From Corynebacterium sp. (GTDB lineage Bacteria > Actinomycetota > Actinomycetes > Mycobacteriales > Mycobacteriaceae), in the NCBI RefSeq assembly GCF_030538285.1, contig NZ_JAUNUG010000032.1:1-35727 (forward strand): a stretch of 35,727 bases of DNA. Direction: 5' to 3'. Positions 1 through 35,727 of this stretch are shown here, one piece after another. The notes beneath the pieces are model-generated. The model saw only the letters and a program-made list of their open reading frames with translations, made no database searches and was not told the DNA's origin. The position numbers and the translations under genes are program-made. Within the stretch, counting starts at the first letter, position 1. Every line of letters begins with the position of its first letter.

Positions 1-303
1 TGCGGGGTCATGAAGCCCTGTTGCGCCATCCAGATCTCATGCGCTACGGGGGTTTTCAGGAACTCGATAAAGGCGGGGCCGACCGGGTTATCGGTCAGCA
101 GCGCGAATGACGTGCCGCCACCCAAAAGCGGCTGACCCAGTCCGGCCTCATCCGAGGCGGGGAAATAGAAGAAATCCGCATCCCGCCCGATCTGGGTGCC
201 CTCGGGGAAGAAGGTCGTGATAAAACTGGCCTGACGGTGCATATAGCAACCCGGCGGGCTGGTGAACAAACCGTTCGGGCTGTCGCGGAAATCGGTCGAG
301 GCC
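1..303 (-). pseudogene. C-terminal fragment of an AglE-like sugar ABC transporter substrate-binding protein
   Basis: Read on the minus strand from about 300 down to the left edge, one frame is fully open and gives a coherent protein. It contains GLFTSPPGCYMHRQASF, then FFPEGTQIG, DADFFYFPASDEAGLG, LLGGGTSFALL and FIEFLKTPVAHEIWMAQQGF. This matches what I know of the C-terminal lobe of alpha-glucoside type (AglE-like) solute-binding proteins, including the conserved Pro-Pro-x-Cys and His-Arg-Gln-(Ala/Gly) segment. The homology stops sharply near STDFRDSPN (about 274-300). Upstream, the frame only mirrors the proline-rich coding sequence of the opposite gene. The fragment therefore has no N-terminal half here, and it runs off the left edge. 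Codon choice (TTT, AAA, GGT present) differs from the neighbours and reminds me of alphaproteobacteria. A rearrangement or assembly chimera is the likely explanation. Confidence 0.75.
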
Positions 304-1566
304 ACCGCGCCGGTGCCCCCCGCCGAGCCGTCCGCCGCTCCGTCCGCGACGCCGGACACCCCGGAGCCACCTCTGGCAACGGAGCCCCCAGAGTCGCCGG
401 AAATCCCGGAGCGCCGGGAGAGCGCACAGGAGCTCATCGAGCGCCTCCGTGAGCAGGACAGTGAGACGAACGAGAAGAGCGCGACGAGCAAGGCCGACGA
501 CGTCGCTGTCCCGCCAGCGGGCCGGGAGAAGAAGGACCCGGTCACCGAGCAGCCGCGGGGGATGTTCACCAGCTCTGCCACCCCGCCGCCTCCGGCTTCC
601 GAGCAGCCGGAACCTGCCGCCTATGATCTGACTCCCCCTCCCGCACTGGACCAGTCCACCCTGGTCAACCGGGTGCGTCGCGCCCCGAAGGGCGGGTGGC
701 GGCGGTTGGTGCACACCATCTCCGGTGGGCACATCAATCCGGGTGAGTCGGAGAAGCAGCTGCTGCAGGACGCCCTCGAGGAGCAGATCTGTGCGCCGCT
801 GCGCGGCGATTACCGCATCGCGGTGATGTCGCTCAAGGGCGGGGTGGGGAAGACGACGACCACGGTGGCGCTGGGCGGCATCTTCGCCACTGTGCGCGGC
901 GACCGGGTCATCGCCATCGACGCGAACCCGGACCTGGGGACCCTGGCGCAGCGGGTGGCTGCTCCGGGACCCGCCACGATCCGGGATCTCCTCGCGGCGG
1001 AGGACACGTCCCGCTACCCGGTGGTGCGTTCATTCACCACGCAGGCGACCTCGCGCCTGGAGGTGATCGGTTCGGAGCGTGACCCCGCGGTATCCGAGGC
1101 CTTCAGCGAGGACGACTACCGGCACGCCATCGACATCCTGCAGCACCATTACAACGTTATCCTCACCGACTGCGGCACCGGCCTCATGCATTCGGCAATG
1201 TCCGGCGTGCTCGATCTGGCGAACACGCTGGTGTTGGTGACGTCCCCGGCGCTGGACGGCGCGCAGTCCGCGGCAGCCACGCTCGACTGGCTCAATCTCC
1301 ACGGTTACGAGCAGTTGGCGGCCAATGCGGTGGTGGTCATATCGGCGGCGAATCCGGGGCAGGCGAGCATCGACATGGAGCAGCTCATCAGCCACTTCCG
1401 CTCCCGGACCCGGGCGGTCCATGTCGTTCCGTTCGACCGCCACCTGTCTGAAGGGGCGACGATCGACATGGATCTTCTTGATCGTCGCACCCACCAGGCC
1501 TACATGGAGCTGGCCGCGATCGTCGCGGAGGATTTCGATTCATGGCACCGTCACGCCGCTCCGTGA
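262..1566 (+). CDS. MinD/ParA-like ATPase of the type VII secretion locus (EspI-like), N-terminus uncertain
   Basis: The protein of up to 434 residues has a Pro/Glu/Ala-rich, probably disordered first 130 residues and a SIMIBI-class ATPase domain after about residue 180. The deviant Walker A motif KGGVGKTTT lies at 192-200. Asp220 in VIAIDANPDLGTL matches the switch I region, and Asp303 in YNVILTDCGTG the switch II/Walker B region. This layout (proline-rich arm plus MinD-like domain in an ESX locus) is that of mycobacterial EspI. Its exact role is unsettled; regulation of secretion by ATP level has been proposed for EspI. The GTG at 262 is only the first possible start in the frame. The first 13 codons are antisense to the sugar-binding protein fragment, so the true N-terminus is probably missing. 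It overlaps the next gene by 25 bases, suggesting a shared operon. Confidence 0.8.
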   Translation: MNKPFGLSRKSVEATAPVPPAEPSAAPSATPDTPEPPLATEPPESPEIPERRESAQELIERLREQDSETNEKSATSKADDVAVPPAGREKKDPVTEQPRGMFTSSATPPPPASEQPEPAAYDLTPPPALDQSTLVNRVRRAPKGGWRRLVHTISGGHINPGESEKQLLQDALEEQICAPLRGDYRIAVMSLKGGVGKTTTTVALGGIFATVRGDRVIAIDANPDLGTLAQRVAAPGPATIRDLLAAEDTSRYPVVRSFTTQATSRLEVIGSERDPAVSEAFSEDDYRHAIDILQHHYNVILTDCGTGLMHSAMSGVLDLANTLVLVTSPALDGAQSAAATLDWLNLHGYEQLAANAVVVISAANPGQASIDMEQLISHFRSRTRAVHVVPFDRHLSEGATIDMDLLDRRTHQAYMELAAIVAEDFDSWHRHAAP

Positions 1567-2201
1567 GTGCCGGCGCCCTCGTAGCACTGTGCTTGTCGAC
1601 GTCCGCCTGTTCCGCCCGTCTCGAGCCGTCACCGCCCGTGCTCCACAAGGACGTCGACCAGATGCAGCAGTGGTCCAGCTCCCGTGCGGAGCCCTATGGC
1701 ATCCCGGAGCGCCAGTTGCGGGCCTACGCCTTTGCTGCTTGGCGCATTCACCAGGATTCGGGTTGTCAGGTGGGATGGCCCACCCTCGCTGCGCTCGGTT
1801 CCGTCCTCAGCGACCACGGTCGCATCGACGCCGGCGAGGTCACCGAAGACGGCTCCACGACCGTTGCTCTGCGGGGACTCAACCTCGTCCACCCGGACCG
1901 CCCCCAGGAGGTGCCGGACACCGATGCGGGCACCGTCGACGGGGATTCCCAGCGTGACATCCCCGTCGGCCCTCTGCAGATCATGCCGAGCCGATGGGAG
2001 CAGTTCGGCATCTCCGCCGAACCGGGGCGTCCGGCTGACCCCGACAATGTCGATGACGCAGCCCTCACCACCGCCCGGATCCTGTGCACCGCCGGCGACC
2101 CGACAACCCCTGAGGGATGGGATTCCGGGCTGAAGGAGATCGACCCGGACCCTGAGTTCATCACGGCGGTCCACGCACGCGCCAAGGAGTACTCCCGATG
2201 A
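1542..2201 (+). CDS. Secreted MltB-type transglycosylase-like protein lacking the catalytic glutamate
   Basis: This is a 219-residue exported protein. Arg5-Arg6 followed by a hydrophobic stretch to Cys23 forms a signal peptide, and STSAC may be a weak lipobox. The fold signature is that of actinobacterial MltB/SLT_2 lytic transglycosylases: W79-P-T-L-A-A-L-G, then SDHGR at 90-94, GPLQIMPSRWEQFG, and NVDDAALTTARILC with the conserved Cys. In active relatives the helix reads (I/V)ESxHG with a catalytic Glu. Here the position is Leu89, encoded CTC. The protein is therefore probably a non-hydrolytic peptidoglycan-binding relative. It could help the type VII apparatus pass the cell wall; that role is inferred from position only. 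The ATG at 1542 is preferred over GTG 1563 because only it gives a positively charged signal-peptide start. The gene overlaps the lipoprotein downstream by 4 bases. Confidence 0.75.
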   Translation: MAPSRRSVSAGALVALCLSTSACSARLEPSPPVLHKDVDQMQQWSSSRAEPYGIPERQLRAYAFAAWRIHQDSGCQVGWPTLAALGSVLSDHGRIDAGEVTEDGSTTVALRGLNLVHPDRPQEVPDTDAGTVDGDSQRDIPVGPLQIMPSRWEQFGISAEPGRPADPDNVDDAALTTARILCTAGDPTTPEGWDSGLKEIDPDPEFITAVHARAKEYSR

Positions 2202-2566
2202 GCCGCCGTCACGTCGTTCTTCTCTTCACTGCACTGTCGCTGCCACTCGCCGGTTGCGGTGCCCCGGGGTGGGCGAAAGAGGAGACACTGGAACACCACA
2301 TCCCTCCCCTGGGGCAGCTTCCCGATCTCCCCGCCTATTACCTCCCGCCCCCGCCGGAGGAAACCACGCAGGCGCCGGCACCTCTACCTCCTCCCCCGGC
2401 GCCGGCACCGGTTCCCGTTCCGGAACCGGCCCCTCAGCCGGCGCCGGCACCACAGCCGGCACCAACGGTGACAGTCACCCGCCAGGAGGCACCTCCGCCT
2501 CCTCCTCCACCCCCTCCACCGGACGACGCGATCCGCATCCATGTCCCCGACTTCCTCCGCCCCTGA
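2198..2566 (+). CDS. Small proline-rich lipoprotein
   Basis: The product has 122 residues. MSRRHVVLLFTALSLPLAGC is a textbook lipoprotein signal with lipobox LAGC (Cys20), so the mature protein should be lipid-anchored on the outer face of the plasma membrane. From about residue 45 it consists almost entirely of Pro, Ala, Glu and Val, with PAP repeats and a run of ten prolines, and it ends in IRIHVPDFLRP. Such a rod-like region could span the cell wall. No enzymatic motif is visible. The start overlaps the stop of the preceding gene (ATGA), implying translational coupling within the MinD-like/transglycosylase-like operon. I do not recognise a named family. The low-complexity sequence makes homology search unreliable. 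Confidence 0.7.
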   Translation: MSRRHVVLLFTALSLPLAGCGAPGWAKEETLEHHIPPLGQLPDLPAYYLPPPPEETTQAPAPLPPPPAPAPVPVPEPAPQPAPAPQPAPTVTVTRQEAPPPPPPPPPPDDAIRIHVPDFLRP

Positions 2567-2589
2567 CCTCCCCTCCTGAATGAGACGAC

Positions 2590-2802
2590 ATGAGCGAGAC
2601 AACCCAGCCCCGCAAAGACCACCGCGCCACCGTGCAGGCCCACGCACTCCGTATGTCCTTGGCTGATTCAGCAATCCGCTTCGGCGCCACCGAACCATCG
2701 CTTCCACCACGACGTCCGGGCATCCTCTTCTTCTCTGCCGTTGTGGCGTCCGTGGCGCTGGTGGTCACCATAGGCGCGGCTGTGGTCATACAAATGCTCT
2801 GA
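2590..2802 (+). CDS. Small single-helix membrane protein of the ESX locus, unknown function
   Basis: This 70-residue protein has a charged N-terminal half and one predicted transmembrane helix at about 45-68 (ILFFSAVVASVALVVTIGAA), ending two residues later. Topology is probably N-inside. It lies 23 bases after the lipoprotein gene in the same direction and is the last plus-strand gene before the convergent AT-richer cassette. The Shine-Dalgarno sequence (GAATGAGACGAC) is weak, which fits translation by coupling. I recognise no family. Association with the secretion apparatus is an inference from position. Confidence 0.6.
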   Translation: MSETTQPRKDHRATVQAHALRMSLADSAIRFGATEPSLPPRRPGILFFSAVVASVALVVTIGAAVVIQML

Positions 2803-2861
2803 GACGAAGGCCCGCAACCCGCACCACCGGCTCACGCACCTCTCTCATAGCCATAACGTCC

Positions 2862-3230
2862 TCAGATCAACCATTCAGTGTCGAAATCGGAGCCGATGAA
2901 CCGGGAATCAAGAAACTCAACATCCTTGAAATGAGGACACTTTGGCTCATATTTGTCGACCAAGTCATCCCACGACGTGATGTCATCAAGCACCTCCCGC
3001 AGTGCCGCCATCACCGTCGTCACATCCTTACGCCGCAGATCCAGATCATCCCACCCCGGCACCATGTCACGCCACCACTCTTCCAACCCCTTCGAGTCCA
3101 AGAAGGTATCCAGAGCATGATCAAATGAGACACCACGACCCCCCCCCGTGTAATCCACCATCAAATCATCACTGTCGATACTGAGTAATGATGATGGGGA
3201 TGATGGCATGTAAAATCCATTATCCTTCAT
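2862..3230 (-). CDS. Hypothetical acidic protein, possible orphan immunity protein
   Basis: The product is a 122-residue, strongly acidic soluble protein without signal peptide or membrane helix. It has many Asp residues and Trp pairs, including EEWWRDMVPGWDDLDL. Size, acidity and position, as the last gene of a minus-strand series after an Rhs toxin, fit an immunity protein, but I recognise no family. Base composition is clearly lower in GC than the flanking secretion genes, as expected for a horizontally moving toxin-immunity tail. A run of nine Gs in the coding strand (3139-3147) encodes Gly-Gly-Gly at residues 29-31 and could cause frameshifting. The stop is convergent with the small membrane protein gene 60 bases away. 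Confidence 0.55.
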   Translation of the reverse strand: MKDNGFYMPSSPSSLLSIDSDDLMVDYTGGGRGVSFDHALDTFLDSKGLEEWWRDMVPGWDDLDLRRKDVTTVMAALREVLDDITSWDDLVDKYEPKCPHFKDVEFLDSRFIGSDFDTEWLI

Positions 3231-3263
3231 CTCGGTGACATAGCGAAGCGGCTTGTAACGCAG

Positions 3264-3479
3264 TTAGATGTTGAGACACTTCCGCGCCGACTCCTTGGCA
3301 ATACGAAACTCATGCCTCACCCCATTTGCTTCGTAGGACCACACCATCGCGCGACCCTCCCGCACGAACAAGCCATCCATGACCTCCAGGACCATCGCCC
3401 GGAAATTCCCGAAATTGTACTCCATGTCACCTCTATAACAGTCGCAGCACTTAAGGATCTCAAGAACTGAGCGACTCAC
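3264..3479 (-). CDS. Short hypothetical protein in the Rhs-downstream cassette
   Basis: This 71-residue frame begins at ATG 3479. It contains LEILKCCDCYRGD, MVLEVMDGLF and MVWSYEANGVRHEFRIAKESA, which looks like a short alpha/beta protein. No signal peptide or membrane segment is present. It sits 45 bases after the second paralogous immunity-type gene and 33 bases before the acidic 122-residue gene, on the same strand and in the same AT-richer block. It may be an orphan immunity gene or a piece of a longer decayed gene. I recognise no family. Confidence 0.45.
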   Translation of the reverse strand: MSRSVLEILKCCDCYRGDMEYNFGNFRAMVLEVMDGLFVREGRAMVWSYEANGVRHEFRIAKESARKCLNI

Positions 3480-3524
3480 TCATAGGCAAGCTACGAAACT
3501 TTCCACTGTCTGGCGTCCTTGAAG

Positions 3525-4034
3525 TCAACTACGTCTTGGATCTATATCCCGCCCATCCACTCTCGGCGAACGAGACACGGCTATTACCAATCCGGAGGGC
3601 AATAATGTCCCTTCAGGGTCAATCGCAGAGCTTTCCACATACACTGTCACGTTCGTAGGACCACTCCAAGGTAATGGTATGAGGAGGCTATCTCCATCTC
3701 GCGCGAACTTGCCGGAGGTATTGGCCAACGGTCCAATTTTAATACCAGTATCTGCAACTTGAAGGACTCCCTCCACGACAACTGGAAGATCTTGCGCATC
3801 CCCCACAAGTGTTAAGGGAAAGTAGTCGAGATCTCTGCCATCGACCATAACCGTACGAACTGAGATTGACGTCTCTGATAATGCATAAAGGAAGTCCCTA
3901 TCCCACTCAGCTCTATTGGGCCCCAACCTCTCTCCATAGATGGTCACTAATCCATCCTCAGGATATGAGTCAAGCGCGATTGGCTCAAAGCTTGCCTTAC
4001 GGTCCAACGTTTTCCATCCTTTCGATGCAGACAA
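3525..4034 (-). CDS. Candidate immunity protein 2, paralogue of the upstream gene
   Basis: The product has up to 169 residues, no signal peptide and a beta-rich look. It shares a pattern with the gene just upstream: FPxxxxG in the first half, IPLPWSGPTNVTVYV (IPVPWSGSVCVRVF in the partner), and LPSGLVIAVSR (LPTGLIVCIER in the partner). This marks a tandem duplication followed by strong divergence. The frame opens at TTG 4034. The TTG at 4007, which follows GAAAGGATGG, would align better with the partner's N-terminus. Overlap with the upstream gene suggests translational coupling. Its place directly behind the Rhs toxin and the partner suggests neutralisation of the DNase domain or of a related allele. 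That is inference; I know no named family. Confidence 0.65.
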   Translation of the reverse strand: MSASKGWKTLDRKASFEPIALDSYPEDGLVTIYGERLGPNRAEWDRDFLYALSETSISVRTVMVDGRDLDYFPLTLVGDAQDLPVVVEGVLQVADTGIKIGPLANTSGKFARDGDSLLIPLPWSGPTNVTVYVESSAIDPEGTLLPSGLVIAVSRSPRVDGRDIDPRRS

Positions 4035-4437
4035 TTAGGCCTGTGGGAAGATTTGGAGGCTCGCTCTGCATATCTACACTCGAAGAGAACACTCGCACAC
4101 AGACGCTACCGCTCCAGGGTACAGGTATCATGCATCCAATAATGCCTCTTTCAAGCTGCTCTCCAGCAGAACGAGCATGTGCTATTTCGACTCCTCTTTC
4201 GTCTATTTCAAGCACGCATTCGAGAATTTTCATTCCTCGAAGGCCGGAACAAGTTCCGACTTGTATTTCCACCGGGAATTGATCTGATTCTTCTGCAACT
4301 ACTACTGTGATGCTTCCCGGGGTGGTCGTGTATCGCAGATTGTCGCCCCACTCCCACGGAGCATCGTCTTGCTTGCCAAAAATTTGGACAATTCCGTAGG
4401 CAGACCAAGCGGATAGGTTAAATACCTTTGACGTCAC
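3997..4437 (-). CDS. Candidate cognate immunity protein for the Rhs-NucA toxin
   Basis: The 146-residue protein starts at a GTG whose last bases overlap the Rhs stop codon (GTGA, 4434-4437), the usual arrangement for a toxin and its cognate immunity gene. It lacks a signal peptide, so it should act in the cytoplasm. It is beta-rich, with FPVEIQVGTCSG, VLEIDERGVEIAHA, MIPVPWSGSVCVRVF and LPTGLIVCIER, and is paralogous to the next gene. GC content falls well below that of the Rhs core, as is typical for the exchangeable tail of polymorphic toxin loci. No family name is recognised, so the immunity function rests on position. Confidence 0.7.
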   Translation of the reverse strand: MTSKVFNLSAWSAYGIVQIFGKQDDAPWEWGDNLRYTTTPGSITVVVAEESDQFPVEIQVGTCSGLRGMKILECVLEIDERGVEIAHARSAGEQLERGIIGCMIPVPWSGSVCVRVFSSSVDMQSEPPNLPTGLIVCIERMENVGP

Positions 4438-7400
4438 TCAACGAGCCTAACATGAAACCAATCTCCGATGCCCACTTTGTTGTTCCTTATAAAGCTGCCC
4501 AACATGCCTCCTTGGCTATTCTGCGCATTTTGCGAGACTCCTAGGACAGTAGAACCAGTTCCACCTTGAGCTGTAGAAGCATAAGGGAACTCATCGGGAC
4601 TAAGCGGTCCGTTCCATCCCCTAATAGCATCGCGCCGATTTGCACTTCCGAGATCCGATCCAATGCGCTGCAGAAGATCAGGCTGCCCATCGTTCATAGC
4701 TCGAATAAAGGTAGTGGCGGTTTCAGGGTGCGCACTTCGTGAGAGCTCGAGAACGTGCGGATTCAATTTGTGCCCAAGTCTTGGATGGCCATCAACAACA
4801 CTATCCGCGTCTATGACATTTTTGAGGGTTTGTTTGTCAAGGGCTCGCTGATGTGCGTTCAATCCGAGTACATCGACCCAGGATCCGGGGTGGATCACAT
4901 ACCCCTGTGCGCTGCTGACGTTCGGACGGACCCCAAGGGGGTCTTGTGCGCCGTAGACGCCGGCTTCTGGGTAATAGGACCGGTAGCGGTTGTACACCCA
5001 CCCCGACTCAGCATCCTCGTACTGCCCGGTAAACAACAGCGGTGATTCGAATAGGCCTGTCCAGGAGCGTTGCCCGTACAGCGACTGGGTGACACGACCC
5101 ACCACCTCACCGGTGCCGGTGTCGAGGATCTCTCGGGGTGCACCCGCCAGGTCCGTGACCAACGCAAAGAACTGCGCGTCCACCTCAGCCTGCGACCAGT
5201 TCGACACCGGCTTGTCAGGCGCACCCGGCACGCCTGGTTGGTGGTGCAGGTGTACCTGCCCCGTCAGCTCCCCGGTACCCGGGTCTCGTACCCACACCAT
5301 CGCCTGGCTCTGGCGCTGTGGGTCCATGCTTACGGTCTCCTGCTGGGCAACCAGCACGTCACGATCGTGAACAAACACCACCCGCGAGAGAACCATCCCT
5401 GAAGCTGCCTCGACCTGCTCCTTCGCCACGCGTCGACCCAGACCGTCATAGACATACCGCCAGCCCACTCCTGGTTCCTCGGAGGAAGTGAATCCGATCG
5501 GTTGGCCGGAGTCCCGGTAGAAGAACTGGTGCACCACCGGCGGCTTCGACAATCGCTTACGCACGGTACGCACCACCCGCCCCGCAGCGTCATACTCATA
5601 GCGGGTCAACCCGACCTTTACCGGCCGGGTCCCCTCCGCCTCGACGTCACCTCGGGCCAGGGTGCCGGCACCAGAGACTTCCTCCTCACCGAAGCGCCTG
5701 AGCCCCGGGGACACATGATCGAGCCGCCCTGCCGGGGTGAACCCGTAGCGTTCACCACCGGCCCCGTCACCGTGGTCGACACCGATGGCCCTGCCCACCG
5801 CATCAACGTCAAAGATGCTCTGACCGGCGAGCTGATCGATGACTGCGACCAGCGCGTTATCACCCCGCCAGCGATACTCTCGCCCGGCCAGGGCACGCAC
5901 CCCGCCAGCAACACGGCTATCGAGCGTCGTCACCTGATCGCTGGTCACGCGATTACGCGTGTCGTACCCAAATTCCCGGACCACGGATCCGGATGTCCAC
6001 CGGGAGCGACGACCCACCGCATCGGCTGCGGTCTCCACCCGGGCGATCTGAGAAGTGTCTTCCCTGTCGCCGACCCGCATAGTGACGGTGCTCAGCTCGC
6101 CTGCCTCATCACGGGCATAGGACTCCTCCCACCAGGTCCCGTCAGGAAGCCGCAGTCGGGTCCCGGAGTACTGCCCGGCGGGAGAATAGTCATAGACCAC
6201 CGAGGTGGTTTCCCCACTGGTCAGCGCGACTGTCTCGCCCTTGGCCCGACCCCACTGGTCGCGGAGGATCTCCACGTTTGTCTCCGGGGTGACGATCGAC
6301 ACCACCCGCCCCGCATTGTCATAGTGCATCCGCGTGAGATTTTCACCTGCCGTACGTGTTGTCACCCGGCCGGCCTTGTCGCGCCGTGTTACCACCGTGC
6401 CCGCCCCATCCGTGATCGACATGGCCCGCTGATCCGGATCCACGTCGATGCGGGTCTCATAGCCGTTGTAGTCCACTTCTCGCACCACCTGGCCATCCAG
6501 GTTGTACTCGTAGGTCCAGACCATCGCATCCGCGTTGATCAACGTCACCGGCTCCAGCTGCGAGTTGTACACCACCCGGGTCACCGCCCCGGTCGCGTCA
6601 ACAACTTCCGCAGGGGTGTCGAACACCGTGAACCGGGTGCGCGTGACCGCACCTTCTTCGTTGATCGCCTCGATCTGGTTGCCTTCTCCGTCATAGCGGG
6701 CCGACAGCGATGTGCCGTCCGGGTGGGTCACCGTTACCGGCCACCCCTCCGGGGAGTAGGCCACCACGGTGGTCTCCCCCACCGGGTTCATCGACTCGAC
6801 CACCAGGCCCCGGACATCACGCTGCATCGACCATCGACGCCCCGCTCCATCCGTACGCGCCACCACCCGACCGGCACCATCGCAGTCCACCAGCATGGTT
6901 ACCCCCGAAGGATCAGTCACCGAGGAGACCACCACACCAGAGACGCGCCACTCATACCCGTAGATCGTCCGCGCCCCGTCCGGAGCGGTGACAGCGGTGA
7001 CCAGACCCGCCTCATCGACCTCATATTCCGTGACCAGACCGTCCCGGCCCACCACCTCGGCTGCTCGCCCCCAGGCACCCGGGGTCACCGCAATAGAGGT
7101 CCCGTCCGCGAGGTCCTCACCGATGACCACCCCACGCTCATCCCGATACACACGGTGCACGCCCCCCGAGGCAGCAGTTTCCTCCACCACCTGGTGGAAC
7201 TGGTTGTACGCACGGTCGACCATCGCCCCTTCCGGAGAAATGATCCGCCACACATCGCCTGCCACCGTCGAGCGATACACCGTGGCCCGCACATCGCCGA
7301 GTACCTCGTCCGCCAACCATCCGGCCGGCACCTGGTGATGCGCACTCGAGCGCTCACCATCACGCCCCCGCCCCGTCAGACCCGCCCCGCTGAGGCCTTG

Positions 7401-9590
7401 GTCGCGCAGCGCCTGCACCAGGGGCAGGGCCTCCAACCGGTCCAACCACTCAGAGACCAGCCCGTCACCGATCTCCAGCGGATCGGCAGGAAACTCCACG
7501 GCCGTCTCGATGAGCACACACACCTGACCGCCCACCGGGGCGTCCGCGCCGTCATCCTCCAGCCACACCAGGGCGTTGGCGAACATCCCACCGGTTCCCA
7601 CCTGGGAGATCACCCGACCCTGCTCATCGAACCGGTAGTAGTAGGACACCCCGTTTCGATCCGTCCACCCGCACGGGCGAGACTGCTCGTCATAGTGGTA
7701 GCGCAGCACCCCGGCCTGGGAGTTGATCACCCGCCGCAGCTGCCCGTACCCGTCATACTCATAGGACACCAGGCGCAACGCCTCCTCACCGGGATGGGTG
7801 GATTCATTCGACACCCACACACTGGCCACCCGGCCCACCCGCTGATCCCACACCATCTCCAGGCAGGTGCCATCCGAGCGGCGCATGGCGACCATGTGGC
7901 CGGACTGCGGCTCATACTCAAACTCAATCGATGCGCCCGTGTGATGCAGCAGCGCAGACACACCGATCTCCACACCCGCGCCCACACGCTGCGCCACCGA
8001 CCCGTCCCGCACACCGGCCCCCGCCGACGAAGCCCCGAACGATGGTGGTGCATCCACCACCGCGCCCTCCGCGCGGTGCTCAGCAACCGAGCCTGCAACC
8101 GCGAACACCCACGTCACTCCCTCAGCGATATCACGGACCCGGTACGCGCCGTCCCCGTAGGACAACCACCACGCGCGTCCATCGGCACGTACCTCCGAGC
8201 CGTCAGCAGGAGCCGGCGGGAACGTCACCAATGCCCCGTCCGCACCCACCATGAGCACCTCGTCAGCACAGACCTCGATACGCACATCCATCCGCGACAC
8301 CCACCGCGGACCCAAAGCACGGCCCAACTGGTGCGCCGAATTCGAGTTACGCTCCACCACCAATGGCAGCACACCATCAATGCTCACGTCGGTCTGGAAA
8401 TCCACCAGGTTTCCCGTCGCCATGTCCACCGGCTCCGCGGCGAAACAAATCTCCCGCCCCCGGGTCACTGCTGAGTACGCCTTTTTCGCAACATTCTCCC
8501 CGGCCTCGCCAAAGGCCTTCTGCAGACCATTGGCGGTGCGCAGCGCCGAGGACTTCGCCAGTGACTTCACCGTGCTCAGGGCCTGCGTCGACATCTTCGA
8601 CCCGGACTGCGCGAGCCGGGCGGCCATCGGGCCGAGTTTTCCCAGCTTCGCTAGTTTCGCGAGACCACCCACCGCACCGCACGTGGCCAGGTCAAAGAGG
8701 AACTCCCCCCACGACACCTCGCCGGCGGCAGCCAGCAGGCCCTTGAGCCCCACGCCGATACCGATGAACACCGCGCCGAGCACCTGCAGACCCGGGATGA
8801 ACAACATGATCGACCCGATGATCTGCAGCGCATCTGAGAGCACCTTCAACAACTCGGCATGCTCACTCACCCAGTCCTTGATGTCCTCCCACAGCGCCGC
8901 CAGACCGGAGGGATTCTCCTGGAATGCCTTGCGTGCCTGCGCCTGGACCACTGACACCTGCGCGGTCACCGCGACCCCCAGATCGGCCTTGATCCCCTGG
9001 GCCGAGACGATGTCCGACTCCCACACCGCCACCGCCGCGGCATGCCGTCCCTGGGCTGCGACGAATGCGGACTGGGCTGCCGCCGCGTCCGCCTGCGCTG
9101 CCGCTGCCGTTGCGGCCGTCGCCGCGTTCACTCCCGGAACCAGCGACGTCGCCACAGCCGAGGCTGTCGCCACCTGCGCTGTCACCGCCGCACGCGCCGC
9201 ATTGAGCTCCGCCGCGTTATACGCCGCCACCGCTGCCTGCACCTGGGCATGATCGACCGCAGCACGTATCACCAGGGAGTTCATCAACCCCAGTGCCTCA
9301 ACCAGCGCGACCTGATACCGGCCGATCGCCTCACCCACCCCCGTGTGCGCCTGTCCTGTGACGTCCAGATGCTGCGGGAACTGCGCATGCACCAACTCCC
9401 GGTACCGGTCTCCCTCCGTACCAATGAACCCACCGTCGGTGATCCCCCGCATCGACGCCGCCGCGCCCAACGCCTGCTCACCGAACGCCACCCAGCGTGC
9501 CGACGCCAGGCCCACCTCACCCGGATTGCCACCCACATGAAACTCCGACGCCTTGTAATGAACAAACGGCAACAACGGCATAACAGGCAT
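4434..9590 (-). CDS. Type VII-associated Rhs/YD-repeat polymorphic toxin with C-terminal NucA/NucB-like DNase domain
   Basis: The start chosen is ATG 9590 (MPVMPLLPFVHYKASEF, GAAAGG 12 bases upstream), giving 1718 residues. Longer reading only adds sequence antisense to the neighbouring WXG gene. Domains in order: an Ala-rich helical ESX-type head (1-230); hydrophobic helices (about 255-310, including IIGSIMLFIPGLQVLGAVF); a DUF6531-like entry segment (about 385-420, VDMATGNLVDF); YD/Rhs repeats (about 450-1520, many YxxxGR and YDxxG); and the core end with YNRYRSYYPEAGVYGAQDPLG and WVDVLGL. The last ~145 residues are a toxin domain. DEFPYAST at about 1665 followed by QNSQGGMLGSFIRNN and IGDWFHVRL matches the NucA/NucB DNase signature (DEYPFAST, NxxQGGxLxxFY, GDxFxV). 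It is probably secreted by the ESX apparatus with the WXG partners encoded just upstream. The immunity genes follow. Confidence 0.88.
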   Translation of the reverse strand: MPVMPLLPFVHYKASEFHVGGNPGEVGLASARWVAFGEQALGAAASMRGITDGGFIGTEGDRYRELVHAQFPQHLDVTGQAHTGVGEAIGRYQVALVEALGLMNSLVIRAAVDHAQVQAAVAAYNAAELNAARAAVTAQVATASAVATSLVPGVNAATAATAAAAQADAAAAQSAFVAAQGRHAAAVAVWESDIVSAQGIKADLGVAVTAQVSVVQAQARKAFQENPSGLAALWEDIKDWVSEHAELLKVLSDALQIIGSIMLFIPGLQVLGAVFIGIGVGLKGLLAAAGEVSWGEFLFDLATCGAVGGLAKLAKLGKLGPMAARLAQSGSKMSTQALSTVKSLAKSSALRTANGLQKAFGEAGENVAKKAYSAVTRGREICFAAEPVDMATGNLVDFQTDVSIDGVLPLVVERNSNSAHQLGRALGPRWVSRMDVRIEVCADEVLMVGADGALVTFPPAPADGSEVRADGRAWWLSYGDGAYRVRDIAEGVTWVFAVAGSVAEHRAEGAVVDAPPSFGASSAGAGVRDGSVAQRVGAGVEIGVSALLHHTGASIEFEYEPQSGHMVAMRRSDGTCLEMVWDQRVGRVASVWVSNESTHPGEEALRLVSYEYDGYGQLRRVINSQAGVLRYHYDEQSRPCGWTDRNGVSYYYRFDEQGRVISQVGTGGMFANALVWLEDDGADAPVGGQVCVLIETAVEFPADPLEIGDGLVSEWLDRLEALPLVQALRDQGLSGAGLTGRGRDGERSSAHHQVPAGWLADEVLGDVRATVYRSTVAGDVWRIISPEGAMVDRAYNQFHQVVEETAASGGVHRVYRDERGVVIGEDLADGTSIAVTPGAWGRAAEVVGRDGLVTEYEVDEAGLVTAVTAPDGARTIYGYEWRVSGVVVSSVTDPSGVTMLVDCDGAGRVVARTDGAGRRWSMQRDVRGLVVESMNPVGETTVVAYSPEGWPVTVTHPDGTSLSARYDGEGNQIEAINEEGAVTRTRFTVFDTPAEVVDATGAVTRVVYNSQLEPVTLINADAMVWTYEYNLDGQVVREVDYNGYETRIDVDPDQRAMSITDGAGTVVTRRDKAGRVTTRTAGENLTRMHYDNAGRVVSIVTPETNVEILRDQWGRAKGETVALTSGETTSVVYDYSPAGQYSGTRLRLPDGTWWEESYARDEAGELSTVTMRVGDREDTSQIARVETAADAVGRRSRWTSGSVVREFGYDTRNRVTSDQVTTLDSRVAGGVRALAGREYRWRGDNALVAVIDQLAGQSIFDVDAVGRAIGVDHGDGAGGERYGFTPAGRLDHVSPGLRRFGEEEVSGAGTLARGDVEAEGTRPVKVGLTRYEYDAAGRVVRTVRKRLSKPPVVHQFFYRDSGQPIGFTSSEEPGVGWRYVYDGLGRRVAKEQVEAASGMVLSRVVFVHDRDVLVAQQETVSMDPQRQSQAMVWVRDPGTGELTGQVHLHHQPGVPGAPDKPVSNWSQAEVDAQFFALVTDLAGAPREILDTGTGEVVGRVTQSLYGQRSWTGLFESPLLFTGQYEDAESGWVYNRYRSYYPEAGVYGAQDPLGVRPNVSSAQGYVIHPGSWVDVLGLNAHQRALDKQTLKNVIDADSVVDGHPRLGHKLNPHVLELSRSAHPETATTFIRAMNDGQPDLLQRIGSDLGSANRRDAIRGWNGPLSPDEFPYASTAQGGTGSTVLGVSQNAQNSQGGMLGSFIRNNKVGIGDWFHVRLVE

Positions 9591-9648
9591 GACGAACAGG
9601 AACCTTTCAGGCGGTGAAGTGGGGAATAGGGGCGTCGAGAAGCGGTCT

Positions 9649-9939
9649 CTAGCCCTGGATGGCCGCGGAGGCGCGGCCGCGGGTCTCAGACACCGAGGCG
9701 GAGTTCTCATCGAGGGCGGCACGCACCTGCCCGAGGATCTCCTTGATATTGGTGGCGGCGGACGACCAGCGTCCGTGGATGCCCTGGTACTCCTCCTGCT
9801 CGGAACCCTCCCAGGCGGAGGCGAGCTTACGGATGTCGGAATCCATCTCCGACAGGGTCGACTCGATCTGGCTCATGACGTTCTGCAGGTCCTGCGAGGA
9901 GGCATCGGCATCGGCATTGTTGTACGCGTACACAGACAT
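9649..9939 (-). CDS. WXG100 family protein (EsxA-like)
   Basis: The 96-residue protein folds as two helices joined by a turn with Trp43-Glu-Gly45, the WXG motif of ESX substrates (ESAT-6/EsxA family). No signal peptide is present, as expected for type VII cargo. GAAGAGGAACACCC precedes the ATG at 9939. It lies 33 bases after a second WXG100 gene and 58 bases before the Rhs start, so the two WXG proteins and the toxin are likely co-transcribed. By family knowledge it forms a heterodimer with its neighbour. It may be a carrier for the Rhs head. The C-terminal end carries no evident YxxxD/E signal, so that signal probably comes from the partner. Confidence 0.88.
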   Translation of the reverse strand: MSVYAYNNADADASSQDLQNVMSQIESTLSEMDSDIRKLASAWEGSEQEEYQGIHGRWSSAATNIKEILGQVRAALDENSASVSETRGRASAAIQG

Positions 9940-9972
9940 GGGTGTTCCTCTTCTCTCGTGATTCGGGTGGGG

Positions 9973-10308
9973 CTAGACGATGGCGCCGTCGTTGAACTGC
10001 ATGCCGGCGAACTTCTGCTGGAGCGCTGAGGTCTGCTCCTCCTCGCCGGCCTGGTAGGCCTTGCCCGCTTCATCGACACGCCCGGTGAGCTGCTCGAGAG
10101 CCTGGTTGACCTTGTCCATGTTCTCCTTCCAGGCCTGGGTCATGTTGTCCCACGCAGCGACCGAGGATCCCTTCCACGAGGCCTTGAGCGGCTCGATCGC
10201 GGACATGAACCTGTCGGACTGCGCCTGCAGGGACTGATGGTTGGCCTGCAGGGAGGAGACGTGGGAGGAGACTGCTGAGTGTTCGACTGAAAGATGTTCG
10301 GAAGCCAT
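9973..10308 (-). CDS. WXG100 family protein (EsxB-like) with C-terminal YxxxE secretion signal
   Basis: The start at ATG 10308 (MASEHLSVEH) is chosen because AAAGGAACAG precedes it at good spacing; an earlier in-frame start would add 23 residues of unlikely sequence. The 111-residue product has Trp45-Lys-Gly47 in the helix turn and a long second helix. Tyr85-Gln-Ala-Gly-Glu89 after that helix matches the YxxxD/E export signal known from CFP-10/EsxB. This makes it the signal-bearing half of a pair with the 96-residue WXG protein downstream, recognised by the last ATPase domain of EccC. The C-terminus extends some 20 residues past the signal. Confidence 0.88.
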   Translation of the reverse strand: MASEHLSVEHSAVSSHVSSLQANHQSLQAQSDRFMSAIEPLKASWKGSSVAAWDNMTQAWKENMDKVNQALEQLTGRVDEAGKAYQAGEEEQTSALQQKFAGMQFNDGAIV

Positions 10309-10454
10309 GGTGATCTGTTCCTTTGCTGTTCGTTGTGGTTGCTTCTCGACGCCCCCGGTTGCTCGGGGTGTCAACATGTCGTGGGAAGGCGCGCGCCCGG
10401 GATGCGGGGGTCACCTGCTGGAGATTCCGACCTCCAGGAGGGTTCCCGGTTGCG

Positions 10455-10757
10455 TCAGGAGGTGGATTCGAGCACCTCCATGATCGCGGTGCGCACCTGC
10501 GTGTTTCCGTCCTGGAACGCTTCCAGGGCCTTCTTCATGTCACCGAGGATGGAGGACATCCCGGCCAGGCCCTGACGGATCTGCAGGTTGAGCTCGTAGT
10601 AGGCGTCGGCCTCGACGGCCACCCATTCCGGCCGGAGATTCTCCATCTGGCCGTCCATCGCCTCGATGATCTCCCCGATGGAGGTGGCGGTGTCCGCAGC
10701 GCTGGCGTTCGAGTCATCCGCAAGGGAATCCGTGAAGGCATACACTCCGGCAGCCAT
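10455..10757 (-). CDS. WXG100-like protein with WxA turn
   Basis: The 100-residue helical protein has Trp45-Val-Ala47 in place of the WXG turn (LRPEWVAVEADAYYEL). Length and helix-turn-helix pattern are those of the WXG100 superfamily, but the conserved glycine is replaced by alanine. There is no signal peptide. Its ATG overlaps the stop of the preceding gene by one base (TGATG), so the two are translationally coupled and probably form a heterodimer. A 146-base gap separates it from the downstream EsxB-like gene. It may be a substrate or chaperone of the same ESX apparatus. Confidence 0.78.
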   Translation of the reverse strand: MAAGVYAFTDSLADDSNASAADTATSIGEIIEAMDGQMENLRPEWVAVEADAYYELNLQIRQGLAGMSSILGDMKKALEAFQDGNTQVRTAIMEVLESTS

Positions 10758-11086
10758 CAGCCCTGCCCTCCCTCACGCAGCGCGGAGGCGAAGTCCTGGA
10801 AGCCGCTCGCCCCCTCCGTGTCGAAGTCCCCGACCATCTGCCCGATCGCCCCGGACACCTCGCCGAGCACACCGACGTTGTCGATGAGCGTCCGCCGGGA
10901 GGCCTCCCACTCATGGAAGAATTCGGCGACCGCGGCCTGCATGCGCGACCCGTGGATGTCATCCACTCCGCTCACCGGCGCGACACCTTGCTCCACGGCG
11001 TCCAGCTCCGTGCTCATGGCGCCGAGCTGCGAGGCCAACGCCTGCAGGTGCTCGACGGGGACCTGTACGTGATCACTGAGACTCAT
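10757..11086 (-). CDS. WXG100-superfamily-like ESX-associated protein
   Basis: The start at ATG 11086 (MSLSDHVQVPVEHL) is preferred because GAAGGTGAG lies just upstream; the GTG at 11098 is inside that ribosome-binding region. The 109-residue product is predicted to be two long amphipathic helices. VPVEHLQALASQLGAM followed by FFHEWEASRRTLIDNVGVLG resembles the EspC/DUF2580-like group of ESX-associated proteins (F-x3-W-x3-R spacing). A canonical WXG is absent. It is coupled to the WxA protein and is a likely partner for it. Assignment to the superfamily is by pattern and length, not by a decisive motif. Confidence 0.7.
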   Translation of the reverse strand: MSLSDHVQVPVEHLQALASQLGAMSTELDAVEQGVAPVSGVDDIHGSRMQAAVAEFFHEWEASRRTLIDNVGVLGEVSGAIGQMVGDFDTEGASGFQDFASALREGGQG

Positions 11087-11124
11087 GTTCTCTCTCACCT
11101 TCTCGCTGTTGATGTGGGGCCGGA

Positions 11125-11874
11125 TCAGGACCGCACTGACACCAGACCGTCTGCATGCGCGGCCACCTCGAGTCCGTCGGAGGTCTCCGCAACGTCCGCC
11201 AGGATCCGCTCCCCCTGCCCCTCCGGGACGATGCGCACACTGTTGATCAGCCGGGCGACGACGTCACGGACGCTGTCCGCCAGCTCGGCGGTGGGTGCGG
11301 AACCGGAGACGATGAGAGTCCACGACGAGTCCGGCAGCGGCAGAAACCCCTGGTGGGTGTACACCGGGCGGCGTTGCGTCAGCGGTCCGGAGAGTGCCTC
11401 CTGGGACACGGCCAGCCAGGAGTGCCCCTCGGGGGTTCGCTGGAGCTGCGGGTCCTGGTGGGCGAACGCGCGCTGCGCCGGCGCCAGGCTGGCCCGTCGG
11501 GGCGCCGCATCCTCCCACCGCAGCAGCAGGGTGGCGGCGGAGACGGTGCCGTCCTCGAGCAGACCGGGCAGCACGAGCGTGAGCAGCACACCACCGTCCT
11601 GAGCCGCCCGAACCGTGTGGGAGAGCTGCTCCCGGATGAGTCGCTTCTCGGCGGCACGGAAGCGGTGTCCGGGCAGGTAGTCCTCGGACAGGCGCTCGGC
11701 CCGCACCTGCCACGTGTCGGGGTGAGTGTCCAGCAGGAGCCACGAGGTGGGCAACTGCACCCGCCACAACAGATCCGGGCGGGGAGCTGCGGGATGGAAC
11801 TCCAACAGCGGGACATCGACCTCGGCAGGCACGCAGGACTCCTTCGGTGTGGGTGGCATGAACCTCCACAGCAT
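11125..11874 (-). CDS. ESX-locus protein of unknown function
   Basis: This soluble protein of about 249 residues has no signal peptide or membrane helix. It contains LLWRVQLPTSWLLLDTHPDTW near the N-terminus, GVLLTLVLPGLLEDG in the middle, and WTLIVSGSAPTAELADSVRDVVARLINSVRI near the C-terminus, suggesting two alpha/beta halves. I do not recognise the family. The ATG at 11874 follows AGGTGAG; GTG 11877 and ATG 11859 are alternatives. It lies between eccC and the WXG genes on the same strand, so a chaperone-like (EspG-type) or regulatory role in the secretion system is conceivable but not shown. Confidence 0.72.
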   Translation of the reverse strand: MLWRFMPPTPKESCVPAEVDVPLLEFHPAAPRPDLLWRVQLPTSWLLLDTHPDTWQVRAERLSEDYLPGHRFRAAEKRLIREQLSHTVRAAQDGGVLLTLVLPGLLEDGTVSAATLLLRWEDAAPRRASLAPAQRAFAHQDPQLQRTPEGHSWLAVSQEALSGPLTQRRPVYTHQGFLPLPDSSWTLIVSGSAPTAELADSVRDVVARLINSVRIVPEGQGERILADVAETSDGLEVAAHADGLVSVRS

Positions 11875-11913
11875 CACTCACCTGAGGGAGTTTTTCAGCA
11901 CGAGAACGCGATT

Positions 11914-11925
11914 TCACAGGTGTGA
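11914..11925. promoter_or_regulatory. Inverted repeat TCACA-GG-TGTGA upstream of the ESX substrate genes
   Basis: Between eccC and the 249-residue ESX gene lie 125 bases without a gene. They hold TCACAGGTGTGA (5-base arms, 2-base centre), about 40 bases upstream of the minus-strand start at 11874. It resembles half of a CRP-family or FadR-like operator. The GlxR consensus TGTGA-N6-TCACA is not met, so no regulator is named. Confidence 0.3.
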
Positions 11926-11982
11926 CCTGCGCAATCTCCACTATCCATATGGTGCAGGCAGGAAGCAGTCATAATTTCCCAA

Positions 11983-11997
11983 GTTTCCTCAGGAAAC
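11983..11997. promoter_or_regulatory. Perfect palindrome GTTTCCT-C-AGGAAAC just after eccC
   Basis: A perfect 7-base-arm palindrome lies 5 bases beyond the eccC stop. Its one-base centre makes it a poor hairpin terminator, and no T-run follows on the minus strand. A protein-binding operator for the substrate operon is more likely. The stretch also contains the A/T-rich AAATTATGACT, which could serve as a -10 region. Confidence 0.3.
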
Positions 11998-12002
11998 ACT
12001 TC

Positions 12003-15000
12003 TCACCCCTCGTGGCCCGGATGGTACGCCAGCTGCACCATGTGCACCTGGCCGGAACGGTCGACCCACTGGGCCCGCCCCGGCGGCAGTTCGCGCAGGT
12101 AGACCTTGGGCCAGATGGCCCCCTCCTGTCGGTCACCCGAGAGGAGCAGGCCCTGGGCCCCCGCCTCGCGCACGCCCTGCATCACCGGGTCATAGCTGGC
12201 GCGGGACATTCCGGTGGAGCGACGGGTGAGGATGACGTGCAGACCCAGATCGGCGGCCTGGGTGAGGAAGGGTACGAAGGGGCGCAGCGGATTGGCACTG
12301 CCCTCGATCATGTCGAGGTCGTCGATGATGAGGTAGATGTCGGGCCCGCTCCACCAGGAGCGCGTGCGCAGCTGCTCGACGGTGACGTCCGCCGGCGGCA
12401 GGCGTCGTTCCAGTTCCTTGACGATGCCCTTGGTGAGGATCTCCGCCGACTGGCGGGTCCCGGCGTAATCCCCGAGGAAGGGCTCGGGGACGAAGCCGAG
12501 GAGCCCGCGGCGCATGTCGAAGACACCGAACATCACCTCACCGGGCTTCCTCTCCCGGATGATCTCGCTGATGAGGGTGCGCAGCGTCGAGGTCTTGCCG
12601 GAGCGGGCGTCACCGACGATGACCAGGTGGCGTTGGGCGCCGTCGAGATCGAAGCGGACGGGGGTGAGGGTCGACTCGGCGATGCCGACAACCCCCGGGG
12701 GCGTGCCCCGCCGGCCCTGCAGCAAGTCGGCGTAGGTGACCATCTCCGGCAGCATGCGCACCGCCGGCGCGGACGCTCCCGGCCAGGCTCCGGAGATGGC
12801 CGCCACCAGCGCGCTGGGGGTGTTCTCCCGAACCACATCCGGCTGGTCAAGGGTGGGCAGCGAGATCTGGCTGTAGAGCGAGTCGGGGGTCAACGCCCGG
12901 CCGGTCGGCTGCCCCTGCAGAGCAGCGGCGGGGGCCCGGCCCACGGAGGAGTCGACCGGGTCGTTGAGCACCAGTTCCACGCGTGTGCCGATGACGGCCT
13001 GCACCTGCAGCTTGAAGTCCGCCCACCGTCCCGACGCGACCACGACGTGGATGCCGTAGCCGAGCCCCCGCTCGGCCAGTTCCATGACGGTGTCGGCGAG
13101 ATCCTCGGCGTCGCGACGCAAGGTGGCCCAGCCATCGACGACGAGGACAACGTCCGCGGAGGGCAGCTCCGGCAATCGGCCCTCGGCGTGCAGGCGGCGC
13201 ATCTGCTCCACCGAGGAGATACCGTGGGCCGCGAAGAGTCGTTCGCGTTCGCTGAGGAAGCCCCGGATCTCCGCGACGAGGCGGCGGAGCTTGTCCTCCT
13301 CGAAGCGCGTGGCCACGTCGCCGACGTGCGGGAGTTCGGCCAGGTAGCTGAGTGCGCTGCCGCCCATGTCGACGACGTAGACGTGGACCTCGTCCGGGGT
13401 GTGCGTCAGCGCCAGCGCGGTGATCAACGACCGCAGGGTGGTGGTCTTTCCGGACTGCGGAGCACCGAGGACGGCGACGTTGCCTCCGGCCCCCGAGAGG
13501 TCGAGGATCATCGGCCCCTGCCACTGGTCGAGAGGGTGATCCTTGACCCCCAGGGGAACGTGCAGCAGTGCTTCTCGACGCCCCACCAGCCCCCGGTCGG
13601 AGGTCAGTTCCAGGCGGCCCAGCGCCGCCTCCAGCCCCGCCGCCTCCGGCAGCGGGGGAAGCCAGATCTGCCGGGTGCGGTCAGCCGCCGGGGTGAGACG
13701 GGAGACGACGAGGTCGAGGGTGATGCGTGCAGAACGGGCCTGCGGTTGCTTCAGTGCACGCTCGGTGCGGTGGGCCTCCTGCCGACGGGACAGCCAGGCC
13801 TCGGTGGTGTTGGCCAGTTCCAGGGGCATCGGAACCGCCGGGAGCTCGCGGTCGGTGCGGCTGGCGGTGGACTGGTAGGGCCCCGAGACGTAGGCGGCCT
13901 TGAATCGCTGGAAGATGTCCGGATCGACCTTGAGGTAGCCGGAGCCGGGGAAGGGGGGCAGCTCGTGAGCGGCGGTGGTGCCGATGGCCTGGCGGGATTC
14001 CTGGGCCGAGAAGGTACGCAGGCCGATGCGGTAGGAGAGGTAGGACTCGAGTCCGCGGAGACGTCCCTCCTCCAGACGCTGGGAGGCCAACAGCAGGTGG
14101 ATACCGATGGAACGGCCGATGCGACCGATCTGCACGAACAGGTCGATGAACTCCGGCTTCGCGGCCAGCAGTTCACCGAACTCGTCGATGACGACGAACA
14201 GGACCGGCAGGGGGTCACTCACCTTTCCCTCCGCGCGCAGCTGCTGATACTGGCCGACGTTGGCGAGGTTGCCCGCCTCCTGCAGAACGCGCTGGCGACG
14301 CTGGATCTCACCGAGGATGGAGTCATGGAGGCGGTCCACCAGCCCGGCACCATCCTCGAGGTTGTCCACGATGGCCGCAGTGTGCGGCAAGGACTCCAGG
14401 CCGGCGAAGGTGGCTCCGCCCTTGAAGTCGACGAGGACGAGGGAGAGCAACTCCGGCGGGTGACACACCACCTGAGAGAGCACGAGGGTACGCAGCACCT
14501 CCGATTTACCCGAACCGGTGGCACCGACGCACAGGCCGTGCGGGCCCATGCCGCCCTGCGCGGACTCCTTGATGTCCAGTGTCACCGGCTGCCCGGCGGC
14601 GTCGATGGCGAAAGGGACGGAGAGGAAATTCTCCCGCGGACTGGGAGCCCACGCTTTCCGGATGTCGTAGGTGGCGAAGTCCCCGATACCGAGCATCGCA
14701 TCGAGCCCGATGGTCTGCTCCAGCGGTGCCTCCGGAGTGGCGTCCTCCACGAGGCGCAGCGGGGAAAGCACCCGGGAGACGGCCTCGGCAAGGGAGACCG
14801 GGACGGCGTCGACACGCCCGGTCGAGCCACCGTAGAGCAGGCGCTCGACATAACCCTCCGCACCCTCCTTCGGTTCCCGGATCTCACCGCGGTCGAGGAG
14901 CTGGACACGGAAGTCACGCGCGGCGTCGATAAGCACGCGCACGTCGACATGAGAGGGCTCCAGATGCTGAACGGACGAGGTCGCCAGCACCGTGATCCGC

Positions 15001-16028
15001 GCCAGATCGACGCTCGACAGCTCCCCCAGGCGGGCAGCCAGCCAGGAGCCGTGGGAGGAGTCCATGTCCACGACGACGAGCAGCTGCGCCTCGTCGAGAG
15101 GCTTCGACGCATAGCGGGACTTCTCCTTGACCTCCGCGGCACGCTCCGCGATCGTCTCCAGCAGCAACGCGGCGGACTCCTCGTCGTGGGAGACGCGCCG
15201 ACGGCCGATGGGCCCGTCGAAATGCTCCTCATCGAGCAAGTGCGGCAACCACAGGGCCCACTCTGCGGACTCCCGGTCGGCCAGGGGCAGGGCGAGGTGC
15301 ATCCGGAGATCCTCCGGGGCGTGGAACACCGCCGCCTGCAGCAGCAGCGCCCGCACGGCCTCCGCCGTCACCGCGGGCGGTCCGACGAGCGAGACGACAC
15401 CCCGCGTCGGCACCGCGATGGGCAGGGCATCGATGGTGCGGGTACGGCGCAGCATCCGGTCGAGATGCGCCTGCGCGATCGGCTCGACAACCTGCATCGG
15501 ATCCCCACCGGGACGCACATCCACTCCACACGCCAGCTCGCCGGTGCCCACCCCTAGGCGGAGAACCAGGAAATCCTCATCCCCGCGCCGCCGCTCCCAC
15601 AGACGGTAGGGGTCACGCACCACATCCGTGAGCGCCGCAGGTTCCGGATTACGCAGTGCCGACTCACGCTGCTGCCCGGCCGCCCGGTCCCGGACCTCCC
15701 GCTCCTTCTCCCCGAGATGCTCCAGGAAGCGGGTCCGCTCCTCCTCCGCACGTTTACGGCTACCGGTACGGCTGCGGATGAACATACCCACGGCGGCGAG
15801 GATCATGAGGACGAACATGGCCGCCCCCACCGCCATACGGATGGGATTCCCGGAGGACATCATCATGAGGACCATGCCCGCCCCGCCGACGATGGGCATG
15901 AGCATCATGAGTGCGTTCGCACCCCCACCACCAGCACGAATGGTGGGGACCGCCGCCAGATCGACGGCATCCTCGGGCGCCACGCTGCGGTGGGCGCGGG
16001 CCGGGCGATGGATGATCCGGGTACTCAT
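12003..16028 (-). CDS. eccC: Type VII secretion FtsK/SpoIIIE ATPase EccC (fused EccCa-EccCb form)
   Basis: The start at ATG 16028 (MSTRIIHRPARAH) gives 1341 residues; longer reading would run into eccD. Two transmembrane helices at about 40-90 (ALMMLMPIVGGAGMVLMMM, AVGAAMFVLMILAAVGMFI) are followed by three FtsK-type ATPase domains. These have Walker A motifs GATGSGKS (about 502), GAPQSGKT (about 854) and GDARSGKT (about 1137). Walker B-like strands are VLFVVIDEFGEL, DVVLVVDGWATL and IYLIIDDLDMI. Only the first keeps Asp-Glu, as in characterised EccC where ATPase 1 does the main work and the others bind substrates. It is the membrane-bound motor that recognises WXG cargo. Lengths near 1300-1400 are usual for the fused form. 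It leads the minus-strand run of ESX substrate genes and is divergent from eccD. Confidence 0.95.
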   Translation of the reverse strand: MSTRIIHRPARAHRSVAPEDAVDLAAVPTIRAGGGGANALMMLMPIVGGAGMVLMMMSSGNPIRMAVGAAMFVLMILAAVGMFIRSRTGSRKRAEEERTRFLEHLGEKEREVRDRAAGQQRESALRNPEPAALTDVVRDPYRLWERRRGDEDFLVLRLGVGTGELACGVDVRPGGDPMQVVEPIAQAHLDRMLRRTRTIDALPIAVPTRGVVSLVGPPAVTAEAVRALLLQAAVFHAPEDLRMHLALPLADRESAEWALWLPHLLDEEHFDGPIGRRRVSHDEESAALLLETIAERAAEVKEKSRYASKPLDEAQLLVVVDMDSSHGSWLAARLGELSSVDLARITVLATSSVQHLEPSHVDVRVLIDAARDFRVQLLDRGEIREPKEGAEGYVERLLYGGSTGRVDAVPVSLAEAVSRVLSPLRLVEDATPEAPLEQTIGLDAMLGIGDFATYDIRKAWAPSPRENFLSVPFAIDAAGQPVTLDIKESAQGGMGPHGLCVGATGSGKSEVLRTLVLSQVVCHPPELLSLVLVDFKGGATFAGLESLPHTAAIVDNLEDGAGLVDRLHDSILGEIQRRQRVLQEAGNLANVGQYQQLRAEGKVSDPLPVLFVVIDEFGELLAAKPEFIDLFVQIGRIGRSIGIHLLLASQRLEEGRLRGLESYLSYRIGLRTFSAQESRQAIGTTAAHELPPFPGSGYLKVDPDIFQRFKAAYVSGPYQSTASRTDRELPAVPMPLELANTTEAWLSRRQEAHRTERALKQPQARSARITLDLVVSRLTPAADRTRQIWLPPLPEAAGLEAALGRLELTSDRGLVGRREALLHVPLGVKDHPLDQWQGPMILDLSGAGGNVAVLGAPQSGKTTTLRSLITALALTHTPDEVHVYVVDMGGSALSYLAELPHVGDVATRFEEDKLRRLVAEIRGFLSERERLFAAHGISSVEQMRRLHAEGRLPELPSADVVLVVDGWATLRRDAEDLADTVMELAERGLGYGIHVVVASGRWADFKLQVQAVIGTRVELVLNDPVDSSVGRAPAAALQGQPTGRALTPDSLYSQISLPTLDQPDVVRENTPSALVAAISGAWPGASAPAVRMLPEMVTYADLLQGRRGTPPGVVGIAESTLTPVRFDLDGAQRHLVIVGDARSGKTSTLRTLISEIIRERKPGEVMFGVFDMRRGLLGFVPEPFLGDYAGTRQSAEILTKGIVKELERRLPPADVTVEQLRTRSWWSGPDIYLIIDDLDMIEGSANPLRPFVPFLTQAADLGLHVILTRRSTGMSRASYDPVMQGVREAGAQGLLLSGDRQEGAIWPKVYLRELPPGRAQWVDRSGQVHMVQLAYHPGHEG

Positions 16029-16071
16029 GGAGAGCCAGCCTATCCCCCGTTTGCCAGGAGAGCATGAGAAT

Positions 16072-17475
16072 ATGACCGGCATGGCTCCGATGTTCATCCG
16101 ACTCAGCGTGGTGCGCGATGAGCGGCAGCTCGATGTCAGCCTGCCCGCGCACCGCCCCGTCATCGACTTTCTCGACGACACCATCGCCCTCCTCGACCGG
16201 CGGGAGGGTTCCTCCTCCCCCGGCGACACCGTGGCACAGGCCCACGCCTGGGCGCTGTCCTCTCCGCTGACCGGCACCATCGAACCCACCACCACCCTCG
16301 CGGAACACGGCGTCTCCGACGGGCAGCGCCTCTACCTCACCCCGCGTATCGACGCAGCCCACTCCCCCTTCGTCGACGACATCATGACCGAGATGCGCGA
16401 CACCGTCGCCGATGTGCAGTGGACCTGGTCGCGCGGAGCCCGCTCCGCCGGCCTGCTCACCGCGGGTGTGATTCTGCTGGCCCTGCTGGGAGGAGCTGCT
16501 GCCCTGCACACGCTGACCGGCGCCGCGGAGTGGACCAACACTCGGCTCATCACCACCGGCATGCTCGCCCTGGTCGGAGTGATCAGCACCGGGCTCTCCT
16601 TCTGGCGACCGCAGACGTGGCTGCGGTGGGTCGGTCTCGGACTCCCGCTGGCAGTGGCCGTCCTCGTTCTACCACTGCTCGGAGCTCTGCCCGCCACTCA
16701 GATGTGGGCCTGGTGGGTGGCCGCGGTGTCCCTGTCCGCAGTGCTGGTGCCGGCGGCTGCGGGCCGCGGACGACCCGGTGGCGGCGTCGCCGGCATGGTG
16801 GCACTGGGGCTCACAGCTCTCGTGGCTGGCGGGGCCGGGGTTGCTGTGACGCTCGGCGCCAACCCACTCGCCCTCGCAGCCTGGTCGGCCTGGGTTCCGG
16901 TGCTGATCCTGCTCGTGGCCCCGACGGCGGCGCTGTCCTCCACCGGTCTGCCCTCCCTGCTGCGCCGTCACGACGCCGGCGATGCCGTTCGGCGCGAGGA
17001 TATCCGCCGCCGGACGCTGCGCACCGAGGCACTCAATCGTGGACTGGTGTGGGCTGCCGTCGTGATGTCCGCCGCGATCATCCTCGTCCTGTCGCTTGGC
17101 CCCCACTGGCAGCAGGGACTCATCCCGGCGCTGCTGTCGGTGGTCCTGCTGCTTCGTACTCACGGCTTCGCGGACGCCCGTATCATCACGCCGCTGCTGC
17201 TCACCGGATGCGGCGGTCTGGCACTGTGCGCCGGTGCGTTCCTCGAGTGGCTGGTTCCCACAGCCGACCACTGGGCCGGGTGGTTGCTCGGCGCCGGAGT
17301 GATGCTCATCCTCATCATTGTGCTCCTCGGCGTACAGGGCCGAGAGTCGGACGAGCTGGGACAGGCACGGAGGGCAAAGGTGATCGGCGTGATCGACGCG
17401 GTGGTCTCCCTGGCCGTCATCCCCGTCATCCTCATCGCCCAGGGTGTGTTCACCTGGTACTGGGCTACGACCTGA
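16072..17475 (+). CDS. eccD: Type VII secretion integral membrane protein EccD
   Basis: The start at ATG 16072 follows CCAGGAG by 11 bases. The 467-residue product has a cytoplasmic ubiquitin-like (YukD) domain at about 1-90 (MFIRLSVVRDERQLDVSLP, TTTLAEHGVSDGQRLYL). Eleven hydrophobic helices follow from about residue 122 to the C-terminus, the EccD architecture. EccD forms the channel vestibule of the ESX membrane complex with EccB, EccC and EccE. Only 43 bases separate it from the divergent eccC start, so both promoters must overlap there or eccD is read from within eccC. It ends about 100 bases before the clpC stop, with the clpC terminator between the two genes. Confidence 0.93.
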   Translation: MTGMAPMFIRLSVVRDERQLDVSLPAHRPVIDFLDDTIALLDRREGSSSPGDTVAQAHAWALSSPLTGTIEPTTTLAEHGVSDGQRLYLTPRIDAAHSPFVDDIMTEMRDTVADVQWTWSRGARSAGLLTAGVILLALLGGAAALHTLTGAAEWTNTRLITTGMLALVGVISTGLSFWRPQTWLRWVGLGLPLAVAVLVLPLLGALPATQMWAWWVAAVSLSAVLVPAAAGRGRPGGGVAGMVALGLTALVAGGAGVAVTLGANPLALAAWSAWVPVLILLVAPTAALSSTGLPSLLRRHDAGDAVRREDIRRRTLRTEALNRGLVWAAVVMSAAIILVLSLGPHWQQGLIPALLSVVLLLRTHGFADARIITPLLLTGCGGLALCAGAFLEWLVPTADHWAGWLLGAGVMLILIIVLLGVQGRESDELGQARRAKVIGVIDAVVSLAVIPVILIAQGVFTWYWATT

Positions 17476-17525
17476 GGGGTCAGGATGGCGAAGGGCCGGG
17501 CGTGATCTTTGCGGTGGCTCAACGA

Positions 17526-17558
17526 CAAAAACGCTCCACCGGAACGTGCGGTGGAGCG
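17526..17558 (-). terminator. Intrinsic terminator of clpC
   Basis: CGCTCCACCG (17532-17541) pairs perfectly with CGGTGGAGCG (17549-17558) across a 7-base loop. On the minus strand the stem is followed directly by TTTTTG, the normal form of a rho-independent terminator, 20 bases after the clpC stop. On the plus strand no T-run follows, so it serves clpC rather than eccD. Confidence 0.88.
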
Positions 17559-17578
17559 CCCTCTATCGGCGGGTACGC

Positions 17579-20314
17579 CTAGACCTGAGGTGCGGGCTGC
17601 GCACTGCCGGCACCGGCCGGACCCTCATCCGGTCCGGTGGACAGGTCATCGGTGATCTCCGGGACGTCGGGGACGTCCGGGGTGATCGAGTCGGCCTCGA
17701 CCTCGACGTCACGCACCGCCTCCGCGGCCTCCGGGGAGATCTCCGAGAAGGTGCCCTCCGGCAGCGGCTTTGGACGCGGGGTGAAGGTGAAGGAGGCACC
17801 GTCGGTGTCCTTCGACTCCCCGTCCCAGCCGTCGACGTCGACGGTGACGATCTCGCCGGCACCGAGCTCGCCGAAGAGGATCTTCTCACTCATGGCGTCC
17901 TCGACCTCGCGCTGGATGGTGCGGCGCAGCGGGCGGGCGCCGAGGACCGGGTCGAAACCACGCTGGGCCAGGAGTGCCTTGGCCTTGTCGGTGATCTCGA
18001 TGCCCATGTCCTTGGCGGCCAGAGCCTTCTCGACGCGGCCGATGAGCAGCTCCACCATCTGGACGATCTGCTCGCGGGTGAGCTGGTGGAAGACGACGAT
18101 CTCGTCGATACGGTTGAGGAACTCCGGCCGGAAGTGCTTCTTCAGCTCGTCGTTGACCTTGTTCTTCATGCGCTCGTACTGGGCATCGGAATCCGTCTCC
18201 GCGGAACCGCTAAAGCCCATGCCGACGGCCTTCGAGATGTCCTGCGTGCCCAGGTTTGAGGTGAAGATGAGCACCGTGTTCTTGAAGTCGACGATACGGC
18301 CTTGGCCATCGGTGAGACGACCATCCTCCAGCACCTGCAGGAGGGTGTTGTAGATCTCCTTGTGGGCCTTCTCGATCTCGTCGAAAAGCACGACGGAGAA
18401 CGGCTTACGGCGCACCTTCTCGGTGAGCTGGCCACCCTCCTCATAACCGACGTAGCCGGGGGGCGCGCCGAAGAGGCGGGAGGCGGTGAAGCGGTCGTGG
18501 AACTCACCCATGTCGATCTGGATGAGGGCGTCGTCCTCACCGAAGAGGAACTCGGCCAGAGCCTTCGACAGCTCGGTCTTACCCACACCGGAGGGGCCGG
18601 CGAAGATGAAGGAACCGGAGGGACGCTTCGGATCCTTCAGGCCCGCGCGGGTACGGCGGATGGCGCGGGAGACGGCCTTGACGGCCTCGTCCTGGCCGAT
18701 GATGCGCTTGTGCAGCTCATCCTCCATGCGCAGAAGTCGGGAAGACTCCTCCTCCGTGAGCTTGAACACCGGGATGCCGGTCCAGGAACCGAGCACCTCG
18801 GCGATCTGCTCCTCGCCCACCTCGGCGATCTCCTCGAGATCACCTGAACGCCACTGCTTCTCCTTCTCCGAGCGCTCCTCACCGAGCTTGCGCTCCTTGT
18901 CGCGCAGACCCGCCGCCTTCTCGAAGTCCTGTGCGTCGATCGCGGCCTCCTTCTCGCGGCGGACATCGGCGATACGCTCGTCGATCTCGCGCAGCCCCTC
19001 CGGAGCGGTCATGCGCTTGATGCGCATGCGGGCGCCGGCCTCGTCGATGAGGTCGACGGCCTTGTCCGGCAGGAAACGGTCGTTGATGTAGCGGTCGGAG
19101 AGGTTCGCGGCGGCGGCCAGGGCACCGTCGGTGATGGACACGCGGTGGTGGGCCTCGTAGCGGTCGCGCAGACCCTTGAGGATCTCGATAGTCAGCTCGA
19201 CGGACGGCTCCGGCACCTGGACCGGCTGGAAACGACGCTCGAGTGCGGCGTCCTTCTCGATGTGCTTGCGGTACTCGTCGAGGGTTGTGGCACCGATGGT
19301 CTGCAGCTCACCGCGGGCCAGCTTCGGCTTGAGCAGTGAGGCAGCGTCGATGGCACCCTCAGCAGCACCGGCGCCTACCAGGGTGTGGATCTCGTCGATG
19401 AACAGGATGATGTCGCCGCGCTGGTTGATCTCCTTGAGGACTTTCTTCAGGCGCTCCTCGAAGTCACCGCGGTAACGGGAACCAGCGACCAGCGAACCCA
19501 GGTCGAGGGAGTAGACCTGCTTGTCCTTGAGGGTCTCCGGCACCTTGCCGTTGACGATGTCGAGTGCCAGGCCCTCGACGACGGCGGTCTTACCCACGCC
19601 GGGCTCACCGATGAGCACCGGGTTGTTCTTGGTACGACGCGAGAGCACCTGCATGATGCGCTCGATCTCCTTCTCACGGCCGACGACCGGGTCGAGTTTG
19701 CCGTCCCGGGCTGCCTGAGTGAGGTTGCGGCCGAACTGGTCGAGGACCAGCGAGTTGGAACGGTCACCGGGGCCACCCTGGCCCTGCGGGCCGCCGCGAC
19801 CGGCACCGGAACCGGCGCCGACGGGCCCACCGGCGGCCTGCTCCGGGGTTGTCTCGGGCGAGCCGCCCTGGCCACCCTCGTAGCCGGAGAGCAGCTGAAT
19901 GACCTGCTGGCGCACACGCGGCAGGTCAGCGCCGAGCTTCACCAGCACCTGGGCCGCCACACCCTCGCCCTCACGGATGAGGCCGAGCAGCAGGAACTCG
20001 GTGCCGATGTACTTGTGGCCCATCTGGAGGCCCTCCCGCAGGGACAGCTCAAGAACCTTCTTGGCCCGCGGGGTAAAAGGAATGTGGCCGGTGTGCGGCT
20101 GGGTGCCGTGGCCGATGATCTCCTCGACCTCCTGGCGCACAGCGTCCAGCGAGATGCCCATGGATTCCAGGGCCTTCGCCGCCACACCCTCACCCTCATG
20201 GATGAGGCCGAGCAGGATGTGCTCGGTGCCGATGTAATTGTGGTTGAGCAGCCGCGCTTCTTCCTGCGCCAGCACGATGACGCGGCGCGCACGGTCAGTG
20301 AACCGTTCGAACAT
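17579..20314 (-). CDS. clpC: ATP-dependent Clp protease ATP-binding subunit ClpC
   Basis: The 911-residue class I Hsp100 unfoldase feeds substrates to ClpP. It has a double Clp-N repeat at 1-150 ([29 protein letters not shown] and its repeat [16 protein letters not shown]), then a Gly-rich linker (about 155-190) unlike the compact linker of many relatives. The D1 AAA+ domain carries GEPGVGKT near 235 and [11 protein letters not shown] coiled middle segment contains a UVR-like motif ([19 protein letters not shown]). D2 has [14 protein letters not shown] near 567 and [17 protein letters not shown] loop typical of ClpP docking is present. The last ~80 residues are an acidic, proline-rich, probably disordered tail. 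It is a single gene with its own terminator. In actinobacteria clpC is commonly under ClgR control. Confidence 0.97.
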
Positions 20315-20369
20315 GTCTCTACCCCTTACTTTGTTCCCTAACTTGTCACCTACTGTAACGCGCGGGGAG

Positions 20370-20393
20370 GCAAATCTATTTGCACTCCGGAGT
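20370..20393. promoter_or_regulatory. Two adjacent palindromes upstream of clpC
   Basis: GCAAATCTATTTGC (20370-20383) is a near-perfect palindrome with 6-base arms, and ACTCCGGAGT (20384-20393) abuts it. They lie 56-80 bases upstream of the clpC start and about 150 bases upstream of the divergent CAP gene. TACAGT on the minus strand (about 20352-20357) could be a clpC -10 box, placing the palindromes near -35 or above. They could be operators. I could not match them to the ClgR box with confidence. Confidence 0.4.
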
Positions 20394-20542
20394 TTCGAGT
20401 GCCAGAACGAGAGGGTCGTCGCAGGTCAGGGGCATGTACGCCTTCAGCGAACAACCCGCTTTCGGAGGGCCCGCGGACCAGGGGTTGCGCCTCGTTACCG
20501 TTCTGTTACTGTCGACGCATCCCATATCAAGGAGTTCTTATC

Positions 20543-21049
20543 TTGCGTTTCCGCCGTACCGCCACCGTCGCCCTCGCACTCGCCCTGGTCGCGCCCGCCA
20601 CGGCCGTCCACGCCACCCCGGCCACCGCCTTCCCGCTGTTCGGATCCTCCTCCCCTCTCGCTGGCCCGGCATCCAGTCAGTCCGATATCCAGGAGCAGCT
20701 CCTCACCGAGACGAACCGTTTCCGCCTCTCGCGCGGGCTCACGCCGCTGGCCGCGCACGAGACGCTTGACGACGTCGCCCAGTCCTGGTCCGAGTCCATG
20801 GCCCGGCACGGCGACATGAAACACAACCCGAGCTACCTGTCCCGCTACCCGGACTCCTGGCGTGCGGCAGCGGAGAACGTCGGCTTCTACAGCCGCGAAG
20901 TCGCCGCCCGCGACATGGTGCAGGCGTGGGTCAACTCTCCGAGCCACCGCCGGAACCTGGAGAACCCGAACTTCACCCATCTGGGCGTCGGGTGGGCCAC
21001 CAACCCCGCTGGCGAGGTGTACGCCACCCAGAACTTCGCATCCTTCTAG
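20543..21049 (+). CDS. Secreted CAP (SCP/PR-1) domain protein
   Basis: The start at TTG 20543 is chosen because AAGGAG lies 8 bases upstream and it opens a proper signal peptide (MRFRRTATVALALALVAPAT, cleavage probably after AVHA or ATA). The 168-residue product has a bacterial CAP domain at about 50-168: LLTETNRFRLSRGLTPL, LDDVAQSWSESMARHGDMKH, ENVGFYS, AWVNSPSHRRNLENPNFTHLGVG and YATQNFASF. The His, Glu and His residues of the CAP cavity are present. Such proteins are exported; bacterial members have been linked to envelope upkeep, but the biochemical role is mostly unknown. It is a single gene with its own terminator. Confidence 0.88.
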   Translation: MRFRRTATVALALALVAPATAVHATPATAFPLFGSSSPLAGPASSQSDIQEQLLTETNRFRLSRGLTPLAAHETLDDVAQSWSESMARHGDMKHNPSYLSRYPDSWRAAAENVGFYSREVAARDMVQAWVNSPSHRRNLENPNFTHLGVGWATNPAGEVYATQNFASF

Positions 21050-21063
21050 GACGAGCGACACCC

Positions 21064-21106
21064 AAGCCGCCGGCCCCGTGACGGGGTCGGCGGCTTTGTC
21101 TTTCTA
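21064..21106 (+). terminator. Intrinsic terminator of the CAP gene
   Basis: AAGCCGCCG-G-CCCCG (21064-21078) pairs with CGGGG-T-CGGCGGCTT (21082-21096) over a TGA loop, with one G-T wobble. It is followed by TTGTCTTTCT. It lies 15 bases after the stop codon. Confidence 0.9.
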
Positions 21107-21855
21107 TCGCCAGTATGAGCAATTCCCCTAGTTTCCCTCAGTGGAATCCTATTGCGGCACTCGATAATGGCCGGGGCGACAACTTCACAATCGATTGCGC
21201 ACTACTGAGTTTCACCCACGACGTGACACGTGCACTTTTGGGCACCTGTTAGACCTTTTCAGTGCGTGCGACCCGATCCGCAAGCCCTCAGTGCCGCCCC
21301 CACATCGGCTTTCGCCGGCCGGGGGCCGCGCAGGCCCCTCCATTGACAGTCGCGTAGCAGGCCCCGCGGACAGCCGGAACCAGCCAGGCAGAGCCCAGCA
21401 ATTCTTGAAGAATCAGTCATTATGTCAGTCCCACCCCCTCGGAAACTACGTCAACAACGTCTTAACCTGGTCTTATGAACCTACACCGAGCGAAGCTGAT
21501 TGACAGATAGTTCCACGCTCCCCCGAAAGCGGTCACCCGTTCGGCCTCTTTTGACACACGCCCCGGAGGCCGGAGAGGCGGGGGCCCGCCGCAGGTGGGG
21601 GACGATTTTCACGTTTCCATGACAAACACATCACGGACTAATAACGGCTATAGATAGCTAGACCAAATACTCCTGAGCGAGAGCGTTTCCCTGGAAACTG
21701 CCATAAGGTTCACGCCAGCGACTGAGTCGCCAGCATTGCGAAGTTCGAATGCCGGAGAAATTCCGGTTCCTTTTCGCGATGGACTTTCCCCACGACTGAA
21801 CACCTCGTGCAGACGTGAGTCCCGCCATCCAGATCGAATACAGGAGTTTCCACTC
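21107..21855 (+). promoter_or_regulatory. Long gene-free region upstream of the S-layer gene
   Basis: About 750 bases hold no convincing gene; the one 102-codon frame has no start signal or protein-like composition. TATAGAT at 21649-21655 is the best -10 candidate and would give a leader of about 190 bases, but the -35 in front of it is poor. Three TTGACA hexamers lie further up (near 21343, 21498 and 21550), none with a good -10 at 17 bases. A GC-rich hairpin, GGCGGGGGCCCGCC, lies near 21580. The leader ends in CAGGAG, 9 bases before the ATG. S-layer genes of the PS2 type are known for strong promoters with large upstream regions. Confidence 0.5.
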
Positions 21856-23220
21856 ATGTTCCAGAACCGCATCCGTACCGCCGCTCTCGCCGGCGCCATC
21901 GCCGTGGCCACCGGCATCTCCGGCCTGGCAACCCCCGCCTTCGCTGTCGACACCACCCAGCAGGACGGCTACAACAACCAGGACGGCTCCGCATCCGCGC
22001 CGGTCGTTGCGCAGAACATCACCGAGAACGAGCTGCGCTCCCTCACCGACGGCACCGCCGACTACCTGTACGTCTTCCAGAACGATCCGTCCTTCACCGA
22101 GATCGTCGACGAGTACATCAACCTGGGCCAGGACGGCTTCGACCCGTCCGAGCAGGCAGCTCAGAAGGCCTTCGACGACGCCCGACAGGTCGCATCCGCC
22201 GAGCTGGCCACCGCATCCGCCAACATCCAGAAGGCCCGCAACTCCGTCGCCTACGCCCTGGAGAAGGACCAGATCGCCGAGGCTGACTGGAAAGCTTTCG
22301 TCAAGGCCCTCAACGACTTCCGCGCCGTCATCAACCCGCTGATCAACGACGTCAACGACAAGAACACCCACGTTGCTCCGTACTTCCCGGTTCTGGAGAC
22401 CATCCCGGCTGCCGACGGCGCCAACGCAGTCTCCGTCTTCCGCGCCATCCAGGCTCTGCAGGCTGAGGTCAACCGCCAGTTCGAGCTGGCCGGCGACTGG
22501 AACATCGACATCCAGGACGGCCAGTACGTCAACCGCGAGCACATGATCGCTCTCGAGAACCTGAAGAACGCCGTCGACGCCGGCTACCCGGCCCTCAAGG
22601 CCGCCTACGACACCGCTGTCGCCTCCAACCGCGAGGCACAGAAGTCCGACGTCATCGTCCGTCAGCTCTACCTGGAGCGCGCCACCGCACAGCGCGACAC
22701 CCTCCGCGCTGTCGAGGCCTACTTCTCCGTCGTCGCCCGCTACATCGAGCTCTTCCAGAACAACGAGATCGTCGGCGAGACCACCCTGCGCACCCTGTAC
22801 CGCGAGGTCCTCCACAACATCTGGCACGGCATCAAGTTCAACGTCCGCGACCTGCAGGAGGCTGACGCAGCCACCCACGAGTACCACCTCGCCTGGGAGT
22901 CCGACCTGCGCGACAACGACGACGAGAAGTTCTACTTCGAGCAGAAGCTCGACTTCGCCACCAAGACCTACCTCAAGATCTTCAAGAACGGCCGCATCTG
23001 GGGCGAGGAGCTCGAGCGCGTCGAGCTCATCGACACCGGCATCAAGGCCGAGCGCGAGGCCGAGGCAGCTCGCCTTGCCGCAGAGCGCGCCGCCGTCGAG
23101 CAGGCCGAGGCTGACCGCCAGGCGCTCATCGACGCCCTCAAGGAGCTCGCCGACGCCCAGAACCCGGGCACCAACCCGGCACCGAACCCGCTCGGCTCCT
23201 CTTTCGGCTCCTCCCGCTAG
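21856..23220 (+). CDS. cspB: PS2-like (CspB) S-layer protein lacking a C-terminal hydrophobic anchor
   Basis: The 454-residue precursor begins MFQNRIRTAALAGAIAVATG and has a signal peptide cleaved after AFA (about residue 30). As I remember it, this closely resembles the start of C. glutamicum PS2. Other shared segments are DGFDPSEQAAQKAF, SVAYALEKDQ, REAQKSDVIVRQLYLERA, TTLRTLYREVLHNI and YHLAWESDLRDND. The mature protein is Ala/Glu/Asp-rich and mostly helical. PS2 normally has about 490-515 residues and is held in the mycomembrane by a hydrophobic C-terminal segment. Here the chain ends in an Ala/Glu coiled region and NPGTNPAPNPLGSSFGSSR with no hydrophobic stretch. Codon use is extremely biased towards C-ending codons, a sign of very high expression. 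Two hairpins follow the stop. Confidence 0.88.
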   Translation: MFQNRIRTAALAGAIAVATGISGLATPAFAVDTTQQDGYNNQDGSASAPVVAQNITENELRSLTDGTADYLYVFQNDPSFTEIVDEYINLGQDGFDPSEQAAQKAFDDARQVASAELATASANIQKARNSVAYALEKDQIAEADWKAFVKALNDFRAVINPLINDVNDKNTHVAPYFPVLETIPAADGANAVSVFRAIQALQAEVNRQFELAGDWNIDIQDGQYVNREHMIALENLKNAVDAGYPALKAAYDTAVASNREAQKSDVIVRQLYLERATAQRDTLRAVEAYFSVVARYIELFQNNEIVGETTLRTLYREVLHNIWHGIKFNVRDLQEADAATHEYHLAWESDLRDNDDEKFYFEQKLDFATKTYLKIFKNGRIWGEELERVELIDTGIKAEREAEAARLAAERAAVEQAEADRQALIDALKELADAQNPGTNPAPNPLGSSFGSSR

Positions 23221-23243
23221 TCGCTCCAGTTGACTGACGCCCA

Positions 23244-23271
23244 GAATGCCCCGCCTCCCGGCGGGGCATTC
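23244..23271 (+). terminator. Strong hairpin after the S-layer gene
   Basis: GAATGCCCCGCC (23244-23255) pairs perfectly with GGCGGGGCATTC (23260-23271) over TCCC, 23 bases after the stop. No T-run follows, but a second hairpin with one lies just downstream. Stable stems of this type often protect abundant mRNAs from 3' decay. Confidence 0.7.
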
Positions 23272-23282
23272 GCGTAGGGCAC

Positions 23283-23329
23283 AAAAGAAGCCCGGACCTG
23301 ATCTCCGCGATCACGTCCGGGCTTCTTTT
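23283..23329. terminator. Bidirectional terminator between the S-layer gene and the LuxR-type gene
   Basis: AAAAGAAGCCCGGAC (23283-23297) pairs perfectly with GTCCGGGCTTCTTTT (23315-23329) over a 17-base loop that itself contains GATC/GATC. A T-run ends the stem on both strands, so it can stop both convergent transcripts. Confidence 0.88.
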
Positions 23330-23337
23330 CCGTGCCC

Positions 23338-23562
23338 TCAGGCCGGGCCTGGTTGGTAGTGGCCGTCCTGGATGAGCCGAATCATCAGATCTGACTTCGT
23401 CGCGGCGGGCCGGCCGACGCTCATGTACTTTCCGCGAATGCGGGCTATATGGGTTCGAACGGTGTCCTCAGAAATGCCGAGTGCAAAGGCAGCCTTCTTC
23501 TTTGATGGGTAAGTAAGCCATGTAATGGCTACCTGTATTTCACGTTTGCTCAGTTCAGTCAC
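23338..23562 (-). CDS. Stand-alone LuxR-type (GerE) helix-turn-helix protein
   Basis: The 74-residue protein consists of little more than a LuxR C-terminal DNA-binding domain: LSKREIQVAITWLTYPSKKKAAFALGIS, then EDTVRTHIARIRGKY (recognition helix) and a closing helix, SDLMIRLIQDG. The sensor or receiver domain of full-length LuxR regulators is absent. GTG 23562 follows GAGGAC by 8 bases, and a good promoter lies upstream. It faces the S-layer gene tail-to-tail. C. glutamicum cspB is known to be activated by a LuxR-type regulator (RamA), so a role in S-layer expression is a reasonable guess, but this protein is not RamA, which is about four times larger. Confidence 0.8.
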   Translation of the reverse strand: MTELSKREIQVAITWLTYPSKKKAAFALGISEDTVRTHIARIRGKYMSVGRPAATKSDLMIRLIQDGHYQPGPA

Positions 23563-23612
23563 AGCAAAGTCCTCAAGGAGAGTGGCCGCAGATGTCGGAA
23601 GTTACTTTCCGT

Positions 23613-23641
23613 ATCATAGACCGCGTGACCTGCATGAACAA
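23613..23641 (-). promoter_or_regulatory. Sigma-A-like promoter for the LuxR-type gene
   Basis: On the minus strand, TTGTTC (23641-23636), a 17-base spacer and TATGAT (23618-23613) match the -35/-10 pattern well. They lie 51 bases upstream of the GTG start. Confidence 0.65.
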
Positions 23642-23754
23642 CTCGGAGAAGCAGAAACTCGGGGCTGTACTTTTGCGCGGCAAATATCGCACATTTCCCA
23701 CCCTGGCAATGAAAAGCACACCCATTCCAGTGCCCTCCGGAGAAGACATGCATA

Positions 23755-23790
23755 ACGCCCGCCTCGTGAATACAGTGACGGGGCGGGCGT
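23755..23790. repeat. Inverted repeat ACGCCCGCC / GGCGGGCGT
   Basis: Perfect 9-base arms (23755-23763 and 23782-23790) enclose 18 bases in the gene-free stretch between the LuxR-type gene and the Roadblock gene. No T-run follows on either strand. It sits 16 bases from the longer hairpin at 23806-23849. The pair together may form a termination or RNA-stability region. Confidence 0.5.
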
Positions 23791-23805
23791 CGATAAGCGA
23801 ACAGC

Positions 23806-23849
23806 AACGCCACTGCGCCTCAGGCAAAAGCCTGGGGCGCAGTGGCGTT
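23806..23849. terminator. Very long hairpin downstream of the Roadblock gene
   Basis: AACGCCACTGCGCC plus CAGGC (23806-23825) pairs with GCCTG plus GGCGCAGTGGCGTT (23830-23849) around an AAAA loop. This is 19 Watson-Crick pairs with one T-G wobble. It lies 28 bases beyond the second in-frame stop of the Roadblock reading frame (23877). It lacks a T-run, so termination would rely on stem strength alone. It could also be a stable RNA end or a site for a protein. Confidence 0.6.
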
Positions 23850-23876
23850 AACGGGGAAGGGCACCGGGAGAGCGCA

Positions 23877-24035
23877 TCAGCGCCAGAGTTTCCACCAGGG
23901 GACGTGCTCGACGGCAGGTTCCGGGTCCGGCTCCGGCAGTGGCGCGGGCTCTGGTTCCAGCGCCGCAACACGCGCCGGCACCGTCACATCCGGCGGCTCC
24001 TGCGGGGCCTCCCGCAGGATCTCCCCGGATTCACT
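23877..24035 (-). other. 52-codon in-frame open extension after the Roadblock stop codon
   Basis: After the TGA at 24036-24038 the same frame stays open for 52 codons to a TGA at 23877-23879. Third positions are mostly G or C, as in real genes here. The peptide is Pro/Glu-rich and ends in EHVPWWKLWR, which does not look like random sequence. It includes EPEPAPLPEPDPEPAVEH. No good start codon with a ribosome-binding site lies inside. It could be a C-terminal tail separated by a recent nonsense mutation, a readthrough product, or an old tail now lost. Confidence 0.45.
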
Positions 24036-24410
24036 TCATACGAGGCCGTACTTGCGGGTGTTGGCGTTGACGGCGGAGCGCAGCAGCGCCAGGTTCGACT
24101 GATCCGAGGACACGGCCACGTAGACGAACATCTGGTTGTCGAGGAGCTTGATCAGGTGCAGCTGGTCACGGAGGGTGAGCAGCATGTCGACGAGACCACC
24201 GTCGATACCCAGCGCGTTCATGGTCTTGAACTTCGCCTTGACCATCTCCGAGTTGTAGGCGGCGGCGACGTCGAGGTCGAAGTCACCCGAGCGGGAGATC
24301 GAGGCCAGCGACATGCCGGTGTCGAGGTCGACGACCGAGCCACCGATGAAGCCGCTGATGTCCTCGGCGACGTTGTTGAGGAAGTTGTAGAGATTCTCCT
24401 GCTGAGTCAT
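24036..24410 (-). CDS. Roadblock/LC7 domain protein
   Basis: The 124-residue cytoplasmic protein has a Roadblock/LC7 fold: DISGFIGGSVVDLDTGMSLASI, then DFDLDVAAAYNSEMVKAKF, LTLRDQLHLIKLLD and MFVYVAVSSDQSNLALLR. Members of this family bind small Ras-like GTPases (MglB with MglA, CvnB with CvnD) and act as regulators or scaffolds. GAAGGACAACC precedes the ATG at 24410. The gene is divergent, across a 149-base spacer, from a GTPase gene and a second Roadblock gene, so all three probably work together. The frame stays open beyond the TGA, as described under 23877-24035. Confidence 0.85.
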   Translation of the reverse strand: MTQQENLYNFLNNVAEDISGFIGGSVVDLDTGMSLASISRSGDFDLDVAAAYNSEMVKAKFKTMNALGIDGGLVDMLLTLRDQLHLIKLLDNQMFVYVAVSSDQSNLALLRSAVNANTRKYGLV

Positions 24411-24559
24411 GGTTGTCCTTCGTTGATGAATGTGGTGTCGAACGGGCCCACGGTTGCACAGACAACCTTAAGCACCGACTAAGGCTGAGACTAGACAATT
24501 TGTGAGCGCTCCTCAATACTAGGGCGTGTCGCTATCCACATTCACACGGAGGCCCTGGT

Positions 24560-25210
24560 ATGAAGCTCCCCCCGGTGCGGCGCCGCCGACACGGGAAATT
24601 CGAGGAACTTGCGGTCGAGGATCTTGATCCCTACCTGGTGGTTCCCGATGACGCCGTCGTCGGTTCCTACTCGGACGACGAGGTCGTCTTCCTCGGCCCC
24701 GTGGGCGTCGGAAAGACGACAGCCGTGGCCTCCCTGTCGACGGTGGCACCCATCACCACGGAGGTGCGCGCCGCCACCCCCGAGGACTTCTACGCCCGCT
24801 GGAAGACCACCACGACCGTCGGCATCGACTTCGGTGTGTGGGACCAGCCCGACGGCACCCGCATCGCGCTGTTCGGCACGGCCGGCCAGGACCGTTTCGA
24901 CGACGCCCGCGCACCGGCGCGCAACCCCGACGCCGCCATCGTCCTGTGGTTCTTCGGCTACGGCTACCTCCTGGAGGAGCAGGTCGAGGAGTGGATCCCG
25001 GTGATCGAGGAGATCAACGCCATGGACCGCCTGGTGGTGGCCGTCAATTTCCTCGACCCGGAGTTCCCTGATCCGGTCCCGGCCCTGCGCGAGCATTTCG
25101 CCCGCCGCGGCTACCCCCACATCCCGGTGTCCGTGGCGGACCCACGTGAGAAGGAGCAGGTGGCACACGTTGTCACCCAGGTCCTGTCTGTCCTGAAGGA
25201 GAAGCGTTGA
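24560..25210 (+). CDS. Small GTPase-like ATP/GTP-binding protein (CvnD/MglA type)
   Basis: The 216-residue protein has a GTPase P-loop, GPVGVGKTT, at about 46-54. A switch segment TTVGIDFGVW precedes LFGTAGQDRFDDAR, which is the GT(P/A)GQ form of the DTAGQE motif seen in CvnD-like proteins. AVNFLDPEF stands in the place of NKxD, and VSVAD resembles the G5 loop. GGAGG lies 8 bases upstream of ATG 24560. It is coupled to a Roadblock gene 2 bases beyond its stop. In Streptomyces conservons such GTPases pair with Roadblock (CvnB) proteins below a sensor kinase. The kinase and DUF742 partner are not found here. Confidence 0.85.
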   Translation: MKLPPVRRRRHGKFEELAVEDLDPYLVVPDDAVVGSYSDDEVVFLGPVGVGKTTAVASLSTVAPITTEVRAATPEDFYARWKTTTTVGIDFGVWDQPDGTRIALFGTAGQDRFDDARAPARNPDAAIVLWFFGYGYLLEEQVEEWIPVIEEINAMDRLVVAVNFLDPEFPDPVPALREHFARRGYPHIPVSVADPREKEQVAHVVTQVLSVLKEKR

Positions 25211-25212
25211 CC

Positions 25213-25683
25213 ATGACGACCAGCCCCCTGCTCGAGGAAATGGGCCGCCACCGACGTATCCGGGGCCGCGATTTCAACCACAACGATCTGGCCGCCGCGG
25301 CGCTGCCGTACATGTCACGGATGCGCCACCACGTCCCCGGCATCCACGCCGTGGTGCTGGGCACCGGAGACGGCATCCACGTGTGCTCGGTGGGCCTCGA
25401 CGATGCGCTCGACGCCGCGCGCATCACGGCACTCAACTCCTCCATGCTCGGTGTGTCGAGCGCCCAGGCCCAGGTCATCGACCCGCTCAAGGAGGAGGAC
25501 CGGGACACCATCGTCACGGTGGCCATGCCCGGGGACGAGTACATGTCCCTGGCGAAGATCGAGCACGCCCCGGTGGGGCACCTGGTGCTCAGCCTCTTCG
25601 CCCGCGACACGCAGCTGGGCATGGTCGTGCACCAGACCCGTCAGGCGGCGGCCTCCCTCACCGAGTGGCTGCTCGAGGAGTGA
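25213..25683 (+). CDS. Roadblock/LC7-like protein, second member of the GTPase module
   Basis: The ATG at 25213 is preferred (AAGGAG 11 bases upstream). A TTG at 25207 overlapping the GTPase stop would add two residues. The roughly 156-residue product carries a Roadblock-like core: VPGIHAVVLGTGDGIHVCSVG, ALNSSMLGVSSAQAQVI, TIVTVAMPGDEYMSLAKI and GHLVLSLFARDTQLGMVVHQT. This is the MglB/CvnB fold pattern with a longer N-terminus. It is co-transcribed with the GTPase and probably binds it. Its stop lies one base from the stop of the convergent efflux pump gene, with no terminator between them. Confidence 0.8.
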   Translation: MTTSPLLEEMGRHRRIRGRDFNHNDLAAAALPYMSRMRHHVPGIHAVVLGTGDGIHVCSVGLDDALDAARITALNSSMLGVSSAQAQVIDPLKEEDRDTIVTVAMPGDEYMSLAKIEHAPVGHLVLSLFARDTQLGMVVHQTRQAAASLTEWLLEE

Positions 25684-25684
25684 C

Positions 25685-27106
25685 CTAGAAGGCCTGCCCG
25701 TCCTCCTGCTGCTCCTCGGCGACCTTGGTCACGAAGGGGCTGGCCAGGAGAACGAGGATGGCCATGATGCCGGCGACGATGAACGCGGTGTGCGCGCCGT
25801 CGGCGGTCGCCTGGGCGAGGTCCGCTCCCCCGGCCTCCGCGGCCCGGGTCCCGAAGGACAGGGCCGCGATGAGGATCGCGGTACCTGCGGCACCGGCCAG
25901 CTGCTGCAGCGTGTTGAGGATCGCCGAGCCGTGCCCGTAGAGGTGCTTGGGCAGCGAACCGAGGGCGGTGGTCATGAGCGGGGTCATCATGAGCGCCAGG
26001 CCGAGGGAGAAGACGATGTGCATGATGATCACCTCGGTGATCGTCGAGTTGATGTCCAGTCGCGTCATAGCCCACACCGCACCGAGCAGCAGCAGCGCAC
26101 CGGGGATGACCAGCGGCCGCGGGCCCACCCGGTCGTAGAGACGGCCGATGAAGGGGGCGAGCAGGCCGGAGGCCAGGCCACCCGGCATGAGCAGCAGGCC
26201 GGTAACCAGCGCGGTGGCACCGAGCGCGGTCTGCAGGTAGATCGGCAGCACCATGACGACACCGAGCAGGGTGCCCATGAGCAGCAGGGTCACCACCACC
26301 GAAAGCGTGTAGTTGCGGATGGTGAAGGGGCGCAGGTCGAGCAGCGGGGTCTCCAGCGTGGTCTGACGCCACACGAACACGGCCAGCGCGATGCCACCGA
26401 CGACTGCCACGGCCACCGCCACCCGCGGGGCGGTGCCCAGGGTGCTCAGCGCGTAGACGAGGCCGCCGAATCCGAGGCCGGCGAGCACGACGGACAGCGG
26501 GTCGAACGGGGAGCGGGTCGTCTCGCCGATGTTGCGGATGAACAGGGCGCCGACCACCAGCGCCACGGCGATGAGCGGCACGACGAGCCAGAACAGCCAG
26601 TGCCAGGTGAGACGGTTGAGGATGAAGCCGGACACGGTCGGGCCGAGCGCGGGGGCCACGGACATGACGATGGAGATGACGCCCATGATCGAGCCGCGTC
26701 GATTGGCGGGCACGACGGTCAGCGCCACGGTCATGAGCAGCGGCATGATGAGCGCGGTGCCCACCGCCTGAACGATGCGTCCGATGAGCAGAATGGTGAA
26801 CGTCGGCGCCCACGCGGCGACGACGGTGCCCACCAGGAAGCTGGTGACGGCGGCGAGGAAGACCTGCTTCGTCGAGAAGCGCTGCAGGATCCAGCCGGTC
26901 GTCGGGATGACGACGGCCATAGTGAGCATGAAGCCGGTGGTCAGCCACTGGGCGGTCGTCGCGGGGATGTCGAAATCCGACATGATCGACGGCAGCGCCA
27001 CCGACAGGATGGTCTCGTTGAGGAACATGACCAGTGCGGCGCCGACGAGGACGACGAGGATGATCTTGACGTCGGCGGGCAGGGACTGCTTCTTAGCGGT
27101 GCTCAC
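25685..27106 (-). CDS. DHA2 family multidrug efflux MFS transporter
   Basis: The roughly 473-residue protein shows the repeated hydrophobic helices of 14-helix EmrB/QacA-type drug:proton antiporters. Early helices contain FLNETILSVALPSIM and QWLTTGFMLTMAVVIPTTGW. The motif A region reads GWILQRFSTKQVFLAAV, and motif C-like SVAPALGPTVSGFIL follows. GTG 27106 (MSTAKKQ) is preferred over GTG 27112 because AGAGAGG then sits at correct spacing. The product should export drugs or other amphiphiles across the plasma membrane. No regulator gene is adjacent. The upstream minus strand carries TATAGA and CATAGA repeats between CCTCTTTC and AGAGAGG, possibly promoter plus operator. Confidence 0.9.
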   Translation of the reverse strand: MSTAKKQSLPADVKIILVVLVGAALVMFLNETILSVALPSIMSDFDIPATTAQWLTTGFMLTMAVVIPTTGWILQRFSTKQVFLAAVTSFLVGTVVAAWAPTFTILLIGRIVQAVGTALIMPLLMTVALTVVPANRRGSIMGVISIVMSVAPALGPTVSGFILNRLTWHWLFWLVVPLIAVALVVGALFIRNIGETTRSPFDPLSVVLAGLGFGGLVYALSTLGTAPRVAVAVAVVGGIALAVFVWRQTTLETPLLDLRPFTIRNYTLSVVVTLLLMGTLLGVVMVLPIYLQTALGATALVTGLLLMPGGLASGLLAPFIGRLYDRVGPRPLVIPGALLLLGAVWAMTRLDINSTITEVIIMHIVFSLGLALMMTPLMTTALGSLPKHLYGHGSAILNTLQQLAGAAGTAILIAALSFGTRAAEAGGADLAQATADGAHTAFIVAGIMAILVLLASPFVTKVAEEQQEDGQAF

Positions 27107-27192
27107 GCACACCTCTCTATGTCTCTATATGAAAGAGGCTCATCGTAGCCGGTGGTCGCCGGGGCTGCTAATCGACGCCTACTCTGGGCCCA

Positions 27193-27443
27193 TGACCTCC
27201 CTGAACCACGAGCGTCGGGACGGCGAGCTCCTCCTCTTCGATCCCGCCACCACCCGCGAACACATCGTGGTGGTCGGCGAGGACGAGGTCCTCGATTACC
27301 GCACCGGCACCTGTCGCCCCCGCTCCGCCACATCCGCGATCCGGTCGACCATGTCGTGCCACACCAGCTCGACTGGTCCGCGGCGGAAGACGCGCAGCCA
27401 GACGGCGGACAGGGCGATGAGGAATGCGGCAATGCCGAGGTAG
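27193..27443 (+). pseudogene. Short orphan reading frame, possibly a 5' gene remnant
   Basis: The frame MTSLNHERRDGELLLFDPATTREHIVVVGEDEVLDYRTGT (27193-27310) has protein-like composition. After about 27296 it becomes antisense to the end of the DUF418 gene and turns into Arg/Ser-rich filler, ending at 27443. The most plausible reading is the start of a gene whose remainder was lost when the DUF418 gene came to lie next to it. I do not recognise the family. No clear ribosome-binding site is seen, so it may be chance. Confidence 0.35.
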
Positions 27444-28480
27444 ATGCCCAGGGTCCACAGGTGGTACCCGGGGCCCTGGATCCTCCCGCTCACCCCGAAG
27501 CCCCAGTCGTAGAAGATGATCGAGGCGAGGAGGTTCTGCAGAATGTAGTTCGTCAGCGCCATGCGCCCGACCAGTGACAATCCGTGTCCGAGCGCCCCGA
27601 CCCGCTCTCGGTGGACGTAGAACGCGGCGACCGCAGCGAGCAGCCCAAAGGACACGATGGTGGAGGTGCCGTACCGGGTGAAGGCACCACCTGAGTCCGT
27701 GAGGCGCATCGCCCAGTCGAGCGGGAAACCGATGCCGAATCCCAGGCCCATGACGATGCGCCGCAGACGCACCCCCTCGGGGAGGAAGAGCCCGGCGCGG
27801 TAGAGGTGTGCGCCGACGAGGAAGAGACCGAGGCCCATGAAGAACATGATGGGGATCTCGCCGCGCCCGCCGAGGAAGTTCTGCGCGCGTTCGACGACCA
27901 TCCCCCAGTATGAGTCGGTGCCGGGCAGGGCGACGGCCTCGAGGCGGTTCGCGTCGGCGACATCGGGAAGCTTCTCGACGCCCCGGAACGAGATGCCGGT
28001 CATGAGCAACAGGTAGGTCAGGTGGGCGGCCAGGCCGACGAGCATCCAGATCCGCTGCGCCTTCTCGCTTGTCGCCATGACGGTCGCGACGACGAGGGCG
28101 GTGAGTCCGTACCCCATGAGGACATCGAACTCGAAGATGAAGAGGTAGTTGAGCAGGCCGTCGATAACCAGCACGATCGCGCGCCAGGGGTAGCGGCCGG
28201 GCCAGGGCTCACCGCGGCGGAGGGCGGACTGGCGCTGGATCTCCAGGCCGATGCCGAACATGATCGTCAGCAGGCCGATGAACTTGCCGTCGGTGAACAG
28301 GTTGAGGCCGACGTCGATGATGCGGTTGAGCGCCGCCAGCGCGCCCTCGGCCTGAGCTGCGTCGGGGCGCAAGGCAGATCCGGAGAAGATCCAGATGTTG
28401 GTGAGCAGCGTGCCCAGAATCGCGATACCGCGCAGCACATCGAGGGCGATGATGCGCCGGGAAGGGGATGGGTTGGTCAT
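27296..28480 (-). CDS. DUF418 domain membrane protein
   Basis: The 394-residue polytopic membrane protein opens with RRIIALDVLRGIAILGTLLTNI, the (R/L)D-x-LRG-x-A-(I/L)-LG motif of DUF418/YeiB-like proteins. LTDGKFIGLLTIMFGIGLEIQ follows, typical of the same family. The second half contains VSFGLLAAVAAFYVHRE, RMALTNYILQNLLASIIFYDWGFG and the closing helix WTLGIYLGIAAFLIALSAVWL. The family is related to acyltransferase-3-type membrane proteins, but no reaction is established. It is a single gene; the ATG at 28480 is the natural start. Confidence 0.87.
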   Translation of the reverse strand: MTNPSPSRRIIALDVLRGIAILGTLLTNIWIFSGSALRPDAAQAEGALAALNRIIDVGLNLFTDGKFIGLLTIMFGIGLEIQRQSALRRGEPWPGRYPWRAIVLVIDGLLNYLFIFEFDVLMGYGLTALVVATVMATSEKAQRIWMLVGLAAHLTYLLLMTGISFRGVEKLPDVADANRLEAVALPGTDSYWGMVVERAQNFLGGRGEIPIMFFMGLGLFLVGAHLYRAGLFLPEGVRLRRIVMGLGFGIGFPLDWAMRLTDSGGAFTRYGTSTIVSFGLLAAVAAFYVHRERVGALGHGLSLVGRMALTNYILQNLLASIIFYDWGFGVSGRIQGPGYHLWTLGIYLGIAAFLIALSAVWLRVFRRGPVELVWHDMVDRIADVAERGRQVPVR

Positions 28481-28567
28481 GCACTCAACGTAGAAACCAT
28501 CGCTGGCAACTAGTCGTCAGACGTCATCTCTTTCTGGGGGAAGTCTGGAAAACCCAGCCCCCACGCG

Positions 28568-28615
28568 CCTGACCCCAGGAAACTCCCAGCTCAGCCACCC
28601 TCGCGCGGGGTCAGG
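28568..28615. terminator. Possible terminator hairpin after lysS
   Basis: CCTGACCCC (28568-28576) and GGGGTCAGG (28607-28615) form a 9-base-pair stem with a 30-base loop, 9 bases beyond the lysS stop. No strong T-run follows, so it is only a candidate. The rest of the 143-base spacer up to the DUF418 start holds nothing else I can identify. Confidence 0.4.
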
Positions 28616-28623
28616 GATGACCC

Positions 28624-30195
28624 CTAATGCTGCTCAGGCTTGACCATCGGGAAGAGCACCGTCTCACGGATACCCAGGCCGGTCAGGGCCATGAGGAGGC
28701 GGTCGACGCCCATGCCGATGCCGGAGGTCGGCGGCATGCCCTGCTCCATGGCGGCGAGGAAGTCCTCGTCGAGCACCATGGCCTCGTCGTCGCCGCCGGC
28801 GGCCAGGCGGGCCTGGTCCTCGAAACGCTCGCGCTGGATCACCGGGTCGACCAGCTCGGAGTAGCCCGTGGCCAGCTCGAAACCGCGGACGTAGAGGTCC
28901 CACTTCTCGGTGACACCCGGCTTCGAGCGGTGCTGACGGGTGAGCGGCGAGGTCTCGACGGGGAAGTCCTTGACGAAGATCGGACCCGTGAGCTGGTCCT
29001 CGCACAGCAGCTCCCAGATCTCCTCGACGAGCTTGCCGTGGCCCCAGCCACCCTTGGCGGGAACCTCCAGACCGATGGCCGCGGCGATGGCCTTGAGCTC
29101 CTCGACGGAGGACTCGATGGTCACCTCCGGCTGGCCCGGGTGCGTGCGCTGCAGCGCCTCGTTGAGGGAGGGGTACATCTCGATCTCCGGCCACTGGCCA
29201 CCGAGGTCGTACTCGGTGCCGTCGGCGAGCGTGACCACATGGGAACCGAAGACCTCCATGGCCACGGCCTGGATGAGCTCGCGGATGGTGGTCATGCCGG
29301 TGTTGTAGTCACCCCACGCCTGGTAGGTCTCCAGCATCGCGAACTCCGGGGAGTGCGAGGAATCCACGCCCTCGTTGCGGAAGTTGCGGTTGACCTCGAA
29401 GACCTTGTCGATGCCACCGACCACGCAGCGCTTGAGGTAGAGCTCCGGCGCAATACGCAGATAGAGGTCGATGTCGAGCGCGTTGGAGTGCGTCTCGAAG
29501 GGACGCGCCGCCGCGCCGCCGTGCAGGGTCTGCAGCATCGGGGTCTCCACCTCGAGGAAACCCTCCCCCTCAAGGTGGTGGCGCAGCGCCCGCATCACCT
29601 TGATGCGGGTCATCGCGTTGATCCGCGCCTGCTCCCGCACGATGAGGTCGGTGTAGCGGTGGCGCACCCGGGTGTCCTCGGACAGATCCGCGAACGTCAC
29701 CGGCAGCGGCCGCAGCGCCTTCGCTGCCATCTGCCAGGACGAGGCCATGATGGACAACTCGCCGCGTCGAGAAGCAATGACCCGACCACGAACAGAGACG
29801 AAATCACCCAGGTCGACGTCCGCCTTCCAGGAATCCAGGGACTCCTGACCCACCTCGGCCAGCGAGAGCATGGCCTGGAGCTGGGTGCCGTCGCCGTCCT
29901 GCAGCGTGGCGAAACACAGCTTGCCCGTGTTGCGCATGAAGATGAGGCGGCCGGCGACAGCCACCTCGACATCCGTCTCCTCGCCCGCGATCAGGGCGGT
30001 GAGGCCCTCGGGCGCGGACTCGCCCTCCGCGACGACCGCGAACTGCTCGCGCAGCTCAGCCAGCGACGTGGTGCGGTCGACGGTGACGGGATAGGGCTCC
30101 ACACCGGCGTCGATGAGCTTCTGACGCTTCTCACGACGGATGCGCAGCTGTTCGGGGAGGTCCTGGGGATTCTTCTGCTCGGTCACGGCTTCCAA
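28624..30195 (-). CDS. lysS: Lysine--tRNA ligase, class II (LysS)
   Basis: The product of up to 523 residues charges tRNA-Lys in the cytoplasm. It has an OB-fold anticodon-binding domain at about 70-190 ([24 protein letters not shown]). The class II catalytic core follows: motif 1 region [23 protein letters not shown], motif 2 [20 protein letters not shown] and motif 3 [15 protein letters not shown] near the C-terminus. Length is normal. The frame opens at TTG 30195, while GTG 30186 ([21 protein letters not shown]) gives the N-terminus usual for corynebacterial LysS and may be the real start. Ribosome-binding sequences are weak for both. It is divergent from the DUF456 gene. Confidence 0.97.
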
Positions 30196-30280
30196 GGGTA
30201 GTCCATCCGGGTCGTCGGAGTCTCATCGCCGCTGCGTGGCCGGTATGACGAATGTGCCCGGCGGTGGGACACTGGGGCGC

Positions 30281-30784
30281 ATGGATTCCACCACCCTTGA
30301 GGTCGCCGTGACGACCCTCGCCGGACTGCTGCTCATCGTTGGCGTCGCGGGCACGGTCATCCCGATCCTGCCCGGGTCGCTGCTGACGATCGGCACGCTG
30401 CTCGTGTGGGCGTGGGTGCTCGGGTCGAGCGCGTCGTGGACCGCCGGCATCATCGGCATCGTGCTGGCCGTGATCGGGATGAGCGCGTCGGCCATCCTCA
30501 CCGGCCGCAAGATGCGCCGGGAGCAGATCCCCCGCGGGCCGGTCCTGTTCGGCGTGGCCGTCGGCGTGGTCGGCATGTTCATCGTGCCCGTGGTCGGGCT
30601 GTTCCTCGGCTTCGCGGCGGGACTGCTGCTCGCGGAATGGCTGCGCCGCCGCGATCTCGCAGCCGCGTGGCGCTCCTCGGTGGAGGCGATGAAGTCGATG
30701 GGGTTGGGGATGCTCATGGAGTGCGCCTGCGCCTCGCTCGCCACGTTCGTGTTCGTGGTGGGAGCGCTGGTGCACTTCCTGTGA
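30281..30784 (+). CDS. DUF456 domain membrane protein
   Basis: The 167-residue protein has about four to five hydrophobic segments. The Gly/Pro pattern GVAGTVIPILPGSLLTIGTLLVWAW and GRKMRREQIPRG followed by FGVAVGVVGMFIVPVVGLFLGFAAGLLLAEW is characteristic of DUF456 small membrane proteins. Their function is unknown. ATG 30281 gives the natural membrane-protein start; ATG 30245 would add 12 Gly-rich residues. It stands alone, divergent from lysS and convergent with the flavohemoglobin gene. Confidence 0.85.
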   Translation: MDSTTLEVAVTTLAGLLLIVGVAGTVIPILPGSLLTIGTLLVWAWVLGSSASWTAGIIGIVLAVIGMSASAILTGRKMRREQIPRGPVLFGVAVGVVGMFIVPVVGLFLGFAAGLLLAEWLRRRDLAAAWRSSVEAMKSMGLGMLMECACASLATFVFVVGALVHFL

Positions 30785-30810
30785 CCAGCCGCGGGCTGGC
30801 GGCCGATCTG

Positions 30811-30882
30811 CATTCTGACTGACTTCAGTTCTGCAAAACCCCAGGACGGGTCAGTCTTCGACCTCTGAAGTCAGTCAGAATG
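30811..30882. repeat. 18-base perfect inverted repeat between convergent genes
   Basis: CATTCTGACTGACTTCAG (30811-30828) pairs perfectly with CTGAAGTCAGTCAGAATG (30865-30882) over a 36-base interior. It lies between the DUF456 gene and the convergent flavohemoglobin gene, ending 8 bases from the latter's stop. It could end transcription from both sides, though T-runs are missing. The interior contains GGGTCAGTCTT, a partial echo of the arm sequence. Confidence 0.75.
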
Positions 30883-30889
30883 GCGGTGG

Positions 30890-32065
30890 CTAGCCCAACA
30901 GCCAGTCGTTCGGGGAGAACAGCTCGAAGCGGACCGACTTCGGCGCCTTGTCCTCCGGCAGGGCCTCGAGGTCGCGGCGGATGGCCTGGAGGAACTCGGT
31001 GCCGCCGCAGAGGTAGACGTCGGAACCGGCGAGATCGTGCTCGGCCATGCGGATGAGCTCGCCGTTGGAGCGGTAGCTGTGGGCGGCGGTGACCTCCGGG
31101 AGGCGCTCGAGCAGCGCGGTGGTCTGGCCGAGCTGGGCGTGGGCGGCCTCGGAGTCGTCGGCGTGGAGGTAGGTGGCGCGGCGTCCGGAGCCGGTACGGG
31201 CCAGGTAGGACAGCATGCCGACCATGGGGGTAGAGCCGATGCCGGAGGAGACGAGCACGACCGGGTCGTCGCCCTCCTCGAGGACGAGGTCGCCGGCGGC
31301 GAGCGTCGCCTGGATGGTGTCGCCGACCTGGACGTTCTCGCGCAGGTGGGTGGACACCTCGCCCTCGGTCTCGACGGCGATGGTGTAGCGGCCCGGTGCC
31401 TGGCCGATGATGGAGTACTGACGCAGCTGGCGGGCGCCGTCGGCGAGCACAACGCCGATCGAGGTGTACTGGCCCGGGCGCGGGGTGCTCAGGTCGCCTT
31501 CGAGGGTGTACGTGGTGACGGTGTCGGTCAGTTCCTGCTTATCGACGACCACGACATCCCGGAACACATCGCCCGGGGTGACGCCGTCGGACTCGTAGAG
31601 GGCCTCCTCGAAGGTGATGAGGACGTCGGCCATGATCCAGTAGACCTCGCCCCACGCTGCCGCGACCTCCTCGGTGACGACGTCGGTGCCCAGCACCTCG
31701 GCGATGGCGGCGAAGAGGTTGTCGTGGACGATCTGGTACTGGTCGGCGGTGATGCCGAGGGAGACGTGCTTGTGGCCGATGCGGGTGAGCAGGTCAACCG
31801 GGTCGGGGGCGTTCGGGTCGACGAGCATGGTGGCGAACGTCGCGACGGAGGCGGCCAGCGCCTTCTGCTGCTCACCGGACTTCTGGTTGCCGCGGTTGAA
31901 GGTGTTGGCCAGCAGTTCCGGATGGTTGCCGAACATGGTCCGGTAGAAGGTCTGCGCGATGGTGCCGATGTTGGCGCCGACGGCGGGCAGGGTCGCCTTG
32001 ACGATCTCCTCATGCTCCGGGGTGAGGTGACGGTCGCGGGCGGTGGGGACTGCGGTGGTGAACAT
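30890..32065 (-). CDS. hmp: Flavohemoglobin, nitric oxide dioxygenase
   Basis: The 391-residue protein has a globin domain at about 1-140, with TFYRTMFGNHPELLANTFN and the proximal-His region LLTRIGHKHVSLGI. The FAD-binding reductase domain has PGQYTSIGV and LRQYSIIGQ. The NAD-binding domain has VLVSSGIGSTPMVGML and VYLCGGTEFLQAIRRDL. It oxidises NO to nitrate using O2 and NAD(P)H in the cytoplasm. AAGGAG precedes ATG 32065 at proper spacing. The minus-strand upstream region carries TTTAATAT near 32106-32113, a possible -10, inside an A/T-rich imperfect inverted repeat (ATTAAACGG / CCGTAATTAAT, 32108-32133) that could be an operator. No NsrR-type gene is adjacent. Confidence 0.95.
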   Translation of the reverse strand: MFTTAVPTARDRHLTPEHEEIVKATLPAVGANIGTIAQTFYRTMFGNHPELLANTFNRGNQKSGEQQKALAASVATFATMLVDPNAPDPVDLLTRIGHKHVSLGITADQYQIVHDNLFAAIAEVLGTDVVTEEVAAAWGEVYWIMADVLITFEEALYESDGVTPGDVFRDVVVVDKQELTDTVTTYTLEGDLSTPRPGQYTSIGVVLADGARQLRQYSIIGQAPGRYTIAVETEGEVSTHLRENVQVGDTIQATLAAGDLVLEEGDDPVVLVSSGIGSTPMVGMLSYLARTGSGRRATYLHADDSEAAHAQLGQTTALLERLPEVTAAHSYRSNGELIRMAEHDLAGSDVYLCGGTEFLQAIRRDLEALPEDKAPKSVRFELFSPNDWLLG

Positions 32066-32170
32066 TGCTCTCCTTGAGGGCTACCGGACTTCGGGTACGC
32101 CCACCGATATTAAACGGCTTTTCCCGTAATTAATAGCGGGGCGACATGAGATTCATGTCACGTACCGCTT

Positions 32171-32221
32171 GTTCACCCACCTTTCACCTGACCTGAACCA
32201 GGCGGACATCTGACGTATCTA
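32171..32221 (+). promoter_or_regulatory. PHO-box-like direct repeats and -10 box of the phoX promoter
   Basis: GTTCACCCACC (32171-32181) and TTTCACCTGAC (32182-32192) are 11-base direct-repeat units, with a weaker third unit, CTGAACCAGGC (32193-32203). GTTCACC at 11-base spacing is the known PhoP binding pattern of streptomycetes. TATCTA (32216-32221) fits a -10 box, placing the third unit over the -35 position as expected for activation by a response regulator. PhoR plays this role in C. glutamicum. Confidence 0.6.
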
Positions 32222-32270
32222 CGGTCTGAGGAAGTCATACCTATCACCTCGCGCATATCTGGAGTGCTCC

Positions 32271-34364
32271 ATGACCATCAAGGGTCTCAATCTGTTCAGC
32301 AACAAGTTCACCTCGTCCCGCAGCTCCGTGACCTGCACCTACAAGTGCGGCAACGCCTGCTTCGGCGAGTGCGAGAACACCTCCGACAACCCGTACTTCG
32401 GTGACATGATGTCCCGCCGCTCCGCCCTCAAGGCCGGCGGCCTCACCGTCCTGTCCGTCGGTGGCGCCTCGGCCGCCGCCTACCTGGCACCGGCTGCCGC
32501 TGCACAGTCCTCCCTCGGTTCCTCCTCGCTCCCGGGCTCCTCAGACCTGCCGGGTTCCTCCCAGCCGCACGTCTCCGGCAAGGGCCTGCAGTTCGACGTC
32601 GTCGCCCCGAACGAGCGCGATGAGGTCGTCATCCCCGCCGGCTACTCCCAGTCCGTGCTCATCGCCTGGGGCGACCCGGTCATCGAGGGTGCCCCGGAGT
32701 TCGACATCCGCAACCAGACCCTCGAGGCCGCTGAAAAGCAGTTCGGCTTCAACAACGACTTCGCCGGCCTCATGGCCCACCCGTCCAACCCGGACCGCCT
32801 GCTCTACATGTGCTCCCACGAGTACACCACCGAGCCGCACATGTTCCCGAACTACGACGCGGACAACCCGGACGAGGAGCAGGTTCGCATCGGTATCGCG
32901 AACCACGGCCATACCATCCTCGAGGTCTCCAAGGTCGGCGACACCGGTGAGCTCAAGCGCGAGTTCGGCCCGCTCAACCGCCGCATCACCGGCACCACCG
33001 AGTTCCGCCTCGTCGGCCCGGGCGCCGGCTCCGACTACGTCAAGACCACCGCCGACCCGACCGGCACCCGCGTGGCGGGCACCTTCAACAACTGCTCCGG
33101 CGGTCTGACCCCGTGGGGCACCATGCTCTCCGGCGAGGAGAACTTCGACATCTACTTCGCCAACGCCGACGGCATCACCGACGAGCGCACCCGCACCTCG
33201 GTCAAGCGTTTCGGTGCTGCCGGCGGCGAGTCCGACCGCAAGTGGGAGCGTTTCGACGAGCGCTTCGACCTGTCCAAGCACCCCAACGAGTTCAACCGCT
33301 TCGGCTACCTCGTGGAGATCGACCCGACCGACCCGAACTCCGTCCCGGTCAAGCACATGGCCAACGGTCGCTTCAAGCACGAGGCCGGCAACGTCCACAT
33401 CACCGCGGACGGCACCGTCGTGTGCTACTCCGGCGATGACGCCCGCTTCGAGTACCTGTACAAGTTCGTCTCTTCCAAGAAGATGATCGAGGGCAACAAG
33501 GCCCACAACATGACCATCCTCGACGAGGGCACCCTCTACGTCGCGGTCATGGAGGGCAACTCCCCGCAGTCCGAGATCGACGGCTCCGGCCAGCTCCCCT
33601 CCGACGGCGCCTTCGACGGCTCCGGCCGCTGGGCACCGCTGATGACCACCGGTTCCGACGGCAAGGCCACCTCCCACGTCGACGGCTTCACCGGCGAAGA
33701 GGTCGCGATCTTCACCCGCGAGGCCGCCGACAAGGTCGGCGCCACCAAGATGGACCGCCCGGAGGACGTCGAGGTCTCCCCGGCCACCCACAAGGTCTAC
33801 ATGGCCCTGACCAACAACTCCTACCGTGGCGCAGCCTCCGACCGCTCCAAGGAGGGCGTCATGGAGTACGCCCCGATCAAGGAGAACAAGAACGGTCTCG
33901 TCATGGAGATCGAGGACGACCACGCCGGCGAGAAGTTCACCTGGAACCTGCTGCTCGTCTGCGGCGATCCGGATGAGGCGTACACCTACTTCGGTGGCTT
34001 CGACAAGTCCAAGGTCTCCCCGATCTCCTGCCCGGACAACCTGGCGTTCGACGAGTACGGCAACCTGTGGGTCTCCACCGACGGCAACGCCCTGGGCTCC
34101 AACGACGGCCTCTACGCCGTCACCGTCGAGGGTCCGAACCGCGGTGAGCTCAAGTGCTTCCTCACCGTCCCCTACGCGGCCGAGACCTGTGGTCCGATCG
34201 TCGAGCGCAAGCGCGTCCTCGTCAACGTCCAGCACCCGGGCGAGACCGACGACGCCACCGTCGACAACCCGGCCTCCAACTGGCCCGACGGCGGCAACTC
34301 CCCGGCGCGCCCGGCTGTCGCCCAGGTCTGGAAGACCAACGGCGGCGACATCGGCGTCGAGTAG
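32271..34364 (+). CDS. phoX: Tat-exported PhoX family alkaline phosphatase
   Basis: The 697-residue protein has Tat motif S-R-R-S-A-L-K with Arg49-Arg50 and a hydrophobic segment ending in APAAAAQ. A Cys-rich n-region precedes it (Cys22, 26, 30 and 34, in TCTYKCGNACFGECENTSDN), which I believe recurs in actinobacterial PhoX proteins. The body shows DUF839/PhoX features: NDFAGLMAHPSNPDRLLYMC with HEYTTEPHMFPNYD, NCSGGLTPWGTMLSGEENFD, GRFKHEAGNVHITADGTVVC, MDRPEDVEVSPATHKVYMALTNN and CPDNLAFDEYGNLWVSTDGN. PhoX enzymes use Fe and Ca ions to release phosphate from organic esters outside the cell. Codon use is as strongly biased as in the S-layer gene, implying heavy expression when induced. GGAG lies 8 bases before ATG 32271. 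Confidence 0.93.
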   Translation: MTIKGLNLFSNKFTSSRSSVTCTYKCGNACFGECENTSDNPYFGDMMSRRSALKAGGLTVLSVGGASAAAYLAPAAAAQSSLGSSSLPGSSDLPGSSQPHVSGKGLQFDVVAPNERDEVVIPAGYSQSVLIAWGDPVIEGAPEFDIRNQTLEAAEKQFGFNNDFAGLMAHPSNPDRLLYMCSHEYTTEPHMFPNYDADNPDEEQVRIGIANHGHTILEVSKVGDTGELKREFGPLNRRITGTTEFRLVGPGAGSDYVKTTADPTGTRVAGTFNNCSGGLTPWGTMLSGEENFDIYFANADGITDERTRTSVKRFGAAGGESDRKWERFDERFDLSKHPNEFNRFGYLVEIDPTDPNSVPVKHMANGRFKHEAGNVHITADGTVVCYSGDDARFEYLYKFVSSKKMIEGNKAHNMTILDEGTLYVAVMEGNSPQSEIDGSGQLPSDGAFDGSGRWAPLMTTGSDGKATSHVDGFTGEEVAIFTREAADKVGATKMDRPEDVEVSPATHKVYMALTNNSYRGAASDRSKEGVMEYAPIKENKNGLVMEIEDDHAGEKFTWNLLLVCGDPDEAYTYFGGFDKSKVSPISCPDNLAFDEYGNLWVSTDGNALGSNDGLYAVTVEGPNRGELKCFLTVPYAAETCGPIVERKRVLVNVQHPGETDDATVDNPASNWPDGGNSPARPAVAQVWKTNGGDIGVE

Positions 34365-34379
34365 CAGCTGAGAACCACA

Positions 34380-34416
34380 CCACCCCCGGGAATACCCCCG
34401 GGGGTGGTTTTTCTTT
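34380..34416 (+). terminator. Intrinsic terminator of phoX
   Basis: CCACCCCCGGG (34380-34390) pairs with CCCGGGGGTGG (34397-34407) over a 6-base loop, followed by TTTTTCTTT. It starts 15 bases after the phoX stop. Confidence 0.92.
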
Positions 34417-34583
34417 GGTCAGACATCACCGCTGTACGCAGGGGAAATGACTGGCCACGGCAACCAATGCACCCGCCTCGTCGGTGACCTGGGCCACAGG
34501 ATATGACAGGCTGAAAGTCACAGCATATCCAGACGCGGCCGTCGATAAGCAGCAGCGGCCGCCCCAACCATGAGGGACGAACC
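34417..34583 (+). promoter_or_regulatory. Possible structured leader RNA upstream of the CstA-type gene
   Basis: The spacer holds GGTCA (34418-34422), the conserved-looking GGCAACC (34459-34465), CACC/GGTG arms (34470-34473 and 34483-34486) and TGACAGG (34504-34510) that can close a stem with GGTCA. This order recalls the core of SAM-I/SAM-IV-type riboswitches, but not closely enough to assign. A second hairpin, GCGGCC/GGCCGC (near 34535-34562), ends just before the ribosome-binding region and could act as an expression platform. A regulatory RNA is a hypothesis only. Confidence 0.3.
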
Positions 34584-35727
34584 GTGAACTCACTCATCCT
34601 GGTCTTCATCGGCCTCGCCATGATGGCAGGCGGGTACCTCCTGTACTCGCGCTTCCTCAGCTCGAAGGTGTACCAGCTCTCGCCGAACTACCGCACCCCC
34701 GCGCACACCATGAACGACGGCGTGGACTACGTGCCCACCAACAAGTTCGTCCTGTGGGGGCACCACTTCACCTCGGTCGCCGGTGCGGCCCCCATCGTCG
34801 GCCCGGCCGTCGCCGTCATCTGGGGTTGGCTGCCGGCCTTCCTGTGGGTGACCATCGGCACGGTGTTCATCGCCGGCATGCACGACTTCGGCACCCTGTG
34901 GGCCTCGCAGCGCCACAAGGGACAGTCCATCGGAACGCTGTCCGGCCGCTACATCGGCGCCCGCGGACGCAACCTCTTCCTCATCGTCATCTTCCTCCTG
35001 CTGCTCATGGTCGTCGCCGCGTTCGCCGTGGTCATCTCCGGGCTGCTCGTCTCCACCCCGACTGCGGTCATCCCGACGTGGGGCGCGATCATCGTCGCGC
35101 TGTGCATCGGCCAGGCCATCTACCGCTTCAAGTGGAACCTGCCGCTGGTCTCCGTCGTCGGCGTCGTCGTGCTCTACGCGCTCATGATCATCGGCGACCT
35201 CTACCCCATCGTGCTGCCCGACTCCATCCTGGGCCTGAGCCCGAACGCCTTCTGGATCGTCGTCCTGTTCATCTACGGCGGCATCGCCTCCATGCTCCCG
35301 GTGTGGGTACTGCTGCAGCCGCGTGACTACATCAACGGCCTCCAGCTCTTCGTCGGCCTGGGCATCCTCTACGCGTCTTTCCTCATCACCGCCCCCACCC
35401 TCGTGGCCCCGGCGTACAACACCGCCGTCCCGGACGGCACCCCGTCGATCTGGCCGCTGCTCTTCGTCACCATCGCCTGCGGCGCCATCTCCGGTTTCCA
35501 CGGCATCGTCTCCTCCGGCACCTCCTCGAAGCAGCTGGACAAGGAGACCGACGCCCGCTTCGTCGGCTACTTCGGCGCAGTCGGCGAGGGTCTGCTCTCG
35601 CTGGGCACGATCATCGCCACGACCGCCGGCTTCCGCACCCTCGCCGACTGGGAGGCCATCTACACCGCCTTCAACCAGGGCGGCGTCAACGCCTTCGTGC
35701 AGGGTGGAGGCAACCTCATGAACGAGG
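34584..35727 (+). CDS. cstA: CstA family carbon starvation/pyruvate transporter, 3' end outside window
   Basis: The frame opens at GTG 34584, preceded by GAGGGACGA, and runs off the right edge after 381 codons. The product begins MNSLILVFIGLAMMAGGYLLYSRFL. It shows CstA signatures: VPTNKFVLWGHHFTSVAGAAPIVGPAVAVIWGW, FIAGMHDFGTLWASQRHKGQSIG, a run of membrane helices, LPVWVLLQPRDYINGLQLF and CGAISGFHGIVSSGTSSKQL. CstA proteins are multi-helix peptide or pyruvate transporters of the inner membrane, induced by carbon limitation in enterobacteria. Family members usually exceed 600 residues, so roughly half is seen. Whether this member moves pyruvate or peptides cannot be judged from sequence. Confidence 0.93.
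   Translation, partial: MNSLILVFIGLAMMAGGYLLYSRFLSSKVYQLSPNYRTPAHTMNDGVDYVPTNKFVLWGHHFTSVAGAAPIVGPAVAVIWGWLPAFLWVTIGTVFIAGMHDFGTLWASQRHKGQSIGTLSGRYIGARGRNLFLIVIFLLLLMVVAAFAVVISGLLVSTPTAVIPTWGAIIVALCIGQAIYRFKWNLPLVSVVGVVVLYALMIIGDLYPIVLPDSILGLSPNAFWIVVLFIYGGIASMLPVWVLLQPRDYINGLQLFVGLGILYASFLITAPTLVAPAYNTAVPDGTPSIWPLLFVTIACGAISGFHGIVSSGTSSKQLDKETDARFVGYFGAVGEGLLSLGTIIATTAGFRTLADWEAIYTAFNQGGVNAFVQGGGNLMNE

Follow-up and report, generated by a model that had tools for sequence, protein, structure and literature searches.

A likely toxin–immunity module with a NucA/NucB-type tip on an Rhs shell, beside a second ESX cluster in Corynebacterium

Nuclease domains of the NucA (ComI) type have been known on RHS toxins since 2012 (Zhang et al. 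2012, PMC3482391); ComJ homologues are described there as immunity proteins of Tox-ComI RHS toxins in several proteobacteria, and the accompanying table gives T2SS and T6SS export, with no T7SS. Streptococcus suis WapA-CT1, an Rhs/WapA protein with a NucB-like (6ejs) tip, inhibited growth when made in the Escherichia coli cytoplasm and, according to its authors, lacks both small partners and a T7SS helical domain (PMC12704120). The C terminus of Aeromonas hydrophila AH54 Rhs2, a T6SS effector with FIX and DUF2345, is likewise predicted to belong to the NucA/B superfamily (PMC12396204). Rhs proteins linked to T7SS have also been published: Listeria LrhA, of 1656 aa and with DUF6531, adjoins a T7SS ATPase variant and the small partners LxpABC in a Bacillota T7SSb with EssC (PMC10327511), and others sit at T7SSc and T7SSd loci (PMC11217815). 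One of these has a potential nuclease tip, whose family is unstated in the accounts given (PMC10327511, PMC11217815).

The locus reported here shares with Tox-ComI/Imm-ComJ and with WapA-CT1 a NucA/NucB-type end on an Rhs protein, and with LrhA a DUF6531-containing Rhs beside a T7SS ATPase and small partners. It departs from the first in its T7SS surroundings and in a ComJ link made by predicted fold only, from LrhA/LxpABC in having T7SSa-kind EccC and EccD, a NucA/NucB tip and a cluster that is an extra one with no EccB or mycosin match, from the T7SSc and T7SSd loci in T7SS subtype, and from AH54 Rhs2 in the type of secretion system and the accompanying domains. Bacillus NucB (5omt, 6ejs) belongs to the same nuclease family by sequence and ComJ (4mqd) has the same inhibitor fold by prediction; NucB, however, is small, secreted and carries Asn117 and His53, where the Rhs-borne domain has Gln and Thr. 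Searches of open-licence PMC papers returned no title or abstract opening that describes a NucA/NucB tip on a T7SS-linked Rhs protein or a Corynebacterium Rhs–ESX cluster. While the individual parts are known, the combination of toxin, secretion parts and protective protein looks new.

We analysed a window (the whole stretch of DNA) of 35,727 nucleotides, contig NZ_JAUNUG010000032.1 of a Corynebacterium sp. assembly (GCF_030538285.1). We consider it likely that Table 1 lists a toxin–immunity module on an Rhs shell and the ESX (T7SSa) cluster, a second and Rhs-associated one, to which the module is coupled.

Table 1 Features of the Rhs-associated cluster, by position in the window.
Feature	Position	Strand	Basis
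MinD/ParA-like ATPase (434 aa) and 219-aa, 122-aa and 70-aa genes	262..2802	+	PF01656; recurrence near loci
Two small genes, 122 and 71 aa	2862..3479	-	No family match; same low-GC block
Imm2, 28% identical to Imm1 (diverged tandem copy); uncertain TTG start	3525..4034	-	Sequence comparison
Imm1, candidate immunity protein, 146 aa, predicted ComJ fold	3997..4437	-	Model; ComJ match (4mqd); overlap
Rhs polymorphic toxin, 1718 aa	4434..9590	-	Uninterrupted ORF, ATG 9590, stop 4434; Rhs family matches
Tip, 141 aa (residues 1578-1718), NucA/NucB-type nuclease domain	4437..4859	-	PF14040; NucB chains; column alignment
Rhs core end, QDPLG...WVDVLGL, Asp-containing motif	4860..4946	-	End-motif comparison
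WXG100 partner 1, 96 aa	9649..9939	-	PF06013 45.7 bits, above cut-off; conserved in relatives
WXG100 partner 2, C-terminal YxxxE, start uncertain	9973..10377	-	PF06013 52.6 bits, above cut-off
WXG100-type partner 3, 100 aa	10455..10757	-	25.9 bits, just below cut-off of 27.3
EspC-like small protein, 113 aa	10757..11098	-	PF10824 21.8 bits, cut-off 23.5; place conserved
250-aa gene, no credible family	11125..11877	-	Between partners and EccC; relatives in 21 of 28 loci
EccC ATPase, ~1341 aa counted from ATG 16028; frame open from 16295	12003..16028	-	TIGR03924 806 bits, TIGR03925 760 bits
EccD, membrane protein, divergent from EccC; frame open from 15628, start uncertain	16072..17475	+	TIGR03920; PF08817/PF19053

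The 1718-residue Rhs protein named in a preliminary description of this DNA proved to be one intact frame, which a GTG upstream of the ATG would extend to 1762 aa. The span then given for it, 4434..11086 with strand unstated, takes in four small genes besides the Rhs gene, which lies on the minus strand. Profile searches matched RHS_repeat (2.8e-29), DUF6531 (1.1e-16) and Rhs_assc_core (2.4e-11), so that the YD/RHS repeats, DUF6531 and Rhs-associated core of an Rhs polymorphic toxin are all present, and solved Rhs proteins aligned with E values of 6e-33 to 6e-22, two teneurin-like chains scoring weaker. A D..GL element closes 22 of the 24 Rhs core ends compared (the window's own counted); the two without it (L066 and a 92-aa frame of L070) break off inside the motif. 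We take this Asp-containing motif to be the point after which Rhs tips usually cleave themselves free.

Beyond the motif, PF14040 matched residues 1661-1714 of the Rhs protein at 43.3 bits (cut-off 23.8; E 5.4e-11), over profile positions 46-99 of 100 only, and the C-terminal tail searched alone scored 47.8 bits. Solved NucB chains aligned with the tip over ~95 residues (E 4e-4 to 1e-3). Together these matches lie well beyond chance and bear out the NucA/NucB signature that had been noticed at this C terminus. The catalytic Asp-Glu pair (NucB D93-E94) is kept as D1666-E1667, the metal-ligand position of NucB Asn117 is Q1690, that of His53 is T1627, and the tip contains no cysteine. An AlphaFold model built from 2 sequences (mean pLDDT 37) was unusable. 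Scans with the tip found no relative on viral contigs and, on plasmids, one Streptomyces RHS protein (36% identity over 69% of the tip); with the tip alignment, genome contigs returned a single locus, that of C. glaucum.

The two substitutions raise the alternative of a non-cutting NucA/NucB tip, decayed or altered in its catalysis, in a cassette that is a relic, since T1627 and Q1690 stand where the NucB variants H47A and N111A are reported to have no significant activity (PMC5758888). Equivalents of Asn117 and His53 are usual in PF14040 members, but the family cut-off does not demand them. Among 57 other PF14040 segments, the Asn column holds 43 Asn, 9 Gln, 4 Ser and 1 gap, so Q1690 cannot decide membership, and the Gln recurs naturally; the His53 column, loosely aligned and with 9 gaps, has His in 27. 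The catalytic pair is far more constant (Asp in 55 and Glu in 2 at the first position, Glu in all 57 at the second). Moreover, EQNSQGG occupies the equivalent position in a relative, a 382-aa frame from the same bacterial family (47% identity over 51 columns). DE and Gln are both retained in a pair of corynebacterial tips that share only 50% identity, and the candidate immunity genes are still present. We therefore hold a decayed tip to be quite unlikely, and regard the domain as a putative DNase of the NucA/NucB type.

The start of Imm1, a gene overlooked in the preliminary description (3997-4437), overlaps the toxin stop codon (GTGA). For its predicted fold, the best PDB match was ComJ (4mqd), the inhibitor of Bacillus subtilis NucA; the model is of moderate quality (pLDDT 58.5, built from 3 sequences; the other four models reached 29-38). 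AlphaFold may have memorised ComJ itself. Neither Imm1 nor Imm2 matched the ComJ family PF11033 at E<=1, Imm1 matched no Pfam family, and PF11033 found no match in the own genome or in any of the 298 genomes of the order searched. PDB sequence searches with Imm1 or with a profile of five relatives likewise gave nothing credible and did not find ComJ, so the link stands on the predicted fold; we describe Imm1 as ComJ-like in that sense and do not class it as PF11033. A NucA/NucB tip adjoined by a gene with a predicted ComJ fold means that the nuclease and inhibitor assignments reinforce each other. In C. glaucum, a gene weakly similar to Imm1 (32.5% over 40 aa, E 1e-5; 17% across the alignment) directly follows the NucA/NucB tip, its sole family match being a weak one to Big_5, below cut-off. 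GC content is low across the tip and the candidate immunity genes, and the 122- and 71-aa genes beyond Imm2 are possibly further immunity genes or remnants.

Corynebacterium relatives carry differing, mostly nuclease-like tips on the same Rhs shell (18 tips scanned of 28 loci), the varied C-terminal toxins on a conserved shell that mark Rhs polymorphic toxins. A role in DNA uptake or biofilm turnover, as for Bacillus NucA and NucB, would fit the competence and biofilm biology to which the nearest characterised nucleases and ComJ belong in the accounts available (PMC5758888, PMC3482391). It sits poorly with the Rhs shell, the tandem candidate immunity genes, the low-GC block and the finding that in relatives this shell bears unrelated nuclease tips, and appears very improbable. 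The antibacterial weapon proposed in the preliminary description is favoured because a gene of predicted ComJ fold overlaps the toxin stop and the relatives' tips are interchangeable; its distinctiveness is lessened by the published NucB-like and T7SS-linked Rhs proteins.

The gene order places the Rhs gene after WXG genes and EccC on one strand, as had been described, except that a 250-aa gene intervenes before EccC. Four WXG100-type genes had been counted; two exceed the PF06013 cut-off and a third falls just under it, whereas the fourth is EspC-like and below its own cut-off. Partner 3 is related to partner 1: several relatives of partner 3 also match partner 1 by BLAST (e.g. E 9.7e-15), and a profile comparison of the two gave a probability of 100, although the sets have members in common. 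Y...[DE] occurs in 17 of 19 partner 2 sequences, the window's included, and we assume that YxxxE on partner 2 is a T7SS export signal. Co-encoding with WXG100 partners and EccC, and a YxxxD/E on a partner, are features of T7SSa substrates that this locus shows, and the gene order points to type VII export of the Rhs toxin.

Sequence searches of the Rhs head gave no clear sign of the ESX-type helical head once assigned to it: a family search gave nothing at E<=1, and hhalign against the local WXG proteins reached a best probability of 17.8%, pairing an F-x-G-x-E-G-x-x-Y stretch (strict in 18 of 26 Rhs heads) with the WXG turn. The lack of a convincing WXG match in the head would suit a real nuclease whose Rhs shell exits by another route, such as Sec or lysis, with the ESX genes as bystanders. 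Consistent with that, S. suis WapA is reported without a T7SS helical targeting domain, so a NucB-like tip does not imply T7SS (PMC12704120); 13 of 28 Rhs loci had no EccC in the stretch examined, some of those stretches being cut. Speaking against the proposed coupling, some Rhs genes, such as that of G477, are distant from any EccC. Against exit by another route, no signal-peptide-like features were found by eye at the N terminus, relatives of partner 1 occur at 23 of 28 Rhs loci, mostly just upstream of Rhs, and an extra EccC was present in 10/10 Rhs-bearing genomes examined and in 0/4 without the head. Exit by a route other than ESX is, on balance, unlikely.

Both EccC and EccD (TIGR03920 98.1 bits, cut-off 94.95) are encoded within the Rhs cluster itself, with no EccB or mycosin match. 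EccB and the best mycosin match of the genome sit at the core ESX locus, where the mycosin match beside EccB/EccD scored 221.6 bits, below the cut-off of 278.75; a second, weaker mycosin match lies on contig C34. Only 2 of 14 genomes exceeded the mycosin cut-off, and G441 and G423 also had a second, weaker match elsewhere. EccE matched in no genome, controls included, making that search uninformative. Of 9 other loci examined, 8 have the MinD-like, 219-aa and 70-aa genes nearby and 5 have the 122-aa gene. By eye, the 219- and 122-aa companions are lipoprotein-like and the 70-aa companion is a membrane protein.

Contig C33 of the same bin encodes an Rhs head 80% identical to that of the window. 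Its standing as a paralogous second Rhs locus was weakened by clpC, present on both contigs (98% aa identity), and by flanking DNA that is 78-88% identical; given these and the 6.73% contamination of the bin, we think it likelier that C33 comes from a co-binned relative than that it is a second locus of this genome. DNA similarity to C33 resumes only at 7199, inside the Rhs core; therefore the right edge of the break does not mark the tip.

In the working we propose for the toxin–immunity module, the folded Rhs shell would enclose the 141-aa tip, and the WXG100 partners (partner 2 through its YxxxE) and the EspC-like protein would dock the toxin on the cluster's EccC. Export would proceed by EccC and EccD; EccB and mycosin would probably be supplied by the core ESX locus. 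A cut after the D..GL motif would release the tip, which may then degrade the DNA of a competitor cell, while Imm1, from the overlapping gene, would protect the producer and its kin by blocking the nuclease, much as ComJ acts on NucA in B. subtilis.

We advance a broader idea more tentatively, at somewhat less than even confidence: that corynebacteria possess an Rhs-associated satellite ESX (EccC, EccD, MinD-like ATPase and WXG partners, with no EccB or mycosin) which plugs into the core ESX channel. It would convert an actinobacterial T7SSa to the antibacterial delivery of Rhs proteins, and its warheads would include a Gln-variant NucA nuclease held in check by an immunity protein whose ComJ fold escapes sequence searches. 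If the proposed working is true, antibacterial Rhs delivery would extend to a mycobacterial-type ESX cluster in Corynebacterium, and the Bacillus competence pair NucA–ComJ would be joined to a toxin–immunity pair in an order with ComJ-family sequence matches in 0/298 genomes. It would also hint that a spare EccC is able to deliver cargo of its own to an EccB and mycosin used in common, and a corynebacterium, C. glaucum for instance, could be used to ask whether bacterial competition is a function of T7SSa.

The preliminary description had named a 1,718-residue Rhs protein, and this is encoded by a single uninterrupted frame. The interval assigned to it, 4434..11086, takes in this one Rhs gene together with four small genes, each of them encoded on the minus strand. 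The order and shared strand described for EccC, the small partner genes and Rhs were confirmed; the four supposed WXG100-type genes, however, comprise three of that type and one EspC-like gene, with a 250-aa gene lying between EccC and these partners.

Gene layout of the Rhs cluster and neighbouring genes in the window
Feature	Coordinates	Strand	Remarks
EccD	ends 17475	plus	divergent from EccC; TIGR03920, 98.1 bits
EccC	16028-12003	minus	first in downstream reading order
250-aa gene	11877-11125	minus	after EccC; without known family
EspC-like gene	11098-10757	minus	after 250-aa gene
WXG100-type genes (partners 3, 2, 1)	10757-10455, 10377-9973, 9939-9649	minus	between EspC-like gene and Rhs
Rhs toxin gene	9590-4434	minus	ATG 9590, stop 4434
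Imm1 and Imm2	4437-3997 and 4034-3525	minus	after Rhs; homologous to each other
Two further small genes		minus	after Imm1 and Imm2; without family assignment
MinD/ParA-like ATPase and genes of 219, 122 and 70 aa	262-2802	plus	far side of cluster; 219- and 122-aa products lipoprotein-like by eye
DHA2-type MFS exporter	25685-27112	minus	near cluster; over TIGR00711, far under cut-offs of named resistance families

Family profile searches gave clear matches to RHS repeats, DUF6531 and the Rhs-associated core, and solved Rhs proteins matched with E values of 6e-33 to 6e-22, two teneurin-like chains being weaker. The core terminates in QDPLG...WVDVLGL. Among 24 such core ends from the window and 27 further Rhs loci, 22 continue into a D..GL motif and the other two stop inside it, one at a contig end. 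The 141-residue tip starts immediately after this motif, the point at which Rhs tips are usually released by cutting. Across 242 genomes of the genus, the Rhs head was detected in 24, including the window's own (E≤0.001; 20 at E≤2e-28, the other four weaker). The ESX-type helical character ascribed to this head could not be demonstrated: the best ESX profile probability was 17.8%, falling on an F-x-G-x-E-G-x-x-Y stretch that is strictly present in 18 of 26 heads.

The NucA/NucB domain predicted at the C-terminal end was borne out by PF14040, which matched residues 1661-1714 (profile positions 46-99 of 100) at 43.3 bits against a cut-off of 23.8, and by PDB NucB chains aligning over ~95 residues (E 4e-4 to 1e-3). 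The catalytic pair is D1666-E1667, while the positions of metal ligand Asn117 and of His53 in NucB are occupied by Gln (Q1690) and Thr (T1627). For Bacillus subtilis NucB, no significant activity is reported after alanine substitution at either equivalent (PMC5758888), which casts real doubt on tip activity. Set against decay of the tip are 57 other PF14040 segments, those whose loci were obtained when 296 and 397 genomes were surveyed: Asn occupies the ligand column in 43 of them, Gln in 9 and Ser in 4, with one gap; of the catalytic pair, Asp is retained in 55 and replaced by Glu in 2, and Glu is present in all 57. Within the same bacterial family, a relative in a frame of 382 aa has EQNSQGG at the Gln site (47% identity over 51 columns). 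Judged by these alignments, we interpret the Gln form as a natural subclass of the NucA/NucB site. Neither the window's tip nor that of C. glaucum contains cysteine; every one of the 57 segments contains one or more, and a Streptomyces Rhs tip has three. A cysteine-free tip would be suited to acting in a reducing cytoplasm. At L100, in a different genome of the order, a Gln-form PF14040 segment with an SPDEYP-type start lies within a 3,464-aa frame.

We scanned 18 tips, the window's among them, the other ten loci being left out where the tail was cut, in another frame or not found. Matches over cut-off were to Tox-REase-7 (three), NucA/NucB (two), GIY-YIG (one) and colicin-DNase/WHH (one); three nuclease-type matches fell under cut-off, and no credible family match was found for eight of the 18. 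C33, a sister contig in the same genome bin, is collinear with the window at 79% (616-2802), 78% (8620-17471), 88% (17611-21048) and 81% (24031-27142) DNA identity, falling to 67% over 7199-8436. Window positions 2803-7198 gave no alignment to C33 DNA. This gap includes the immunity genes, the tip and a diverged part of the Rhs core (~48-51% protein identity), so that the tip boundary is not given by the gap's right edge. On C33 the tip is of the Tox-REase-7 type and the genes downstream differ. GC content is 0.47-0.59 over 2850-4949, the drop starting close to the tip, and ~0.65 beyond. We interpret the differences in tip and downstream genes as the kind of cassette exchange known from other polymorphic toxins. 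Both cluster copies (window 616-27142 and C33) lie beside clpC, 98% identical in amino acids; bin contamination is 6.73%, and the two contigs probably come from two Corynebacterium species binned together, not from a duplication.

On a structural model of moderate confidence, Imm1 is well assigned as a putative immunity protein of predicted ComJ fold. In C. glaucum, an array after the Rhs gene (L092:7348-11648) comprises, in order, an Imm1 relative, a gene slightly over the Imm52 cut-off, a shell-less frame resembling an orphan tip, a transposase-like frame (judged by eye) and a second, partial immunity gene copy. Another genome of the genus has an Imm1 relative (L032:1429-1860; 24% identity, E 1.4e-6), and no Rhs-like frame was found within that 3.3-kb locus.

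By best BLAST match in 28 loci, several incomplete owing to contig ends or the extent of the stretch taken, relatives of partner 1 were found in 23, of the EspC-like gene in 22, of partner 2 and of the 250-aa gene in 21 each, of partner 3 in 16 and of EccC in 15. The position of the 250-aa gene suggests a chaperone or adaptor. Of 19 partner 2 sequences, the window's among them, 17 retain a C-terminal YxxxD/E. The MinD-like, 219-aa and 70-aa genes lie near the cluster in eight of nine other loci examined (the exception being G456), and the 122-aa gene in five. All ten chosen Rhs-bearing genomes encode an extra EccC besides the core copy; four of four genomes outside the 24 with the head have a single EccC. 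Some Rhs copies in three genomes (G477, G423 and G321) are far from any EccC, so this adjacency is not universal. Of 20 genomes searched for EccB, 19 have it at a single place; it was not found in the remaining one, which is 88% complete. Contig C84 of the window's own genome carries EccB together with core EccC and EccD; the genome's best mycosin match, which scores under the family cut-off, is on that contig too, with a weaker match on C34. Profile searches found no EccB or mycosin match within the window. The cluster therefore looks like a satellite that would need the EccB and mycosin of the core machine.

Published work already places NucA (ComI) domains at RHS toxin ends with ComJ as immunity, listing T2SS and T6SS as routes (Zhang et al. 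2012; PMC3482391), and describes a predicted NucA/B Rhs tip in an Aeromonas T6SS (PMC12396204), inhibition of E. coli by a NucB-like WapA tip (PMC12704120), Rhs toxins tied to T7SSa and T7SSb and a T7SSc Rhs carrying a putative nuclease domain (PMC11217815), and Listeria LrhA with its partners (PMC10327511). Within the open-licence literature searched, four features appear new: the combination of a NucA/NucB-tipped Rhs with a corynebacterial T7SSa cluster, the satellite character of that cluster, which lacks EccB and mycosin, a putative immunity protein whose predicted ComJ fold escapes sequence searches, and a nuclease site of the Gln form. The cluster is a real, well-formed toxin-immunity module with strong domain assignments; export of the toxin and killing by it are inferred.
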